Positions 1 to 64,000 of a stretch of DNA of 64,000 nt are shown one piece after another; the stretch's first letter is position 1; every line of letters starts with the position of its first letter. The stretch lies in IMG/VR virus record IMGVR_UViG_3300021092_002038, positions 1 to 64,000 of that record. One strand, 5' to 3'. The stretch is from a virus. Below the pieces are notes generated by a model, which saw only the letters and a list, made by a program, of their open reading frames with translations, did not search any database and was not told the origin of the DNA. A program made the translations under genes and the position numbers.

Positions 1-675
1 AGAGCCTTGTCCGTATGTAATTGTTTGAAATCCTTCAGCGTGTGAATACAGTCCACTTGCAATTGTTTGAAATCCTTCAGCGTGTGAATACTGTCCACTT
101 GCAGTCGTTTGGTTTCCTTGTATAAAATTACTCGCCGTTAAATTGGTAAAATTACCTAAATATTTTCCTATATATTGTGAAGCTGTTATAGAATGAGGGA
201 TGACGCTAGAGATGGGGTTTGATACATAAAGTATTCCTGTTTTATAATCAAAATACCAATTTATTGCGTTCGCGTCAAATATTCTAGTTCCATCTGCAGC
301 ACGTATTTCAACAAGGTACTCAGCTCCGTATTTATCACTTATGAAGTTTTTTTGAACAAAAGATGCACTAATTTTTAAAAACTCAGCGTTAAAATTAGTT
401 GTTCCTGGAACATATCCACTTCCTGATATAACATGATATGTATTATTACCATAAGCATAGTCTTTAGTTAACACAGATTGTATTTTTCTAGCAATTTGTG
501 AGGTATATGCAGAACTGGTTGAACTCGGAATAATATCTGTCCAAACATCTCTAGGGCTGACTTCTATAGTTGAATCGCCAAATTCTTCATAAAACTTTCT
601 AGTTGAATTTGTAAATTTTCTGTTAATTAACTTTTTAAAAGCTAAATCTGATTTATCTGAAGTTGATAATGACAT
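1..675 (-). CDS. Tail-fibre-like protein with SHAEG repeats, C-terminus outside window
   Basis: The reading frame is open from the ATG at 675 to the window edge, so only the first 225 residues are visible. The N-terminal part (MSLSTSDKSDLAFKKLINRK) is a globular region of unknown fold. The visible C-terminal end enters a 14-residue repeat with the core YSHAEGFQT and ASG, the pattern of YadA-type trimeric adhesin heads and of many phage tail fibres. The next gene on the same strand, ending at 704, is also a large fibre-like protein. I infer a trimeric fibre or baseplate-attached adhesin involved in host contact. The exact role and full length cannot be judged. Confidence 0.6.
   Translation of the reverse strand, partial: MSLSTSDKSDLAFKKLINRKFTNSTRKFYEEFGDSTIEVSPRDVWTDIIPSSTSSAYTSQIARKIQSVLTKDYAYGNNTYHVISGSGYVPGTTNFNAEFLKISASFVQKNFISDKYGAEYLVEIRAADGTRIFDANAINWYFDYKTGILYVSNPISSVIPHSITASQYIGKYLGNFTNLTASNFIQGNQTTASGQYSHAEGFQTIASGLYSHAEGFQTITYGQGS
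20..90 (-). repeat. 42-bp tandem repeat coding the SHAEG units
   Basis: A 29-base block (20-48) recurs identically at 62-90, giving a 42-bp period that equals 14 codons. It encodes successive YadA-head-like units in the truncated fibre gene and probably continues to the left of the window. Confidence 0.75.
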
Positions 676-703
676 ATGTTGTTTTTATATATTAAAATTT
701 ATT

Positions 704-2827
704 TTAATTAAATGTTATAGTGAAATCGTCAATATAATTATTGTTAGCGGTTTTAAATCGAATCCACAATATTACATTAAAATTTGTAGTTGCGGTTCCA
801 AGCGTCCAACTGCATATTATTTTTCCACTATTAACTGTTGGAGCGGTGCCGATAAAAGAACCAAAAACTTGTTGTCCTTCTACAATACTATTGTCATTAA
901 AAGTTCTTCCTAAATCGTATATTTCTGAAGATGCAGTTTGTGACGTTAACAATACACTTGATGATTTTATTAATGAAACTTGTAGACCAGTTGTATCGGA
1001 TCCCCACTTGTTTATTTTATCGAATAGAGATCCAACAACCGACATGGTTATACTACCGCCCGAACTGTTAGAACCTGATATTCTTCTAAAATAATTTGCG
1101 TATCCCGTGCCAGAAGAACCTGAAGTAAAGTTACTGTAACTTCCACTCCCGTTCGGCGCTCCACCTGCGATTAATCTTCCATTCTGAACCTGAAGTTGAG
1201 GTGGATTAGTTAAAATACTGGCCGTTAAATTACTCGATGACGGAAACTGATTAATACTGGCCGTTAAATGTGTTACTCTATAATATTCATCTAGAAAATG
1301 TTCGGTGACTGAACTCGCCGCATTGGTAGAAATTGACGCGGGATTTCCATAATTATTTATCGGATATATAGATCCGGTAATGGTAGACGTAACCGAACTT
1401 TTTCCTGGTTTTGAAGCGGTTACAATTATTGTAGGAATAGTATTATAAGAAGATGTTACATTTGACGTTGTATTGGCCGTCGTAGAAACCAAGACTCTTA
1501 TGGTGTCATTATAATTTGGAATAGTTGCGCTTCCTGTAGATGTTGAAGCTCTCCAGTTAGATGGATTTCCTGAGCTTATCGTCAGCGGATTTGTAAGATA
1601 TACAGGATTATGTAAATTACTAGCTGTTATAAATGTATTACATACAATTGAACCGCTTAAATACGGTATTCCACTTAAATATTTTAAAGTAGGATTGCTA
1701 GTAATACTCGCGGAGATAGATGTTAAGCTTTGATTGGGAAAATTGTTGGTGGAGTCGTTACTAGTATACCAAACTGTAAAAAGGCTACTAGTATTAGCTC
1801 CGTTATCTGCTGCCATTACGAAAGAATACGAGCCAGTATCAATTAACGAGGCTGATAATGATGCGGAAGTTTGCGTCCAAAATGTATTATATCTTTTAGT
1901 ACCATTAATAAATAATGTGGGTGGTACTCCATTACCTATTGAATTCGAACTTGACACTATAGACGCAGTAGAGTTTCGTAAAGGTACAGTTGAACCCGCG
2001 TTTAAATTAATAAGTAAATTACCTTTTACACCGCTAGCAGTTACACCGCCTTTTAAATTAGAGAAATCTGAAAATTTTCCTGATCTAAAATGTGATGACG
2101 ATGGGCTTACATTATAAAAAGGCGAATGTAATTGAACTCTTGGTGCAGAAATAATAGTTGTTACATCGGACCCTGCAACAGAAGATCCGCTATACCATTC
2201 AGAATTTAATCCGCCGGCAAGTTTTCCTGAAAAAAATGACATATTCGATGCAGATAGAGACATGCCTGTTAAGGTGCCTGCTTTAGGTGGAGCCAGATCT
2301 AAAAATGCCTCACTAATTTCATCTAAAGCGTCTGCAAGATTTGTTTTACTTGTAAATTCGTCAAAAAATCCATCTCCATATGAATTATCATTAGGAACCC
2401 CTATATTAATTTTACTAGCAGATAATTCGGTTAAAATCCAATGATTTTGGAGGCTATCCCATAAAAATGACGAAGATGGATTTGGGCTGCTACCTGAATC
2501 TATAACCTCTATACCTGCATATCGTTTAGCCGGAGCGTTTGTATTTAATAAAATTGTATTATCTCCTAACTCTACTGTGCTTGAAGAAACGATTCTTTCA
2601 GCGACTAAACTTCCTGTTATATATAAGTTTCCAGTAATGAAAGAATCGCCTATTATTTGTATACCATTTTCTCTGAAAAGTTCGTCTTTTAAAGTTCCGA
2701 GAGTTATATTTTTATTGACAAAATCATTAGCGGCATTGTCGAATTGAAGAACGGGCATTTTGTCGGTATCATTTAAAGACGATGTAGAAATAGTACCGAA
2801 TTGACTTAATTTAACTTTTAGTGCCAT
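704..2827 (-). CDS. Large Ser/Thr-rich tail fibre or appendage protein
   Basis: This 707-residue protein starts at ATG 2827. Residues 50-115 carry a segment seen in many marine phage fibre proteins: an ITGNLYITGSL strand repeat followed by VELGDNTILLNTNAP and RYAGIEVID. This resembles the part that leads into a fibre shaft. Most of the rest is low-complexity Ser, Thr, Asn and Gly with short recurring pieces (for example LTASI), typical of beta-rich extended trimeric fibres. The C-terminus looks like a compact beta domain. It sits next to the SHAEG-repeat gene, so a shared host-adhesion structure is likely. Structural role is inferred from composition and the recognised segment; the receptor is unknown. 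Confidence 0.6.
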   Translation of the reverse strand: MALKVKLSQFGTISTSSLNDTDKMPVLQFDNAANDFVNKNITLGTLKDELFRENGIQIIGDSFITGNLYITGSLVAERIVSSSTVELGDNTILLNTNAPAKRYAGIEVIDSGSSPNPSSSFLWDSLQNHWILTELSASKINIGVPNDNSYGDGFFDEFTSKTNLADALDEISEAFLDLAPPKAGTLTGMSLSASNMSFFSGKLAGGLNSEWYSGSSVAGSDVTTIISAPRVQLHSPFYNVSPSSSHFRSGKFSDFSNLKGGVTASGVKGNLLINLNAGSTVPLRNSTASIVSSSNSIGNGVPPTLFINGTKRYNTFWTQTSASLSASLIDTGSYSFVMAADNGANTSSLFTVWYTSNDSTNNFPNQSLTSISASITSNPTLKYLSGIPYLSGSIVCNTFITASNLHNPVYLTNPLTISSGNPSNWRASTSTGSATIPNYNDTIRVLVSTTANTTSNVTSSYNTIPTIIVTASKPGKSSVTSTITGSIYPINNYGNPASISTNAASSVTEHFLDEYYRVTHLTASINQFPSSSNLTASILTNPPQLQVQNGRLIAGGAPNGSGSYSNFTSGSSGTGYANYFRRISGSNSSGGSITMSVVGSLFDKINKWGSDTTGLQVSLIKSSSVLLTSQTASSEIYDLGRTFNDNSIVEGQQVFGSFIGTAPTVNSGKIICSWTLGTATTNFNVILWIRFKTANNNYIDDFTITFN

Positions 2828-2944
2828 AGTATAATATAAATATAATATAAATATAATTTAAACGGACATAAACTGTGTTTTTTACTTCAATTTAAAAGTT
2901 AAATAAATATAAAATTTATTAAACTAAATATTTGTTATGATTCT

Positions 2945-3406
2945 TTAAAAAGGAGTGGAATCATCCGGATCATCCGAATCATCCGAATCATCCGAATCAT
3001 CAGAATAGTCTCGCATGTTGTCAAAATCTTTTTTAGTAAAACCAAGGTGACTTACCAATGAGATTATAAAAAATAACATTTCTGGTTTAGTTAATTTTTT
3101 TTCAAATTTTAACTTATAAGCAAATTCTGCGGCGTCTTTATAAATTTTAATTGAACTTTTATCATGAACGTTAAATTCGCTTTTATTTTTAATGATTAAT
3201 CCTGGAATTTTATGAGTTTTTATATAATTGTCGGTATATTCCACGATTTTTTCTTTTAAAATTTCATCAAAATCGTCGGTGTATGAATTTTCTAATTGTA
3301 TATTTTCTTTTAGTTTATTTATTTCTTTTGAAGAAATATATTTAGAAATACTAAAATTTTTTAATATTTTTTCTTTATTTAGAATATGATCAACGTTATC
3401 CATCAT
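2945..3406 (-). CDS. Hypothetical protein with Asp/Ser repeat tail
   Basis: The protein has 153 residues and starts with two adjacent ATGs at 3406. It is mostly charged and helical (many Lys, Glu, Ile), with no motif I recognise. The C-terminus is a DDS repeat encoded by a 9-bp tandem DNA repeat, so the length of the acidic tail may vary between relatives. There is no clear Shine-Dalgarno sequence upstream. The function is unknown. Confidence 0.6.
   Translation of the reverse strand: MMDNVDHILNKEKILKNFSISKYISSKEINKLKENIQLENSYTDDFDEILKEKIVEYTDNYIKTHKIPGLIIKNKSEFNVHDKSSIKIYKDAAEFAYKLKFEKKLTKPEMLFFIISLVSHLGFTKKDFDNMRDYSDDSDDSDDSDDPDDSTPF
2960..3004 (-). repeat. 9-bp tandem repeat, five units
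   Basis: Five consecutive units of the form atcatccga, with single-base differences in the first and last, encode the Asp-Asp-Ser tail of the gene at 2945-3406. Such 9-bp arrays keep the frame when they expand or contract. Confidence 0.8.
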
Positions 3407-3419
3407 CTATAAATAGATA

Positions 3420-4160
3420 TTAAAATTTCTGAACAGTATCTCTTGCGGATCCTTGTAATCTATCAGGATCATTTAACCATCTTTTTCTGTCTTTTATTTT
3501 TACCCAAATTCGTCCTGATGTAAACGAACAATTATAACAAAACACCTTCATGTTTTCGAGTTTATGATTTTTTTCGTTATTGTCCTCGAATACTAATAAT
3601 AATGGAATTTTATTATCTGTTAATCTTCTTTCACAGTAACCACATTGTTCACATGCGGCAGGTTTTAATCCTGATCTAATAAGTCTGTCTTTTAATTTCC
3701 AAAGCGGATAATCTGGAAACTTACCATTTAAAATGTCGTCAAGTGGATATTTTCCTGTTTTTGGATTTTTTGTTTTTAGTACACCTCGGCCTGATTTGTT
3801 TGTAAATGTGGTGTGTAAATTATAAAGTTTGGCATATTTTTTATAACACGCATAACTGACATTCAAATGCTTGGCCGCCTGTGCTGCGCTTTTTGATTTT
3901 GTTTGTGCTTCTTTAATTTCACTTTCTAATAATGGAACTGCGCCTTTTCCTCGTTTTCTTTTAAGTTTAAAAGGCTTTATAGTAAAATTCGAATATTTTG
4001 TAAGTTTTATTTCTTTTGCTACCTCTTCATTGGTGGGGATGTCTGTTTTGAGATTGTTCAATTCTTTTTTTATCGAATCTAGTTCTTCTACTTTTTTTGA
4101 CAAAGTAGACACTTGTTCCAATAAAGATTTAAGTATTGCGTCTTGATTTTCTTGTTGCAT
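3420..4160 (-). CDS. Coiled-coil, HTH and degenerate HNH-type zinc protein
   Basis: The protein has 246 residues in three visible parts: a predicted coiled coil (about 5-45), a basic stretch followed by a helix-turn-helix-like segment (about 90-115, AAQAAKHLNVSYACYKKYAK), and a C-terminal zinc-binding region with CEQC (170-173) and CYNC (208-211). The spacing and the LENMKVFCYNC segment are those of HNH endonucleases. However, the histidines expected before the Asn-rich loop and after the last Cys are replaced (VFEDNNEKNHK, NCSF). It may therefore be a DNA-binding protein derived from an HNH nuclease rather than an active nuclease. It lies 2 bases downstream of a small unknown gene in a helicase operon. 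Confidence 0.5.
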   Translation of the reverse strand: MQQENQDAILKSLLEQVSTLSKKVEELDSIKKELNNLKTDIPTNEEVAKEIKLTKYSNFTIKPFKLKRKRGKGAVPLLESEIKEAQTKSKSAAQAAKHLNVSYACYKKYAKLYNLHTTFTNKSGRGVLKTKNPKTGKYPLDDILNGKFPDYPLWKLKDRLIRSGLKPAACEQCGYCERRLTDNKIPLLLVFEDNNEKNHKLENMKVFCYNCSFTSGRIWVKIKDRKRWLNDPDRLQGSARDTVQKF

Positions 4161-4161
4161 A

Positions 4162-4467
4162 TTAACCTCTTATAGGTTCATATTTTAAATCTATCCTAGT
4201 TTGATTTTTGAAATTGGATCTCAAGTTTTCTGCATAAGTATAATATCCGGCATTCATTAATATTTTATAGGTATTATATATAAAAACGTTTTTTCCTGAT
4301 TTGAGTTTGGCTTCCATAAACGGAGATACCGTCATATTTTTATCTTTTATATTATCCGTTATTGCTCTAGTACATGCTTCTCCTAATACGTCATCAAACG
4401 TATCATCGTCAATTATTAAATTTCTTTCCCAGTTAGCACTGTGAACCCATACTTTTTTATTTGCCAT
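4162..4467 (-). CDS. Hypothetical protein
   Basis: This is a 101-residue soluble protein with no motif I recognise. Its start at 4467 overlaps the end of the upstream helicase gene by 11 bases, so the two are translationally coupled. It probably belongs to the same transcription unit as the helicase and the HNH-like protein. The function is unknown. Confidence 0.6.
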   Translation of the reverse strand: MANKKVWVHSANWERNLIIDDDTFDDVLGEACTRAITDNIKDKNMTVSPFMEAKLKSGKNVFIYNTYKILMNAGYYTYAENLRSNFKNQTRIDLKYEPIRG

Positions 4468-6079
4468 AATTCAAATCTCCATCATTAAGTAAATCCAAGT
4501 TATTTAATTTTATATTCACCGTTTCACATACTTTTTCTTCTACGGTGTTAGCCACAAATACAATTTTTTGTACAGATTTGCTTTTGGCGCTATCTCGCCA
4601 AACTCTACCAGTGGCTTGTCGCATTTGTACGGCCGAATAAGATGGTGAGATTAAAGAAAGTCTAGGATAATTTCCATTTAAATCGTGTAAAGAAAGGCCT
4701 GCTCCACCTGCCGCGATATTAACTAATATAATTCTTTCTTTATCTGCTTGAAAATCGTCGATATGTTTCTGTCTGTCTTTATCGGAAACAATTCCGTTTA
4801 CAATACATTTGGTGTTTAATCTTTTAGAAATAGCTTCAATGCTTTCAGTAAAATTCATGAATACCACTACACTCATACCATTTTCTAATCCTTCTTCAAT
4901 CATTTCAATAAATAGAGGTACTTTTACTAATTCAATTTTTTGTCTTGCTCTAAGAATTGCCGTTAACTGTGAACCATTATCTTTGCTTTCTTTTTTTATT
5001 TTTTTGCTTAATTTTAACAATTCTCTTTCCATTTCTTCATACAACGCGATTATTTTCTTTCTACTTTCTTCTTCCATATTATAACAATCCGCAATAATTT
5101 GGCTTTCTGGAAAGTTTGGAATTGAATCGCGGGTCAAACGAACTCCCCTATCTACAAAAATATCTTTATGTAATTTAGTTAAGACTTCTTTATTTCCTCG
5201 ATATTCTAAACCAAATCGTCCTTTTACTACGCCGTGTCTATATAACCACGTATAATATTGTTTATTATTATCAAATAATTTTAAACACATTCCCACCGTT
5301 TTTAATTCTAATGGATTGGTTGCATTTGTAGCACTACAAAAAATCATTTTATAACCACTTTTTAATGCAGATATACACGTTTCGCTATTCTTAGTTTTAG
5401 ATCCTTTTAGTTTTTGACTTTCATCCCAAACAATTAATGTGTTTTTGGAAATCTTCCACGTAAATTCATTTACGTGAGTTTTTTTATTTCTTACAAATGA
5501 TGCTATCGGAGACTCATGTTTTCCCAATCTCAAAGATTCGTAATTCACGATTCCTATCAACTTTGAATTCATATTAAAATGATTTTTTATAACTCTTCTC
5601 CAAGATTCCATGACGGCTTTTGGACATACAATTAATATATCCATATCTAGCTCTCTGGCTACTCCACATGCCGTATAAGTTTTACCCACCCCCACATCTG
5701 ACCCATCTATTGCACAGCCCCATTTTTTAATTGCTGCGCACATCTTTCCAACTGCTGTAATTTGCCAAGATCTTAATCCTGTATTTATCTTTACCTCTAC
5801 AGGTTCTAATACGAATTCATTTTGTTTTTCTATAGGTTTTAAATGTTCATATTCTTTAAAAAGATGTTTTTCTGGTTTAGTTTCATATAAATACCACCCC
5901 TCATCTTTCTTAGAAACACCGTAGCCTTTATCTTTAAGTTTAAATGAATTTTGTCGCCAATAATTAAAGAACGGAGATAGATATTCTTTTTCAATTAACC
6001 AATCTCTTTTCCACCAAATACCATATTCAGTCTTATATGAATAAGGCTCTGACCATTTTATGTTTAAATCTAACATCAC
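4457..6079 (-). CDS. SNF2-like superfamily 2 DNA helicase
   Basis: The protein has about 540 residues. Motif I is GSDVGVGKT (about 126-133), motif II is a WDESQ variant of DEAH (about 218-222), and motif III is SATNATNP. The second RecA lobe carries VVVFMNFTESI, AAGGAGLSLHDL and the motif VI sequence QMRQATGRVWR. These are hallmarks of SNF2-type translocases, which use ATP to move along duplex DNA. T4-type phages use related enzymes such as UvsW for fork remodelling and recombination, and a similar role is inferred. The start may be GTG 6079 or ATG 6076; both follow the stop of the upstream gene directly. Confidence 0.85.
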   Translation of the reverse strand: MMLDLNIKWSEPYSYKTEYGIWWKRDWLIEKEYLSPFFNYWRQNSFKLKDKGYGVSKKDEGWYLYETKPEKHLFKEYEHLKPIEKQNEFVLEPVEVKINTGLRSWQITAVGKMCAAIKKWGCAIDGSDVGVGKTYTACGVARELDMDILIVCPKAVMESWRRVIKNHFNMNSKLIGIVNYESLRLGKHESPIASFVRNKKTHVNEFTWKISKNTLIVWDESQKLKGSKTKNSETCISALKSGYKMIFCSATNATNPLELKTVGMCLKLFDNNKQYYTWLYRHGVVKGRFGLEYRGNKEVLTKLHKDIFVDRGVRLTRDSIPNFPESQIIADCYNMEEESRKKIIALYEEMERELLKLSKKIKKESKDNGSQLTAILRARQKIELVKVPLFIEMIEEGLENGMSVVVFMNFTESIEAISKRLNTKCIVNGIVSDKDRQKHIDDFQADKERIILVNIAAGGAGLSLHDLNGNYPRLSLISPSYSAVQMRQATGRVWRDSAKSKSVQKIVFVANTVEEKVCETVNIKLNNLDLLNDGDLNYGK

Positions 6080-6379
6080 TCAGTTACCGTATTCTTTTCT
6101 ATACTTATTATGATTTATCGACTCATGAATATTGGTTCTAAGATATTGTCCAGCTCTTATTACTCCAATATCAAAATGTTCAGAAAGAGAACTAACAAAA
6201 TTAGCGCCTTCCTTATCATCATAACCATATCCTAAATCAATCAAATTTTGCATATATTGTGATCTCGTCAAGGAAAACTTCCTACGAACAGTTCCCTCTA
6301 AATGATTTATAATTTCTGATAAATTGTCAAAAGATATTGGCGTATTGGATATTGTAGTATCTATTATATAAAATTTCAT
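6080..6379 (-). CDS. Hypothetical protein
   Basis: This 99-residue protein starts at ATG 6379 and ends directly before the helicase start, so the two are probably co-transcribed. The central part looks helical (SRSQ-like turn, then LGYGYDDKEGANFV). No family is recognised. Confidence 0.55.
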   Translation of the reverse strand: MKFYIIDTTISNTPISFDNLSEIINHLEGTVRRKFSLTRSQYMQNLIDLGYGYDDKEGANFVSSLSEHFDIGVIRAGQYLRTNIHESINHNKYRKEYGN

Positions 6380-6422
6380 AATTTATTATTAATATATACT
6401 TTATGGGTAAAATTACAATTAA

Positions 6423-7382
6423 TTATATTTTCCAATTCATTTCTTTTAAACATTCTTTTACCGCATCTTTATCTTTTTCATCCAAGACCTTACTTAAATT
6501 TTCAAATAAATCTTCTAGCGTATATTTTTTATCATCGGATAACATTTTGTTTTTATTTTTCATATCTTGAATGGTATCAACAATTTTATCTAATGTCACT
6601 TTGTATTTATCGTAATGTTGTTTATCTACGAAATTAGACATAGTAAAAGATTTGGGTGTTATTGATTTTATTAAAAACAATATACTACTGCCTATAAATT
6701 CAAATATTTTGAATACTGCAGCTGCTATAGGATTTGACATCGCAGCTAGTTTTAAAATAAAAAACATAACTGCAAATATAAGAATTCCAACCAATAAAGA
6801 TGTAATAAATTTTTTAACGCCATAAAATATAGCCCCTAAACCAAACCACTTATCAAGTTCATTTACCTTTTGTGTATTTTCATCATTTTTTTCTGCAATT
6901 TCAGAACTTAACGCTTGATACTCTTTGGATGTTTTATCTAACTGTGATTTAAGTTTACTTCTTTCAGACTGAAGATATTGAATTTCTTTGTCTAGTTTAT
7001 TTAATTCAGCTCTGCCTTTTTCTCGTTCTATTTTTACCGCCGAAATTAAATCATCTACGATTTTTTGAATTCTTTTAAGATCGTTAATTTCAGGATTACC
7101 AGCTATAGATACGACCCGTTCATTCAATTCTTTTGCAACTTGAACTTCTTTAGATGGATCTTTTTCTTGATCTAACGCGTGATGTGTTCCTGCAGCTAAT
7201 ATGCCTATTTGATTCAATTTTTTATCGTTATTAACCGACAACGCATCTTTTTTACTTTGCATTTCGTTTGCTTTATCATTTAATCGGTCGGCGGATTCCG
7301 TAGTTGACCGTTTAAATAAACTTATACAGCCGGTGAAACAAAATACCGTCACCATTAAAAATAATATTAATAATCTTTTCAT
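6423..7382 (-). CDS. Lipoprotein with coiled coil and membrane segments, possible spanin
   Basis: The 319-residue protein begins with a type II signal peptide (MKRLLILFLMVTVFCFTGC; lipobox FTGC with Cys 19). Residues 30-175 are strongly helical and coiled-coil-like. Two hydrophobic segments follow at about 192-213 and 218-240, then a charged helical tail of about 75 residues. A lipid-anchored N-terminus, periplasmic coiled coil and later membrane segments are the layout expected of a one-chain spanin, which joins outer and inner membranes during lysis. Known examples are much shorter and end at the membrane segment, so the assignment is tentative. A Shine-Dalgarno-like aaaggt lies upstream. 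Confidence 0.6.
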   Translation of the reverse strand: MKRLLILFLMVTVFCFTGCISLFKRSTTESADRLNDKANEMQSKKDALSVNNDKKLNQIGILAAGTHHALDQEKDPSKEVQVAKELNERVVSIAGNPEINDLKRIQKIVDDLISAVKIEREKGRAELNKLDKEIQYLQSERSKLKSQLDKTSKEYQALSSEIAEKNDENTQKVNELDKWFGLGAIFYGVKKFITSLLVGILIFAVMFFILKLAAMSNPIAAAVFKIFEFIGSSILFLIKSITPKSFTMSNFVDKQHYDKYKVTLDKIVDTIQDMKNKNKMLSDDKKYTLEDLFENLSKVLDEKDKDAVKECLKEMNWKI

Positions 7383-7438
7383 AAAATTTAACCTTTATAT
7401 TTTTTATAACACTAAAATTAAAAATTTTAACAATCTTT

Positions 7439-7801
7439 CTATTTTTTGGGTTCATAGCTCACTCTAACAGGAGCGTTTCCTTTTGATGACGACCCCTTTT
7501 TTCCGTGTCCAGCCTTTCGTTGCGCAGACTTTTTTCTTCTAACAAAAGACGCACGTCCTTTTTTACCAAGTTTTTTTGCATATTTTTTGCCTAAGCAAGC
7601 ACTATAAGAGCTACCTTTTTTAGCGTCTCCACACTTACCGGTTTTTTCTCCTTTACTGTTGTATCTGTCCCATCCACCGCCTGAAGAACTACCTTTTGAA
7701 CCTTTTCCGAACCACGCTCTCAATCCTCCACTATATTTTTCTTGTACAGAGTCTATTTCCTCTATCTTAGCCAACAGTTTCTCTTCAATAATATTTTCCA
7801 T
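7439..7801 (-). CDS. DUF5872-family small basic protein
   Basis: The protein has 120 residues. After a short acidic N-terminus it shows the DUF5872 pattern: GGLRAWFGKG, a Gly/Ser stretch, GGWDRYNSKGEKTGKCGDA, YSACLGKKYAKKLGKKG and VRRKKSAQRKAGHGKKG. The family occurs in phages and in large eukaryotic viruses. It is very basic, so it could be a virion or DNA-associated protein, but no function is established. It is followed closely by other virion-type genes on the same strand. Confidence 0.75.
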   Translation of the reverse strand: MENIIEEKLLAKIEEIDSVQEKYSGGLRAWFGKGSKGSSSGGGWDRYNSKGEKTGKCGDAKKGSSYSACLGKKYAKKLGKKGRASFVRRKKSAQRKAGHGKKGSSSKGNAPVRVSYEPKK

Positions 7802-7807
7802 ATAGTT

Positions 7808-8155
7808 TTATCCGTTTAATAATCGTTTATCTTTTTTATTTAAATTTGGAACCTCATATATTCCCATTTTATTCTTTAACATCCTCAATGCTGCGGCCGG
7901 TGGTATATTTCCAAAATTAGCCGCCAAAATACCATATTTTTTACAAAATTCTTCCAATTCTATAACGTCAGACTTATTGTGTTCTGTCGGAATTAATTCT
8001 ACATCTAGTTCTTTTATTTCTTTTTTCTTTTTATTTAAAAACGCTGCATAAATAGGATCGTCATTATTAACAGAATATACGTTGTCACACCCAAATTTCG
8101 ATGTTGTAAATTTTGAATTTTCGGTATTATAATTTATAGACTTATATTCATTCAT
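7808..8155 (-). CDS. Hypothetical phage protein
   Basis: This is a 115-residue protein. The second half, with ELEEFCKKYGILAANFG and PAAALRMLKNKMG, matches a pattern I have seen in small proteins of other marine phages near DUF5872 genes; I know no function. It starts 2 bases after the stop of the SleB-type hydrolase gene and ends 6 bases before the DUF5872 gene, so all are likely expressed together. Confidence 0.6.
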   Translation of the reverse strand: MNEYKSINYNTENSKFTTSKFGCDNVYSVNNDDPIYAAFLNKKKKEIKELDVELIPTEHNKSDVIELEEFCKKYGILAANFGNIPPAAALRMLKNKMGIYEVPNLNKKDKRLLNG

Positions 8156-8157
8156 AA

Positions 8158-9993
8158 TTATTTTTTACTTTTTTTATTAGGCGAATTCAACTTTAAAAAT
8201 GTATGTAGTCCTATAACCGTAGTTACTTTCTCAGAATCATACCAGCTAGGTAAACTAGATGTTTTTGATTGTTTTTTAGTTAAAGCTACATTTAGAAAAT
8301 GGTCGGCTCCACCGGTGATATCTTTTAATTCTCCACTTCTAGCTTTTGAAACAATCTCCAATGCAAGAGTAAACTTTGAATGCGTTCTTTTAGAATCTAT
8401 AAAATTTTTAACACTCTTTATGTCGGATTTATCTATTGCATTCCACCCACTAAATTGTTGTGGTTTTAGACATTCAGCTCCCACTTGACTAAAATTGCCT
8501 TTAGCACGATTCATCAATACATTCATCACGGCAGTCATTCCCCTTTCCGCGTCCTTTTCTCCACCAGCCTCATCAACTAAAGTTGAAGCTATAACATCTT
8601 CATATGTATATGGGTGTGTTGGCGTCTTTACTGTTTGTGTCTTTGCTGTTTGTGTAATTTTGTCCGGTTCGACTGGTCCGTTCGCAGACACTTCAGGAGA
8701 ACCAACTAATGATCCTGCTACTGCGGCCAGACCTAATATTTTATTGAAACCTTCATCTAGTTTTCTTCCTTGTGGACCAAAGTGATCAAGGTGGTGATAC
8801 ACATCATCTAGATATTCACCAGCTAAATTTAACTTAGCTTTTACCCAGTCTTCTAATTGAGTGTTTGGTTTTAACATACTTTCTAGTTCTTTTGCGTCAT
8901 TATTTAATTGTTTTAATGCTCCTATAGCCATACTACTATTTTGTTCTTTTAATAGTTCACATATAGCTTCTTTATAATATTCTTTAACAGATTTACTTGA
9001 TGTTTCCCCACCAGCTTGTCTTTTTCTACGAGCCGCACAATGTGCTTTTTGACTAAATCCTTTTGGGTTACTACAATTTATACTCTTTTTATACTTATTT
9101 GACCACTTTTCTTGTATATTGGTCTTATCCTTTTCTTCATTATAAAACTTAAGATAATCTCTTACAGTAGCTACATAATCACACGCATGATTCAATTTAG
9201 CCTTTACCCAGTCTTCTAAATTATCATTGACCGTAAACATTGACTGTAATTTTTCACTATAATCTATGATTTTTGTAATATCACTCTGAGCCATCTCGGC
9301 GTTTTCCGAAGTCAATTTATTCGCATGAGGGTTTTCATGATTGACAGGATGTTCTAGGTCGCCCAACCCAGTTGATTGACTATCTAGCCATTGTTTGTGT
9401 GTTAATTCCTTCATAGATAATCTTCTTAATTGTTTTGCATATGCAGGTGGAAGCACAGGTGCAAGTAAATGGGGTGTTAAATCAATTTTTGAATTAGTAG
9501 TTGGTGTTGTTATCCGATCATATGGTTTATAATCTTTTTGATTAGAAGGAAACTCAAAGAGAGTATTATCATAAGATAATCCATTCTGTTTCATAAATTT
9601 ATCTAATAATCTCCGATTGTTATCTACAGTGGATTTAGAGTTCCAAAAAGATATAAACGAATTTGGTGAATGTTTCCACAGCCGGCCACTAAAAATAAAT
9701 TCATCTCGAGCCGTGTTATTTTTTATTAAATCTGGCTTTATTAAATGAATTAAATTTGCTAAACTTTCATGATCAAGCGCAATTTTAATATACTCTCGAT
9801 ATTTTACTTTTACCGGCTCTGAAATGTCGACGTCTCCTATTTTTAAGAAAAAATCAGCGCCAGAATTAGCGGTTTGTGCGATATATGATTTTCCAGCAGG
9901 AGTTTTGAATGCAAAAAAAGTTACTCCTCGTTGCCACTCAATCGTCTCATCAGGCAAAATTAATCTATCTGGAGATTCATTTAACATATTCAC
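8158..9993 (-). CDS. Virion-associated protein with C-terminal SleB-type wall hydrolase
   Basis: The protein has about 611 residues. The C-terminal part (about 455-605) matches cell-wall hydrolase SleB: DVIASTLVDEAGGE with the putative catalytic Glu, then MTAVMNVLMNRAKG, QQFSGWN and ADHFLN. This domain cleaves peptidoglycan glycan strands. Upstream are two related units beginning LEDWVKAKLN (about 260 and 382), a CSNPKGFSQKAHCAARRK segment known from other phages, and a GLGDLEHPVN motif shared with the next gene. The size and added domains suggest a wall-penetration enzyme carried in the particle rather than a simple endolysin. The start is GTG 9993, overlapping the upstream stop as GTGA, or ATG 9987. 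Confidence 0.75.
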   Translation of the reverse strand: MNMLNESPDRLILPDETIEWQRGVTFFAFKTPAGKSYIAQTANSGADFFLKIGDVDISEPVKVKYREYIKIALDHESLANLIHLIKPDLIKNNTARDEFIFSGRLWKHSPNSFISFWNSKSTVDNNRRLLDKFMKQNGLSYDNTLFEFPSNQKDYKPYDRITTPTTNSKIDLTPHLLAPVLPPAYAKQLRRLSMKELTHKQWLDSQSTGLGDLEHPVNHENPHANKLTSENAEMAQSDITKIIDYSEKLQSMFTVNDNLEDWVKAKLNHACDYVATVRDYLKFYNEEKDKTNIQEKWSNKYKKSINCSNPKGFSQKAHCAARRKRQAGGETSSKSVKEYYKEAICELLKEQNSSMAIGALKQLNNDAKELESMLKPNTQLEDWVKAKLNLAGEYLDDVYHHLDHFGPQGRKLDEGFNKILGLAAVAGSLVGSPEVSANGPVEPDKITQTAKTQTVKTPTHPYTYEDVIASTLVDEAGGEKDAERGMTAVMNVLMNRAKGNFSQVGAECLKPQQFSGWNAIDKSDIKSVKNFIDSKRTHSKFTLALEIVSKARSGELKDITGGADHFLNVALTKKQSKTSSLPSWYDSEKVTTVIGLHTFLKLNSPNKKSKK

Positions 9994-10754
9994 ATTCTCC
10001 AGCCTCCACCTTTTGATTTATACCACTTGGCGGCCCATCCGTTGGCATAAGCTGAGGGATAGACGTCAAATTTAGATCTAGCGGCAGATTTAGCTCTGGC
10101 CCAAAGCGCAGGATTAGTTGGCTTTGGTTTCTTAGACTTTTTCTTAGATTTCTTTTCATTTAAATTACAATCACATCCTTTTGTATTATCAGAACTGTGA
10201 TCTTTTTTTATTATCGGTTCACTTCTACGACCCAAAACTTCTCCATCAGATGTATCTCCAATGGTTCCGATTGCGTTTTTTATTATATTGTTTGAGTTTC
10301 CTATTCTAGGTATATCATTTATAGGATGATCGGCGTCTCCCAGTCCTGAATTTGTTGATGGAATAAATTCTTTTGCTAGTCCTGCCTTTACCAATTTAGT
10401 ATAATATTTAGGATCTTTTGCCAAATGATCTAAGGCTATTTCGGTAGCCACGTTTATATCGTTAGTATGTTCCATCTCAACTTGAACACCTGTAGATAAT
10501 TCCGAGGTATCTACATCCTCAGTAGCTGTGGTATCGCCACTGCCACCTTTTAATTTATTATTTTGTTCAGATGGTTTGTTTTCAAATTCACTAAAAAAAT
10601 CTTTATATTTCATAGATTCATCCTTTAATTTTTCAAAAGTTTTTCCGGTATCATATCCATAATCAATCATCCATCGTCTACCTTTCATAGCAGGATGTCC
10701 AATTATCGGGTCATTTAATTGTTCTTTACCTAAAGTTTTATAATTATTTGCCAT
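9990..10754 (-). CDS. DUF5661-containing virion-type protein
   Basis: The protein has 254 residues. The centre carries the DUF5661 signature (GVQVEMEHTNDINVATEIAL, then DHLAKDPKYYTKL). It is followed by GLGDADHPIN, the same short motif as in the downstream hydrolase gene, and a C-terminal basic module NPALWARAKSAARSKF with YPSAYANGWAAKWYK. That C-terminal module is widespread in phages and giant viruses. The function is unknown; the grouping with a wall hydrolase and DUF5872 suggests a particle component. It overlaps both neighbouring genes by a few bases. Confidence 0.7.
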   Translation of the reverse strand: MANNYKTLGKEQLNDPIIGHPAMKGRRWMIDYGYDTGKTFEKLKDESMKYKDFFSEFENKPSEQNNKLKGGSGDTTATEDVDTSELSTGVQVEMEHTNDINVATEIALDHLAKDPKYYTKLVKAGLAKEFIPSTNSGLGDADHPINDIPRIGNSNNIIKNAIGTIGDTSDGEVLGRRSEPIIKKDHSSDNTKGCDCNLNEKKSKKKSKKPKPTNPALWARAKSAARSKFDVYPSAYANGWAAKWYKSKGGGWRM

Positions 10755-11616
10755 AATTTCTTTTAGACTTTATTTTTTCTTCAGTTTGTCTATACGCATC
10801 AACAACTCTTTTATCCACGTTTCTGTTTTTCAATTTGGAATTTTTTTCAATTATACCGTCAAAAATTTGTTTAAAAATTTGTTTTTTACCAATACCCGCC
10901 TCTTTAGATTCCTCGATGGCTGGTGTTGCGTTGTCAATTTTTGACTTTACTTCTTCTGAGGAAAGTTTTTCTCCTGTAAATGTGTCACCTTCTTCCGATT
11001 TGAACCAATAAATTCCATCAGGAGACACATTCTGCAAAACCATTTTGCGGCCATCGACATACAGAATGGATTCAACTACATGACCGGGAACTGAAACTTT
11101 AATTATTTCGTCGAAATCAACAAATGAACCGAAGTATTTACGTTTGCCGTTACCCAACGAGCGGGTCTTTGAAATATAAACGTTATTCGATTTTCCTTTG
11201 GTTTCATTGATGACAACCCTTGACGATTCTTTCATAAAATTATCGTCTATATTTAACATATTTAATTTTGAATAATACGTAGGGTCTTTTTTTAGATTAT
11301 CAATCACCATTTGTTTTGCGTATGATTTATTTTTATAAAACATACGTTTTAATTCATAATTTAATCCGCACAAAATTTCATCAGGAGTAACTTTGTCTTT
11401 AATGAAATCTATATCCTTTTGATCGGGTCCGGTAACTCGTGTAGAAGTATAAGAATCTATTTTATTTTGACCGGCAGGATAAAAATTAATTGGATGTTGA
11501 GAGACATCCGGCGAGGTATAAGTAGAAACTCCAGGATTTACAATTCCTGAAGTGCCGTATGATATTCCCGTGGCCATTCTATCCCCAAGATCGGTTTCGT
11601 TTACACTTTGATTCAT
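10744..11616 (-). CDS. Hypothetical virion-type protein, DUF5661-like centre
   Basis: The protein has 290 residues. Residues 75-125 (VTPDEILCGLNYELKRMF, then KKDPTYYSKLNML) resemble the DUF5661 segment of the next gene, suggesting related folds. The middle (about 140-210) looks like a beta-rich domain and the C-terminus is helical and basic. The start at ATG 11616 is preceded by a TATAAATA box 26 bases upstream, which fits a late virion gene. The precise function is unknown. Confidence 0.55.
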   Translation of the reverse strand: MNQSVNETDLGDRMATGISYGTSGIVNPGVSTYTSPDVSQHPINFYPAGQNKIDSYTSTRVTGPDQKDIDFIKDKVTPDEILCGLNYELKRMFYKNKSYAKQMVIDNLKKDPTYYSKLNMLNIDDNFMKESSRVVINETKGKSNNVYISKTRSLGNGKRKYFGSFVDFDEIIKVSVPGHVVESILYVDGRKMVLQNVSPDGIYWFKSEEGDTFTGEKLSSEEVKSKIDNATPAIEESKEAGIGKKQIFKQIFDGIIEKNSKLKNRNVDKRVVDAYRQTEEKIKSKRNYGK

Positions 11617-11641
11617 AATGCATAAATATCAAATAAAAATG

Positions 11642-11649
11642 TATTTATA
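11642..11649 (-). promoter_or_regulatory. Candidate late promoter TATAAATA
   Basis: The minus strand reads TATAAATA, identical to the T4 late promoter core, 26 bases upstream of the first gene of a virion-type block and inside a 150-base non-coding gap. The AT-rich background makes chance matches common, so support comes mainly from position. Confidence 0.35.
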
Positions 11650-11767
11650 CAAACTAAAAACTATCTTTTACAGTGACAACTTAATTATTTTATCTATAAC
11701 CATTTTCTAGCAGTAAAAATTACAAGAAAACCAACAAAACTATAACTTGGGTTGATCTAGCTATGTC

Positions 11768-12307
11768 TCATCTATATTCAGGTAATAATAGTCGCCATCT
11801 TCTTAAATCTATAGGTTTTATTCCTGAATCTATCTTTTTTATCATTTCCAATGCTTCGTCTATGGTATTATAGATATAATGCGGTGGAAGTAATCCCATT
11901 AACCAAAGAGGAGTCTGTTTTTTGTTATTTACTACCAAAAAAATCGGTTTTTTTTGTTGATCGGCTATCACTATTTCATGCATTGTTCCAAAAGTGGGTT
12001 TTTGTATTTCAAGATTGACAATAATATAATCCGATAAGTCTATAAGTCTTAAATCTTTTTGAACTACTCCCCTCATATAATTATGAACATATTCGTAGTC
12101 TTCATTTTCTCTTGCCAATTTTAATTTTTTTCTATCTTCATCCGCCTCGTTATTCTGAAACATAAACATTGTATCTAGTGGAGACAATACTTTAATTTCT
12201 AGTTTTTCTAATTCATTAGCCACATAACTTCTCCAATTTGTTGCGTCATTGGTATACTCCATGTTTCCGGCCAAATACACCTTTGTATTTTTTAATATGT
12301 TTTTCAT
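11768..12307 (-). CDS. Nucleoside 2-deoxyribosyltransferase-like protein
   Basis: I chose ATG 12307 because it overlaps the upstream clamp-loader stop as ATGA; this gives 179 residues. The protein begins with KVYLAGNMEY, continues with a DLRLIDLSDYIIVNLE strand-loop and has TFGTMHEIVIADQQKKPIF. These are typical of the deoxyribosyltransferase-like Rossmann fold, in which the Glu of the GTxxE segment is catalytic. Enzymes of this family swap bases on deoxyribose; relatives cleave nucleotides. In a replication operon it may serve nucleotide salvage or production of an unusual base. The substrate cannot be told from the sequence. Confidence 0.65.
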   Translation of the reverse strand: MKNILKNTKVYLAGNMEYTNDATNWRSYVANELEKLEIKVLSPLDTMFMFQNNEADEDRKKLKLARENEDYEYVHNYMRGVVQKDLRLIDLSDYIIVNLEIQKPTFGTMHEIVIADQQKKPIFLVVNNKKQTPLWLMGLLPPHYIYNTIDEALEMIKKIDSGIKPIDLRRWRLLLPEYR

Positions 12308-13260
12308 TTTGTGACGGTTTTCAATATTGAAGCTATACATGCCATAAAAGTGATTTCTTTGTCTACAACCAAACTGCTTTGATGAATATACTCAGCAATT
12401 GTAATTATTACACTTATGTCTTTTCCCCGAGCATATTCCGATACTTTATCATACATAACAGAATAATATTCTTCAAATATCTTTATATCATTGTCGGCCA
12501 CTAACTGTCTAATAGTATTGAACGAACTTAATGTGTTATTTGACGTTTTTAATAAATCTATTAATTTGTTTTTAACGTCGACGCCTACTGCGTTATACGA
12601 GTTTACCTTCAACTTTGAATCTAAAGTGTTTTGTTGAGCAAAATTAAGTATCTTACGAATATCAGGATAATAATTGTTTATTATACTTCCAATATCGTCT
12701 AATGTATATTCTACTTTTTCCATATCTAAAATTTTCTTTAAGTGTATGGCAATTTCTTTTTTACTGATAGGGTTTATTTGATAAGTTTGACATCGTGAAA
12801 TAATTGGCGCGATAATTTTCTCTTGATAATTACAAGTTAATATAAATCTTGTAGTCAGACTAAAGGTTTCCATCAAGTTTCTCAATGCTCCCATTGCTTC
12901 GGCACTTAAAAAGTCACATTCATCTAGAATAATTACTTTTAAATTATTAAATCCTGTTGTTGATGCGAATCCCTTTATTTTTGTTCTTACACTTTCTACA
13001 CTATTTTCATCGCTTGCGTTTATGTACATTACATCACACGGTATGTTTTTTGTAATTAATTTGGCCAGAGTGGTCTTTCCTACTCCTGCGGTTCCGTAAA
13101 ACATTAAGTGGGGAATATCTTTTTTATCTATAAAAGATTTTACTGTTTCTTTAAGATGTTCACTTCCAATATAACCATTCAACGTATCAGGTCGATATTT
13201 TTCAACCCAAAGATAGTGCACATCTTGTTTTTTTATTTCTTCTTCAAATATAAAGCTCAT
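12304..13260 (-). CDS. 44: Clamp loader large subunit (gp44-like)
   Basis: The 318-residue AAA+ protein is of RFC/gp44 type. It has EKYRPDTLNGYIG at the N-terminus, Walker A GTAGVGKTT (56-64), Walker B VIILDECD (109-116) and the arginine-finger SRC motif (155-157). It opens the sliding clamp and loads it on primer-template DNA, working with the small gp62-type subunit. Here the candidate small subunit is about 18 kb away. The gene lies directly downstream of the clamp gene but is separated from it by a terminator, so clamp and loader can be made in different amounts. Confidence 0.93.
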   Translation of the reverse strand: MSFIFEEEIKKQDVHYLWVEKYRPDTLNGYIGSEHLKETVKSFIDKKDIPHLMFYGTAGVGKTTLAKLITKNIPCDVMYINASDENSVESVRTKIKGFASTTGFNNLKVIILDECDFLSAEAMGALRNLMETFSLTTRFILTCNYQEKIIAPIISRCQTYQINPISKKEIAIHLKKILDMEKVEYTLDDIGSIINNYYPDIRKILNFAQQNTLDSKLKVNSYNAVGVDVKNKLIDLLKTSNNTLSSFNTIRQLVADNDIKIFEEYYSVMYDKVSEYARGKDISVIITIAEYIHQSSLVVDKEITFMACIASILKTVTK

Positions 13261-13282
13261 ATTGATATGATCACATAAAAAT

Positions 13283-13313
13283 ACACATATGTAAATTTTT
13301 TTTACATATGTGT
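13283..13313 (-). terminator. Rho-independent terminator after the clamp gene
   Basis: A perfect 13-bp stem (13283-13295 with 13301-13313) has a 5-base loop and is followed on the minus strand by a T-rich stretch. It lies 17 bases past the clamp stop and before the clamp-loader start. Confidence 0.8.
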
Positions 13314-13329
13314 TATTGTCTAATATACA

Positions 13330-14070
13330 TTAGTCTAGACTTTTAATTTCAACCATATAATATGTAGATTCAAATTCGTCGTTTGTAAACGTAATGGTAG
13401 CTAACCCACTGTTGCTGACTTTTAGTACGGCTGATTCACAGTCATTATTAACCGCCAATATTTCTTTAAAATACGTTGCGTTGAAACTTAAATTTTTATC
13501 AACGGTTTTTTTGTCATTTAAACAGTTTACCGCAAGTGTGATACGATTGCTATTTAATTTAGAATATCCCATCACCATTTCTAATTTCTTTTTCTTATTC
13601 ATTAATAAAGTAAAAGTGTCAACTTCAGGAAGAGCAGATTTAGCTTTACAAAATCTTGTTACAAACTCCGAATTAATTTCAATTTCTGCGTTAAACTCAG
13701 GAAGTTTTTTCAAATTTGGAGCGGTAGGAATTATATTTAAATCGGCCGTTATAAATTGGGCCTCCGCATTTGTATCCATAATACTCAATGAAGTAATTTT
13801 ATTATCTTTTTTATTAAGATTCAAAGTAACATCATTATCCATTACAGATAACATCTTTACCAATTTACCTGTATCATACACACCGATTTCGGAATTTTCT
13901 TCTATTGCTTCAAAGTTCTTTTGTGTTACATCCAATAACACATTTTTTTCTTCGGTAATACTCTTAGTGTTAAGAATTTTCTTATCTGAATCCACCATCC
14001 ATTTTACCGAGTCGATTACGCCGTTCAAAGAATATTTTTTGATAAATTTTTCGAGTGTTTGTTTTTTCAT
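13330..14070 (-). CDS. 45: DNA polymerase sliding clamp (gp45-like)
   Basis: The protein has 246 residues, close to T4 gp45 in size. The N-terminal half (LEKFIKKYSLNGVIDSVKW, then VYDTGKLVKMLSVM) and the second-half pattern (FCKAKSALPEVDTFTLLM, FNATYFKEIL, ending in YYMVEIKSLD) follow the clamp fold. It forms a ring that holds the polymerase on DNA and in T4 also activates late transcription. The gene has its own upstream leader of about 200 bases and its own terminator, consistent with high expression. It is neighboured by clamp loader and polymerase genes, as in T4. Confidence 0.88.
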   Translation of the reverse strand: MKKQTLEKFIKKYSLNGVIDSVKWMVDSDKKILNTKSITEEKNVLLDVTQKNFEAIEENSEIGVYDTGKLVKMLSVMDNDVTLNLNKKDNKITSLSIMDTNAEAQFITADLNIIPTAPNLKKLPEFNAEIEINSEFVTRFCKAKSALPEVDTFTLLMNKKKKLEMVMGYSKLNSNRITLAVNCLNDKKTVDKNLSFNATYFKEILAVNNDCESAVLKVSNSGLATITFTNDEFESTYYMVEIKSLD

Positions 14071-14129
14071 ATTTTTTATATTTTTTATACTGTATTTAGA
14101 TTAACATGGTAAGTTGAAGTTGTAAACTT

Positions 14130-14147
14130 GTTTTATAGTTCAAAAAA
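14130..14147 (-). promoter_or_regulatory. Candidate promoter element upstream of the clamp gene
   Basis: The minus strand reads TTTTTTGAACTATAAAAC here, 60 bases before the clamp ATG. An almost identical element, with five extra bases inside, lies exactly 60 bases before the ATG of the small gene at 31813-32022. The match in sequence and distance suggests a shared phage promoter, but no transcript data are available. Confidence 0.4.
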
Positions 14148-14273
14148 CTGTTCTGAGTATTTGTTTATAGGAGTGAGTTTAAGGCCAGTCAAATCCAAAT
14201 CTCCCAATTTTCTAAATACCAGTAAATATTTATGTGTTTTTAAGGTTATTCTTTTTGAAGCACACTTAAGTTT
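14133..14273 (-). pseudogene. Possible C-terminal gene remnant between polymerase and clamp
   Basis: A frame open from 14273 to a TAA at 14133-14135 has no ATG but reads like protein: KRITLKTHKYLLVFRKLG, then DLDLTGLKLTPIN. The THKYLLVFRK part resembles the end of N4/N6 DNA methyltransferases (usually HEYxLVFxK). It may be what is left of a lost methyltransferase gene. The evidence is short and chance cannot be excluded. Confidence 0.25.
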
Positions 14274-14287
14274 TTATATTTCATATA

Positions 14288-16816
14288 TTAAAAATTAAAG
14301 AACTCTTCTGCCTTACGACTTTCAACGCTTGGATAATCCCATTTTAAAATCGAATAAAAGTCGGCCAATTTGGTTTTTAACTCTTGTTCATACATCGCAT
14401 TTCTGTCTACGTATTGTTCAATGAACTCTATTATTTGTTTTGGATCTGTACCGTCGGCTTTCATCGCCAACGCGTCTATACCAAATTCATTTTGTTTTAT
14501 ATATACCCATTTAATTTTTTGACCATCAAAAATTGGAGGAATGAATTTATTTAATTTCCAATAGCCTATCAAATCGTTATACATTAGTGCAGATTTTACT
14601 TGAGCCGGCGTTCCTTTTATCGTTTGAAATGGTTTTCTAGTTTTTGGATTATAAGTTTTAATTTTATCTTGACTAACAAATTTTACGGATGTGTTTTTTG
14701 CTAAATCAATAACCGGCACATTTTTTAATTCCTCAACAAAATTAATTATAGAATTATCTATTTGTCTAGCGTCAACCTTCTTAAGAATATTTATTAAAAA
14801 TTCATTCATGAATTTCCTAAACTTGATAGGAAAACTTGTTCTAACCACGTCGATTCCCTTAACTTCAAGTTCATCACATTCAATACCACCTTTATTTATG
14901 ATGAATTGACAATATCGTTTTTTCGCCAACCAAAAACTACTCTTGGAAATCACTTCTTGTTTAGCATCAAATCGATGTTTGTCAATATTAAAAAATCGTT
15001 TAGCCATCACATTATAAAAATCATTTACAAATTGTTGAACTTCGGATGTGACTTTTAAAATAGCACAAGTCATTTGAGATTCGTCATTTCTATCAATATC
15101 AGGCATGGTTTTTTCTATAATAGGCACAGCACTAGAAAAACAAGAATCGGTATCAACATATATCACGTAATCACCATCTTCGTTTAAAACTTTTTTATAA
15201 TAAAGATTTATAGCTTTATTTGTGGTTTTAATAATATCCTGACCTGTTAGTGTTACTGCTTCCGCATTGTTTCTGTTATAAAATCTAAATACAGGCAATC
15301 CCAATACTCCATAAGCACTATTTAGTAGAATTTTTTGAACTCTTTGTCGACCATCAAAAAATTCATACTTATCCCACTCTTTTTTATCCGCGTGATTTTT
15401 CGCTAATTTTCTTAAATTTTTTCTCTCATCGAACCACTTAATTAAAATCGAAGGAATCAAGCCGACTTTTTCTGTATTATACATCACCCCATTTGATGCG
15501 ATTGATAATTTATTTTTTGACAAAAATTCTTTAAATTCTTCAGATTCGTATTTTGTTCCTGATATACTTATATCTTTCAGTTCTCCTTTCAAATATTTTT
15601 CTATATCCCAGTTATCCACTTTTGAAATAACTGTTTCAGGACTAATATTTAGACTAATCATTATATTTGGATACATAGATGTCAAATCCAAATCAAATAC
15701 CCAATCATATCTTCCTGGAATAGGGTCTTTTACGTAAGCTCCTTCAAATCCCTCTTGTTCACCATTTTCGACGTCAGTTAATTCGTCGGTTTCAATCAAA
15801 GGTTTATTTGGTGCCACCAATCCATTACGACGAAGATAAATTAGCATCGCACCTTCAATATATCTACTACTTCTACCGAAACACTCATACGGAACGTGGC
15901 CGGTATGGCAAATGTTTCTAGCCAAATCTATAAATTTTAATTTTTTATCAATCGCTACCACAATTTTAACGTCGTTTAAGTTGTATTCAATATATTTGTT
16001 TATATCGTTTTTATACAAATCATTCAAACTACCTGTATAAGTAATTTTATCCATGCCTACTACTCTTTTACCCACCGCCGACAAAGCATAACTGGGTTCA
16101 TTCCTCTGAATAAACTTCTTGTAGAGTTCCATATAATCCAAAACTGATACTCCTGCTATTACCAACTCACGAGAGAATTTGTTTATATAAACACATTTTA
16201 TCGTCGACAATCTTTGAATTTCAGTTTTTCCCATTACTCTTACAATTCGATTATATAAATAAGGCATATCAAACTGAGCAACATTCCATCCAGTAAGAAT
16301 AGTCGGTTGAATTTCTTCAATTTTTGTCAGAAATGCTGAAATCAACGATTCTTCATTATTAAATGATCGAATCTCTACACTGTCATTTGTGGAGTCTTTA
16401 ATTTGCGCATCTTTATCTAAAATTAATGCAAGATATTTGTTTGTAATATCGTCATACAATGCAATTGCAGTAATTTTTTTGTCTCCTTCGTCTATGTTAG
16501 GAAATCCATCTTCAGTGTCGACCTCAATATCTAAAAATACAATTCTATGTCCGGTTGAGGGTTCGTCGGAATTTTCGTAAGCATCTATTAAAACTTTGGT
16601 GGTTATAGGCACATCGCTTTCAAACAAACTCGGATCTCTAGGAGAAAACTTTGTGATTTTTTCAAGCTCATCACCATATAAAGATTTATATCTTCCTCCG
16701 GATTTTCTTCTGTAAGCATAAGTTACGTCTGATTCAGGAATCGTCATTTTCCCCCGTTGGTCATCCCAAACGTAAATTATTCCTTCTTTTTTACTATGAA
16801 AAATATTTTGATACAT
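14288..16816 (-). CDS. 43: Family B replicative DNA polymerase (gp43-like)
   Basis: The protein has 842 residues. The 3'-5' exonuclease motifs are FLDIEV (D96, E98), TGWNVAQFDMPYL (Exo II, about 175-187) and YNLNDV (Exo III, Y278 and D282). Polymerase motifs are A, DLDLTSMYPNI (about 375-385); B, KILLNSAYGVLG (495-506); and C, YVDTDS (553-558), with both Asp present. It copies the phage genome and proofreads. The last residues, EEFFNF, resemble the clamp-binding tail of T4 and RB69 polymerases. It is somewhat shorter than T4 gp43. A second, family A, polymerase is encoded at 52 kb. Confidence 0.95.
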   Translation of the reverse strand: MYQNIFHSKKEGIIYVWDDQRGKMTIPESDVTYAYRRKSGGRYKSLYGDELEKITKFSPRDPSLFESDVPITTKVLIDAYENSDEPSTGHRIVFLDIEVDTEDGFPNIDEGDKKITAIALYDDITNKYLALILDKDAQIKDSTNDSVEIRSFNNEESLISAFLTKIEEIQPTILTGWNVAQFDMPYLYNRIVRVMGKTEIQRLSTIKCVYINKFSRELVIAGVSVLDYMELYKKFIQRNEPSYALSAVGKRVVGMDKITYTGSLNDLYKNDINKYIEYNLNDVKIVVAIDKKLKFIDLARNICHTGHVPYECFGRSSRYIEGAMLIYLRRNGLVAPNKPLIETDELTDVENGEQEGFEGAYVKDPIPGRYDWVFDLDLTSMYPNIMISLNISPETVISKVDNWDIEKYLKGELKDISISGTKYESEEFKEFLSKNKLSIASNGVMYNTEKVGLIPSILIKWFDERKNLRKLAKNHADKKEWDKYEFFDGRQRVQKILLNSAYGVLGLPVFRFYNRNNAEAVTLTGQDIIKTTNKAINLYYKKVLNEDGDYVIYVDTDSCFSSAVPIIEKTMPDIDRNDESQMTCAILKVTSEVQQFVNDFYNVMAKRFFNIDKHRFDAKQEVISKSSFWLAKKRYCQFIINKGGIECDELEVKGIDVVRTSFPIKFRKFMNEFLINILKKVDARQIDNSIINFVEELKNVPVIDLAKNTSVKFVSQDKIKTYNPKTRKPFQTIKGTPAQVKSALMYNDLIGYWKLNKFIPPIFDGQKIKWVYIKQNEFGIDALAMKADGTDPKQIIEFIEQYVDRNAMYEQELKTKLADFYSILKWDYPSVESRKAEEFFNF

Positions 16817-16822
16817 TATTCT

Positions 16823-17050
16823 TTATTGTATTTGAAATTTTTCTTTGAGACAACTAAATATATGTCTTCCGGCCTCTGCAATCTGTGGTTCAGCGTTTTT
16901 AATTATAAATTCTAAATATTTAGTTTTTAAAAATGGAATTATAGATTTTGTGAATTCATAAGGTAAAATTCTAGGCTGAGTTGTATTTAGGATATACAAC
17001 AACATATTTAACTCGTCTTCATTTAAGGAATTCAATCGTTCTAATTTCAC
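16823..17050 (-). CDS. Hypothetical small protein
   Basis: This 75-residue helical protein, starting at GTG 17050, ends 6 bases before the polymerase start, so it is probably in the polymerase transcription unit. No motif is recognised; residues 8-25 and 36-70 look like amphipathic helices. It may be a polymerase-associated factor, but only position supports this. Confidence 0.55.
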   Translation of the reverse strand: MKLERLNSLNEDELNMLLYILNTTQPRILPYEFTKSIIPFLKTKYLEFIIKNAEPQIAEAGRHIFSCLKEKFQIQ

Positions 17051-17080
17051 GATTAAATTTTACCACCTAAAAAAAACATG

Positions 17081-17842
17081 TCAACGAATTTTTATCCCAA
17101 TAACTTTTTTATCGATCAAAACAAACATTGTTTCGTTTGAAAGTGAAACCAAATCATTGCAACTCTGTGTAATAGTTTTAACGTCATCCGGTTGTATTGG
17201 TTTAATAACAGCCGTTGGTCTGCCGTTATTCATGGTATCCATTCCTTTTAGAGAAAGACTATAATATGTAGATACGTGTGCAAAATTTCCTTCTGCGATT
17301 TTTAATTCTTTACTCTCAATAACCTTATGAATTGTAGCAGATCCTTCAAGAACCGCGATCACCGTCGTTTTATCTTGAACTACTATACGAAACTTTCCGA
17401 CTTTTAAAGTCATCGATACTCTAGGAGTTTGCAACATAAATATTCCGTTTGTGGATGTATTAACCACATCTAATACTCCTGACATTAAACTGAATACATA
17501 ATTTTGGTTATCGCACACGAGTATCGAAGGTACTGTCGTATTATTTTTAATGGTTGATGAAAAAGTATGCAATTTTAGCTGTGAATTTTCATTCAAAGAA
17601 ACTAATGTTCGATCTGAAAATTGAAATTTAAATGTGGAATTGGTAGTTGTTTCAAAATCAATCTGACAATTTTCGTGTTTATACGTATTTCCTAAAATTA
17701 TATTGTTGGTTATAATTTTACCATCGTCTTGAAAAATCAGATTGTTTATCGTACCTACTTGTTTTAAAGGATAGTAAGACACGGTGTCTTGTGAAAAAGC
17801 TGACACAGTTAGTAATAAAAGAGTATAAATTATGTTTTTCAT
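17081..17842 (-). CDS. Secreted FecR-domain-like protein
   Basis: From ATG 17842 the protein is 253 residues; an in-frame TTG lies 6 bases upstream. The N-terminus MKNIIYTLLLLTVSAFSQDT is a clear type I signal peptide, so the protein is exported. The mature part is beta-rich and follows the FecR pattern: LSxR-like FSDRTLVSLNENSQLKL, LMSGVLDVV, FMLQTPRVSMTLKVGKFRIV and TVIAVLEGSATIH. In bacteria this domain sits in periplasmic sensors and surface proteins. No anti-sigma region or membrane helix follows, so signalling is doubtful. In a phage such a protein might change the host envelope. It is divergent from the nuclease gene 51 bases away. Confidence 0.6.
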   Translation of the reverse strand: MKNIIYTLLLLTVSAFSQDTVSYYPLKQVGTINNLIFQDDGKIITNNIILGNTYKHENCQIDFETTTNSTFKFQFSDRTLVSLNENSQLKLHTFSSTIKNNTTVPSILVCDNQNYVFSLMSGVLDVVNTSTNGIFMLQTPRVSMTLKVGKFRIVVQDKTTVIAVLEGSATIHKVIESKELKIAEGNFAHVSTYYSLSLKGMDTMNNGRPTAVIKPIQPDDVKTITQSCNDLVSLSNETMFVLIDKKVIGIKIR

Positions 17843-17893
17843 AATCAAATATAAGTAGTAGACATCTAAGATAAAAGATGATATTCATAAAGT

Positions 17894-18772
17894 ATGGATG
17901 AAAATAATAAGAAAAAAGTAAGTTACTCTCAATATTCTAACTGGTTTAAATGTCCTCATAGATGGTATTTAGACTACGTAAAAAATCTCAGAACATTTGA
18001 GGGTTCGATAAATACATGCTTTGGCACCGCTATACACGAAGTTATACAAACTTATGTAGAAACTTTATATACAAAAGGACATGAAGAGGCCGAGAAATTA
18101 AATGTAAATGCACATTTTAAAGAGGTATTCGAGAAAGAATTGAAGAACGAAAAAAATGCAGTCAAATATACTGAAGAAGAATTTGTTGAATTTTGTTTTG
18201 ACGGCGAAGATATTTTGACCACCTTTTTATCTACGGCGAATCGACTTAAACATTTTCCCAGTAAAAAATATGAATTTATAGGCGCAGAATTGCCCTTGGA
18301 AGTTGATATAAAAAACAATGTGGTATTTGTAGCATTTATAGACTTGGTATTAAGAGATAAAGAAACAGGAAAATATAAAATAATTGATTTTAAAACTTCT
18401 TCAAGTGGTTGGAACAGTTATATGAAAGAAGATGAAAGTAAATATAGTCAATTGCTTCTATATAAGGCTTTTTATAGTAAGAAATTTAATGTGTCTCTGA
18501 GTGAGATAGAAGTGGAATTTTTAATTCTAAAGAGAAAATTATATGAGAGTGTAAACTTTCCACAAAGTCGTATTCAAAAATTTGTTCCAACAAATCATTC
18601 TCCCGCGATTGCACAATCTTTGAACGGATTTACTTTATTTATAAATGAATGTTTTAATTCTGATGGAACTTATAAGGTCGATGGAAAATATTTAAAAGTC
18701 CCTGGAAAAGGAAAGAAAAATTGCAAATACTGCAATCATAAAAAAGTAAATTGTGATGCAAAGGAAGATTAA
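17894..18772 (+). CDS. Cas4/RecB-like PD-(D/E)XK nuclease with iron-sulfur cysteines
   Basis: The protein has 292 residues. It has the RecB-family nuclease layout: YSQYSNWFKCPHRW, GTAIHEV with His 48, Asp 150 (AFID), IIDFKT (Asp 165, Lys 167) and YSQLLLY (Gln 186). One N-terminal Cys (20) plus CKYCNHKKVNC at the C-terminus (277, 280, 287) match the four-cysteine iron-sulfur arrangement of Cas4 and AddB. It probably processes DNA ends during recombination or repair. It is one of the few plus-strand genes, is divergent from the secreted protein gene and overlaps the next minus gene at its end. Confidence 0.85.
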   Translation: MDENNKKKVSYSQYSNWFKCPHRWYLDYVKNLRTFEGSINTCFGTAIHEVIQTYVETLYTKGHEEAEKLNVNAHFKEVFEKELKNEKNAVKYTEEEFVEFCFDGEDILTTFLSTANRLKHFPSKKYEFIGAELPLEVDIKNNVVFVAFIDLVLRDKETGKYKIIDFKTSSSGWNSYMKEDESKYSQLLLYKAFYSKKFNVSLSEIEVEFLILKRKLYESVNFPQSRIQKFVPTNHSPAIAQSLNGFTLFINECFNSDGTYKVDGKYLKVPGKGKKNCKYCNHKKVNCDAKED

Positions 18773-19050
18773 TATGTTGCTATTAAATTGCCGTCATTAT
18801 AAAATTTCAAAAAAGAAACAGAGTGTTTTATTTTTATAGTATATGCATATGAACTTATATATGTTACAGCTATGTATTCATACATTTGTTTACATTCTTT
18901 TAGCTTTATTTCCTTTTCTCGGGGTTGTGCACAGTTGCATAAAGCAATATATTGATCTACAGTTTTTACAAAATTATCAAATGGAGAATTATTTTGTAAT
19001 CCTGATTCTTTTATTAAATTATACAATTGTGTAAAATTGTTTATGTTCAC
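18769..19050 (-). CDS. Hypothetical protein
   Basis: This 93-residue protein starts at GTG 19050, overlapping the stop of the upstream membrane protein gene as GTGA. It contains three cysteines (CNCAQ, KECKQ) but no recognisable family. Its 3' end overlaps the convergent nuclease gene by 4 bases. The function is unknown. Confidence 0.5.
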   Translation of the reverse strand: MNINNFTQLYNLIKESGLQNNSPFDNFVKTVDQYIALCNCAQPREKEIKLKECKQMYEYIAVTYISSYAYTIKIKHSVSFLKFYNDGNLIATY

Positions 19051-19388
19051 TGTATATTAATTAATTTTGATAATAAATAGTAACTCGTCAAAATAATTAA
19101 AACGTGAAAACAATATATTCCTAAACTAAAAGTATAAAACAGAATCGGCAAACACAACCATACTGACAAGCATATTGGGCAAGTAATTAGTCGTGTAAAA
19201 AAATTATTGTGATATTTTCTTAAATATAAATGATAGTTTAATTCAAAATCTTGAAGTTTTTCTTTTTCAAATTTATCTACCTTAAATAATTTAGACAAAC
19301 GAAATAATTTTACATATTCCAAAAATGCATCAGTTTTGAACCACACTATTAATAATAGCACAAAAATAAATATATAATTGTATTTCAT
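19047..19388 (-). CDS. Small membrane protein with CPxC motif
   Basis: The protein has 113 residues with an N-terminal hydrophobic segment (about 4-18) and a hydrophobic C-terminal half (about 65-108). Between them lies ITCPICLSVW, which resembles the CPFCxGxW motif of small DUF1360-type membrane proteins. It is therefore probably an inner-membrane protein of unknown role, translationally coupled to the next gene. It diverges from the rmlA-like gene 55 bases away. Confidence 0.5.
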   Translation of the reverse strand: MKYNYIFIFVLLLIVWFKTDAFLEYVKLFRLSKLFKVDKFEKEKLQDFELNYHLYLRKYHNNFFTRLITCPICLSVWLCLPILFYTFSLGIYCFHVLIILTSYYLLSKLINIQ

Positions 19389-19443
19389 AATATTTAATGA
19401 TATAAATGTCGTATATATATATGTGTGTAAATATTAATTTGTT

Positions 19444-20286
19444 ATGAAAGGAATTATTTTATCTGGCGGTAATGGTAGTAGATTATATCCGCTTACGACA
19501 GCAATAAACAAACAGTTGCTTCCCGTATATGATAAACCAATGATATATTATCCTTTAAGCACCATGATTGGGTGCAGCATAAGAGAATATTGCATTATAA
19601 GCACACCTGAATATTTGCCTTTGTATAAAAAAATGTTTGGCGCCGGACAACATTTGGGTTTGGATATTTGTTATAAAGTTCAAGAATACCCTCGTGGAAT
19701 TTCAGAATCATTCATAATCGCGGAAGATTTTATTGGGAATAACGATGTGGGTCTAATACTCGGAGACAATATTTTTCACGGTCCAATAAAAATTAAATCT
19801 GATTTAAACGATGCGATTATATTCGCGTATCAAGTAAACAATCCACGTGATTATGGCGTAGTCGAATTTGATGAAACTAATAAAGTTATTTCTATTGAAG
19901 AAAAACCTATAAATCCAAAAAGTAATTTCGTTGTTCCAGGTTTATATTTTTATAACAATGATGTGGTAAAATATTCTAAAAAATTGAAACCTTCTTCAAG
20001 AGGAGAATTAGAAATTACCGATCTAAACCGAATTTATTTAAAACAGAATAGGTTGTCTGTTATTAAATTTTCTAGAGGCACCGTGTGGTTGGATGCCGGC
20101 ACTCCAAGTTCTTTATATCAAAGCGGAGCCTACGTTCAGACTATACAAGAAAGACAAGGTATAAAAATTGGATGTGTTGAAGAAGAATGTTATAGAAAAA
20201 AATTTATAAATAAAAAACAATTATCTAATATAGTTGATAAGATGCCTAAGAGCGAGTACAAAGATTATTTAAACAAAATATTATGA
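19444..20286 (+). CDS. rmlA: Glucose-1-phosphate thymidylyltransferase (RmlA)
   Basis: The protein has 280 residues, near the usual 290. The N-terminal signature is MKGIILSGGNGSRLYPLT followed by NKQLLPVYDKPMIYYPLS. Further on are GLILGDNIFHG, EEKPINPKS and the conserved WLDAGTPSSLYQSG. The enzyme joins dTTP and glucose-1-phosphate to dTDP-glucose, the first step to dTDP-deoxysugars such as rhamnose. Its stop overlaps the start of the next gene as ATGA-like coupling, and glycosyltransferases follow on the other strand. Phages use such sugars for surface glycans or to decorate DNA or capsid; which applies here is unknown. Confidence 0.92.
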   Translation: MKGIILSGGNGSRLYPLTTAINKQLLPVYDKPMIYYPLSTMIGCSIREYCIISTPEYLPLYKKMFGAGQHLGLDICYKVQEYPRGISESFIIAEDFIGNNDVGLILGDNIFHGPIKIKSDLNDAIIFAYQVNNPRDYGVVEFDETNKVISIEEKPINPKSNFVVPGLYFYNNDVVKYSKKLKPSSRGELEITDLNRIYLKQNRLSVIKFSRGTVWLDAGTPSSLYQSGAYVQTIQERQGIKIGCVEEECYRKKFINKKQLSNIVDKMPKSEYKDYLNKIL

Positions 20287-21149
20287 TTATATTATTCGGA
20301 TCAAGTGGATATATTGGAAGTGAATTTAAAAGACAATTAGAACAATTAAATTTGGATTTTTACTGTTGGCCTAATACAGCAAACACTACTATTTTTCAAT
20401 TAAACGAATGGTATAAAAATTTTGGATGTAAAAAAATTGATATTGTAATTAACAGTGCGGCTTATATAGGAAAACCTAATGTTGAAGTGTGCGAATACAA
20501 TAAAGAATTGACTATATTAGGAAATATTGTGTGGCCTAATACTATTACTACTTGGTGTAAGATGAATAATATTCCATTGGGACATATTTCCTCTGGTTGT
20601 ATTTATTCTGGTTGTAAATCTGATGGAGAATCATTTACTGAAGAAGATGTGCCTAATTTAACATTTATACAAAATAATTGCAGTTTTTATGGTGGCACAA
20701 AAGCATTATCAGAAAAAATAGTTAAAGAATGGGAAAACTCTTACATTTGGAGAATCAGATTGCCGTTTGATGAATGTGATAATAATAGAAACTATCTAAC
20801 TAAATTAATAAACTACGATAAATTGTTGATAGCCGAAAACTCTTTATCAAATAGAAAAGAATTAGTTACTGCGTGTATAAAGACATTTACTAAAAAAGTT
20901 CCGTTTGGAATTTATAATGTAGTGAACGATGGTTATATTACTACTGAAAAAGTAGTAGAAAAAATTAAAAATACTATTAAAAAAGATAAAATATTTAATT
21001 TGATAACTGAAAAAGAGTTTTATAATACTATAAGTTCTCTTCCACGATCAAACTGTATTATAAGTAATAATAAATTAAAATCGGTGGGTATTAATATGAT
21101 GGATGTATACGACTCAATTGATTACTGTCTATTGAATTGGAAATATTAA
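20283..21149 (+). CDS. dTDP-4-keto-sugar reductase, NRS/ER-like short-chain dehydrogenase
   Basis: The protein has 288 residues. It has an N-terminal NAD(P) motif (LFGSSGYIGSEF), the strand IDIVINSAAYIG, and a catalytic YxxxK in SFYGGTKALSE preceded by SSGCIYSG and FTEEDVPNLTF. The FTEED-PN-SFY-TKA arrangement is that of the plant and giant-virus NRS/ER enzymes, which turn 4-keto-6-deoxy-glucose nucleotides into rhamnose; bacterial RmlD is a cousin. It directly follows rmlA and overlaps it by 4 bases. A 4,6-dehydratase is not visible nearby, so the host may supply that step. Confidence 0.75.
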   Translation: MIILFGSSGYIGSEFKRQLEQLNLDFYCWPNTANTTIFQLNEWYKNFGCKKIDIVINSAAYIGKPNVEVCEYNKELTILGNIVWPNTITTWCKMNNIPLGHISSGCIYSGCKSDGESFTEEDVPNLTFIQNNCSFYGGTKALSEKIVKEWENSYIWRIRLPFDECDNNRNYLTKLINYDKLLIAENSLSNRKELVTACIKTFTKKVPFGIYNVVNDGYITTEKVVEKIKNTIKKDKIFNLITEKEFYNTISSLPRSNCIISNNKLKSVGINMMDVYDSIDYCLLNWKY

Positions 21150-21916
21150 TGTAATGTTTTTAAATTTGTTTCTGAATTATGTTTTATATAAGACCCCCAT
21201 TTATATTTTGAATATTCGTGGCCGATCATTTCTGTAGTTTGTCTTTTCAAATTTGATTCTGAATTGATATTAGTAGTTAAACTGACAAAATGATAAAAAT
21301 GTGTTCTGTATGTTCTTAACATTTTTAAACCTGCCAGTTGACATTTAAGAAAAAATTCCCAATCAGCAACAACTCCTAATTCATAATTTTCATCCCACCC
21401 TCCTAATTTTAAATAATCTAATTTCGACATAAATATAGGAGGAGTTGACCCGGTTTCTTCAATCACATTTTTGTTTATAGAATTTACATATTCCCATAAA
21501 TTTTCCAGATCAAATGTTTTTGGATCCCTTCCTAAATTTGTAATTACAAACTGTTTAAACATACTAGGAATAGGTTCTATATGATTTGGTGTTAATACTG
21601 TATTTGGTCTATAATCTTCGTTTAAGATTACATCCCAATTTTTTGGAAATACATTATCATCGTTAACTAATAAAATGTTTTTAAATGAACTATTATATAC
21701 TCCTAAGTTCATTCCTTTACATAATCCGACATTTTGTTCTAAGTTTAGAATTTCTATAGAATCTGCATATTTTTCTAATACATGTTTATTAAGATCATAA
21801 AATCCATCAACCACTACTATAATTTGATTTTTATATTTTTGACCTAGTACAGCCGATTTAATGCATAAGTCTAAAGACTCTGGCGATTTATATGTTGGTA
21901 TTATTACAGAGATCAC
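21146..21916 (-). CDS. Family 2 glycosyltransferase
   Basis: The protein has 256 residues and starts at GTG 21916, three bases after the upstream stop. It shows the GT-A fold entry ISVIIPTYKSPESL, IIVVVDGF, NVGLCKGMNLG and the metal-binding-type region LLVNDDNVFP, followed by LKLGGWDENYELG, which is typical of GT2 enzymes. It transfers a sugar from a nucleotide donor; the acceptor is unknown. It is convergent with the reductase gene and downstream of a sugar methyltransferase, so it is part of the same glycan pathway. Confidence 0.8.
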   Translation of the reverse strand: MISVIIPTYKSPESLDLCIKSAVLGQKYKNQIIVVVDGFYDLNKHVLEKYADSIEILNLEQNVGLCKGMNLGVYNSSFKNILLVNDDNVFPKNWDVILNEDYRPNTVLTPNHIEPIPSMFKQFVITNLGRDPKTFDLENLWEYVNSINKNVIEETGSTPPIFMSKLDYLKLGGWDENYELGVVADWEFFLKCQLAGLKMLRTYRTHFYHFVSLTTNINSESNLKRQTTEMIGHEYSKYKWGSYIKHNSETNLKTLH

Positions 21917-21918
21917 AT

Positions 21919-23145
21919 TTAGATTACTTTTATGTCCGGCACTAAAATTATAAATTTATTTTCATAAATATTTTCAAGTGATTTGATAATATAATTCGCA
22001 AAATTATGCGCTAATATTAGAATATAATCTGGCGTTTTTTCTTTTAATATTTCTTTAGATACAATTTGAATTCCAGTTCCTGGTATAAACTTACCTTGTT
22101 TTATATCGGTGTCATCAATTACATAATCAATATGAGTGTAATCAATACCCATAGCGTTTAAGTATATACATCCTTTTGCTGCGGCTCCAAATCCAAATAT
22201 AGTTTTATTCTCTTTTTTGATCGATTTGATAAAGTCAGAAGAACTTTTAATATGACTATACACATTATTACCCCAATTTAAATAATACTCTAAATTGTAT
22301 TTCTTTTCGTGCGTTAAGAACTCTTCGACTGTATTATCTGAATTGAAATTTGAGTTTTTCTTAGTGATGATTAACCTCAAAGATCCACCATGCATGTTTT
22401 GTTTTGTGATGTTAACTATTTTTAGATTATGTTTTTCCATCAACATTTTAATTGGAGTAACTGAATGATAATACATATGTTCATGATAAATTTGATCAAA
22501 TTGATTTGTTTCCATATTATGGATCCAATATGGAAACTCTAATAACCAAATTCCATTATCTGATAATAGGTGTTCTATTCCTTTTGCAAAACTATTTATA
22601 TCTTTTAAATGTTGAAATACATTTGTTGATGTTATTACTTCAAATTTATTTTTTATAGTTAAAGATACTTCGTAATTAAAAAAATTGACATTGACAGGAA
22701 TACCTTTTTCAAGACACAACTTTGTTAAGTTTTGTGAGGGGTCTATATTTAGAAGATTCAATTTTTTGTTTGTTGTATTTTTAAACATTTCTAATAAAGT
22801 TCCATCATTTCCACCTATGTCTGCTATGTTAATACCGTCTTGAACGTTCACATAATTTTGAATATATTGAAACATAGTTTTACAATGTGTATGATATGGT
22901 ATATTTACTTGAGATTTAAATAAATAATTTGAAAACAATAGATTGCTATCAACGGCAAAGTCTAAGCTAGATTGTCCTGATGAAGGATAGTAATTTACAT
23001 TTAGAGGAAATGTAGTCGCAGTAAGAGATTCTTCTTTAGTTAGACATAAATTATTTACTAAAGGAATTTCTCCTAAACTAAAGTATTTTATTTTATTAGT
23101 ATTACCCGTAATCGGACAATTATTTATAACAGAATGATTATACAT
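21919..23145 (-). CDS. NDP-sugar C-methyltransferase-like SAM enzyme
   Basis: The protein has 408 residues. Three regions follow the order of deoxysugar C-methyltransferases (TylC3/NovU type): an N-terminal domain (about 8-75), a central SAM domain with IADIGGNDGTLLEMF (motif I) and QIYHEHMYYHS, and a C-terminal domain with IFGFGAAAKGCIYLNAMG. Homologues bind zinc through two CxxC pairs in the first domain. Here they are mostly lost (NNCPITG, YYPSSG), so this copy probably does not bind zinc. It would add a methyl branch to a dTDP-keto-sugar made with the RmlA product. Confidence 0.7.
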   Translation of the reverse strand: MYNHSVINNCPITGNTNKIKYFSLGEIPLVNNLCLTKEESLTATTFPLNVNYYPSSGQSSLDFAVDSNLLFSNYLFKSQVNIPYHTHCKTMFQYIQNYVNVQDGINIADIGGNDGTLLEMFKNTTNKKLNLLNIDPSQNLTKLCLEKGIPVNVNFFNYEVSLTIKNKFEVITSTNVFQHLKDINSFAKGIEHLLSDNGIWLLEFPYWIHNMETNQFDQIYHEHMYYHSVTPIKMLMEKHNLKIVNITKQNMHGGSLRLIITKKNSNFNSDNTVEEFLTHEKKYNLEYYLNWGNNVYSHIKSSSDFIKSIKKENKTIFGFGAAAKGCIYLNAMGIDYTHIDYVIDDTDIKQGKFIPGTGIQIVSKEILKEKTPDYILILAHNFANYIIKSLENIYENKFIILVPDIKVI

Positions 23146-23146
23146 A

Positions 23147-23848
23147 TTAAATTTTTTCCCACTCTATAAATGGACTTAACCAAGGCAATTCGCTATGTGT
23201 AGACTTTCCTGGCACGGAAGAAATTACAGATCTATCCTGAATTTGAACTAATTCACAAAAAGCGTCGTAGTCTCTTGGATACGATGTTAATAAATATTTT
23301 TCCCATATTTGTTTATCTTTTTTTATTGTAGAACCTTTTGATCCAAATGTCATTGTAGTTGAATTTGTTAATTTCCAATGAAAATGTTCAGTTCTTACTA
23401 ATCTTGTTATTTCACCGCCATTTTCTATCTGTGGATTGCCGCCAAATTGAGCATCAATATACTTATCTGGACAATCATACAACGTAACATAATTTGCTAT
23501 ATCCAATCCCTCTTTTAAAGCTAGAAAACATCCATCTACATATAGGTAATCGTCTTCTGCAAAATAAACAAACTCATTATCAGCAACTTCTTCACATGCT
23601 CTATAAAGACAGTGACGAAATGAATGTGCGTTATTTAACGATGTATTTTCTCTTATTATGTTTGATTTACATTTTGAGTCTATAAATTTACTCAAATTTG
23701 GATCGTTAACATTATCTGCAATTATATAAATCTGATTTTCTGTTACATCAAAATATTTTAGAAAAATTTCTAAACAATGTTCTTTAGTTGCATTTGGTAA
23801 TCTATTCTTTTTATAAGAATTATTGCTAATACGATAATATATTTTCAT
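23147..23848 (-). CDS. Glycosyltransferase-like protein
   Basis: The protein has 233 residues. A GT-A-like core is suggested by QIYIIADNVND, NAHSFRHCLYRACE and FVYFAEDDYLYVDGC, where EDDYL sits at the place of the DxD metal site. The C-terminal half (HFHWKLTNSTTMTFG, then PGKSTHSELPWLSP) resembles phage proteins annotated as glycosyltransferases. It ends one base before the methyltransferase start. The donor and acceptor are unknown. Confidence 0.6.
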   Translation of the reverse strand: MKIYYRISNNSYKKNRLPNATKEHCLEIFLKYFDVTENQIYIIADNVNDPNLSKFIDSKCKSNIIRENTSLNNAHSFRHCLYRACEEVADNEFVYFAEDDYLYVDGCFLALKEGLDIANYVTLYDCPDKYIDAQFGGNPQIENGGEITRLVRTEHFHWKLTNSTTMTFGSKGSTIKKDKQIWEKYLLTSYPRDYDAFCELVQIQDRSVISSVPGKSTHSELPWLSPFIEWEKI

Positions 23849-23857
23849 ATTTATTGT

Positions 23858-23980
23858 TTACTTATAATCAGATAAATCGTAAATGCCTATAACATTATAT
23901 CCTGGTTTATTTTGTAAAACCCAATCCGTAAATCTTGCTCCAATTAATCCTGCCACTACTGTAATTATTACATTTTTCAT
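23858..23980 (-). pseudogene. N-terminal remnant of an NAD-dependent sugar epimerase/dehydratase
   Basis: An intact ATG at 23980 opens a 40-codon frame reading MKNVIITVVAGLIGARFTDW, VLQNKPGYNVIGIYDLSDYK, then stop. It is clearly the first beta-alpha-beta unit of an extended short-chain dehydrogenase. The Gly-rich loop, normally GGAGLIGS, has become VVAGLIGA, and the remaining 250 or more residues are missing. It starts 5 bases after the stop of the upstream glycosyltransferase, as a real gene would. Probably a large deletion removed the rest; it may once have supplied the missing sugar dehydratase or epimerase step. Confidence 0.7.
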
Positions 23981-23984
23981 ATGA

Positions 23985-24806
23985 TTAAATTTCTATTACT
24001 GGTTGATCTGACCAATGTAAATGACACAAATTTCCAAATCTTTTATATAAAACATTTTTATGACTGCCATCTATTATTTTAGAAAATTTTATCAAATTTA
24101 TAATTGAATCTATCTCTGCATCATTTAGTAACATATGACTGGATAGTTTGTTTTCAACTACGGTCTTTTTGAGAAATGATTCACAATCACAGTTTGGAAT
24201 ACATTCCCATGGTTTTTGATTTATATCTTTTCGATCTTTATATATTTTATACAATTCATATATAGATTCTTTATTCGGATAGAATTTTATTTTATTTTTT
24301 ATGATATAAAAATAGGTTTGTGGGTAAAAATATTCTTTAGATTTGACCTTTTCTTTTAAAGTATTATTATCTTCATCTTTATTCTGAATAAAGTAATAAT
24401 ATCCTAAATTATTAATATAATAAAAGTCAGATGGAACGATGTCTATGTTGAATATATCAGTATTTACTATAGTATCGTTTGAAAATTTCCATATATATTC
24501 ATATTGACCTAATTGACTTCCTCGTTCGTATATCACATATTCAATTAAAAATGTACCAAATGTATGACCTAAATTTTCTGAAAATATAAACTCTACAATA
24601 GAATCAGGAAACATTTTTTTTATTGTTTTTTCAGAAAAGTCGCATAGATTTTTGTCACCATTAACACTATAAATAATATAAGGAAATTTACTTAAAAAGT
24701 CTTTATTATATTCTACATACTCAAGGAATTTAATTACATCTTCTTCTTTTATTAAAGTTCCGACTGAAGAAAATATTGATTTTTTTAAAATGTCGTTTAG
24801 TGTCAT
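23985..24806 (-). CDS. Putative glycosyltransferase
   Basis: The protein has 273 residues. Its middle reads EFIFSENLGHTFGTFLIEYV and YEYIWKFSNDTIVNTDIF, where SNDT occupies the position of a GT-A metal motif; similar proteins occur in other marine phages. The rest is rich in Tyr, Lys and Asn without further motifs. It is flanked on both sides by remnants of sugar-nucleotide genes, so the region has been rearranged. The assignment is moderate. Confidence 0.5.
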   Translation of the reverse strand: MTLNDILKKSIFSSVGTLIKEEDVIKFLEYVEYNKDFLSKFPYIIYSVNGDKNLCDFSEKTIKKMFPDSIVEFIFSENLGHTFGTFLIEYVIYERGSQLGQYEYIWKFSNDTIVNTDIFNIDIVPSDFYYINNLGYYYFIQNKDEDNNTLKEKVKSKEYFYPQTYFYIIKNKIKFYPNKESIYELYKIYKDRKDINQKPWECIPNCDCESFLKKTVVENKLSSHMLLNDAEIDSIINLIKFSKIIDGSHKNVLYKRFGNLCHLHWSDQPVIEI

Positions 24807-24832
24807 AATTATATTTTAAATTAGGTAATTTA

Positions 24833-24991
24833 TTAAATTATAGTAAAACAGTCATTTTTATTTAATTTAAACGATTCTATTACCCATGATATAATTTTTT
24901 TTCCAAAAACAGGAGTTAATACTTTTGGTAAATTATAGTCTGCAATTTTAAATCGTTCTCCTTTTCCTCCAAGTGGAATCACTATATTCAT
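24833..24991 (-). pseudogene. N-terminal remnant of a sugar nucleotidyltransferase
   Basis: ATG 24991 opens a 52-codon frame: MNIVIPLGGKGERFKIADYN, LPKVLTPVFGKKIISWVIES, then a stop after 12 more codons. This is the donor-binding start of the NTP_transferase family (GGxGxRF, then LPKxLxPVxGK). Everything after about residue 50 is absent; intact enzymes have more than 200 residues. It sits between two glycosyltransferase genes in the same orientation and looks like a deletion relic, the second one in this island. Confidence 0.7.
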
Positions 24992-25022
24992 GTTATTTGA
25001 AATTTGTATTTTTTAGGATTAT

Positions 25023-25691
25023 TCACAATCCTCTATTTTCTTCCTCTGTAAAGTCTCTATTATATCTTAAATTTGTGTTTTCTTGTTTTTCAATTGTTTT
25101 ATTATGAATTAATGCAAAATCAAGATCCTCTGGAAATCTAGAATATGTCTTTGTATGTTCAATTCGTTCATGTAATTTTCTTTCCCATTTTATATATTCT
25201 TTATTTTGAAAAATTCTACTTTGATAATCCGGCCAATTAACAATCTTTCTATCTTTATATTCCGTCAGTCTCCATCCCCACTTATTTGCATGTTGTTGAG
25301 TAACACCAACAAAATCGTTAATTCTTGGAATCCAGAACAATTCAACATCTTCGTTTTCTTTCAAAATATCTTTTAAGTTTTCCATTAAAATTTTCGAGGG
25401 AATTTCATCGGCATCAATTTGAAATACCCATTTTCCTTTGCACAAAGATTTTCCATAATTTTTATGTTCGCCATAATTTTTATCTAAATGGTGTTTATAA
25501 ACTTTAAAAAATCCATTAGAATTTTTTTCTACATTTTGCAAAACCGACAAAGTATCCACGTCATCGCTATAATCGTCTAAAATAATAGTTTCTGCGTCAT
25601 CCTTGTATTTGAAAAGAGTGTCAAATAAAAATTGTAATGAATATCCTTCATTTTTACACGTAACTAAATAACTTATAAAAGGTTTATTCAC
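25023..25691 (-). CDS. Family 2 glycosyltransferase
   Basis: The protein has 222 residues and starts at GTG 25691, three bases after the upstream stop. It has the GT2 entry ISYLVTCKNEGYSL, ETIILDDYSDD, KNYGKSLCKGKWVFQIDADE (DxD site) and a C-terminal acceptor side with KWERKLHERIEH. It is predicted to transfer a sugar within the phage glycan island. The second half (PDYQSRIFQNKEYIKW) is typical of GT2 enzymes acting on small glycans. Confidence 0.8.
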   Translation of the reverse strand: MNKPFISYLVTCKNEGYSLQFLFDTLFKYKDDAETIILDDYSDDVDTLSVLQNVEKNSNGFFKVYKHHLDKNYGEHKNYGKSLCKGKWVFQIDADEIPSKILMENLKDILKENEDVELFWIPRINDFVGVTQQHANKWGWRLTEYKDRKIVNWPDYQSRIFQNKEYIKWERKLHERIEHTKTYSRFPEDLDFALIHNKTIEKQENTNLRYNRDFTEEENRGL

Positions 25692-25694
25692 AAT

Positions 25695-27023
25695 CTATGA
25701 CGTGACCGTTGTTGTCTTTTCCGTTTGTATTTTACTAATTTTCGGTAGTTCAATCTTCTTTAACTTCGGCAAAACAATTTTCTTTTCAACTGCAAATTCA
25801 GGAACATGTTTATCCAACATAGCGTGAAACTGTTTGTCTATGGCCGACTCGTTAAATTTTTCAACTAAACTTGTTACTGATTCTTCAGACTTTTTCAAAA
25901 GCTTATCATAATTAACAATCATCCCCACAAATTTTTCTTTGGCTTTTTCATAATCAACATAAAACCAACTTGATTCTTTGATAAGATACTGATTTACTGA
26001 TTCTGGTGAAATTGTTTTGACGTCTCCTCTCAATAAATATGAATTGTCTTTATTTAGAAATTCTAAGTGTCCGCTCCAATCAGATGCCATCACCGGCTTG
26101 CCGCTCATTGCAGATAACAATAATGGATGTCCGTATCCTTCTCCATGCGTAAAACTCACATGACACTTAACCTTTTTATGATTAAATAATGCATTCATTT
26201 CAACGTCACTCAATTCGCCGTGTAGTAAATACACGTTGGGTAAATCTCCGTTCACATCATTTTTAATTTGATTTATCTTGGATAGACATTCATATTTATC
26301 AATTTTAGAAAAAGTAGCTCCGCTCGTTTTTAATATCAAAGCAGGCCTGTATTTTGAATTTTTGAAAGTTTCTAAAAATGTCTTGATTAACATTCCTATA
26401 TCTTTTCTATCTCCATATGCAGAGCCGTGCGTCCATTGTCCTACAAACAAAAAACAAAAATCTTCTTTTATGTTTGAAAGCTCATTTTCTATTGATGAAA
26501 CGGTTTCATCGGTTTTTTTATATATGTTAGTATTAACTCCCCAATTAACTACTTCTGTCGGTTTTATTAACTTAATTTCTTCTTTTTGTCCATTCGGATG
26601 TTGTTTTAAAAAATTTACTTTTTCAAATACTTCTTTTACAAATTTAGAAAGAACAAAATTTACATTCATTCGGTTCATTCCTTCAATCCAATCTCCTGAT
26701 GGAATAGTTGTCTCTATTCCTGCCGTCATACCAATATTAAATTTTGCTGGGGATTGGAATTCGCTGGGAATACTAATTTGAATAAATAATTCTGGTTGTT
26801 TATTCAAAGGTTCACGAATAATTCTGTTAAATAACTCCTTTTCGACCACATCCGTAATTTCTTCCGCACTATTTTTAGATGGACATGCTCCCCATCTTGT
26901 TGGCGCAATTCTTAAATCAAATTTATCATAACGTAACATCGATTTAGCCATTGCCATACTCCACTCACCATATCCGCTTCTAGTAAAAAGTGGAGACTGT
27001 AATATACAAATTGGTTTACTCAT
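25695..27023 (-). CDS. GT4-type glycosyltransferase
   Basis: The protein has 442 residues with a GT-B layout. The N-terminal domain starts ICILQSPLFTRSGYGEWSMA and contains IPSEFQSPAKFNIGMTAGIE. The C-terminal nucleotide-binding domain has FCFLFVGQWTHGS, ILKTSGATFSK and the GT4 motif HVSFTHGEGYGHPLLLSAMS with the EGYG glutamate region, then KPVMASDWSGHLEFL. It transfers an activated sugar with retention of configuration. It lies between the dUTPase gene and the GT2 gene in the same direction. Confidence 0.8.
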   Translation of the reverse strand: MSKPICILQSPLFTRSGYGEWSMAMAKSMLRYDKFDLRIAPTRWGACPSKNSAEEITDVVEKELFNRIIREPLNKQPELFIQISIPSEFQSPAKFNIGMTAGIETTIPSGDWIEGMNRMNVNFVLSKFVKEVFEKVNFLKQHPNGQKEEIKLIKPTEVVNWGVNTNIYKKTDETVSSIENELSNIKEDFCFLFVGQWTHGSAYGDRKDIGMLIKTFLETFKNSKYRPALILKTSGATFSKIDKYECLSKINQIKNDVNGDLPNVYLLHGELSDVEMNALFNHKKVKCHVSFTHGEGYGHPLLLSAMSGKPVMASDWSGHLEFLNKDNSYLLRGDVKTISPESVNQYLIKESSWFYVDYEKAKEKFVGMIVNYDKLLKKSEESVTSLVEKFNESAIDKQFHAMLDKHVPEFAVEKKIVLPKLKKIELPKISKIQTEKTTTVTS

Positions 27024-27028
27024 ATAAA

Positions 27029-27709
27029 TTAATTTTCTCTTTCTTTTATTAAATCGCTATATCGTTTCCTTGGTGCAGAAACATTTGTTTTTTCATACAT
27101 CTTTATTAAGTGTTCAGGAATCGAAACTTTATTTTTTTCGGTATTATTTTCAGTGGTGCTCCCAAATCCACCTTTACCTCTTTCGGTGGAGTCTAAAACA
27201 TTCACTAATTCAAATATAACATTTTCTATTTGAGTTACTTTTAATTGGCATATAGTATCGCCTTTTTTATAAATTTTATTTAAATTTGGTCGGCCTACAA
27301 TTAAAGCTGATCCTGTATTTGGTTCCGTTGTGGGAACATATAGAAAATCGTCGGGTTGCCAAATATATTTGAATCTTAATAATATTTCTCCTCTATAATC
27401 CGCGTCAATTAAACATATCGAGTTGGCCAACATCAAATTATACTTGGATATTGAAGATCTGGGAAAACCTAAAATATCATAATCAGATATATTATTCATT
27501 TGAACCGAAGTAAACAAATTGGTTCTATATTGAATATAATCAATTGATTTATAATAGTATCCTGATCCGTCTTTATTTTGTTTTGTTCCAACAATTTCTG
27601 GTTCCGATGTAGCAATTATATCTCGGCCCGTCGAACGAGATGTGGCCGGTTTTGGCAATTTTTCTTCTGACGAATACGTTTCATTCTTTAAAATTTGAAT
27701 TTTTGTCAT
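27029..27709 (-). CDS. dut: dUTP diphosphatase
   Basis: The protein has 226 residues, longer than the usual 150 because of an insertion after motif 1 and an extra C-terminal tail. The five trimeric dUTPase motifs are visible: KPATSRSTGRDI (1), GFPRSSISK (2), LANSICLIDADYRGEI (3), KKGDTICQLKV (4) and STERGKGGFGST (5). It hydrolyses dUTP to dUMP, keeping uracil out of phage DNA and feeding dTMP synthesis. It is embedded in the glycosyltransferase island, an unusual place that suggests local gene shuffling. Confidence 0.9.
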   Translation of the reverse strand: MTKIQILKNETYSSEEKLPKPATSRSTGRDIIATSEPEIVGTKQNKDGSGYYYKSIDYIQYRTNLFTSVQMNNISDYDILGFPRSSISKYNLMLANSICLIDADYRGEILLRFKYIWQPDDFLYVPTTEPNTGSALIVGRPNLNKIYKKGDTICQLKVTQIENVIFELVNVLDSTERGKGGFGSTTENNTEKNKVSIPEHLIKMYEKTNVSAPRKRYSDLIKEREN

Positions 27710-27729
27710 ATTTTAATAATTATAAGTTT

Positions 27730-28713
27730 TTATTTCACATTTTCAATTTCTTTTATTTCACGCATAATTTTGTCCACATCAATTTTTGGCATTTTAAATC
27801 CCAAACAATTTTTTGGCATTTTATGGCCAACATGTTCGGTCGGAGTGTGCAGTGAAAACGATTTCTCAGGAACAAAATTTTCTAGTGTAAAATCCATGGC
27901 TTTAATAAATTGGTGCGCAAGATTTTTATGATTTAACCCCCCCTCATTCATAGCCCATCGGCGACCTTCTAATCCAAACTTTTCTCGAATTTCTTCGGAC
28001 ATCATATACCAATACATCATTGCGTTAGCCACATCTTCCCATTTGCACAAATCATCAAAAATGTATGGCGTTGGTGGTGACCCCTGAACTACTCTAGTTA
28101 CCGGCCATATTGGTTTGGCCCACACACCGTGACGGCTATATTTTTTTTCGTTATTTGATGAGAAATCAACATCAAATTCTACTGGATTTCCTTCATCATC
28201 TAGTTGACCAATTTGATCTTGTAATCCTCCTGTAACATTTACAATAACAGGAGTTCCTGCCATTATAGATTCTGCTACGCTCAACCCAAACCCTTCATTT
28301 GAACTGACGTTAATCGTTACATCTGCGATATTATAAAGAACATTCATATCTTCAGGCGAAAATCTATCTTGAATTACCAAAAAATTATGATCTGGTAAAA
28401 ACGCTTCTTGAATAGCTTTTAAATCGGTGCCGGCATCTAATACTTGTTCGGTATGACATACCAAAATACATTTTTCCGATTTTTCTTTTGGTAAATTGTC
28501 ACAAAACATTTTGAACGCCAATGCTATATTAGATGTTCTTTTTCTTTGAATGTTTCTACTATTGTAAAAAAATACAAAATCATAATCAATATCTTTAAAA
28601 ATATTTTTTTTCATCACGACGAGTTTCTCGTCGGTTTTATTTAGTGGTTTAAATACTTCACTATTAATTCCATGAGGAACGTAATGTAATAGATGTTTTC
28701 CTTTTACTGACAT
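27730..28713 (-). CDS. Split GT4 glycosyltransferase, C-terminal donor-binding half
   Basis: The 327-residue product starts at ATG 28713 with SVKGKHLLHYVPHGINSEVF, which in full GT4 enzymes lies in the middle of the chain. It carries FVFFYNSRNIQRKRT, ILVCHTEQVLDAG, NVSSNEGFGLSVAESIMAGTP (nucleotide-sugar site) and later helices. The acceptor half is the separate frame 28724-29269, 10 bases upstream. A good ribosome site (aagga, about 6 bases from ATG) suggests the half can be translated by itself. The two halves may assemble, or the split may be a recent frameshift. Confidence 0.75.
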   Translation of the reverse strand: MSVKGKHLLHYVPHGINSEVFKPLNKTDEKLVVMKKNIFKDIDYDFVFFYNSRNIQRKRTSNIALAFKMFCDNLPKEKSEKCILVCHTEQVLDAGTDLKAIQEAFLPDHNFLVIQDRFSPEDMNVLYNIADVTINVSSNEGFGLSVAESIMAGTPVIVNVTGGLQDQIGQLDDEGNPVEFDVDFSSNNEKKYSRHGVWAKPIWPVTRVVQGSPPTPYIFDDLCKWEDVANAMMYWYMMSEEIREKFGLEGRRWAMNEGGLNHKNLAHQFIKAMDFTLENFVPEKSFSLHTPTEHVGHKMPKNCLGFKMPKIDVDKIMREIKEIENVK

Positions 28714-28723
28714 ATTTTTCCTT

Positions 28724-29269
28724 TTAATTTTTGATTAACTTTCCATCTGTGTTAAACTCGCCGTCTACGGTTAGACAGTTTTCCGGTCTGAGCACCCACT
28801 TATTTATATTCATAGTTTGTTTACTAATAGAAAATAACGTGTCGCAGCTTTCATAAAAAGGTCGATTCCACATAGGATATGGAATGTCATCCCAAATGTT
28901 AAGATACGTCAATGGAATTTTTTGTCTAATCTTTTTTTCAAGTTGATACAACCACCCCCAAAATCTAGGATCGGTAAAGTGTAAAATTGCGTCAGGCTTT
29001 TCCATATTCATAACCGCCATTAATACATCTTCATTGCCATATCCGTCTACCGGGTACAATTTTAAATATGCGTCTTGTAGTTTTGTATATTCGTTTGCGG
29101 CAGCTGACATGTCTATTATTTTTCCCTTTTCGTAATGATTAATTGCGCCTGCGATTTGTACCCAATCATAATGGTGAATTGTGTTTAAAACAAGTTCACG
29201 TGATTGACAAGCAATTCCACTAAACATTCTTAAATCGTCGCTCAGTAATAATATTTTTTTCTTTTTCAT
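28724..29269 (-). CDS. Split GT4 glycosyltransferase, N-terminal acceptor half
   Basis: The 181-residue product has the start of a GT-B enzyme: KKILLLSDDLRMFSGIACQS, HHYDWVQIAGAINH, ILHFTDPRFWGWLYQLE and LNIWDDIPYPMWNRPFYES. In other marine phages this and the following gene appear as one protein of roughly 500 residues. The frame closes at a TAA just after the run of five A residues (28728-28732 on the opposite strand); deleting one of them would join it in frame with the downstream half. It should be re-read for sequencing error before calling it broken. Confidence 0.7.
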   Translation of the reverse strand: MKKKKILLLSDDLRMFSGIACQSRELVLNTIHHYDWVQIAGAINHYEKGKIIDMSAAANEYTKLQDAYLKLYPVDGYGNEDVLMAVMNMEKPDAILHFTDPRFWGWLYQLEKKIRQKIPLTYLNIWDDIPYPMWNRPFYESCDTLFSISKQTMNINKWVLRPENCLTVDGEFNTDGKLIKN

Positions 29270-29284
29270 TTTAAATCATGTAAG

Positions 29285-29464
29285 TCAAGGAGTTTTTACG
29301 CCACTAGAATTATAATCTTCAATAATTGCTTTTATTTCCGATTCAATGTCTTTGATTTTTTCTTTGTATCCCGCATTAACATCTTTTTGATCTAACTTAA
29401 CCTTTATTAATTGTTCAGTCAATTCGTATACCTTTTGTTCAGCTTGTTGTTTTGTCAATTTCAT
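29285..29464 (-). CDS. Hypothetical small coiled-coil protein
   Basis: This is a 59-codon frame from ATG 29464 reading MKLTKQQAEQKVYELTEQLI and continuing as a charged helix (KEKIKDIESEIKAIIEDYNS). Its start overlaps the end of the small RHH-like gene by 26 bases. The heptad-like spacing suggests a short coiled coil. Function is unknown, but frame quality and position in the operon support a real gene. Confidence 0.5.
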   Translation of the reverse strand: MKLTKQQAEQKVYELTEQLIKVKLDQKDVNAGYKEKIKDIESEIKAIIEDYNSSGVKTP

Positions 29465-29630
29465 ATGATTTTACTTTATAACTTCCGGATATTGCATCTA
29501 AAATTGCTTTTTCAGCAAATCGATTCATTTTATAACCATTATCATCGCAAAATTCTTTGAGAAGATCTCGTATTGTAGTCGAAACTTGTATAGATGTTTT
29601 ATCGTTATTATCCGTCATTTGATAATACAT
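29439..29630 (-). CDS. Small ribbon-helix-helix-like protein
   Basis: The frame has 63 residues from ATG 29630; an internal ATG at 29618 is an alternative start. The core SIQVSTTIRDLLKEFCDDNG, followed by YKMNRFAEKAILDAI, has the strand-helix-turn-helix pattern of Arc/MetJ-type ribbon-helix-helix DNA-binding proteins. It may be a small transcription regulator. The following small gene overlaps its 3' end. The assignment rests only on this pattern. Confidence 0.5.
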   Translation of the reverse strand: MYYQMTDNNDKTSIQVSTTIRDLLKEFCDDNGYKMNRFAEKAILDAISGSYKVKSYEIDKTTS

Positions 29631-29671
29631 AGTATTAAACTTTAGAAAAGATTAGAAAAAATTAGAAAAAA

Positions 29672-30424
29672 TTAGAATTCATTTAATATATTTTTCCAAT
29701 TAAAAACCAACGGTTTTACAAAAACTATCTTTTTTTTACTTTCAGTAACCTTATATCCACTCTTGCTATATTCGCCTAAATAACTTCCGTATTTTTTCAA
29801 ACACTCTTCTTTATTTTCTCTAGCCAGTCTGCCTCGTTCGCCTTTTTCTTTAGCCCATAAAAGTAAAGGAGACTTTTGAATACTTGATCCTGAGGTCATT
29901 CCTATTTCAATCCAATTGTCAGCTTTATAACAGCTGCCGTTTCTATTGGCATTTCCATTATATTCAACGTCTCTTTCAGGTTGTACGAATGTTTCTATTA
30001 AAATTAGATTATCATTATAACGTTCTTTCCAATCTCTGCGTCCAGAAATTCTTAACTGTTTTAAAGTTGAACTCGCAATGTTTTTTATAGTGGCGTTTTT
30101 TTGAATTATGCAAAATCTACTATTATTTGCTACTTTGTTAAGATGTTTCATTTTTGTTGTATTATTCCACCCAATATAATTATCTCTACACGCTACCGCA
30201 ATTGTAGCACTACTTAAACCAACGGCTCCTACAAAATTTCCACTCTTAGATTCGTATACCAAATATCTTATGTTTCTAGTCGGAGAATCTTTATATTTCA
30301 CATAAGAATGATATTGATTTATAGTGTCTCTAAATAATTTATTTTGCCGTGAATTTTCACAGTTAAATAGTATAATATTATCCTTAACTGATTCTATATT
30401 AAAAAAACTGTGATTGTAAATCAT
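29672..30424 (-). CDS. DruA-like protein (DUF4338)
   Basis: The protein has 250 residues. The DUF4338 pattern known from the DruA component of Druantia defence systems is visible: IRYLVYESKSGNFVGAVGLS (about 52-71), RDNYIGWN (80-87), VANNSRFCIIQ (98-108), NIASSTLKQL, WKERYNDNLILIETFV (132-147) and GSCYKADNWIEIGMTSG (163-179). The biochemical role of DUF4338 is not established to my knowledge. The order of strands and helices looks like an acetyltransferase (GNAT) fold. The start overlaps the kinase stop as ATGA. A second DruA-like gene lies 3 kb away. Confidence 0.7.
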   Translation of the reverse strand: MIYNHSFFNIESVKDNIILFNCENSRQNKLFRDTINQYHSYVKYKDSPTRNIRYLVYESKSGNFVGAVGLSSATIAVACRDNYIGWNNTTKMKHLNKVANNSRFCIIQKNATIKNIASSTLKQLRISGRRDWKERYNDNLILIETFVQPERDVEYNGNANRNGSCYKADNWIEIGMTSGSSIQKSPLLLWAKEKGERGRLARENKEECLKKYGSYLGEYSKSGYKVTESKKKIVFVKPLVFNWKNILNEF

Positions 30425-31071
30425 ACTATTTTAGTTAAAACATCGTCTACTGTTTTTAATAATATTTCATCTTTTAAAGCTAAACTGTATAATTCGTGGG
30501 TTCTATCAGTGGAATCTTCCCATTCAATTTGAATATCACTGCCACGTTTAATAATTGGATCATTTATCATTTCTTGATCATTTGCTGGCTCCATATATAA
30601 CTTTTTTTGTTGTGGTTGTTGAAACCGATTTGTTTTCATTCCTGCAAAGTAATATTTAGACAGATGAACAAGTGTACCTTTTAATTCGTTTTTTATCCAA
30701 TAAACCTCATCCTTATCGTAGATAGAATATCTAATGTCCGTAATTATGTTTATATCCGCATTTGATTTTTCAAGATCTTTTTGCAACATTTCTATCCAAT
30801 ATCTTCCTTCTGTTTGTTTTCTTTTTATGCCGCCATACCATACTAATAAAGGTCTAAATACATTTTTTTCCTCTGTTAATTCAGACCACACGTTCATATT
30901 TAGTTTTTCTTTAACAAACTGTTCACAATCTTTTTTCAAATAATACGCCAGTGCAAAAGATTTGCAGGTTTTGTTATATTTTTCTTTTAAAATATTACTT
31001 GCAATATCTGCAAATAAATTTTTGCCTGTTCTAGCTACTCCGCCAATACCTATAATTTTTTTATTCTTCAT
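30421..31071 (-). CDS. 1: Deoxynucleoside monophosphate kinase (gp1-like)
   Basis: The protein has 216 residues. The P-loop is IGIGGVARTGKNLFAD near the N-terminus, then FALAYYLKKDCEQFV, PLLVWYGGIKRKQTEGRYWI and INIITDIRY, matching T4 gene 1-type kinases. It phosphorylates dNMPs to dNDPs for phage DNA synthesis. The start lies inside the end of the gp62-like gene, and its stop overlaps the DruA-like start, so three genes are translationally coupled. The P-loop reads GVARTGKN, with Asn in place of the usual Ser or Thr. Confidence 0.8.
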   Translation of the reverse strand: MKNKKIIGIGGVARTGKNLFADIASNILKEKYNKTCKSFALAYYLKKDCEQFVKEKLNMNVWSELTEEKNVFRPLLVWYGGIKRKQTEGRYWIEMLQKDLEKSNADINIITDIRYSIYDKDEVYWIKNELKGTLVHLSKYYFAGMKTNRFQQPQQKKLYMEPANDQEMINDPIIKRGSDIQIEWEDSTDRTHELYSLALKDEILLKTVDDVLTKIV

Positions 31072-31546
31072 CTTTATTTATAATTTTATCTATTTGTTTA
31101 TCTTCCATTCCATATCCTCTACAATCCTCGTATAGTCGATTCAGTCCTATTTCAGTCTTGGACATAATCTCACAATATTCGTTAGCTTCAGATTTGCTTA
31201 TCCGATATCTATCACTAATTAACTCTAGAATAGATTTATTAAATTTTTTATTTTTACTTTTTATATAAGGTGTAAATTTAACGGGTTTAATAACTTCACA
31301 ACAAACTTTATAAAAAGATTTACTGTCCATTTTATCAAAAATTTTACTAAGATAACATACTTCGTCAATCACGTTTGGATCCATGCTTAAAAATCTACAA
31401 ATCATATAATGATTAAATGATTTTTTTTCTACGTCTGTTAAACTATCGTAATAACCCGGATTTTTTACGTTCCTTATTTGATTAATATGATCAAACAATC
31501 CTTTTGGTTTAACTTTATTTTCGTTCGTTTGTTTTTTTCTTGCCAT
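31061..31546 (-). CDS. 62: Clamp loader small subunit (gp62-like)
   Basis: The protein has 161 residues; T4 gp62 has 187. The segment KPKGLFDHINQIRNVKNPGY, then FNHYMICRFLSMDPNVIDEV, and the FTPYIKSKNKKFNKSILELI region follow the pattern of clamp-loader small subunits of marine T4-like phages. The protein has no ATPase motif, as expected; it would form the collar that joins four gp44-type subunits. Its separation from the clamp genes (about 18 kb) is unlike T4, where 45, 44 and 62 are adjacent. It is coupled to the dNMP kinase. Confidence 0.7.
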   Translation of the reverse strand: MARKKQTNENKVKPKGLFDHINQIRNVKNPGYYDSLTDVEKKSFNHYMICRFLSMDPNVIDEVCYLSKIFDKMDSKSFYKVCCEVIKPVKFTPYIKSKNKKFNKSILELISDRYRISKSEANEYCEIMSKTEIGLNRLYEDCRGYGMEDKQIDKIINKDEE

Positions 31547-31784
31547 AAATTATTTTAATGCATTTATTAATATTATCATTCAATACATTTTGATTTTGTT
31601 TTAAATCATCTATATTTTTTCTAAATGTAATATTGTTTTCGTCTTGTATTATAAAGTTTTTACTTACAAATTGTTTATTTGTCAAAATAAAATACACCGT
31701 TGCTCCTAAAAACAACGGTGTAATATTTTGAAACCAAAAACAAATAAGTGATACGCCAAAACTAATTATAATTGGAATAATCAT
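31515..31784 (-). CDS. Small membrane protein with terminator inside its gene
   Basis: The frame has 89 residues from ATG 31784. Residues 1-35 are hydrophobic (two short membrane helices: IIPIIISFGVSLICFWF and LFLGATVYFIL), followed by a polar helical tail. It overlaps the gp62-like gene by 32 bases. A strong transcription terminator hairpin lies at 31693-31722, within codons 22-31. Either the frame is expressed only when termination fails, or the hairpin and coding use are both real. The function is unknown. Confidence 0.45.
   Translation of the reverse strand: MIIPIIISFGVSLICFWFQNITPLFLGATVYFILTNKQFVSKNFIIQDENNITFRKNIDDLKQNQNVLNDNINKCIKIIYGKKKTNERK
31693..31722 (-). terminator. Rho-independent terminator inside a coding frame
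   Basis: A perfect 10-bp stem with five G-C pairs (31693-31702 with 31713-31722), loop of 10 bases, is followed on the minus strand by ttttattttg. It lies about 90 bases after the stop of the strongly expressed 69-residue gene and inside the next frame. Confidence 0.7.
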
Positions 31785-31812
31785 TCATTTATTTACTTGC
31801 TTACGTGCTTGA

Positions 31813-32022
31813 TTAAGCTGCCAATCTAGTAGCCTTGGTCAGAACCTTTCTCAAGGTGTTAATTTGATGTCCATTCAAATCAATTCGGACATCATCAGAT
31901 TTAATTGTTAGACGATTACGACCCTTAGAACCAGCATAAGATTGATTAATATATGTGGCCACATTGCCATAATCGGCACGAACAAACACGCTCTTTTTTC
32001 TATCGTTCTTAATAACTTGCAT
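31813..32022 (-). CDS. Small basic protein, probably highly expressed
   Basis: I chose ATG 32022 because a strong ribosome site (aaagggg) lies about 7 bases upstream; a GTG 36 bases further upstream lacks one. The 69-residue product MQVIKNDRKKSVFVRADYGN and onward is basic, with QSYAGSKGRNRLTIKSDDVRI and an amphipathic C-terminus. Codon choice and base composition are richer in G and C than neighbouring genes, which suggests selection for expression. It has a candidate promoter upstream and a strong terminator downstream. It might be a DNA-associated protein; no family is recognised. Confidence 0.65.
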   Translation of the reverse strand: MQVIKNDRKKSVFVRADYGNVATYINQSYAGSKGRNRLTIKSDDVRIDLNGHQINTLRKVLTKATRLAA

Positions 32023-32081
32023 ATTTTTTTCCCCTTTGTTTTTATTTTCAATCTTCACACAATGTAAAGATTAAATATTAT

Positions 32082-32116
32082 GTTTTATAGTTTAGTTCAA
32101 AAATTACATTAGTCAA
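32082..32116 (-). promoter_or_regulatory. Candidate promoter of the 69-residue gene
   Basis: The minus strand holds TTGACT (32111-32116) and, 60 bases before the ATG, TTTTTGAACTAAACTATAAA followed by AC. The second element matches the one at 14130-14147 before the clamp gene. The gap between TTGACT and TATAAA is 21 bases, too long for a standard sigma-70 promoter, so the shared element may be a phage-specific promoter. Confidence 0.4.
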
Positions 32117-32288
32117 CAGTAAATTTGATATAAAAATTTATTATATTTTTATGTTATAATTAACTCTGCACGTGAATTAATCCACGATGTATTTCTCTAT
32201 TAGTTAAGTTATTCATTATATATAAATTATTTTAATATTTTTATTTTCGGCATTTATTGTTTAATCTTCATAATTTAAAGGTTATATT

Positions 32289-33212
32289 TTAACAATTAAA
32301 AGTTTTTTCAAATTTTTTAATAGCTAGATCTTTTGCTTTAAATTCAAATTCTAAATCTATTTTATCCGCATTATTATATTCTTCTGGAATTTGAGATACA
32401 TAATCTGCGTGTGCTCTAGGGTTTTTCGCATTTTTTTCACAATCGCTGAAGTGAAATAGTGGGATGTAATTTCCCCACGTCGATTTGGCTAAATTATACG
32501 CTTCAATATTTGACAAATTTCCAGTATTATTTTTGAAGTGTAAATTGTCATACGTAATTGGTATATTCGTTTTAACATATATGTGATCATAAAGTTGTTT
32601 TACATTCCAGCTATTAAGTTTGTCTTCGTTTTCCAAAACCAATCTAGATTTTACATTATCGTTTAAAGAATTATATATTGTTATAAATCTATTAGCGGTG
32701 TCTTCTAACGGGCTGCCTTTATAGCAATTCATGTGAATATTAATAGGCGATTCATAACTTTTTGGCAGTTCAAATAAATCCATGATGTCACCGTGATGAT
32801 GTAATTCTAAAATTGATTTTTTTACAGTATTTAAATTCATAGATGCAAGAACCACAAATTGATCAGGATGTGTACTACATCTCAAATTATTTTTACGAAT
32901 TATTTCTGCACATTTTTTAAATTCTTCGTAGATTTGATCTTTATCAGGTAATATATCAATACTTATGTTTGCTTCTGGGAGAGTAATTAGGGGGATGATA
33001 CCACTACTTATTCTGTAATTCCATTTGTTTTTTACACAATGTTCTATTGTTTTCAAAGTGACTCGTAAATTATTTAATGTTCTTTCGCTGACAATTTTCA
33101 ATGCAGTTTTTCGTTCAAGCATCAAAAATCTTTTTTTAGTCATGCACGAAGCTCCTACATCATCCGGTAACATTAATGATATGCAACAAAGACTTTTTCT
33201 TTTATTTTTCAT
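32289..33212 (-). CDS. uvdE: UV damage endonuclease (UvdE/UVDE)
   Basis: The protein has 307 residues, near the family norm. Visible hallmarks are CCISLMLPDDVGASCMT, NWNYRISSG-type KWNYRISSGIIPL, RCSTHPDQFVVLAS, LELHHHGDIMDLF, INIHMNCYKGS, RLVLENEDK, ITYDNLHF and PLFHFSDCEKN. The His, Asp and Glu residues of these segments bind the metals of the TIM-barrel active site. The enzyme nicks DNA 5' of UV photoproducts, a repair activity useful in sunlit water. It stands as a single gene with a non-coding stretch of about 230 bases downstream. Confidence 0.92.
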   Translation of the reverse strand: MKNKRKSLCCISLMLPDDVGASCMTKKRFLMLERKTALKIVSERTLNNLRVTLKTIEHCVKNKWNYRISSGIIPLITLPEANISIDILPDKDQIYEEFKKCAEIIRKNNLRCSTHPDQFVVLASMNLNTVKKSILELHHHGDIMDLFELPKSYESPINIHMNCYKGSPLEDTANRFITIYNSLNDNVKSRLVLENEDKLNSWNVKQLYDHIYVKTNIPITYDNLHFKNNTGNLSNIEAYNLAKSTWGNYIPLFHFSDCEKNAKNPRAHADYVSQIPEEYNNADKIDLEFEFKAKDLAIKKFEKTFNC

Positions 33213-33267
33213 TTTTATATTATATTATTTTATTTAAAACAGTCAAATGATTTATTAAATTTTAAAA

Positions 33268-34455
33268 TTACCTTCCTACTTCATGAAAATAATTTTCTTT
33301 TGCTTCATTATACGGCATACCAATCATTGAATTATAATAAAGAATATCAGTCTTCACTTTATTTTCTGATAAAAGTTTTTTGTATCTTTCTATGGCTTTG
33401 GGTTTCCACCATTCCAATATTGCGGTTTTGTCATTTGCGTATAATTCTTTCATCTTTAATTGATTGTCGTCGATTTTATTTTGAAGAAATTCTTTGGTAT
33501 TTTGATAAAATTCTGAATAATATACGCCTCTTTCATAACCATGAACATAATCTGATGTTTTAATACCTAACTCATTAAATATCATAGATATGGACTTTTG
33601 TTTTGCGCCTGTAACAGGACCAGACACTCCTTCTTTTTGAGTCATTGCTTTTTCATATTTTTCTTTTTTATTTTCTTGAATCCAATGATGCCATATTTCG
33701 TAAATTTCGTCATCAGGCTTTATAGGAATTTTTCCTGCACTGCTACCACATTTATGCCACCATTTTAAACTGTTATACATACTATAACTTCCGTATAAGC
33801 TGGTAGTGGTCATTCCGACCAACGTATTTTCGTATAATTTTTTCCAAACATCTCTTACTGTAGAAGTAGTAATTAAACATGCTATGAGCTTTCCTCCTAA
33901 AAAATTGTATCCAAATGGTTGCGTAGACATGATGCAGCTTCCAATGGCACTATTATTTATACGTTTAGATTTTTTTAATTTATCGTCGACTGTCCATTTT
34001 AGATAATTGTCTCTATCACTTATACAAATCACATCGCTAGATACCGATACCGCACCTAAATACCTTTTGTTGGAATCATTGCCGTCGTGAATTAAAAATT
34101 TCAAAAATCTACCTGGAGTTTGACTGAATTCCATAGTGTGACAAAAAACTCGCAACATTATCCAATCTATCTCTTGAAATTCTCCATTTACAAGTTCAAT
34201 TGTAGGATTGATTTTTTCTATTTCTTCCGTCGTTTTTTTAAAATTGTTTATGTCGGTGGGAACCCAAATTTTTGCTTTTATTTGAGCAGATACACTTGCA
34301 TACTTTCTATAACTTTGTACCTCATACCATTTTTTATAGAAAGTTTGTTCTTCAACGCTCATACGTTTAAGAAAATTCATATTTTCTATAAATTTATTTT
34401 TGTTTCCCTGATAGTCGAATTCAATAATATCAAAAAAATCGTTTGCAACGTTCAT
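33268..34455 (-). CDS. Second DruA-like protein (DUF4338-like)
   Basis: The protein has 395 residues, longer than the copy at 29672. The domain is at about 115-245: RFLKFLIHDG, RYLGAVSVSSDVICISDRDN, INNSAIGSCIMSTQPFGYN, GGKLIACLITTSTVRDVWKK, LVGMTTTSLYGSYSMYNSLK and WWHKCGSSAGK. The last two blocks correspond to LIETFV and YKADNWIEIGMTSG of the shorter protein. A C-terminal region of about 150 residues is rich in charged helices. The function is unknown. It is divergent from the small plus-strand gene starting at 34470, with the start regions nearly touching. Confidence 0.6.
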   Translation of the reverse strand: MNVANDFFDIIEFDYQGNKNKFIENMNFLKRMSVEEQTFYKKWYEVQSYRKYASVSAQIKAKIWVPTDINNFKKTTEEIEKINPTIELVNGEFQEIDWIMLRVFCHTMEFSQTPGRFLKFLIHDGNDSNKRYLGAVSVSSDVICISDRDNYLKWTVDDKLKKSKRINNSAIGSCIMSTQPFGYNFLGGKLIACLITTSTVRDVWKKLYENTLVGMTTTSLYGSYSMYNSLKWWHKCGSSAGKIPIKPDDEIYEIWHHWIQENKKEKYEKAMTQKEGVSGPVTGAKQKSISMIFNELGIKTSDYVHGYERGVYYSEFYQNTKEFLQNKIDDNQLKMKELYANDKTAILEWWKPKAIERYKKLLSENKVKTDILYYNSMIGMPYNEAKENYFHEVGR

Positions 34456-34469
34456 ATTTATACAATACT

Positions 34470-34697
34470 ATGACATTTAAAAAAGTCAATTCTAATGAAA
34501 AGGAATTCCATTATATAGAATTACAATCAACCATGTATGTATTATTTGACTCACAATTTGATATTCCTATAGCAAGAGGCAGTAAAGTTATTGTTGGAAA
34601 AGAAATTACAAAGTTAAATGAAAATGTGACCGTTCATTACTATAAATTGGATAAAAATAAAATTATGTATAAAATGACACATGGACAAAAAAAATAG
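34470..34697 (+). CDS. Hypothetical small protein
   Basis: From ATG 34470 the product has 75 residues (MTFKKVNSNEKEFHYIELQS and on); an upstream in-frame ATG at 34443 would overlap the divergent gene and is less likely. It looks like a small beta-rich protein, with KVIVGKEITKLNENV. It is one of the few plus-strand genes and ends within the stem of a bidirectional terminator shared with the convergent 120-residue gene. The function is unknown. Confidence 0.5.
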   Translation: MTFKKVNSNEKEFHYIELQSTMYVLFDSQFDIPIARGSKVIVGKEITKLNENVTVHYYKLDKNKIMYKMTHGQKK

Positions 34698-34723
34698 TTC
34701 TGTATTTTATTACAGAACTATTT
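34692..34723. terminator. Bidirectional rho-independent terminator
   Basis: A perfect 13-bp stem (34692-34704 with 34711-34723) and a 6-base loop lie between two convergent genes, with an A-run to the left and a T-run to the right, so it can stop transcription from both sides. Confidence 0.85.
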
Positions 34724-34739
34724 ATCGTTTTTATGTCAA

Positions 34740-35102
34740 TTATACGGTTTGCAAATTCTTGTCCGATTTAACTTGCGTGGCCTCAGTCTTGTTTGCATTA
34801 AGATCTACAACCTTGACAGTTGCCGATTCATGAAGAACAACTCCGTCATTCTTAGCTTGTTCAATAGTCTTGGTGGAAACAGGAGCCATAGAATATACAG
34901 AAAGGGGTCGTCCCTTACCGAAATTCTTGGTGCCCAATTCAATAACGGTACCTTCATTCTGAGCCTTTGCGAGTCGAACTCTAAGAGTAATTTCCTTATC
35001 GAAATGACTGTTCTGCTCGAGAAGTTGCTTGAACGTAAAAATTACATTTTTTGGCCAAGTAACAGTCTGCTTTGTTTTGTTTTTTCTATTTGTTTTATTC
35101 AT
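34740..35102 (-). CDS. Small, probably abundant basic protein
   Basis: The protein has 120 residues. The N-terminus is basic (MNKTNRKNKTKQTVTWPKNV), then FTFKQLLEQNSHFDKEITLR and VRLAKAQNEGTVIELGTKNF, GKGRPLSVYSMAP, which reads like a compact winged-helix or nucleic-acid-binding domain. Codon use is clearly different from the AT-rich neighbours, with preferred G/C-ending codons as in the SSB gene, suggesting high expression. A TATAAT box is upstream and a terminator downstream. It may be a nucleoid-type or transcription-related protein; I do not recognise the family. Confidence 0.65.
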   Translation of the reverse strand: MNKTNRKNKTKQTVTWPKNVIFTFKQLLEQNSHFDKEITLRVRLAKAQNEGTVIELGTKNFGKGRPLSVYSMAPVSTKTIEQAKNDGVVLHESATVKVVDLNANKTEATQVKSDKNLQTV

Positions 35103-35131
35103 ATTTTATATTTATCCCTTTCACTTTCTAT

Positions 35132-35157
35132 ATTATAACAGTGTGTTTTTAAGTCAA
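35132..35157 (-). promoter_or_regulatory. Sigma-70-like promoter of the 120-residue gene
   Basis: The minus strand has TTGACT (35152-35157) and a perfect TATAAT (35132-35137) 30 bases before the ATG. The spacer is only 14 bases, shorter than the standard 17, so the -35 match may be accidental and the TATAAT alone may be used. Confidence 0.5.
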
Positions 35158-35174
35158 CTACTTTTTTAATATTT

Positions 35175-37289
35175 TTAATTTTCTTTTTTTAAAAACATAA
35201 TATTCAACGTTTTAGCGATTTCTAATAAATTTTTTACATTTATAAATGATGCGTTTTTACCATACATCATTCTAAATTGTTCCGTAATTTCGTTGGTATC
35301 CACATCAGAGATACCTATATTTCCATTATTTAATGTGTTAATATGTATAAAATAAGATAGAACTTCGTATCCTGATCGAATTACTTTTTTAATTTGATTT
35401 CTAGTGTGTTCTGCCGCTTTACGCCCTTGATACATATGAGTTAAATTATTAATTTCAACGGACAAATATGGAAGTCCGTCAGATAAATTTATAAAATAAT
35501 AATCTTCGTCTGAATTTTTTGCGGGTAAGTTTTTTACTATTGGTTCAAAACATAACCCTTCAGGAGTTGTATTAGCCGGATAAATGTGACTAAAATCATT
35601 TTTTATTTTATTAAAAGAGTCTTTAGTTGAGTCGTATGCAATTACAACGTATGGCGTATATGTATTGGTACTAACTTTTACAGAGGTTCTAAAACTTACT
35701 ACTACATTTACGTTATTAATCATTGAACATGCCTTACAAATAGCCACTACGGTTGTAAGTGTATTTCTCCACTTTTCTCCGCCCATCGAACTGCTAGCGT
35801 CTACACTAATATGAATGTTAGCGTTTTTATATTTATCCATTTGATTTGTAAAAAATACGGTTGGAGAATCAAAGGCAAGATCCGATAAAGTTCGTCTATC
35901 AATTTTTCCCGAAGACTTTCTCATGAATTTTGTTGTGTTTACAGAATTTCTAATTTGAAGTCGTTTCCCCAAAAGCTGTCCTAGACTGATTCCATTTCTA
36001 ATACAGTTTTCATTTTCTCGATGAGTTAATACGTTATTACCATCGTTCAATGGAAATTTTTCATCCATCAATAATTCTCGTGTGAGATTTTTAACAAAAA
36101 CGCAATCAACGTTTGTTCCGAAAAAATCTTCTCCCACTTTTATTAAGGTCATTCCGCTATTTTCTATATTAGATATGGTGTTATTATCTAATTTATTCAA
36201 ACTCTTTTTAAGGAACTGATGATCCATAAATTTTTTTTGATTTTTAAAACTGTTTTTTACTTTTTCTATCAGAGTTTTTGTCAGTTTTTTAACGTTGCCG
36301 TTTTGTTTTTTCTCAGATTTAGATTCATCAGTTTTATTATCTTGGTCTGTATCATCGTTTGTATCGTCGTTTTTTACATTTTCTTCCTTGTTGTCTGAAT
36401 CTGCGAGTTCTACATCTTTATTACTATTATCTGAATTTTTATCTTTTAAATTTGTGGATGGTTCGTCGTTATCCGCCTGTTCAGATTTATTTAAATGATT
36501 GTCACATTTAGATGTTGTTTTTGATCCTATTTCCGATTTTGTTTCTGTAGTATTAACATCTGATATATTTTTCAATATCAATTTAACACATTCGACGGCA
36601 GTTAAAAATCTATCGCTCGGAGTTTTCAAACGACTAATGTTTTTGTAATCTATCATTTTATAAATTTTTTCAAGATCTGGTAATGCTGCCAAATCGGTAT
36701 TTTCGTTTGTAAAATTAAAAATTCTGAACGTATATGATTCCACGTCTAAACTTCTGTACAATTCGCTTTTTAACGCAACATTATTTATTTTACTGTTAAA
36801 ATATTTGTTATATAATTCTATGTAGTATCCTTGATAGCCTACGGATGTAGTATATACATACCAATCAATATATCTGTCTTCGACATAATTTATCATATCT
36901 TTGGTTAATTCCCACACCGATTCTTTGCTCATGTTAATTTTTTCGGATAATTCGTATATTTCTCTAGGAATTCTTTGCCATAAGGTCTTTAAAATGTTCA
37001 TATCCGACAAAACTATATGAGCGGATTCGTGTAACGCCAATCCAACAGTCACGTCGAAATCTTTTTTGCAACTTATCTTTGATGTAATGTAAATTGTTTC
37101 ACCATCGGTTGAACTGTTTCCCGATGTCTTAAATTTTACAGGTACATTTTTATTGGTTAATATTTTTACGAAATTTGAAATAGCCAGTCTATATGCGGCT
37201 AATTGTATCAAATTTAAATCTAATTTAGAATAATTTTCTTCTTCAACCGATTCCTCATTCAACCAAAAATCTGAATAAGTATCATTCAT
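35175..37289 (-). CDS. VWA-domain protein with HExxH metallopeptidase motif
   Basis: The protein has 704 residues. Near the N-terminus VGLALHESAHIVLSD (HESAH at 87-91) and a later Glu in NYVEDRYIDWY (about 137) form a gluzincin-type zinc site. An acidic, low-complexity linker (about 260-330) follows. The C-terminal region is a von Willebrand A domain with the MIDAS motif HISVDASSSMGG and the later YFINLSDGLPY. The upstream gene encodes a MoxR-type AAA+ ATPase; such pairs act as chaperone-like machines that remodel target proteins, sometimes with proteolysis. The target in this phage is unknown. Confidence 0.75.
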   Translation of the reverse strand: MNDTYSDFWLNEESVEEENYSKLDLNLIQLAAYRLAISNFVKILTNKNVPVKFKTSGNSSTDGETIYITSKISCKKDFDVTVGLALHESAHIVLSDMNILKTLWQRIPREIYELSEKINMSKESVWELTKDMINYVEDRYIDWYVYTTSVGYQGYYIELYNKYFNSKINNVALKSELYRSLDVESYTFRIFNFTNENTDLAALPDLEKIYKMIDYKNISRLKTPSDRFLTAVECVKLILKNISDVNTTETKSEIGSKTTSKCDNHLNKSEQADNDEPSTNLKDKNSDNSNKDVELADSDNKEENVKNDDTNDDTDQDNKTDESKSEKKQNGNVKKLTKTLIEKVKNSFKNQKKFMDHQFLKKSLNKLDNNTISNIENSGMTLIKVGEDFFGTNVDCVFVKNLTRELLMDEKFPLNDGNNVLTHRENENCIRNGISLGQLLGKRLQIRNSVNTTKFMRKSSGKIDRRTLSDLAFDSPTVFFTNQMDKYKNANIHISVDASSSMGGEKWRNTLTTVVAICKACSMINNVNVVVSFRTSVKVSTNTYTPYVVIAYDSTKDSFNKIKNDFSHIYPANTTPEGLCFEPIVKNLPAKNSDEDYYFINLSDGLPYLSVEINNLTHMYQGRKAAEHTRNQIKKVIRSGYEVLSYFIHINTLNNGNIGISDVDTNEITEQFRMMYGKNASFINVKNLLEIAKTLNIMFLKKEN

Positions 37290-37322
37290 AATATTATATT
37301 TATATTTGCTTACGACAACTAA

Positions 37323-38294
37323 CTAAAATGGTACATTTACGTTATTTGATGGAATTGTAGATGGAACCGACGCCGTTTTTTTACCGCTAAAGGGATTTTC
37401 TGCCGTTATTCTAGGGTCTTTTATATATTTTTGTACCAATTGTTTGACATATGTTCTTTCGCTATTAACTCCACCATCGTTATCAAAATTAGGATAAATT
37501 GCGCTTTCGGCAATTTCTTCTAAATTAAATCCGTCCACTAATAATTCTGTCATTTCTACAGACGCTCTAGTTGATAGAAAGTTAGTAAGTTTAGAATCTT
37601 CTTTTTTAATATTTATACGTGTATGAGCACAAATCTCCAAAATGTTTTCTAGTATAGATATTTTAGATGTGTCACTTATATTAAATCGTTCAGTTAATAA
37701 TTTTAATTCTTCTTCAATTTTCAATGGATTCATTTCAATTTTAACCGAAAATCTATTAAGTAATGCTCTATCCATTACCCTAGTAGATGTGTATTCATTA
37801 CCTATATTAGCCGTGGCAATAAAACTTACATTTTTAGCTACCTTGACCGTTTCTACATTGGATTTTTCGTCTAACCTCAGATATCTTTGAAGATCATCTA
37901 ATACCGTCATTAAAATGTTCCATGCATCAGGATGAGCTCTGCTTATTTCATCTAATAAGATGATTGCGCCTTCAGTTCTAATTGCAGATACAAATGCGCT
38001 TTCATTAAAAACTGTTCCTGTGTTTTTGTCGAATTGGGTATTTCCTATCAAACTACATCTCGCATCTTGTGTGCTTCCCAAATTAAAATAAAAAAATTTA
38101 TCGATTTTCTTTAAGGCTTTTGCAGCGCTAATAGCGGCCAATGATTTTCCACATCCTGTGGGTCCTACGATTAAGATATTTTTTCCACGTAAAACATTTC
38201 TTATCAAATATTTCCATTTCAAATCATCAATAATGAGTTCGGATGGTTTTATGTCTTTACACGAATTTATTATTTTTTTAATGTCGTTATTCAC
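37323..38294 (-). CDS. MoxR/CobS-type AAA+ ATPase
   Basis: The protein has 323 residues and starts at GTG 38294. Walker A is VGPTGCGKS (43-51), Walker B is AIILLDEISRAHPDAWN (about 110-126), sensor 1 is SFIATANIGNEY and the arginine region is RALLNRFSVKIEMNPL. This matches the MoxR/CobS clade that forms hexamers and works with VWA-domain partners. The partner VWA/peptidase gene follows after 33 bases. A strong hairpin lies just before the start codon, which may control its expression. The C-terminus ends in a flexible Pro/Asn tail. Confidence 0.88.
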   Translation of the reverse strand: MNNDIKKIINSCKDIKPSELIIDDLKWKYLIRNVLRGKNILIVGPTGCGKSLAAISAAKALKKIDKFFYFNLGSTQDARCSLIGNTQFDKNTGTVFNESAFVSAIRTEGAIILLDEISRAHPDAWNILMTVLDDLQRYLRLDEKSNVETVKVAKNVSFIATANIGNEYTSTRVMDRALLNRFSVKIEMNPLKIEEELKLLTERFNISDTSKISILENILEICAHTRINIKKEDSKLTNFLSTRASVEMTELLVDGFNLEEIAESAIYPNFDNDGGVNSERTYVKQLVQKYIKDPRITAENPFSGKKTASVPSTIPSNNVNVPF

Positions 38295-38297
38295 GAT

Positions 38298-38327
38298 AAC
38301 ACTGTATCACCGACGGGTATCAGTGTC
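38298..38327 (-). promoter_or_regulatory. Hairpin or promoter directly before the AAA+ gene
   Basis: The minus strand reads TTGACA, 17 bases, then TACAGT, with a long imperfect inverted repeat (ACACTG outside, GATACC and GGTGAT inside). It ends a few bases before the GTG. It could be a promoter producing a nearly leaderless mRNA, or a hairpin that blocks the start codon or ends the upstream transcript. Confidence 0.45.
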
Positions 38328-38346
38328 AATTTTTAAAAATTATAAT

Positions 38347-39333
38347 TTACTTACTTTTAATTTTATGTGCGGGTAGATTTAATTCTTTGCCTTTTCCACC
38401 TTTTAAAACGTGTTTCTTTTCGACTTTACTCTGTTTAGGATATGTGTATTTAACTTTCTCGCCTTCACTTGGGTGTTCCGATTGTTTATTTACCTTGTTT
38501 ACTTCTTTCATAGGTTGATTAGGTAAATCTTCTTCATTTACTACTTGATTTTCTTTATAGTCTTTTTGTTCGTTTTTCTTATCATTCAAAGATTTAATAG
38601 GATTTTGTTTGGTTTCAGGAAGTTCCGATCCTTTTACCTGATCATTTGTTTGTTCTGCGGATTTATTATAAGCTTTTTGAACGTAGTTGCCTTTTTCGTT
38701 TAATTTTTCTTTTACGAACTTTTTTAATTCATCTAAACTGTCATTCATATGTCTGGTTCTGTCGGTCCCATCTTTCGTATGAATTATATCATATGAATCC
38801 ATATAATTTGGTCGAATGTGAAAATAATGCGGGAAACATCCAGAAATTTCGTATCCGCCGAGTTTACTTGGTTTCACACAATAATCTTTGCTATATTCTT
38901 TAACTACCTTATCTAAAGCGACCATGGATTCCTCAATGGATTTCTGAGTTTCCAATTTAATTTCTTCAATTGATTCTTTAATCAATGATGTTAGAATTTT
39001 TCTTTTAGACTCTTCTAATTTAGAAAGTTCCTTTTCCGCATCCAATTCGTGTTTTTTTACATATCCATCGGATCCCAGATACACATAACCTTTATCTTTA
39101 GCGACTTGATCAGCAAATGTCAAAATTTCTTCTTGAACGGATTCCGCTTGAGCGACATCTTTGATATGAGAATAAATTATATTAGATATATCATCATGAT
39201 CCAAATATGTTTCGTTTTCATTAAATAGTTTTTCGACCTCGGATTTTATAGTATCTACCATAGATTCAAGATGTGCTGGATTCATCTCGTTCAAAACTTC
39301 TTGTATCAACGACTTTAACTCAGAAATATTCAT
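38347..39333 (-). CDS. Hypothetical protein with N-terminal LKSLIQEVL tag
   Basis: The protein has 328 residues. The N-terminus MNISELKSLIQEVLNEM is nearly the same as that of the gene at 49236-49664 and forms a short amphipathic helix. Residues 20-160 are long charged helices. A compact region follows with KLGGYEISGCFPHYFHIRPN and HTKDGTDRTRHMNDS, then a disordered Lys/Glu/Asn-rich tail. Such N-terminal tags in phage proteins may direct packaging into the capsid, as in T4 internal proteins. No enzymatic motif is seen. Confidence 0.55.
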   Translation of the reverse strand: MNISELKSLIQEVLNEMNPAHLESMVDTIKSEVEKLFNENETYLDHDDISNIIYSHIKDVAQAESVQEEILTFADQVAKDKGYVYLGSDGYVKKHELDAEKELSKLEESKRKILTSLIKESIEEIKLETQKSIEESMVALDKVVKEYSKDYCVKPSKLGGYEISGCFPHYFHIRPNYMDSYDIIHTKDGTDRTRHMNDSLDELKKFVKEKLNEKGNYVQKAYNKSAEQTNDQVKGSELPETKQNPIKSLNDKKNEQKDYKENQVVNEEDLPNQPMKEVNKVNKQSEHPSEGEKVKYTYPKQSKVEKKHVLKGGKGKELNLPAHKIKSK

Positions 39334-39345
39334 ATATTATAAATA

Positions 39346-40119
39346 TCATATAAAAAAAGAATCGTTAATATTATTTTCGACATCAAAAGTCTGTATTTCG
39401 TCGGAATAAGTAGAAAGTTTTGGATATGGTAAAATTGGATGTTTTAGAGATTTTTTTAATTTTTTGTTTAAAATCTTATTGGATATAAATTTTATATATC
39501 TGTGTTTAGAACTTTCTTTCTTTCTCCAAAAAGTTTTACCTATTCTTTTTTTGAGATGTTCAATATTATGACTGCCCCACTTGGAAAACACCGTTCGACT
39601 GTGAATCCATTTATAATTTGGAGGACCATCTAAACTTATGCTATAATTAGGCATTAAACACAAACTATTGTTGCCTTGATATAAAAAGCCTGTAGCTTGA
39701 TATATGATTCCTGAGTGATTTACTTCTGAATCCGAATAACTTACCACCGATTTTATATGTGGAAAATCTTTATTTAATTGTTTAAAAGATTCTGCAATAC
39801 AATAACTTTCTATATTTTTACCATATCCGTCATGAATAAACAGTCTTACCAATTCAAATACTTCGTCTTTTGATAATAAATCGGATAATGAACTCGACAC
39901 ACTTCTTCCTACAGGTTGACTATAAACCACGCAACCAATTAATTTATCTACTGTGTCGTTAAAATATAAAAACTTCTCTTCAGTTTTATAAAAAATACCG
40001 TATGCTATCCTGCATAACGTCCATTTATGAGTATAATGGTTTTTTATAATAATATCTTTTGCTACTTTGCTGCTTATTGGTTTTAAATAAACTTTTTCAA
40101 CATCACAATATTTTTCCAT
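39346..40119 (-). CDS. Mom-like GNAT-fold protein
   Basis: The protein has 257 residues. Recognisable blocks are IIIKNHYTHKWTLCRIAYGI (about 23-42), DKLIGCVVYSQPVGR (58-72), FELVRLFIHDGYGKNIESYC (88-107), IKSVVSYSDSEVNHSGIIYQ (122-141) and ATGFLYQGNN. This is the pattern of Mom-type adenine-modification proteins, GNAT-fold enzymes that in phage Mu alter adenines to resist host restriction. The basic C-terminal region may contact DNA. Modification of this phage's DNA is therefore possible but not shown. Confidence 0.65.
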   Translation of the reverse strand: MEKYCDVEKVYLKPISSKVAKDIIIKNHYTHKWTLCRIAYGIFYKTEEKFLYFNDTVDKLIGCVVYSQPVGRSVSSSLSDLLSKDEVFELVRLFIHDGYGKNIESYCIAESFKQLNKDFPHIKSVVSYSDSEVNHSGIIYQATGFLYQGNNSLCLMPNYSISLDGPPNYKWIHSRTVFSKWGSHNIEHLKKRIGKTFWRKKESSKHRYIKFISNKILNKKLKKSLKHPILPYPKLSTYSDEIQTFDVENNINDSFFI

Positions 40120-40155
40120 TAATATATGATGATGAAATAAACGAAAAGGTCAATT

Positions 40156-40725
40156 TTATTTAATTTTTAAACTTCCTATATAACCGTTATTATGAGTTTT
40201 TATCGCATTACACTCTACTAAGAATGTGTTTCCGTTGTCTCCAACCATTCTATAAGTATCTTGATACATTCTTCCATCCGTTACACAATCGTTCCAATGA
40301 TCTACAACCCTTTCTCGATCTTCTTCATGTATTACGTTTTTCCAACCGTGTTCTAAAAAATAACTAATATCATGTTTAAATAATTTTGTGTATGCCGAAT
40401 TTACCCATATACATTTTCCGTCATCAGAACTTTCAAAAATAGGCTCTTCTCTGTTATCCAAAATCCATCTCTGTCTGTGAAATATTTTTTCTGTAATTTG
40501 TGTGTTAATCGCCATCTGTTCGGACAAATGATTTATTTTATCTTTTATAGAGCCACCGCCGTTAGGTATAACTTCTTTGAAAATAACGTCTAGTTTATTT
40601 TGAAACGATAATAATTTTTCATACTGTTTTTTTATCCATGTAATTATCCACGTAATCGTTTTATAAAGAGTACCTATCAACCCCAGTATTAGTATAGTGA
40701 TCTGTAAATTGTTTTCGATATCCAT
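40156..40725 (-). CDS. Membrane-anchored PAS-domain protein
   Basis: The protein has 189 residues with one N-terminal membrane helix (about 8-30, LQITILILGLIGTLYKTITW), a helical linker (35-80) and a C-terminal PAS_3-type domain: EPIFESSDDGKCIWVNSAYT, LFKHDISYFLEHGWKNVIHE, EDRERVVDHW, YQDTYRMVGDNGNTFLVECN. No kinase, cyclase or regulator domain follows. PAS domains sense small molecules, light or redox state. It may bind a host partner or interfere with host signalling. Confidence 0.75.
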   Translation of the reverse strand: MDIENNLQITILILGLIGTLYKTITWIITWIKKQYEKLLSFQNKLDVIFKEVIPNGGGSIKDKINHLSEQMAINTQITEKIFHRQRWILDNREEPIFESSDDGKCIWVNSAYTKLFKHDISYFLEHGWKNVIHEEDRERVVDHWNDCVTDGRMYQDTYRMVGDNGNTFLVECNAIKTHNNGYIGSLKIK

Positions 40726-40771
40726 ATATCAATTATAAATATAATTAATTTTTATAAAAGTTAAAAATGAT

Positions 40772-42745
40772 TTACCTTATAGGGCAAAATCCACCGTCGC
40801 ATTCTATTCCTTGAATAAGTTCTCCTGTAATAACTGTGTTAAAAATTCTGTGTTTTATTTTTTCCGTTCCACGGATATATTCTTCCTCTGTAATTTCTTG
40901 ATAAGGAGCTTGTTTGAAACCATGTTCTTTGTGTAATAAAAAACTTACACTTTTAATGTTTTGTTTATAATTTTCAGATAACCACTTTTTTAATTTTTCT
41001 AATTCTTCCGATTTATAATAAGCCGTAACACTAACTGCATTGTCACTCCAAATCGATTGCAATTTCTTTACCATTTCCAATTGTTCGATTACGTTCATTT
41101 CTTTAGCGAGAATAGCGCCTTCTGGAGTTTTACATGGAAAATATACAACTACCGTGTCGTGATTTTCTGATCCATCAAGGTTTAACAAATATTCCACGTG
41201 ATATCCGGAATCTTTACATATTTTTACTAATTTATCGCTAGAAGACATCCGGATGGTTCTCATGTAATATTTACTATATGACGGATGAATTCCAGGAGTG
41301 GCGCCTCCTAAAAGAGACAATGTGCCACTTGGTTTTATGGTGGTAAGTTTTATACTTTCAGGCCAACCTTTTTGTTTGCTCCATTCTCTATCAAATTTTC
41401 TCAACATTACATAAACTTTATCTAACCATTCTATTTTATTTAGTGATTGACAAATTCCTGTCACACCTAATCCCAACCTCATATTTTTATGAACAATTTT
41501 ATTAGTTTCGTCGTGGATAAAAGGAAGTGCAGCGATGGCTTTTTGAGTCTTATACAGTAATTTTGCACAATCAAAAAGTTCTTCTTGACTATCTATGTTG
41601 TTCAAATATAATTCAGATAAATTGCAACATTCATAGCTAGATAAAGAAATTTCTGAACAAGGGTTAGTGCCTATGACATTATCGACGTCAGTAGGATACA
41701 TTTCGTTTCCCTTTAACGGTCCATCTTTTAATCTTCCATACGTCTGAGATAATGGCAAATTAAACAATCCATAAGGTTCTCCATTTGCATATCCTGTTTC
41801 TTTGTTTACTATATATCCATTTTTCCACACTTCTTCCATTATATGTTCAAATTCATCAACATATATAGTGTTATTGCTCATAGCTCGCCAGTTTGGGATA
41901 TTCCCACTAGACCAATTTTTTGCTCTTAAATACAAAATATCATCAGGATCACCTAAAGCGATTTCAGCACTTCTTCTTACGTTTCCAGCCACTACTATAC
42001 TTCCAATAATATTACATACATCTAACACATCTACGCTTCTTAATTTTTTTCCTTCTCGATTTTGAAAAATAGTTTTTATTTTTTCTATACCTTCTACTAA
42101 AATTGCGGGCCCACTAGCTTTTCCACCAAAACCGTTAATAGGTTCGCCGGCTCCTCTAATTAATATGGTGGAATAATTAAATGATTTTCCGGTTTCGTAG
42201 AATGATTTTAAAACGTATTCCAATAGTTTAACCCATCCTTCTCGAGTATCAGGAACAATAAAATCCGCATCTTTAGTTAATTTGTGAATTACATTTACTC
42301 CTTTTTTAATTTTTGGAAGCTCGTGAACATCTTCTCGTCTAATGCTATAACCTACGCCGCCACCAAGCATTAAATTTTCAAACAAAAACGTAAACGCTTT
42401 TGGTTCATTAATACTTACATACCAACAATTCAATAAACTATTTGCGCCAAATCTATCAACTGTAGATGTTCCTAACTGCCATAACATTCTGCCTGCAAAA
42501 TTGCATTTTAAATTAAAAATTAAATCAAACAGTCTCTGTGCTTCTTCTTTTGTGTAGCTCGCTCCGAGTTTTTGAGCCCCGTTTATACAACGAGCCACTG
42601 TCTCATGCCACTCTTCGGTGTTTCCATCATCTTTAGTTCTGGCATAAGTTCTTTTGTATACGATATATCCTAGTCCGTTAAATCCCCAGTTAGGTTGTTT
42701 GTTCTTATAATTTTCCAAAAAATCTTTTTCAATAATCTCATTCAT
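40772..42745 (-). CDS. nrdJ: Class II (cobalamin-dependent) ribonucleoside-triphosphate reductase
   Basis: The protein has 657 residues, typical of the monomeric RTPR type. The N-terminal half contains GFNGLGYIVYKRTYAR, FAGRMLWQLGTSTVDRFGAN and LMLGGGVGYSIRREDV. The active-site loop is NPCSEISLSSYECCNLSEL, and IKPSGTLSLLGGATPGIHPS follows. The C-terminus has a CDGGFC pair for re-reduction. The enzyme makes dNTPs from NTPs with adenosylcobalamin, so the phage needs a host that has or imports B12. It is a single gene with non-coding spacers on both sides. Confidence 0.92.
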   Translation of the reverse strand: MNEIIEKDFLENYKNKQPNWGFNGLGYIVYKRTYARTKDDGNTEEWHETVARCINGAQKLGASYTKEEAQRLFDLIFNLKCNFAGRMLWQLGTSTVDRFGANSLLNCWYVSINEPKAFTFLFENLMLGGGVGYSIRREDVHELPKIKKGVNVIHKLTKDADFIVPDTREGWVKLLEYVLKSFYETGKSFNYSTILIRGAGEPINGFGGKASGPAILVEGIEKIKTIFQNREGKKLRSVDVLDVCNIIGSIVVAGNVRRSAEIALGDPDDILYLRAKNWSSGNIPNWRAMSNNTIYVDEFEHIMEEVWKNGYIVNKETGYANGEPYGLFNLPLSQTYGRLKDGPLKGNEMYPTDVDNVIGTNPCSEISLSSYECCNLSELYLNNIDSQEELFDCAKLLYKTQKAIAALPFIHDETNKIVHKNMRLGLGVTGICQSLNKIEWLDKVYVMLRKFDREWSKQKGWPESIKLTTIKPSGTLSLLGGATPGIHPSYSKYYMRTIRMSSSDKLVKICKDSGYHVEYLLNLDGSENHDTVVVYFPCKTPEGAILAKEMNVIEQLEMVKKLQSIWSDNAVSVTAYYKSEELEKLKKWLSENYKQNIKSVSFLLHKEHGFKQAPYQEITEEEYIRGTEKIKHRIFNTVITGELIQGIECDGGFCPIR

Positions 42746-42853
42746 AAAATACGTCTGTAAAAAATAAATATTTTGTTTTTTTTAAAACTTTTAAAATACC
42801 ATAAAATTTTAAAAATAAATTCTGTTCGTTTTTATTTTTTCTTACTATGATCT

Positions 42854-44239
42854 TTAATTGTCATCATCTTCACTATCCATGTGCGATTTCCATTTACTTG
42901 CCATCATTCTTTTAACTACATTTTCACCTTCGTTCATTTCTTGAATAGCGGCGATACCATCTCTCGATTTCTCATCGAAAATTTGAATATCTCCACAGCC
43001 TGCGTTCATTCGGCTTGGAAAAGTCATTCCATCTGGACCAAAACGATTCTTGATAATATGAAATCTTGCGGTATTACTCACTTTGTCGTTTACTTTTCTA
43101 GAAAGACTCATGACAAAATCCGCCGTCATTATTTTTCTGTAGCTATCGCTGATGTTATTGGCTTGAATAATATCTTCATCCATTGCCGCTCTATTGCTTT
43201 GTGATGCGGTCCAGATTGGTATTTGCAATTCTCCCGCAATGCTTCTTAATTCTTCATATATTCCGCCCGCCTCACTATAACTATTAGAGTTCTTATCGGA
43301 AGAAGTTGGCTTTAAAATATCAGCATAATCTACAATTATCATGTCGATCTTGGTCCCTAAAGTTTGAATTCTTTCAGTATGAATTTTAAGACTGTGTGCG
43401 CTGACTGTTTTTAGTGGAAAATATTTGATTATTAATTTTCCAGGAATATTTGAAATTTTATCTTTAACAACATTTACGTTATTTCTAATATTTTGAAAGT
43501 CTATACCTGTAAAACAACTATCATATCTAAGCCCCACGTAGTTTTCATTTAATTCTAGAGTAAAATGTAACACGTTTTTTCCATTCTTCATTGCTTCTGC
43601 GCCGATTTTTGCTAATACCCAACTTTTACCACTGCCTGCACATGCCGTTATCACTCCTAACTCTCCTGAAGCTAATCCTCCATCCATTATAGCATCGACT
43701 ACTTCCCACGGAGTTCTCATCGTGTTTCTTGCCATTACACTCATACGATTGTCTATATCGATCATATAATCATGTCCGATGTTTCTTTCCATGCCTGCTT
43801 TCAACGCTTCTTGAACTACATGCGAAATTCTATCATAATGGCCTATTTTAATCAATTCGACGCTACTAAGAATAGCATTTTTCATTTTTTGATTTTTACA
43901 AAATTCTAAATACTGTTCCTTCACATATTTTATATCGCTCTCGCTTATTTTTTGATATACTAACTTTAGTTGGTCGACTACTGTTTTTTTAAGCAATTCA
44001 GTTTCGATTGTATCTACTTGAACTTTAAAAGCTGTCATCGTAGGTAAATCTTTATATTTTATAAAATATTCTACAATAGTTTTTACTATCCATTGGTGAG
44101 CATCCATTTCAAAGCTATTGAAATCTACAATGTCGTATATTCTTTCTAAAAAAGTCTTATCGCTCAAAAGACTTGAAATACATTTTAATTGAAAGTCGTT
44201 TCCGTATTTTTTAAGGTTGTTTATTATTTGGTTTTCCAT
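42854..44239 (-). CDS. 41: Replicative DNA helicase (DnaB/gp41-like)
   Basis: The protein has 461 residues. An N-terminal helical domain (about 1-150) precedes the RecA-type ATPase: Walker A ITACAGSGKSWVLAKIGAEA (about 197-216), the strand NVLHFTLELNENYVGLRYDS, Walker B IDMIIVDYADILKP, the PIWTASQSNRAA segment and an arginine finger near KNRFGP. It forms the hexameric helicase that unwinds the fork ahead of the family B polymerase. It is divergent from the plus-strand gene at 44366. A primase is not seen in this window. Confidence 0.9.
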   Translation of the reverse strand: MENQIINNLKKYGNDFQLKCISSLLSDKTFLERIYDIVDFNSFEMDAHQWIVKTIVEYFIKYKDLPTMTAFKVQVDTIETELLKKTVVDQLKLVYQKISESDIKYVKEQYLEFCKNQKMKNAILSSVELIKIGHYDRISHVVQEALKAGMERNIGHDYMIDIDNRMSVMARNTMRTPWEVVDAIMDGGLASGELGVITACAGSGKSWVLAKIGAEAMKNGKNVLHFTLELNENYVGLRYDSCFTGIDFQNIRNNVNVVKDKISNIPGKLIIKYFPLKTVSAHSLKIHTERIQTLGTKIDMIIVDYADILKPTSSDKNSNSYSEAGGIYEELRSIAGELQIPIWTASQSNRAAMDEDIIQANNISDSYRKIMTADFVMSLSRKVNDKVSNTARFHIIKNRFGPDGMTFPSRMNAGCGDIQIFDEKSRDGIAAIQEMNEGENVVKRMMASKWKSHMDSEDDDN

Positions 44240-44325
44240 ATGAAGGTATCAATATGTAATTACAATACTATTATAAAAACAAAAGACAATTTTTTTTATG
44301 TCGTTTTACTATTTATAGTTGAAAT

Positions 44326-44358
44326 CGGATGTATGATCCGCTTTCTACAAAAAGAAAG
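44326..44358 (+). promoter_or_regulatory. Two small hairpins in the leader of the 228-residue gene
   Basis: Two adjacent stems, CGGAT/ATCCG (44326-44340) and CTTTCT/AGAAAG (44341-44358), lie directly before the ATG at 44366. They may protect the mRNA or tune translation. The 126-base divergent gap also holds AT-rich promoter-like sequence for both directions, including TATAAATA on the minus strand at 44310-44317. Confidence 0.4.
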
Positions 44359-44365
44359 ATAAATT

Positions 44366-45052
44366 ATGAATAATTATTACAATACTGTGGATGTAAATAT
44401 CCTTGTTAAAGGAAATCCTGTCGCTACCTATTTTAAAGACGAAAAAACTTATATAGAAGCAAAAGATGGAAGCGAATATGAAATTCAAATAAAAAATAAA
44501 AATTTCAATCGAATACTTGCTTTAGCTAGTGTAGATGGTTTAGATGTTCTGACAGGCGAACCGTCTTCTAACGACGATGGTGGTTACGTTATAAATCCAT
44601 ATGACTCATTTAAAGTTAAAGGATTTAGATACAGTAATGAAAAGGTGGGTTCGTTTAAATTTGTAAGCAATAAAAAATCGTCCGTCTCGAATCAAATTTT
44701 AAAAAATTGTGGAACTATAGTCGTAAAAATTTTTTGCGATGCATCCGCTTACACGTATACTGCCACCAGTCCCACATTTGTTAAAAATTCAGAAACATGT
44801 AATTTTGATATAAATCACAATTTAAACGAAAATTGCAGATTTAACATGGGTTCTACGTGGGGTTCTTCAAAAGAAAGCAAAGTAACCTCCACAGACTTTG
44901 ATCGAGGTTATATAATTCATTCATTTGAATTTCATTACGCGTCTAGAAATACGTTATTAGAAATGGGAGTAATAGGAAATTCAACTCCCAAAGTTTCTTT
45001 TCCTAAAGGTTTTATAAAATATGCCGTTCCACCCAAAGATTGGATAGGATAA
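44366..45052 (+). CDS. Hypothetical beta-rich protein
   Basis: This 228-residue protein is on the plus strand amid minus-strand replication genes. The pattern VDVNILVKGNPVATYF, KTYIEAKDGSEYEIQIKN, NRILALASVDGLDVLTG and GYVINPYDSFKVKGFRYSNE recalls a family I have seen in bacterial and phage genomes, without known function. The C-terminal half is beta-rich and ends FIKYAVPPKDWIG. It has its own leader and is convergent with the RNase H gene. It could be a virion or surface-associated protein. Confidence 0.55.
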   Translation: MNNYYNTVDVNILVKGNPVATYFKDEKTYIEAKDGSEYEIQIKNKNFNRILALASVDGLDVLTGEPSSNDDGGYVINPYDSFKVKGFRYSNEKVGSFKFVSNKKSSVSNQILKNCGTIVVKIFCDASAYTYTATSPTFVKNSETCNFDINHNLNENCRFNMGSTWGSSKESKVTSTDFDRGYIIHSFEFHYASRNTLLEMGVIGNSTPKVSFPKGFIKYAVPPKDWIG

Positions 45053-45058
45053 TAATGT

Positions 45059-46132
45059 TTATTTTATAAAATTATCTAGTTTAGTAAACACTTCGCTGAG
45101 CCATACATTTCCATTTGGAATATTATTCCAAATTTTATCCTCTCGCATTAACCCTATAAATTGCATTCTATTTAATCTAGAAATTTGAGAATCTATTATT
45201 TCGTTTATTCTTAATTGTGTAAAACTTTGAATCTGAGTGTCATTCAACTGCATTAAATCATAATTTCTTTGTGCAACAGATTTGTTGTCTAAAATGGTAT
45301 CGTGCAACTTATATTTTCCCTTATGACTTTCACAGTAATTAAATATCTCATCCAAGCTATATCGATAATTATGTTCAAATATAGGAAAACACTTTTTTAT
45401 AGTTTTTAATCCTGCTCCGTATATTCCATCAATATTATCACTCACATCGCCTTCTAATACTCTATAATTTATGAAATTTTCACAACTTATTCCATACTCA
45501 GATAAAATTTCCGCACAACCATAAAGTTTTTTCTTTGTGGAACTCCAAATTTTAACTCGATTACTTGCTAATTGTAAAAAGTCTTTATCAGAAGACATTA
45601 TTGTAATATTACTGTCTTTAAATTTGTCTAATGACAAATATGCAATTACATCATCCGCCTCAACGTTATCTACACACAACACAGTTACAGGTAAGTTTTT
45701 TAAATAATCTACCGTTCTAATTAATTGTTTCTTTAAATTCTTTTCTTCGGTATCTGCATCGGCGTTATCTAAATAAGTTCTATTTATTCTGATTTTAGTT
45801 ACCCGTTTATTTTTGTAATCGGGATAGATTTTTCTTCTTTTTTGACTTCCTCCTGAACCGTCAAAAACAATTACGCATTTTGTAGGGTTAAAAAGTTTGA
45901 TGGCATATCCGATACTCTTTAAGAATCCGGATATGCCACCTGTGTGTATTCCATCTGCGTTCATATATGGTGATACGCAAAAACTTTTTATGAAAGTATT
46001 TAATCCATCAATTATTAATATATCCGACAGTTGATTTTTTTGTAATCCTGTTGTCGATGTTTCTTCATTTTTATTTACACTTTCAAATAAAGAATACAAT
46101 TTTTTTTTATCTGAAGAATTAATACTTTCCAT
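45059..46132 (-). CDS. rnh: 5'-3' exonuclease / RNase H (FEN family)
   Basis: The protein has 357 residues. The FEN-type acidic sites are visible: ILIIDGLNTFIKSF, CVIVFDGSGGSQKRRKIYPD, VEADDVIAYLS and ITIMSSDKDFLQL, then YRVLEGDVSDNIDGIYGAGL (helix-hairpin-helix region). This corresponds to T4 RNase H, which removes RNA primers and flaps from lagging-strand fragments. It ends just upstream of the convergent plus-strand gene and starts two bases after the UvsX-like gene stop, so the two are co-expressed. Confidence 0.88.
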   Translation of the reverse strand: MESINSSDKKKLYSLFESVNKNEETSTTGLQKNQLSDILIIDGLNTFIKSFCVSPYMNADGIHTGGISGFLKSIGYAIKLFNPTKCVIVFDGSGGSQKRRKIYPDYKNKRVTKIRINRTYLDNADADTEEKNLKKQLIRTVDYLKNLPVTVLCVDNVEADDVIAYLSLDKFKDSNITIMSSDKDFLQLASNRVKIWSSTKKKLYGCAEILSEYGISCENFINYRVLEGDVSDNIDGIYGAGLKTIKKCFPIFEHNYRYSLDEIFNYCESHKGKYKLHDTILDNKSVAQRNYDLMQLNDTQIQSFTQLRINEIIDSQISRLNRMQFIGLMREDKIWNNIPNGNVWLSEVFTKLDNFIK

Positions 46133-46134
46133 TT

Positions 46135-47286
46135 TTACTCCTCGTCAGATTCGTCCTCATTAGTATCTACAACTGTATCGTCAACAATTATACTGTTCGG
46201 GTCTTTATATTTCATTATTACAGACTCAGATATTTTATTATACAATTCTTCCTTAAACAAAGGATCTTTTGTCATCATATCAACCAAATCTTTAGATTGA
46301 AACTGAATTTCTTCTCCATTTACTTTAGTATATTTATAATAAGCGCCGGCTTGTTTTATTATGTTTTGTTCTTTTAATACTTTTAACCAGCTCGCATAAT
46401 CCGCAATGCCACTATCAAAATAGATATCAAAACTTGCTTGTCGTTGTGGTGGCCCCATTCTATTTTTTACAACTTGTGCTTTGCATTCATTACCAATTAC
46501 TTCTTCTCCCTTTTTAAGTTTTCCAGTATTATTAAGCCTCACTCTAACTGAACAATGATAGGCTAACGCCTTACCGCCACTTACAGTATATTTGTCTCCG
46601 AATGCCATCGCATTGAGATTTTGTCTTAATTGATTAGTGAAAACAATCAATACTTTTTGTCTACCAATCATGTTAGTAATTTTTCGCATTGCTTTACTAA
46701 TAATAATTGATTTAGCCGTTGCAAATCCATCTTTGCCATGTTCGCTTTCTTGTTCAGTTTTAGTCGACGCAGCCGCCACAGAATCTACTATAATCGTAAG
46801 AATTCTATCTTTATTACTTTTTCTAACCACGGATATTAGTTTTTCCATCTGTTCAAAAATATCTTCTACCGTTTCGCATGGAGAATACGGAAGATTTTTT
46901 AAATCTACACCTAAGCTTTTCCAAAACTCAGGCGCGGCTGCATTCTCCGTATCGATAACTACTGCAATGCCACCTTTCTTTTGTGTATTTGCTACAATAT
47001 GAGCAGAAATCAAACTTTTTCCCGTTCCTTCTAATCCGTTAAATTCTACCATTCTGCCAACAGGAAGTCCTCCGTTTGGACGATTACTTATCGCTAAATC
47101 TAACAAAGATGAACCTGTGGAAATCCAGTCGGATATTGTGGAAGGATCGTCTTGATCATCTAAGAAATATACTTTTTTTCCTTCTTTGGAATCTTTATTT
47201 AAAGCATCTGCTAATTCAGATACTAATTCGTCTCGGTCTTGTTTAGATTCAATTGTTGCGTTTTTTGTACTTTTATTTTTTGCCAT
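46135..47286 (-). CDS. uvsX: UvsX/RecA-like recombinase
   Basis: The protein has 383 residues. The RecA core is clear: ISTGSSLLDLAISNRPNGGL, Walker A GLEGTGKS (84-91), VVIDTENAAAPEF, Walker B LTIIVDSVAAAS, IVFTNQLRQNLNAMAFGDKY and VSGGKALAYH. It forms filaments on single-stranded DNA and drives strand exchange for recombination-dependent replication. The C-terminal tail is acidic. An aaaggag ribosome site precedes the ATG, and a terminator separates it from the SSB gene upstream. Confidence 0.92.
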   Translation of the reverse strand: MAKNKSTKNATIESKQDRDELVSELADALNKDSKEGKKVYFLDDQDDPSTISDWISTGSSLLDLAISNRPNGGLPVGRMVEFNGLEGTGKSLISAHIVANTQKKGGIAVVIDTENAAAPEFWKSLGVDLKNLPYSPCETVEDIFEQMEKLISVVRKSNKDRILTIIVDSVAAASTKTEQESEHGKDGFATAKSIIISKAMRKITNMIGRQKVLIVFTNQLRQNLNAMAFGDKYTVSGGKALAYHCSVRVRLNNTGKLKKGEEVIGNECKAQVVKNRMGPPQRQASFDIYFDSGIADYASWLKVLKEQNIIKQAGAYYKYTKVNGEEIQFQSKDLVDMMTKDPLFKEELYNKISESVIMKYKDPNSIIVDDTVVDTNEDESDEE

Positions 47287-47304
47287 AAAACTCCTTTTAA
47301 AAGG

Positions 47305-47333
47305 GGGGAGAGGCGAGTATTTCGCCTCTCCCC
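47305..47333 (-). terminator. GC-rich rho-independent terminator after the SSB gene
   Basis: A perfect 12-bp stem with nine G-C pairs (47305-47316 with 47322-47333) and a 5-base loop is followed on the minus strand by a C/T-rich tract. It lies 22 bases after the SSB stop and before uvsX, and is striking in this AT-rich genome. Confidence 0.85.
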
Positions 47334-47354
47334 GTTAAGTTTACCAAATGTATA

Positions 47355-48176
47355 TTAACTATTAAACAAATTATCAAATGCTTTGGTAACGTCTTCAACA
47401 TTTGATTTTGCGGCGGTCGCGCTAGGCGATTTAGTAGTAGGATTTTTAGCTGCTTCAACTGCGGCCGTCTCTACCTCTTCGGCTGTAGGAACGGGTTCTT
47501 CAGTTCCGCCATTTTCGGCATCATTTGATGCCAACCAAGCTTCCATAACTGCCTTAAGCTCGTCATAACTAAGCTCAGGAAATATTTCAAGAAGATTTGG
47601 CTGACTGCTGATCATTGAAACCATTTCTTTATTATTTGGATCAACCGCTGGAGAAACGTTTGGCTTAACTCTGATAGCCGTCTCAGGATATTGTTTACCC
47701 GTCTCATTGGCCGTCTTAAACTCTACAACCACGTCACGTCCCTTAACTAGATCGGTAATGTCACCAAAATCTGGATCTGCGATGATTGCCAAAATCTCTT
47801 GGTATACATTCTTACCAAATCCCCAGAACTTAACACCTTCAAATTCTTGTCCACGGACAATTACTGGAGCAAAAGTTCTCATTTTTGGTTCAATTTTTCG
47901 ACCAAACTTCCATTCCTCTTTATCTCCGCTTCTCTTTAGCTTATTGGAGAATTCTACAATAGGATCTGGTCGATTGAAAGAATCTGGACTCAAATAAGTT
48001 TTTCCGTTAAGTCCATAATGAAACTTCAATTCAATAAATGGGTTTTCAATATTGTGCTTGTAGGGAACGATTCGAATAACTTGTTTACCAGGTGATGGTT
48101 TCCAAATTAAATTGCTTTTGGTATTGTTTGAAAATGAGTTCAAACGACTCTTAATTTTTTCTATGTTTAATGGCAT
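47355..48176 (-). CDS. 32: Single-stranded DNA-binding protein (gp32-like)
   Basis: The protein has 273 residues. The core SNLIWKPSPGKQVIRIVPYK, FIELKFHYGLNGKTYLSPDS, KLKRSGDKEEWKFGRKIEPK and GVKFWGFGKNVYQEILAII matches gp32-type proteins of T4-like phages. T4 gp32 binds zinc through three Cys and one His; this protein has no Cys, so the zinc site is absent. The acidic, Ala/Thr-rich C-terminus (about 215-273) fits the protein-interaction tail. Codon use is more G/C-rich than its neighbours, consistent with abundant expression. About 100 bases of leader precede it. Confidence 0.85.
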   Translation of the reverse strand: MPLNIEKIKSRLNSFSNNTKSNLIWKPSPGKQVIRIVPYKHNIENPFIELKFHYGLNGKTYLSPDSFNRPDPIVEFSNKLKRSGDKEEWKFGRKIEPKMRTFAPVIVRGQEFEGVKFWGFGKNVYQEILAIIADPDFGDITDLVKGRDVVVEFKTANETGKQYPETAIRVKPNVSPAVDPNNKEMVSMISSQPNLLEIFPELSYDELKAVMEAWLASNDAENGGTEEPVPTAEEVETAAVEAAKNPTTKSPSATAAKSNVEDVTKAFDNLFNS

Positions 48177-48278
48177 AATGTTATTTTTTAATTTTTAATT
48201 AGTAAATAAGTTAATTATTAACTACTCTGTTAAGTATTTTCTTATCACCAATAAATAGTATCGTATACTAGTATTCAA

Positions 48279-49193
48279 TCAGTTGGAAGTTATTTTAACT
48301 AAAATTTTTTTAGAATAATTATATCTATAAAATTCACAGTTTAGATGTGAGATTATTTTTTTATGACGTGCTTCATCTTTTTCAGTTAGTTTACCGTTTT
48401 TATAATGCCTGGGCTCATCGTATTCTACCACAATATTTTTATCTTTGTCGTATCCATCAACCCAATATCCCAATTCTTTTATATAATACTCTCCACCATT
48501 CATTGCATGAATAAGATTCCATCCGTTTTTAATATTAAGTTCATCCAAATAACGGCACGCTTCTATATTAAAATTTGGAGCAGATTGTCCATTATATAAT
48601 TGTTCTCGTCGTTTATTATGAGACATTCTTATTTTATTGCGTACTTCGTCTCGTTTAGCCGGATTTAATTCTCCTGTTCTTTTTCCTGAATTTGATCCGC
48701 TTATTTTTTTCTTAGCATCCTCTGTGTGATGTTTTCCAAAAAAAGGATGTCGTGTTCCTGATCGACCCATACATGGTGCATTATCTCCAGAATTTGATTG
48801 GCTTATTTTTTTCTTAGTATCTTCTGTGTGATGTTTTCCATACATCGGATGATTTTTTCCACAATTTTTTAAACTTATTTTATTTTTAGTTTCGTTTGAT
48901 AATTTTTTACCAATTTTTATGTCACGCATTTTATTTTTAGACTCCACTGTATGTTTTTTACCGTACATGGGGTGTTTTTTTCCAGAAAAATCTCTACACG
49001 CCATACAATTTCCGTTTAATCGGCGTATCAAATCCGTCTTCAATCCGTAAAACATAAAGTTTTCACATTTTTTACAACGTCGGAAATATTTTCTTTTTGA
49101 ATCGACTAAAATATATGGATAATTTTTTGTTCTGTCAAAATTAATATAATATTCGATTTCATTATATTTAATTTTGGTCATGTTAATTGACAT
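48279..49193 (-). CDS. NUMOD3 homing endonuclease, Vsr-like catalytic end
   Basis: The protein has 304 residues. An N-terminal zinc site (CKKCENF, then CMAC) is followed by at least four NUMOD3-type DNA-binding repeats, each with GKKHPMYGKKHT or GKHHTEDTKKKIS. The C-terminal part, GYWVDGYDKDKNIVVEYDEP, RHYKNGKLTEKDEARHKKI and FYRYNY, resembles the EDxHD/Vsr-like nuclease fold used by some phage homing enzymes. No intron is seen, so it is a free-standing mobile gene. It sits between the SSB promoter region and a block of unknown genes, a typical insertion place. Confidence 0.8.
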   Translation of the reverse strand: MSINMTKIKYNEIEYYINFDRTKNYPYILVDSKRKYFRRCKKCENFMFYGLKTDLIRRLNGNCMACRDFSGKKHPMYGKKHTVESKNKMRDIKIGKKLSNETKNKISLKNCGKNHPMYGKHHTEDTKKKISQSNSGDNAPCMGRSGTRHPFFGKHHTEDAKKKISGSNSGKRTGELNPAKRDEVRNKIRMSHNKRREQLYNGQSAPNFNIEACRYLDELNIKNGWNLIHAMNGGEYYIKELGYWVDGYDKDKNIVVEYDEPRHYKNGKLTEKDEARHKKIISHLNCEFYRYNYSKKILVKITSN

Positions 49194-49235
49194 AAAGCTT
49201 AATCGTAATTTATCATAATAAAATAACCGCGTAGA

Positions 49236-49664
49236 TTATTTGGTTAATTGATTCACTATTTCTTTTTTAAAATCAATATATTTGTTGTTAATTTCTGGAT
49301 ATTTTTCAGCTATACTATTCCACTCAACATCTAATAACTTTATATTTTTATTATAGTTATCTAAATCTATGTTACCGATTGCGTGTACAACCGCATCTAC
49401 AATTTTTTGTGTTTCGCTTATACCGGCTTTTATATCTATTCTTTTTTTTCTATCAATATAATTTGTTATTACATGTAACACTTTAGACTTCATTGCAAAA
49501 TCTTTATCATCATACGGATTTATTTTTGTGGCTGGAAAAGTTCCATTTTTATCATCTTGCGAGTTTGTTGAATCGAATGGGTCACGGGGTTCATTTTCCA
49601 ATCCTTGTAAATTCATTTCGTATAAAACTTCTTGTATCAACGATTTTAGTTCTTTTTTTTTCAT
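49236..49664 (-). CDS. Hypothetical protein with N-terminal LKSLIQEVL tag
   Basis: The protein has 142 residues. The N-terminus MKKKELKSLIQEVLYEMN shares LKSLIQEVLxEM with the gene at 38347-39333. The rest (PRDPFDSTNSQDDKNGTF, then helical segments) has no known motif. I infer a common targeting or interaction signal, possibly for packaging into the capsid. It lies upstream of the homing endonuclease gene and downstream of the gene at 49683. Confidence 0.5.
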   Translation of the reverse strand: MKKKELKSLIQEVLYEMNLQGLENEPRDPFDSTNSQDDKNGTFPATKINPYDDKDFAMKSKVLHVITNYIDRKKRIDIKAGISETQKIVDAVVHAIGNIDLDNYNKNIKLLDVEWNSIAEKYPEINNKYIDFKKEIVNQLTK

Positions 49665-49682
49665 GATATTTTTTAGTTATTT

Positions 49683-50072
49683 TCAAATTTTTATAATGTC
49701 AATTAGTTCAAGATTAATAGTTCGATAACCAATATCTGTGGTTATGATCAATGTGTTTTGAAATAAGTTCCAATCTATCTGATAATTTTTATCTAATCTT
49801 CCTCCGGTTTCTTCTTGAATAATTCTATTTAAAGAATTTAATGTGTAAAGTGTGTTTGTTTGTTTTTTTCTATGAATTGAAATTGTAGCAGGAAATTTTT
49901 TGTAAATTCCTTCGGAAAAAATATTGTAAGTCAAAATTATAGAGTCATCTTTTGATTTATCTTTAAAAATGAAAAATTTTTTATCCGATAAAGTATAGAA
50001 ACTTTTTATGGTTGTTATTAATCCGACATACTCTTTAACATTAGAAAATGTACATAACAATTGAATTTTCAT
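49683..50072 (-). CDS. Hypothetical phage protein
   Basis: The protein has 129 residues. The segment TISIHRKKQTNTLYTLNSLN with ETGGRLDKNYQIDWN resembles small proteins I have seen in other marine phages of this kind; the function is unknown. It starts within the stop of the upstream gene (ATGA overlap), so the two are translationally coupled. It looks like a compact alpha/beta protein. Confidence 0.55.
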   Translation of the reverse strand: MKIQLLCTFSNVKEYVGLITTIKSFYTLSDKKFFIFKDKSKDDSIILTYNIFSEGIYKKFPATISIHRKKQTNTLYTLNSLNRIIQEETGGRLDKNYQIDWNLFQNTLIITTDIGYRTINLELIDIIKI

Positions 50073-50791
50073 TTTCTAATTAAAAAAGTGTTGTTAGATT
50101 CGTCAAAAAATTGAGTGCCGATTAATTCTCCGTCTTGAGTATACCAACGTTTGTCTTTTTTATAAAAATTAAGTTTTTTCGCTTCTTCAATAGTATACGT
50201 TATTGACTCGTTAGTTAAAATCTTTTCTACATATTCTTCTTTAGCTTTTTCAATTTCTTTATCTGCCATCATAGATTTTACGTCAGGTGTCGAACCGGAA
50301 ATAGGTATAGATGCTGGATCAGACGTGGGTGTAGAAACGTTTATGGTTGAAGAATCCGGATCGGCCGCTGGAGCTGCTGGAGCTGCTGGAGCTGCTGGAG
50401 CTGCTGGAGCTGCTGGAGCTGCTGGAGCTGCTGGAGCTGCTGGAGCTGCTGGAGCTGCTGGAGCAGTGATTGGTGTTGAAAATTGAAGGTTTGTTTGTCC
50501 GGCTTTAGGATTTTTTTCAAAATGGGTGCCTCTTTGTATAGCTCGTTGTTTATATTCTGCGGTCGGAAACGTCACTAATATTCCATTGTTATTATAAGCT
50601 TGTCTTTCTGGAAATCTTCCTTCTAACATGCGATTTCTCACGGCAATAGATTCTTCTTTGGAAGCTCCCATATTTTGTAAATATTCTTGAAATATATCAA
50701 GATGATCGTTATTATCAATTTCAAAAGTTCCGTTTGAAATTCTTTCATCCAATGAGATTTTATTTAAAAATTTTTCAGCTATAGTATTCAT
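50069..50791 (-). CDS. Protein with Ala-Pro-Ala repeat linker
   Basis: The protein has 240 residues. The N-terminal region (1-100) includes EYLQNMGASKEESIAVRNRM. A rigid Ala/Pro linker of about 35 residues made of APA units follows (105-140), then a Ser/Thr/Pro stretch and a C-terminal helical domain (EIEKAKEEYVEKILTNESIT). The linker is encoded by a perfect 9-bp DNA repeat and is far more GC-rich than the rest of the genome. It may act as a spacer between two domains in a virion component. The function is unknown. Confidence 0.55.
   Translation of the reverse strand: MNTIAEKFLNKISLDERISNGTFEIDNNDHLDIFQEYLQNMGASKEESIAVRNRMLEGRFPERQAYNNNGILVTFPTAEYKQRAIQRGTHFEKNPKAGQTNLQFSTPITAPAAPAAPAAPAAPAAPAAPAAPAAPAAPAAPAADPDSSTINVSTPTSDPASIPISGSTPDVKSMMADKEIEKAKEEYVEKILTNESITYTIEEAKKLNFYKKDKRWYTQDGELIGTQFFDESNNTFLIRK
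50371..50460 (-). repeat. Ten perfect 9-bp repeats coding Ala-Pro-Ala
   Basis: Ten identical copies of gagctgctg follow each other, with partial copies on both sides. The perfect identity points to recent expansion by slippage; changes in copy number would keep the frame. Confidence 0.9.
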
Positions 50792-50793
50792 AA

Positions 50794-51990
50794 TTAATTA
50801 ACAAGTGTAACTTGTGGTCTAACAGATTGGTTTATAGAAAAGAACTTGAATTTTGGATTACTCAAAAAATTATTATTTTCATCAATAATAATCAATTTTA
50901 AATCGGGCGTGTTGTAAATTTGATTTATTTCCTTTACAACCTGTTCTCCAAAATTTTCTACATTTGGATATTGATTTAAAAAGCTATTTACAATGACCCC
51001 CACATCTTCCGAAAAAGATACAATTTCTTCGGTGTCTTGTTGATCCAAAGTTGGTTCGATTTGCGTGGGTGTTTTTTGTCCCGCCGACGTTGAAGCTGAT
51101 TTTTTAATATCATCAAACGGCAATTTAAAATAAACATCTTTGTCGACATCATTAACTTTAAATATAAAGTTTTTTCCTGTTGTCGTGGATGAACTTATAC
51201 TCTTTTCTTTCTTTTGTTCAACGGTATACTCTTTTAATTGTTTCAAAAAGTCGTAAAATTTTTGTATTTTTTTTGTTGTCCAAGAAGCTCTTGATCCTTC
51301 CCCGAGATCATCTGTCGATCGCCCTCTATCTTTATAATTTAAGATTGAAAAAAATATATTATTAAACTCTACTATTAATTTGCCTTCTTTATATTTTTTA
51401 GATTTTAATAAGCTTTCCAGATTTAATATTAATTTATTAAAATCGGTTATGGTATTCAAATTTAAATTGGTACCAAATCGTATTGCTTCTTTAGGGGTTT
51501 TTATTTTTTTAATCTCGTATGAGATTCCTCCAACTTGAACGTCTCCCTTTTTTCCTTTCGGAATTTTAGTTGCGCCATTTACAAGTAAAAGAATCGCAAA
51601 CTCGCCTTCTCCAACTTCCTTTTTTTGAAAACTTAAAAGTGTGGGATTTTGTTGTAAAAACTTAAATGCATCTCCTAATGTTTGAGATGGATAGTTTGTT
51701 TTAAAATTAACTAATTGATTATTTACGGTGTTTAAATACTCGTCCGATATATCGGTTCCCATGAATTTTTTCCAAGTGGCTTTTACATATTCTCGTGTGC
51801 CATTTATATCAACACTATTTTCAAACAATTGTTTAATTGTGTTTTCTTTAAAAAATGAATTGTAGTTACTTTTAATTAAAAAATCCTCAAAATCTAGAAA
51901 ACTGTTGCGATCTTTTATATTGAAATTAACTCCGCCATCATGTCGGTTCATGAAATATTCATTTAATATTTTTTCCAAACTAAGGTTCAT
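50794..51990 (-). CDS. Possible PD-(D/E)XK nuclease-fold phage protein
   Basis: The protein has 398 residues. Residues 125-175 read GEGEFAILLLVNGATKIPKG, then KKGDVQVGGISYEIKKIKTP and EAIRFGTN. A Glu (130), an Asp (150), an ExK (159-161) and a nearby Arg-Phe-Gly follow the order of restriction-endonuclease-like active sites. I have seen similar segments in other marine phage proteins of unknown role. The C-terminal half is mixed, with a flexible linker (about 265-320). A nuclease or nuclease-derived particle protein is possible; activity is not proven. Confidence 0.45.
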   Translation of the reverse strand: MNLSLEKILNEYFMNRHDGGVNFNIKDRNSFLDFEDFLIKSNYNSFFKENTIKQLFENSVDINGTREYVKATWKKFMGTDISDEYLNTVNNQLVNFKTNYPSQTLGDAFKFLQQNPTLLSFQKKEVGEGEFAILLLVNGATKIPKGKKGDVQVGGISYEIKKIKTPKEAIRFGTNLNLNTITDFNKLILNLESLLKSKKYKEGKLIVEFNNIFFSILNYKDRGRSTDDLGEGSRASWTTKKIQKFYDFLKQLKEYTVEQKKEKSISSSTTTGKNFIFKVNDVDKDVYFKLPFDDIKKSASTSAGQKTPTQIEPTLDQQDTEEIVSFSEDVGVIVNSFLNQYPNVENFGEQVVKEINQIYNTPDLKLIIIDENNNFLSNPKFKFFSINQSVRPQVTLVN

Positions 51991-52032
51991 CGATACAATA
52001 TAAATATTAAGAGATATAGTAAAAAGTGTTAA

Positions 52033-53412
52033 TTATATATCAATTGATACCAAGTCTTGATAATTCTTACCAATGTGACATTTTACGGGAAATTGGTTGT
52101 CTACCATGATAGTTTTTATATTTACTAAGGTGTCTTTTTTATCATCTTTACACACATCAACCAAGATAGAATCGTATGTGTATAATACAACCTTTGACTT
52201 CTTGTTTTTTAAATAGTGATTGACTCGGTTTATATTTTGAATACTAAACTCAGTTTCTGCTGCTTGCAACAAATAGTTAAAAAGTTTATTTGGGTTGGCA
52301 TCGTGAATATGTTTATTTGTTATTCTTCTTTTAAATATCGGCGTCTCAACATATTGGTTTTGATTGAAGAAATCCCATCGGTGTGTGATGTATTCGTCTA
52401 CTTTTTTAAAATAATCAATATTTTTATATTCTTCTCTAACGCCACCGTAAAGATTTTGAAAAGTCAAATTTTTAGCCTTTTTTAAGTCTTCCACAGTTAT
52501 TTCTTCTTTTTCAAAATACTGTTTTGCCAAATATTCATAAATATTAAGTGATAAATCAAGTTTGTAATTTATTAAATTCGCAATAATGTGTGGGTGATAT
52601 GCGCTATAATCTATACTTAAAAGCATTCCGTCGTCGCCAAATCTAGACACAAAAGCAGATCTACAGCCATCTTCTTTATTTAATGCCGCGTAATTTATTT
52701 TTCCGAATCTATTGCTTGGTCTACCCGTCGAGGTGAAAAGATTGTATTCGGTATAAACAAAATTGGATTTTTGCTCAATTTCTTTTTCCTTAAAAAATTC
52801 ATTGAATTTAATCACATCAACATATAACCCATTCGATTCAACTTCAGCTAATGTCTCAGTGATAATTCCATTTAACTGTGAAAAAGACTCATCTATATAA
52901 AAATCAGTCATAGATGATCTCATTTTTTTATAATTTTTTTCAAACAATTCTATATGTTTGCTCACAGGTATTATATAATTAACATCAACTCGATCATCTA
53001 TATTTTTATATTTTATAAAATCGTGATAATTGGTCGTGGTCACTTCATCCAAAGAATCGGTTCCTTTTTGAAATTTAAAAATTAAAACGTCGTTTACGTT
53101 TTTGATTTTAAATAAATGTATAAATTTCTTTTTATCTGTTACAAATATTTTTTTTGATTTTTGTATAATTAAATTTAAAGTGTTGTTTATATTTAAATTT
53201 GAAAAATTTAAATCCTGATGAGTTTGGTTTAACAAATATAGCTCGTCAGTTTTTATATTTTTTATAAATAACAAAATTATCTCGTTTTTAATAGAATGAA
53301 CATTATGATTTTTTACAACGTAGTCTATAAATACTTCTTGATTGCATATATTGTTTAAAAAACTATTATAGTTTGTTGTATTCAACGACATCATCGTGTA
53401 AGAATCTAACAT
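52033..53412 (-). CDS. Second DNA polymerase, family A-like
   Basis: I use ATG 53412 (459 residues); an upstream TTG at 53430 is weaker. Family A palm and finger motifs are visible: FTSTGRPSNRFGKINYAAL (about 226-244), motif A LLSIDYSAYHPHIIANL (Asp 268), the finger motif LKKAKNLTFQNLYGG (310-324) and motif C VVLYTYDSILVDV (Asp 414). The Glu that normally follows the motif C Asp is Ser. I see no clear 3'-5' exonuclease motif in the first 150 residues. Its role beside the family B enzyme is unknown; repair or a special replication step is possible. Confidence 0.75.
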   Translation of the reverse strand: MLDSYTMMSLNTTNYNSFLNNICNQEVFIDYVVKNHNVHSIKNEIILLFIKNIKTDELYLLNQTHQDLNFSNLNINNTLNLIIQKSKKIFVTDKKKFIHLFKIKNVNDVLIFKFQKGTDSLDEVTTTNYHDFIKYKNIDDRVDVNYIIPVSKHIELFEKNYKKMRSSMTDFYIDESFSQLNGIITETLAEVESNGLYVDVIKFNEFFKEKEIEQKSNFVYTEYNLFTSTGRPSNRFGKINYAALNKEDGCRSAFVSRFGDDGMLLSIDYSAYHPHIIANLINYKLDLSLNIYEYLAKQYFEKEEITVEDLKKAKNLTFQNLYGGVREEYKNIDYFKKVDEYITHRWDFFNQNQYVETPIFKRRITNKHIHDANPNKLFNYLLQAAETEFSIQNINRVNHYLKNKKSKVVLYTYDSILVDVCKDDKKDTLVNIKTIMVDNQFPVKCHIGKNYQDLVSIDI

Positions 53413-53441
53413 CCAAAACAAAACAGTCAATTATTTTATCA

Positions 53442-55907
53442 TTATAAGATTCCTGCAATTGCAGAACTCGGTCGCACAGTTGCGGTTACGCTAGTTATCC
53501 ACCCATCTCTATTTATTGAATGTTTTACCTCTCTTACTTGAAAAATAACTCCCGTATCATATGGTTTTGGTAAATTTTTTGCAGTAAAAATTTGAAACGA
53601 TCTAAAGCCTGATATTCCTAAAATAGTAAAATCTATTGTGACACCCGGCATTGGCATAGTACTTATGTTTGCAAATAGCGGGCTTTGATTGTCTGAAATC
53701 AGTTGGACCAAGAAAGATTCTGCGGTTTTTGGTAATTTAAGTCTGACTTTCTCTTCTGATTTTTCCTTTACTTCTACCGTACGAGATCTAAAAGTTGTTG
53801 GCTTAAACCCTAGAGGAGGAGACGATATCATCATGCTGTCTTCATCTATATTATTGTATTTTTGAGTTTTTGATGTGGTTGATGTGGTTGGATCGCTTTT
53901 TGTAGATGATCCTAAGTTCACCGGTTGGTTTTCTTTTGCTGCTGATAACATTTCATCGACTCCCATTTGAAATTTTCCTATATAACTTTGTCCTGTAGAA
54001 ATATCACTGTCTGCCGCCGAAGAAGTTTTCGGTAAATCGGTAACTGGCGCTGACTGTGATTCCGCATCGTAAAGTACCATATTGGCTACCTTATCCGACA
54101 GTTTCACATTGAAATTAAAACTTTTCAATATAGAATTTTGTGAATATACGTCAAACGGATATATTGTCGGATCCGTATCGGTTAATCCAAGGCTTGTTCT
54201 TAACTCTTTAATATGTTCGAGATTTAAAAATCTTTCGTCTCTTATAGAGAGAAGAAGTGGCTCTTGTTCGCATAATTTCAAATCCCATATTTTTGCAAAA
54301 CTGTTTAGATCTTGACACAGTGATTGAGCAAATTCTTTTATTGATCTATTTTTATCAAGTAATTCTAATACGCGTACATATTTAATATATACATCTTTTA
54401 AATTGCCTTTAAATTTTTCAGATTCTCCTCCTGTATAAGGAAAAGAGTATCTGCCTTTCTGGCCAGGAAACATTTTATATCTTAACCAGTTTATCACTTC
54501 ATCTAAATTTTGTCTGTTTGCGGTCTTTAATGCTTTAATCATTAATCTATTTTCAGGTTTTTTGAACGATGCGGGAGGGATAAATTCGTTAAGATCTGCT
54601 TGTCCGTTTAAATTCTCCGAGGTAAAACTGGGTGCGTTTTCGTTTGGTATTAAAAAATTAGAGGTGGTGGATATTAAATTGGGATGGGCTCCTATTATAG
54701 AACTATTTAGGTCTAGTTTTATAGCTGGTTTAGTACTTGGAAGTTCTATGTTCAATATATCAGCTAAAAGTCCTAAACTTATATAAAATGATTCGTCGCC
54801 TCTAAATTTGGTAGCGGATTCTTCTGTGATTATATTTGTATAGTTTTCTAAACTAAACAGTCCCCCCGCATTTACAACTGATTTTTTTTGGGACCACTGA
54901 ACTGCCTTGGAAAATATTTTAGAATAATCTGCATCATCCGCATTCATTGGAAACTGTGAGTTTGGTTTTGGAGAGTTATAATGTTCATACAATCGCTTAG
55001 TCAACCCTTTTAAATAAGAAAAAATATCACTTTTCATTCTCTCATAAATGGTTTGTTTGGGTTTGTTGTCTGCTCCGGTTTTTTCTTGGCCCTCCGGTGA
55101 GGCATCTTTTACAGATAATCCATAGTAAAATTTACTATTTGAATATAATTCAGTAGTACAATTAAATGACATATCGGAGGAGTCAAACGAGTAGTCGAAA
55201 TTTACTATGTGTCCAACTAAAGCGTCGTATTTTCCTTCTGACTTTTTAAGGTTTTCTTCTATTAATCCCGCGTTCGTATATGCTCCTAAAGTTCCTGAAC
55301 CTTTTTGTGTTATGTTTCCGGAATCATCTCTTTTGAGAGGCGTGCCTATTTCTGTTATGTCGATTAAACTCTCAGGATTATAAGTATTCCAACCCCATTC
55401 TAATAATACGGTGTTGTATGGTGAAAAAAAATAAGGAGTCATGTAATTTATCTGACTTACGGTAAAACATTTCCACTTTATTGTGGCTTTTCTAAAAATT
55501 TCTCGTTGAATGTCTACATCTATGCTTATAATTCCCGGAATAGGTCGGTGTTTTTGATATTCGTTTGTTATATTATTTTCAATATAGTGTGGTTTTCCTT
55601 TTCTGTCGTATCCGATTATTGTTGCGTTTTTTACGTTCTGACCATTCAACGAGGAATCAAAAGAGTTTTGAATTCCGTATTTATCTTTAAAAGAGTCGCC
55701 TCCATATAATACAAATCCGCTATATTGATTTACCTTAGAATTAGACACGGCGCGAATCCATGGCGTCATCGCTCCTTTATAATCTTTTATTTTTGAAAAA
55801 TCGCTTGTATAGTTGTTGCCGTATTTATCAGACCGACGTTCTATTTCGTTACGCATATATTTGGGTAACGGAACCGCTGCATACGGTGGATATAGTGTAT
55901 CAGACAT
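53442..55907 (-). CDS. Baseplate or tail structural protein
   Basis: The protein has 821 residues. The segments HRPIPGIISIDVDIQREIFR, KATIKWKCFTVSQINYMTPY and FFSPYNTVLLEWGWNTYNPE are typical of a large virion protein of marine myoviruses, probably in the baseplate or hub. The C-terminal part, LISDNQSPLFANISTMPMPG, then GFRSFQIFTAKNLPKPYDTG and REVKHSINRDGWITS, is beta-rich, like tail-hub domains. It is followed by a gp53-like gene and a further baseplate-type gene. Confidence 0.65.
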   Translation of the reverse strand: MSDTLYPPYAAVPLPKYMRNEIERRSDKYGNNYTSDFSKIKDYKGAMTPWIRAVSNSKVNQYSGFVLYGGDSFKDKYGIQNSFDSSLNGQNVKNATIIGYDRKGKPHYIENNITNEYQKHRPIPGIISIDVDIQREIFRKATIKWKCFTVSQINYMTPYFFSPYNTVLLEWGWNTYNPESLIDITEIGTPLKRDDSGNITQKGSGTLGAYTNAGLIEENLKKSEGKYDALVGHIVNFDYSFDSSDMSFNCTTELYSNSKFYYGLSVKDASPEGQEKTGADNKPKQTIYERMKSDIFSYLKGLTKRLYEHYNSPKPNSQFPMNADDADYSKIFSKAVQWSQKKSVVNAGGLFSLENYTNIITEESATKFRGDESFYISLGLLADILNIELPSTKPAIKLDLNSSIIGAHPNLISTTSNFLIPNENAPSFTSENLNGQADLNEFIPPASFKKPENRLMIKALKTANRQNLDEVINWLRYKMFPGQKGRYSFPYTGGESEKFKGNLKDVYIKYVRVLELLDKNRSIKEFAQSLCQDLNSFAKIWDLKLCEQEPLLLSIRDERFLNLEHIKELRTSLGLTDTDPTIYPFDVYSQNSILKSFNFNVKLSDKVANMVLYDAESQSAPVTDLPKTSSAADSDISTGQSYIGKFQMGVDEMLSAAKENQPVNLGSSTKSDPTTSTTSKTQKYNNIDEDSMMISSPPLGFKPTTFRSRTVEVKEKSEEKVRLKLPKTAESFLVQLISDNQSPLFANISTMPMPGVTIDFTILGISGFRSFQIFTAKNLPKPYDTGVIFQVREVKHSINRDGWITSVTATVRPSSAIAGIL

Positions 55908-55909
55908 AC

Positions 55910-56209
55910 TTATTTATTTAAATTGTTGTATTCTTGCATTATAGAATCTATGTTAATAGGAATTCTTAATTGTAACCCAACAGGTATACTCAGTCTTCCG
56001 TTTCCAAGATTGTTAGATAAGGCTATAATCCACCATAAAGATGCGTCTTTATAAAATTTATATGCCAATGCATCAAGATAATCCGTTTCTTTTGAAATAT
56101 AAATAATATCCGAGTCTTGTGGCTGAATCGTAGGATATAATCTTGTTCCTAAGAACCTTTTACCATCAAATGTTTTTTTGACGTTTTTATTGTTGTCGTA
56201 TCGTGTCAT
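55910..56209 (-). CDS. 53: Baseplate wedge protein (gp53/LysM-like)
   Basis: The protein has 99 residues. The signature DYLDALAYKFYKDASLWWII, then ALSNNLGNGRLSIPVGLQLR and IP, is the LysM-like fold of gp53 and tail protein X, which joins parts of the baseplate wedge. T4 gp53 is longer, so this is a compact form. It ends two bases before the structural gene at 53442-55907, and its start overlaps the end of the gene at 56206-59085, consistent with a baseplate operon. Confidence 0.75.
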   Translation of the reverse strand: MTRYDNNKNVKKTFDGKRFLGTRLYPTIQPQDSDIIYISKETDYLDALAYKFYKDASLWWIIALSNNLGNGRLSIPVGLQLRIPINIDSIMQEYNNLNK

Positions 56210-59085
56210 GCTACAATTAATTGTTTAGAGAAACCACCACCGCTTTCACCGCCACCAAAGTTTCTTCCTCCGGTACGAGGCCTTTCTGTTTCTAATATAT
56301 CTGTACTTATTTGTATTTCACATTCGGTGGGAAATTGTGCGTATTTTCCGCCACTGTTGTTCCATTCAATTTGATTGTTTAAATACTTCCACGTATTAGA
56401 TTCATTATTTAATTCTGGAGTAATTTCCCAAATAACGTCTTCTGGTATAGATATGGTTACACTTTTTAAAATAACTGGTTGTTCTTTATATAAATCTCCA
56501 ATTGTTATAGTTATAAGCGGAGGTACTATAAAATTACTGACAGATGGAATCTTTTCTTTTATATACGTATAATCAGTGTATTTAGCCGGTTTAGTCAAAC
56601 CCACTAGGTAATTTATTCTCTTCCACATAGGTAATAATTCTTGTATGCTCATTGCAACTGCTTTGAAATTAAAACCTAATGTTCTGGTAAAACCTGTATA
56701 GTTACATAATTTATCCGCTCGACCTATATAGTTTATGTCTGCCCAATTGGCGTTAGCGTTCTCTTGAATTCCTTTGACTGTTGCTCTGAATGGAATGTAG
56801 GTTTCGTTTACAAGATCGTGAAAGTAAAATGCTATGAAATCGTCTTCATAGGGATTATATTTTTGCAAGGTTATCATCGACTCGCTTAATTTTCCTGGTT
56901 TATTATAAATTATAGATGAGTCGTCTACTCCCGGAAAATTTTTCACCATTATGGATAAAGAATTTATTGTATCCGATTTTCCTGTTGTTGATAATCCTTT
57001 TTGCGGGTTTGGGTTTTTATCATTTATGCTTTTTTCATATGAGCCAGATAACGGGCTCTGCGGATAACGATGATTTACTAATTTATTATATGTAACGTCT
57101 ACACGACTTTCATACGAAGTAGTATTATAGTCTGTATTTATTTTTTTTAATGCGTCATTTAAAGAATTTATTATATTTTTTTTATGTTCGTTTACTTCAG
57201 GTGAACCGCGAACAGATATAACTTTTCCTGTTGCGTCGAATGCGGAATCGGGTAAAAATTCTTTATTTTCGTTTCTTCCAGAAAGTCCGGTCCCCATGCC
57301 TGCGCCGTGGAGTGTTCTAACTCCTGAATTCGGATCTTCTTTTATTTTATTCGAATATGTACCTTTTATATTGTAGGCCGATTCATTTTTTTTATTTTTA
57401 TGTTCGTTTAATACAGATTCAACGCGAACAGATATAGGTTTTCCTGTTGCGTCTACACTTCCAGAAATTCCAGTCTCCATGACTGCGCTATGGTGTTTTA
57501 AAACTCCGAAAGGCGGATTTCCTGTTTCTGATGAGCCGGAAATCTTATATTCATTCGAATATGTACCTTCTATATTGTGGGCCGATTCATTTTTTTTATT
57601 TTTATGTTCGTTTAATACAGATTCAGCGCGAACAGATATAACTTTTCCTGTTGCGTCGAATGCGGAATCAGGTAAAAATTCTATTTTATTTCCGCTTCTT
57701 CCAGCCATTGCGCCTTGGAGTGTTCTAACTCCTGAATTCGGATCTTCTTTTATTTTATTCGAATATGTACCTTTTATATTGTAGGCCGCGTTACCGGAGT
57801 TTATTATAAATTTGATTTTATTATTTGCTTCTTGTCGATATCCCCAACTCTTTCCTTTGTTCTCGTCAGAAATATCTCTTGGAATTTGCGTATTGGGTTT
57901 TTCGGCTGTATCAGACGGTAATCTATAAGAACGAAAAGCTGGTTTACCTTCAAGGGTGGTATAAATGGATAATATATCCGAGAATTGATATGGTCCGGCT
58001 CCGGGTTCTAAATCCGATCTCTCTTTTCCTACATTACTACCATATTTTTTGTATCCGTGTGTATCATCTTTGATGTCATATCCCAACGGTGAACCGAAAT
58101 ATTGAGATTTCATCGGAATAGATTGTCCGAATATTTTTATTTTTTTATCGCTATCAGATGTAGAAGTTTGACCGAATTTTTTAATATTTTCTTTGGCCTT
58201 GCCTGTATTTTTTCCTGCCTCAAATCTTTGATAAAAATCTGTTCCCCAAGTTATAGGTTTTCCATTTTTATCAAAATAAGAAAATTTTTGAGGTTGCGTC
58301 AAAAATATTCCATAAGCTCCTTCATCCGCCCTGTATTTTGCGTTTCCTGGATGTTTCAGAGGACCAAATCCACCAAATAAACTTTTTGCAAAAGATACAA
58401 TTGGTAAAGAGGCTAAAAATCCACCCTTTGAAGATTTGGGATTCTTGATAGACAAACTATTATATGCACTGATTGCAGTTCCTGCTCTAATTAATCCCTT
58501 TGAATTATTTTGATTTAAAGTGGATAATGCTTGGGGTCCGACGGTGCCTTTAGGTGGAGTTGGTTTATTTAGTGCCGATACACCAACAATACTTGCTAAT
58601 GCTCCTAATAGTCCACCGCTCGTATCTATATGTCGGAGTGGATTTTTATCGGAGAATGGATTTATTTTAGTCGAAGCTGCCAGTATTGAACTCAGCGGAT
58701 TGTATATTCTTGTTTCGTTAAATGCTTGACTTTTTTGTAATAAAAATTGTTTCGTTAAAAAAAGTATGCCGTTTCCACCTATTAAAAATTTACTGACTCT
58801 TATAGTATCTTGCAATGTGCTTGCAAATGGAAATGCTCGACTTTCAAATCTTTTTAAACCGTTTATTCCTTTTCTTCCTTGATTTGGATTTACATAAACA
58901 TAAGGCTGTCTAGGTCCAAAACTAAAAAGTCCACTGTTTTCGGTATATGGAGATAGTTTCTTATACAAATTATTATTATTAGCATCGTATAATTGTTGTA
59001 TTTTACCCACCAAAGGCGAATTACTATAACCACTAGGCACTATAACCGTCGGCGGCACTATATTTGTTGTATTTTGATTTGCCAT
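56206..59085 (-). CDS. Large baseplate or tail protein with internal repeats
   Basis: The protein has 959 residues. The N-terminal 230 residues contain hydrophobic Gly-rich pieces. The centre (about 430-640) has three repeats sharing DATGKVISVR, LNEHKNKKNESA and NIKGTYSNKIKEDPNSGVRT. The C-terminal domain (about 700-935) is a phage tail type I recognise: PYEDDFIAFYFHDLVNETYI, PFRATVKGIQENANANWADI, NYIGRADKLCNYTGFTRTLG and ELLPMWKRINYLVGLTKP. The last is common in myovirus proteins near baseplate genes. The repeats look like a recent insertion into a structural protein. Confidence 0.65.
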   Translation of the reverse strand: MANQNTTNIVPPTVIVPSGYSNSPLVGKIQQLYDANNNNLYKKLSPYTENSGLFSFGPRQPYVYVNPNQGRKGINGLKRFESRAFPFASTLQDTIRVSKFLIGGNGILFLTKQFLLQKSQAFNETRIYNPLSSILAASTKINPFSDKNPLRHIDTSGGLLGALASIVGVSALNKPTPPKGTVGPQALSTLNQNNSKGLIRAGTAISAYNSLSIKNPKSSKGGFLASLPIVSFAKSLFGGFGPLKHPGNAKYRADEGAYGIFLTQPQKFSYFDKNGKPITWGTDFYQRFEAGKNTGKAKENIKKFGQTSTSDSDKKIKIFGQSIPMKSQYFGSPLGYDIKDDTHGYKKYGSNVGKERSDLEPGAGPYQFSDILSIYTTLEGKPAFRSYRLPSDTAEKPNTQIPRDISDENKGKSWGYRQEANNKIKFIINSGNAAYNIKGTYSNKIKEDPNSGVRTLQGAMAGRSGNKIEFLPDSAFDATGKVISVRAESVLNEHKNKKNESAHNIEGTYSNEYKISGSSETGNPPFGVLKHHSAVMETGISGSVDATGKPISVRVESVLNEHKNKKNESAYNIKGTYSNKIKEDPNSGVRTLHGAGMGTGLSGRNENKEFLPDSAFDATGKVISVRGSPEVNEHKKNIINSLNDALKKINTDYNTTSYESRVDVTYNKLVNHRYPQSPLSGSYEKSINDKNPNPQKGLSTTGKSDTINSLSIMVKNFPGVDDSSIIYNKPGKLSESMITLQKYNPYEDDFIAFYFHDLVNETYIPFRATVKGIQENANANWADINYIGRADKLCNYTGFTRTLGFNFKAVAMSIQELLPMWKRINYLVGLTKPAKYTDYTYIKEKIPSVSNFIVPPLITITIGDLYKEQPVILKSVTISIPEDVIWEITPELNNESNTWKYLNNQIEWNNSGGKYAQFPTECEIQISTDILETERPRTGGRNFGGGESGGGFSKQLIVA
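57308..57788 (-). repeat. 73-bp direct repeats inside a structural gene
   Basis: The blocks 57308-57380 and 57716-57788 are almost identical and lie 408 bases apart; a third, more diverged unit lies between them. They encode the NIKGTYSN repeats. Recombination between the outer copies would remove 408 bases (136 codons) in frame. Confidence 0.8.
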
Positions 59086-59094
59086 ATGAATATT

Positions 59095-62000
59095 TTAATA
59101 AGATGCTTGCGCTAATAATTCGCTCGCACGTTTGCCGTCTATATTTACTGCAATTCCTCCAGATTTCATTAAATTTATAAGTTCATCTAATTTTCCGATC
59201 ATCGTTGTATTATCTTGGCTGGACTTAGCGTTTTTATTTTCTAATTTATCTTGGTCGGACTTAGCGTTTTTATTTTCTAATTTATCTTGGTCGGACTTAG
59301 CGTTTTTATTTTCTAATCTATTACCTAACACAGATGACGTAACTAACTTTAACGTATCGAGTTTTTCTACACTCGAATTTAATTTTTCTAAAGACGTCGC
59401 GAGTTTTGATATTGCATCACTAAAAGTGTTCACTGATTCAAATTCTTGTGCGACTTTTGATATATTCATAAGTGCATCTGCTGTAAATTTCAATTTACTT
59501 CCGATGTCTGCCAAGTCTCGTATTTTCTTTATCGGATCTCCTCCTAAAAACTTTCCAACAAACGAACCAATTCCTGCAACCGCAGATCCCTGTCCAAATG
59601 CCGCTAACGCTAACGAAATAGCACCAATACCTATTGCAGCTTTTAAAAGATCTATCTGAGTTAGTTGAAGTACGGGATCTATTGCTTTTGCAATGCCCTC
59701 GCCGAATAACGTCATTCCTGCGCCCGCCGCGAGTGCGGCCAAACCAAATGGAATAAGTGCTAAACCAAGTGCCGTTATAGCTAATACTCCTGCACCAAAA
59801 ATTAATCCGCCGGGACCTGAAACTAAAGCTCCTAATCCAAATGCTGCTGCCGTAAATCCAATTAATGCTAGTGCGCCAATTCCAACTTGTGCCCAGTCTA
59901 GCTCACTAAACATTTTCATAGCAAATGTAAATGGAAGTAAAGATAATCCAAAGGCCGCAATGCCTAATGCTCCCTTGAAAACTTCGGGTTTTCCCATTTT
60001 TGATATTCCCTCTGATAAACCAGTTAATAATTTTTTTGCAGCGCTTCCGCCTCCAGCTGCACCTGCTATAGATATTGGTATAGCTGCAGCTCCTATTAAT
60101 AACAATCCAGGTGAAGCCAATATCATTGCGGCTGATCCTATAAATACTTTCCCACTTCCCATTGCTTTTATCCCTTCAGCTAAACCTTCGAGAGACTGTT
60201 TTAATTTTTCTCCATTCAAAGTTTGTAACAATTTAGCTCCAAGAAATCCAGGTATCATTAAAGTTAATCCCGCCGATGCTGGAATAAGATTAAATGCGCC
60301 CTTTAAAACTCCGTCTTGTCCCATTTTTTTCAATCCCTCCGCAAGCCCAGTCAAGAACTTTTTAACACCTGGCCCATCAGATCCGCCCATTCCTTTAGTT
60401 TTACTTGCAGTAGAAGACGCATCTGGAGTAGCTGTTGTCGCAACGCCTGATCCTAAAGCCGTTTTCATACGATCTTTTATAAATGTGAATGGTTTTTTTA
60501 TCATGGACATAAGTCCTGAAAGACCCATTTTTCCGAACAAAGCGATAGTAATAATTCCTGCACCACCGAGCACTAAGTTGGTCAGAATCTTCCCCACGTT
60601 CCCAAACGATTCATACAACTTACGAGTGTCTTCAATCGTCTCGTTTATCCACTCGTTAAATGATTGCAATACACTGTTTGACTCCCGAATCAAACCGAAC
60701 AATTCTTTAAAGGGAAGTAAAAGCGCTTTTGCAATTTCTACAACTACTTTTAAAGTAGGAATAAAAATGCCGCCTAACAATTCTACAACAGGGAAAAATA
60801 CATCGCTTAAACTATTACCAAGTGAATGCATTGTGTCGTTTAGTTGGTTTAGCAAGCTTTGCATTTTTGCTTTTTTTAACAAATCGTCTTTGGTTACTTC
60901 TACATTTTCTTTATTTTTTGTGATTAAATCGTCGTATTCTTTGCGTTCCTTCTCACTCATTTTATCCAATTCTTTTTCCATCATCAACATTTTGTTTATC
61001 TCTCCCACCGACATACCTGCAGCTTTTGCAATCGCTTCTTGTTGAAACATGTTCATCTTTTGAAACTCTCCAGTCGACTTTATGGTTGCTAAAGTAGCTT
61101 TTGCTGCCTCTTCGAACTTTCCTGCATATGAGAGTCTACGAGATTCCATGAAGTTTAAATTTTTTCCTACTAAAACTGATGCTTCCATTTCGTCTCCGAT
61201 ACTAGTTTGAAAGTTAAGCATACTTCTTGACGATTCCGTTAAAGTTTTTAAACTTGTTCCAAGTCTCGCTGCCGCTGCGGCTCCTTTTATAAGTTCCAAC
61301 GTGCTGCCTCTAACCATCGAAAGCGCCTGCTCGCCGGCTTCGGCCACATCTTTCATTAATTTATCCAATGGAACACCTGCGGCTTTAGCTAAATTACCTG
61401 CATATGAAGCATAACTTGTAGCAACTTTCGAACTAACTCCACTCAAAGCCATAGTTTGTGTTAAAAACTTTGCACCTGTATCACTGGATACACCTAAATT
61501 TTTACTTAATAAGGCTGTAGTTTCTACCAGTTGTTTATTGTTATTTAATACTTTTACATTTCCAAGGTTATTCATTAAATCTCCTGAGGCTTTGTATCCA
61601 TCCTTTAGCGTCACTCCAAATTTTTGATACTCTTGATTTAACTTTAAAGCTGTATCCTCAAGTTCTTTGGTTTGATCAACGTTTAACTTAGTTTCTTTTC
61701 TAAACTCTTCGGCCTCTTTCTGAAGATCGATAAAACGATCTACGGCTAGCGTTAGTAAATCAGCTATTACTTTTAATGCCAGCGCATATATATTTCCGGT
61801 TTTTGCCACATCCATCCAACCTTTAGCTAAATCTACAACTTTTTTTCCTTGTTCGCCTAAAAGGTCTGCTCCTTTTTTCTTGAGATCTACTTGTGACTGA
61901 GTCATAGAATTCTCCGCTTTAAGAGCATTGATTGTATCCATGAGGGGGCCCGTCTTCTCTACGGATGCGTTCTCTTCACGTAGTCTGTTCAATTCTTCTT

Positions 62001-62268
62001 GAAGACTATTTATAACTGATTGTCTAGTTGATATAGATTCGAGTTGGTGCTCAGTGGTTCTATGTGATCCTTCCATCATCTTAGACAGATCTTGTGTTTT
62101 AGTAATTTTTTCTTCTATTTCACGGATGCTTTTTTTCGCTAACTCCGACGCTTGCTTTTGAAGATTTAACTCTTTAGCCGCTCCTTCTCGCTGTTCGGGT
62201 GTCATTTTATCGACCAACTCTTTACCTGTTTTTTGTGCCTCGGATTTATTTTCGTTTGGATCACTCAT
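59095..62268 (-). CDS. Tail tape measure protein
   Basis: The protein has 1057 residues, the length expected for a tape measure in a contractile tail. The first 160 residues are coiled coil. A central region of several hundred residues is strongly hydrophobic with Ala/Gly/Leu-rich membrane-like helices (for example GALALIGFTAAAFGLGALVS). Near the C-terminus lie three copies of a 12-residue unit KLENKNAKSDQD. It sets tail length and may enter the host envelope at DNA injection. It is placed upstream of baseplate genes, as usual. Confidence 0.8.
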   Translation of the reverse strand: MSDPNENKSEAQKTGKELVDKMTPEQREGAAKELNLQKQASELAKKSIREIEEKITKTQDLSKMMEGSHRTTEHQLESISTRQSVINSLQEELNRLREENASVEKTGPLMDTINALKAENSMTQSQVDLKKKGADLLGEQGKKVVDLAKGWMDVAKTGNIYALALKVIADLLTLAVDRFIDLQKEAEEFRKETKLNVDQTKELEDTALKLNQEYQKFGVTLKDGYKASGDLMNNLGNVKVLNNNKQLVETTALLSKNLGVSSDTGAKFLTQTMALSGVSSKVATSYASYAGNLAKAAGVPLDKLMKDVAEAGEQALSMVRGSTLELIKGAAAAARLGTSLKTLTESSRSMLNFQTSIGDEMEASVLVGKNLNFMESRRLSYAGKFEEAAKATLATIKSTGEFQKMNMFQQEAIAKAAGMSVGEINKMLMMEKELDKMSEKERKEYDDLITKNKENVEVTKDDLLKKAKMQSLLNQLNDTMHSLGNSLSDVFFPVVELLGGIFIPTLKVVVEIAKALLLPFKELFGLIRESNSVLQSFNEWINETIEDTRKLYESFGNVGKILTNLVLGGAGIITIALFGKMGLSGLMSMIKKPFTFIKDRMKTALGSGVATTATPDASSTASKTKGMGGSDGPGVKKFLTGLAEGLKKMGQDGVLKGAFNLIPASAGLTLMIPGFLGAKLLQTLNGEKLKQSLEGLAEGIKAMGSGKVFIGSAAMILASPGLLLIGAAAIPISIAGAAGGGSAAKKLLTGLSEGISKMGKPEVFKGALGIAAFGLSLLPFTFAMKMFSELDWAQVGIGALALIGFTAAAFGLGALVSGPGGLIFGAGVLAITALGLALIPFGLAALAAGAGMTLFGEGIAKAIDPVLQLTQIDLLKAAIGIGAISLALAAFGQGSAVAGIGSFVGKFLGGDPIKKIRDLADIGSKLKFTADALMNISKVAQEFESVNTFSDAISKLATSLEKLNSSVEKLDTLKLVTSSVLGNRLENKNAKSDQDKLENKNAKSDQDKLENKNAKSSQDNTTMIGKLDELINLMKSGGIAVNIDGKRASELLAQASY
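59210..59317 (-). repeat. 36-bp tandem repeat, three units, in tape measure gene
   Basis: Three consecutive 36-bp copies (starting at 59210, 59246 and 59282) differ in only a few bases and encode KLENKNAKSDQD units near the protein's C-terminus. Copy-number change would alter protein length by 12 residues. Confidence 0.9.
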
Positions 62269-62587
62269 AATATATAAATATCAAATGCTAAAGGTTATTA
62301 ACGATTTAGTTGATTTAAAATTATAATAAATTGCGGATTCTACAGTTAAGGCTTATCGACCTTAAAGAATGTCGGTTATTATAGCGATTTTATGTATAAC
62401 TTGTAGAAGTCGTCAACATCCTGCGGCATCGATACGGAGAAACGAATGATCCGATGTTCACAAAAACCGGAGACAGTTAATCTCTGTCTGTTATTTTAGC
62501 TAGACCGAATTGTTGATAATCGATCTTTTACAGAGAGACGTATTGGGTCGACTCTATGCTAATTTCGTTGTTTATATTTTAAATTTA
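62269..62587 (-). other. 319-base intergenic region with hairpins and a coding-like relic
   Basis: No complete gene is seen. It is visibly richer in G and C than other spacers. Two short stems are present: TTAAGG/CCTTAA (62346-62365) and AGACAG/CTGTCT (62471-62489). On the minus strand a frame closing at 62379 reads EHRIIRFSVSMPQDVDDFYK and LYIKSL, which looks like the end of a protein but has only an internal ATG (62429). It may be a gene remnant, a leader with promoter, or a small RNA. Confidence 0.35.
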
Positions 62588-64000
62588 TTAGATAAAAAAC
62601 TTCCTATAATCTGATAGGTTGTATGGTGATCCTTCTTTGATTTGATTGCCAACATCGGAACTTATACCCTTACTTTTATCATTTTTTTTGGTTTTGATTA
62701 ACCCCTTTGCTTTGTCATAGTCATTTCTACCAGCTTTTGACAATGTGTTCAGTTTTTGAATCAATTCAGCTTTACCCTTTACATCAAGTGGTTTCAAACC
62801 ATCTTTTGTAACAATATTCCACTTGTCTCCAAAATATTGATACAAAGACTTTGGAGTTAATGGATCTTCTTCTTGACCAGCCATGACCAATGTCTTTTCT
62901 TTTGGTTTAAATCCATCTTGTTTTGGTTGAGCTTGGCTTGATCCCAACAAGTCCAATCCTTGTAGTGCGTTATCAACCATTTTGTTTGTCTTTTTACTAC
63001 CCTTCTTATATACCAACACATCACCAATGTCCAAACAAGTAATTATAAGTTGTTTTAGATTTGCCTTAGTAAAGCCGTTTGGATTCAATCCTTGTAGAAT
63101 TAGACCTAAATCAATCAATTTAGCAAACATTGCTCTAGCATTTGCGATATCTGGGCCGGTCAAGTTTCCAATAGCGCCAGTATTTGGAACAACTGGCTTA
63201 CCCTTGGTCTCCAAATCTTCGTTCATTGGTAACTTAGGTGGCTGTGCAGGTGCCACGCTAAAATTATAAACACTATTTGGATTCTTTTTGTTGAACACTT
63301 GACGAAGTTCAAAAGTAGCACCCACTAGGTTTGGAATAACAGCGGTAAAGTCGTTGATAAATGCTTGACGTGCTTTATTTTGTGCCAATAAATCTTTAGC
63401 TGCTTCAGCCAGCGAAGTAAACTGAGGATCTTGTGTTATTTCAACACGAACATTATTTGGATCACCAACCTTTTGACGATATTGAGCAGACGCATCACTA
63501 ATTGCTTTACTGAACTTAATCAAGAAGGTCTTTAATGTAGCAATACTAGCCTTAGCCTCTGGACTTTTTGGATCATCAACAGCTTTTAACATATCTACCA
63601 CCCGTTGTTGTAAATTACCAGAGAATAACGGACTTCCCTTCAATCCAGTTACATACTTTGCCAAATTTTTATTTGCATAACTGCCGCCTGAATCACCAGC
63701 ACCAGTAGTTGCACCAGGAGTTGCATCAGAATTTTTGCATTTTGCGATGTCGAGTTGTCCACTCTTCGTATTTTTATATTTTTCGTATATTTTTGGATAT
63801 TTCTTTTCAAATTCATCTAGAAAAGCACAAAAAACAGAACGATAATAGTTATCATCATCTATAACTTTTCCAGTTGAATCAACTTTTACAAAATCGTATT
63901 TTTTGGGATTGTTATATACATTCTTACCAAACTCGTTCCGAAACGCTAGAAGTGTATTTTCTTCTTCACGTGTCAAAGGTTCGCCTGTTGCGGAAGTCTG
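62588..64000 (-). CDS. Putative virion protein, N-terminus outside window
   Basis: The frame remains open to the right edge of the window, so the start is probably outside; 470 residues are visible. A TTG at 63976 is possible but has no support. The text is rich in Asn, Lys and Gln, with NLAKYVTGLKGSPLFSGNLQ, QRVVDMLKAV, LITCLDIGDVLVYKKG and a terminal KEGSPYNLSDYRKFFI. Codon use is more regular and less AT-rich than in neighbours, suggesting good expression. It precedes the tape measure gene, so a structural role is likely but unproven. Confidence 0.55.
   Translation of the reverse strand, partial: QTSATGEPLTREEENTLLAFRNEFGKNVYNNPKKYDFVKVDSTGKVIDDDNYYRSVFCAFLDEFEKKYPKIYEKYKNTKSGQLDIAKCKNSDATPGATTGAGDSGGSYANKNLAKYVTGLKGSPLFSGNLQQRVVDMLKAVDDPKSPEAKASIATLKTFLIKFSKAISDASAQYRQKVGDPNNVRVEITQDPQFTSLAEAAKDLLAQNKARQAFINDFTAVIPNLVGATFELRQVFNKKNPNSVYNFSVAPAQPPKLPMNEDLETKGKPVVPNTGAIGNLTGPDIANARAMFAKLIDLGLILQGLNPNGFTKANLKQLIITCLDIGDVLVYKKGSKKTNKMVDNALQGLDLLGSSQAQPKQDGFKPKEKTLVMAGQEEDPLTPKSLYQYFGDKWNIVTKDGLKPLDVKGKAELIQKLNTLSKAGRNDYDKAKGLIKTKKNDKSKGISSDVGNQIKEGSPYNLSDYRKFFI

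Follow-up and report, generated by a model that had tools for sequence, protein, structure and literature searches.

Results

Gene organization at the locus

The window analyzed here is a stretch of DNA that covers bases 1 to 64,000 of a virus record 80,467 bases long. On its minus strand, an open reading frame delimited by its ATG start and by family alignments (6423..7382) encodes a 319-residue predicted lipoprotein. This gene stands at the end of a late-type operon, an arrangement found throughout the window's subgroup of the family. The operon head encodes a 290-residue protein of cluster 4 (10744..11616, minus), where clusters are those of our neighborhood clustering. Twelve nucleotides before its start, an octamer scan detected a late-type element (11621..11628, minus) that matches TATTTATA at seven of eight positions. 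Further along lies an endolysin candidate of 611 residues (8158..9993, minus) with a C-terminal Hydrolase_2 domain (8197-8550; Pfam E=6.2e-10) behind a segment of weak hydrophobicity (residues 419-433). The endolysin candidate is followed by a 115-residue protein of cluster 14 (7808..8155, minus) and, directly upstream of the lipoprotein gene, by a 120-residue basic protein with a relative in L018/L019 (7439..7801, minus). The downstream neighbor encodes 99 residues and belongs to cluster 8 (6080..6379, minus).

The closest named-phage relative of the window's polymerase is that of Microcystis phage Mel-JY01 (44.5% identity); a search of viral contigs with the polymerase protein alone returned eight stretches, none of which held a relative. 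The record also has sheath, tube, clamp-loader, helicase and RecA-like genes in common with Mel-JY01, and on these grounds we take it to be a T4-like myovirus. The records of eight relatives likewise carry a T4-like polymerase, sheath or other core genes. Since the window record is a fragment, a gene missing from it means little.

Several other genes of these records deserve mention. An RmlA-like and RmlD-like sugar gene pair (19444-21149, plus) sits inside the mostly minus-strand window record. Of 586 RmlA relatives, the best 80, at 52-57% identity, have titles that point mostly to Bacteroidota but also to other phyla; because the matches span several phyla at this level, we claim no host. 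The window further encodes a secreted FecR-domain protein (17081-17848, minus; E=1e-8) whose cluster occurs in 8/9 records and which is odd for a phage, a Mom-like DNA modification protein (39346-40119, minus; phrog_1384 E=3.7e-45), and a membrane-anchored PAS-domain protein behind an octamer (40156-40725, minus; PAS_3 E=7e-9) that has relatives in G008, G013 and G014 and a weak holin-family match (E=0.009). Judged by eye, the proteins at 38347-39333 and 49236-49664 (minus) of the window, at 4145-4471 of L002 and at 8881-9705 of L016 share a type of short N-terminal leader in which L, I and E abound and which ends in an LxE-like motif. In this they resemble T4 internal proteins, whose leaders direct them to the capsid. 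L002 also has, within its tail genes, three large proteins that are like one another (4505-6154, 6897-8456 and 10048-11982); they contain repeated KYG-type motifs and, judged by eye, are probably homing endonucleases. Two phage contigs have unusual genes adjoining the lipoprotein gene: a pilin-like DUF1559 protein with an N-methylation motif in L021 (11010-11723) and, by eye, PAS histidine-kinase-like, response-regulator-like and coiled-coil membrane proteins in L026 (1667-3839).

Domain organization of the lipoprotein

The protein begins with a signal peptide and the lipobox FTGC (7326..7382, minus), the codon of Cys19 lying at 7326-7328. Phe at position -3 is unusual, and a strict lipobox pattern missed the window protein. 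The motif is not a chance resemblance, since the cysteine is invariant in the 16 sequences of alignment A2 and present in two members added later; the lipobox recognized in the original prediction is thus borne out by a lipobox cysteine in 18/18 family members. Behind it, residues 29-93 (7104..7298, minus) form a helical part distal to the membrane segment, with conserved G65, L70, A83, N87 and R89 and pLDDT values mostly in the 70s.

Residues 99-178 (6849..7088, minus) constitute a helical rod, as indicated by the structure model, by sequence periodicity and by a match to DUF4164. A hydrophobic face recurs here with a period of 3.5-3.6 over a long run, a regularity reached by 2.3% of shuffles. 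A coiled coil would show this regularity, but so would any long amphipathic helix, and the two are not separated by it. The DUF4164 match covers the rod only (residues 102-163, E=2.7e-6, 28.2 bits against a cut-off of 27.2); it is the sole Pfam family above cut-off in the window protein and is matched by 3/16 members, and we derive no function from it. Of the roughly 145 residues of coiled coil originally proposed, about 145 are indeed predicted to be helical, but the long periodic face is confined to residues 99-178 and a coiled coil is not distinguished.

The rod leads into a Gly/aromatic-rich stretch, WFGLGAIFYGVKKF (residues 179-192; 6807..6848, minus), which adjoins the membrane segment and shows the highest conservation in the protein in the family alignments. 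The membrane segment follows at residues 193-212 (6747..6806, minus), with KD values of 1.84-2.84 across 18 members. An invariant N-P and an amphipathic helix occupy residues 217-241 (6660..6734, minus), a possible second crossing as judged from alignment, model and moment. Hydrophobic 19-mer peaks fall at residues 4-22, 192-210 (KD 2.87) and 220-238 (KD 1.95), in line with the two later hydrophobic segments of the original prediction. The first of these, 193-212, is strong, but the second is amphipathic (mean moment 0.39 and H 0.55, against 0.13 and 0.76 for the first), so that a membrane crossing by it is doubtful.

Residues 242-319 (6426..6659, minus) form a C-terminal domain, conserved in 18 members and predicted to consist of three helices. 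The soluble tail that had seemed unexpected for a one-chain spanin is therefore a real and conserved part of the protein.

Structure prediction and fold searches

AlphaFold2, run with 16 sequences, yielded an all-helical model in which one helix extends over residues 99-216, breaks at 217 and is succeeded by a second helix to residue 241. Residues 29-93 were modeled as separate helices at lower confidence. The full model has a mean pLDDT of 76.5, with block values of 91-94 at residues 121-160, and a pTM of 0.27, which means that the arrangement of the protein's parts is not predicted. When modeled alone, the last 78 residues formed three helices with a pTM of 0.66 and a pLDDT of 82.9.

Neither structure nor profile searches recognized a known fold for the full model or the C-terminal domain. 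Foldseek returned no match at E<=0.001 for the full model against PDB and BFVD, nor for the C-terminal domain alone. With VIA-align 2 the best Z of the full model was 6.9 (residues 28-137, rmsd 4.5, 103 aligned), within the level common for such models, and that of the C-terminal domain alone was 4.4 (rmsd 4.6, 59 aligned). Profile comparison with solved sequences gave a best E of 0.29 for the family and 0.016 for the C-terminal domain (PS1, 5tgw).

Among phage protein families, a match to phrog_3268, labeled 'spanin' (E=3.3e-4; 2/16 members), was set aside as unspecific because 8/14 cellular controls also match that family. Four of 16 members match phrog_2682, which has no function assigned, the match being N-terminal in L028 and L020. 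The Rz-like spanin family phrog_13 was found in 0/13 records at E<=1.

A phage lipoprotein family with a rod of fixed length

The lipoprotein has relatives at 25 further IMG/VR loci, 23 of them from an alignment search and two found subsequently. A DNA pattern of the motif around WFGLGAIFYG led to nine IMG/VR stretches, six of which encode relatives; by a frame test, L009, L012 and L013 do not. L007, L008, L010, L011, L014 and L015 are the same contigs as retained loci, and most records of the family are incomplete fragments. In the 16-sequence alignment, identity to the window protein ranges from 31 to 54%. A profile search found a single copy of the gene in each of ten virus records, and it is the only lipoprotein cluster common to all nine virus records compared, which were chosen for carrying the family.

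For the analysis of full-length proteins we used a set of 18 members, leaving out the near copies L019, L022, L027, L030 and L032 and the incomplete L035, L037 and L038. The distance from the lipid to the membrane segment is 167-179 residues in all 18, and none has an insertion or deletion within residues 74-241. No member (0/18) has a cysteine between lipobox and membrane segment, and Asp at position +2 after the lipobox cysteine is likewise found in 0/18.

Searches elsewhere returned no further relatives. Tblastn of named phages at E<=1 found none; of two phage hits to a C-terminal query (E 0.03 and 10), the first, MT837249, is a 478-residue sensor-kinase-like frame without a family-profile match. 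BLAST found no member in Mel-JY01, where a profile hit (E=0.007) proved to be a 161-residue frame matching profile positions 92-169 only. A single-protein search of viral contigs gave 15 pattern stretches without a relative, and plasmids gave four hits at E 1 to 7, none significant. Among genome contigs, 39 stretches retrieved with alignment A1 held no relative, although a diverged cellular relative could be missed because this search used one eight-residue pattern. In the literature searched, we recognized no paper describing these proteins. By these comparisons, the lipoproteins are an undescribed phage family.

Wall hydrolases upstream of the lipoprotein gene

The family divides by gene neighborhood, and the first subgroup comprises the window, L016, L017, L018/L019, L024, L025, L031, L033 and L039. 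Its gene order is largely kept where contigs reach: clamp loader, clusters 4 and 7, an enzyme slot, cluster 14 or 40 (both in the window), the lipoprotein, cluster 8, a UvsW-like helicase (cluster 15) and clusters 16-18. The original prediction, a possible large one-chain spanin, had suggested looking nearby for an endolysin. A wall-hydrolase domain lies at most two genes upstream of the lipoprotein at six distinct first-subgroup loci (window, L016, L017, L018/L019, L025 and L039/G014), above the Pfam cut-off at all but L017, which is assigned by identity; L024, L031 and L033 have none there, and none was seen in the second subgroup.

The slot enzyme is Hydrolase_2 in the window and L025 (E=1e-9) and a phage lysozyme in L016 (4.7e-10), L018 (1.3e-13) and also in G004 and G014, the records of L019 and L039, respectively. 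The 201-residue slot protein of L017 gave no Hydrolase_2 hit and is 60% identical over its length to the L025 protein. Over the 270 residues before their catalytic domains, the L018 lysozyme protein (7203-9068) and the window's Hydrolase_2 protein are 60% identical; different catalytic domains behind so similar a leader point to an exchange of the enzyme at one locus. In L024, L031 and L033 the slot holds an HExxH protein with weak metallopeptidase matches, which is not a recognized wall hydrolase. In 6/6 hydrolases examined, the catalytic domain comes after a Gly/Ala-rich segment of weak hydrophobicity (15-mer KD 1.21-1.69), which, as weak evidence, would suit an exported or SAR-type enzyme. 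The hydrolase leaders of L018 and the window, and also those of L016, L017, L025 and L039, combine an [LIV]xE-like motif with this Gly/Ala segment.

We searched eleven records for five wall-hydrolase families. The slot enzymes are the sole matches in G000, G004, G008 and G014; G002, G005, G007, G010 and G011 gave no match, the enzyme of G002 having been found by identity only. M23 and Amidase_2 matched in none of the eleven. Mel-JY01 has a GH19 match, and the same GH19 search was positive in 0/14 controls.

The second subgroup has different surroundings, and no hydrolase was seen beside its lipoprotein gene; in G013, a GH24 lysozyme gene lies at 210 kb and the lipoprotein gene at 11.6 kb. The lipoprotein gene is often alone on its strand and lies near the major capsid gene, which in L020 and L034 is 51-53% identical to that of Mel-JY01. 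Also nearby are relatives of two Mel-JY01 genes that adjoin its sheath gene, and a Mom-like gene. This Mom-like relative (Pfam Mom) often adjoins the lipoprotein gene itself.

A late-type octamer precedes the gene or its operon

In 10/10 records examined, the octamer TATTTATA, whose reverse complement we take to be the core of the T4 late promoter, is enriched in the sequence ahead of genes. It occurs 125 times within 120 bases before 1,466 frames of at least 100 residues, 83 times at 11-30 bases from the start. It stands before sheath genes in 5/6 cases (59-66 bases), tube genes in 6/6 (32-57 bases), tape measure genes in 4/8 (12-23 bases) and the gene between capsid and sheath in 2/2 (12 bases). 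None precedes polymerase (0/8), clamp (0/7), clamp loader (0/8), RecA (0/8) or helicase (0/8). Its absence before terminase, portal, protease, capsid and a baseplate-region gene (0/2 each) speaks against a simple late rule. The octamer lies close before many starts, for example at 2842, 3415, 39345, 40741, 52006 and 62280 of the window (minus), and since it is often 12 bases from the ATG, a promoter at this position would leave almost no leader.

Within the family, exact TATTTATA stands 11-14 nt upstream of the operon head gene in 8/9 first-subgroup loci, six as annotated and two (L025, L039) after shifting the start, while the window has one mismatch. In L024, L031 and L033 it also lies directly before the lipoprotein gene. 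In the second subgroup it precedes the lipoprotein gene in 7/8 distinct loci, beginning 11-15 bases from the start, and the eighth, L026, has a seven-of-eight match. This count drops the copies L022, L032, L027, L030 and L035 and the incomplete L037 and L038; L030 and L035 lacked the octamer when the scan began at an upstream start, and L029 was scanned from its ATG. L040 has no TATTTATA octamer. The background is 0.011 per 60 bases, and because the loci are related, the counts are not independent. With a late-type octamer before the gene or the operon head, the lipoprotein appears to be expressed late.

Search for separate spanins and a holin

A clear spanin pair elsewhere in the genome had been named as evidence against a one-chain spanin. 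We scanned all frames for a lipoprotein-like frame beside a type II membrane frame, and none was found in the 80 kb record of the window, which has no type II candidate near the lipoprotein gene. The same scan returned no lipoprotein-like frame with a type II neighbor in G000, G002, G004, G011 or Mel-JY01. Candidates appeared in 5/8 related records (G005, G007, G008, G013, G014), none of which convinced us when judged by eye: in G014 and in one case in G013 the frames overlap, and in G005 and a further case in G013 a multi-pass protein is involved.

Further lipoproteins occur in G002, G007, G008, G013 and G014. The most spanin-like are proline-rich proteins of 40 residues in G008, whose neighbor is itself lipoprotein-like, and of 113 residues in G013, whose neighbor is 47% identical to the G007 neighbor and has a further hydrophobic C-terminal stretch. 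These could be o-spanins with unrecognized partners. In G007 (35195-36267) and G013 (142097-142901), genes for a lipoprotein and a membrane protein stand side by side, the two membrane proteins being of one family.

The original prediction had also suggested looking nearby for a holin; no other membrane protein was listed near the lipoprotein gene in the window. The possible holin is a 113-residue membrane protein with three hydrophobic segments (19047..19388, minus), far from the operon at 11.7 kb from the lipoprotein gene. Its family is present in 7/9 records, with Phage_holin_T matches below cut-off (E=0.002; 2/7 members) and weak DUF1360 matches (7/7, best E 1.4e-4). Exact TATTTATA was found within 120 bases upstream of the gene in 0/7 members.

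Discussion

Comparison with known bridging proteins

The protein has much in common with the u-spanins of the T1 gp11 type. It has an N-terminal lipoylation signal (18/18 family members by sequence), a later membrane segment, no periplasmic cysteine and a proposed role as a single-chain bridge (PMC6139136). Periplasmic cysteines are likewise absent from 58/58 published u-spanins (PMC6139136). Unlike u-spanins, the window protein is 319 residues long and its membrane segment is not C-terminal (193-212 of 319); an amphipathic helix and a conserved domain of 78 residues come after it. A conserved C-terminal domain beyond the membrane segment is not among the spanin features described in the sections consulted (PMC6139136). 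Its periplasmic part is predicted to be all-helical, whereas that of T1 gp11 is predicted to be beta-rich (PMC6139136). Given the C-terminal domain and the predicted helical periplasmic part, the window protein should not be filed under unimolecular spanins.

In other respects it resembles Rz/Rz1 of lambda, a helical bridge of about 170 residues in total with lipid and membrane helix at opposite ends (PMC5295617, PMC6139136). By a published estimate, the 170 residues of Rz plus Rz1 would measure 25.5 nm if helical, approximating the span of the periplasm (PMC5295617). The 167-179-residue distance in our family fits a rod of that size, so far a numerical coincidence. Unlike Rz/Rz1, the window protein is one chain of reversed polarity, with the lipid N-terminal and the membrane helix after the rod, and it has neither bridge cysteines nor a proline-rich part. 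Both anchors thus sit on one chain and not, as in a two-component spanin, on the products of separate adjacent genes. Tetherin (BST2) has a coiled-coil rod with a membrane helix at one end and a lipid anchor at the other. The likeness is one of geometry only, two tetherin chains being hit at non-significant E values of 0.73 and 0.81. Tetherin is an animal protein that tethers membranes, whereas the role proposed here is to disrupt them, and we claim no homology.

Alternative explanations

The presence of a lipid anchor and of a rod long enough to span the periplasm is well supported by the family's sequences, and the lipoprotein probably bridges the two membranes of a diderm host. One finding counts against this topology: a basic pair at residues 190-191 lies on the side that the bridge would place in the periplasm, contrary to the positive-inside rule. 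The lipid, the membrane segment and the amphipathic helix could instead all reside in the inner membrane, with the rod folding back and the protein remodeling the membrane or timing lysis. Such a placement would bring the most conserved stretch and the N-P motif together at one membrane, and it agrees with a long helix that begins only at residue 99, behind the separate helices of 29-93 in the model. Kongari et al. note that an inner-membrane lipoprotein could serve as an i-spanin (PMC6139136). Yet a strictly kept length between lipid and membrane segment would then be needless, and the absence of Asp at +2 also argues against inner-membrane retention, with the proviso that the +2 rule is that of E. 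coli. On balance, we regard this placement as unlikely.

Two further roles would change what the protein is for. A virion assembly or envelope-anchoring function late in infection, with the neighboring hydrolases as virion proteins for entry, would suit the second-subgroup genes near the major capsid gene and the relatives of Mel-JY01 sheath-adjacent genes, as well as the operon proteins of clusters 4 and 7, which have no assigned function. A lipobox and a membrane helix are, however, unusual for virion proteins, and the signal- or SAR-like weakly hydrophobic segment in 6/6 hydrolases does not favor it either, so that we consider this role improbable. Some superinfection-exclusion proteins are phage lipoproteins, and the original prediction had offered superinfection exclusion as an alternative, in which the lipoprotein, or another form of envelope protection, would guard the infected cell against a second phage. 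In keeping with this, Cor-family matches occur in 4/16 members (best E=5.6e-5). The match in L020 (residues 1-77, E=8e-4), however, begins within the signal peptide, and the same is true of the matches of L028 to other lipoprotein-like families. To our knowledge, superinfection-exclusion lipoproteins are small and have neither rod nor membrane helix. The late-type signal speaks against an early protective role and makes this alternative less likely; we consider it improbable.

A possible spanin-like bridge

That the bridge acts at lysis, as a spanin-like one-chain protein, is the single reading we favor, at about even odds. The late-type operon and the cell-wall hydrolase upstream in six subgroup loci are the reasons why a lysis role fits. 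Of the one-chain spanin originally proposed, the lipid anchor, the periplasm-long rod and the late-type, hydrolase-associated setting hold, but the protein departs from the published description of u-spanins.

Under this model, the N-terminal lipid would sit in the outer membrane, and the helical rod, whose length of about 170 residues is seen in the sequences, would be oriented so as to cross the periplasm. Helix 193-212 would lie in the inner membrane, with the amphipathic helix and the three-helix domain in the cytoplasm. The lipoprotein would be made late together with a wall hydrolase, as the late-type signal and the gene neighborhood suggest. Once the wall is degraded, the bridges could move, cluster and pull or fuse both membranes, as has been proposed for spanins, and the invariant Gly/aromatic stretch at the membrane might, speculatively, act in the merger.

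More tentatively still, and with the chances leaning against it, the family could represent a third spanin architecture: a one-chain, class I-like helical-rod fusion lipoprotein of T4-like phages, in which the Gly/aromatic segment drives inner-outer membrane merger and the cytoplasmic three-helix domain holds or gates the protein until the wall is cut. If true, T4-like phages that have no recognizable spanins would owe the disruption of the outer membrane to this architecture. For such phages the lipoprotein is a concrete, testable candidate, with its rod of fixed length, its inner-membrane segment and a swappable wall hydrolase nearby. Should it prove spanin-like, a unimolecular bridge can consist of helices, and a spanin-like protein can carry a domain in the cytoplasm that might serve to control lysis.
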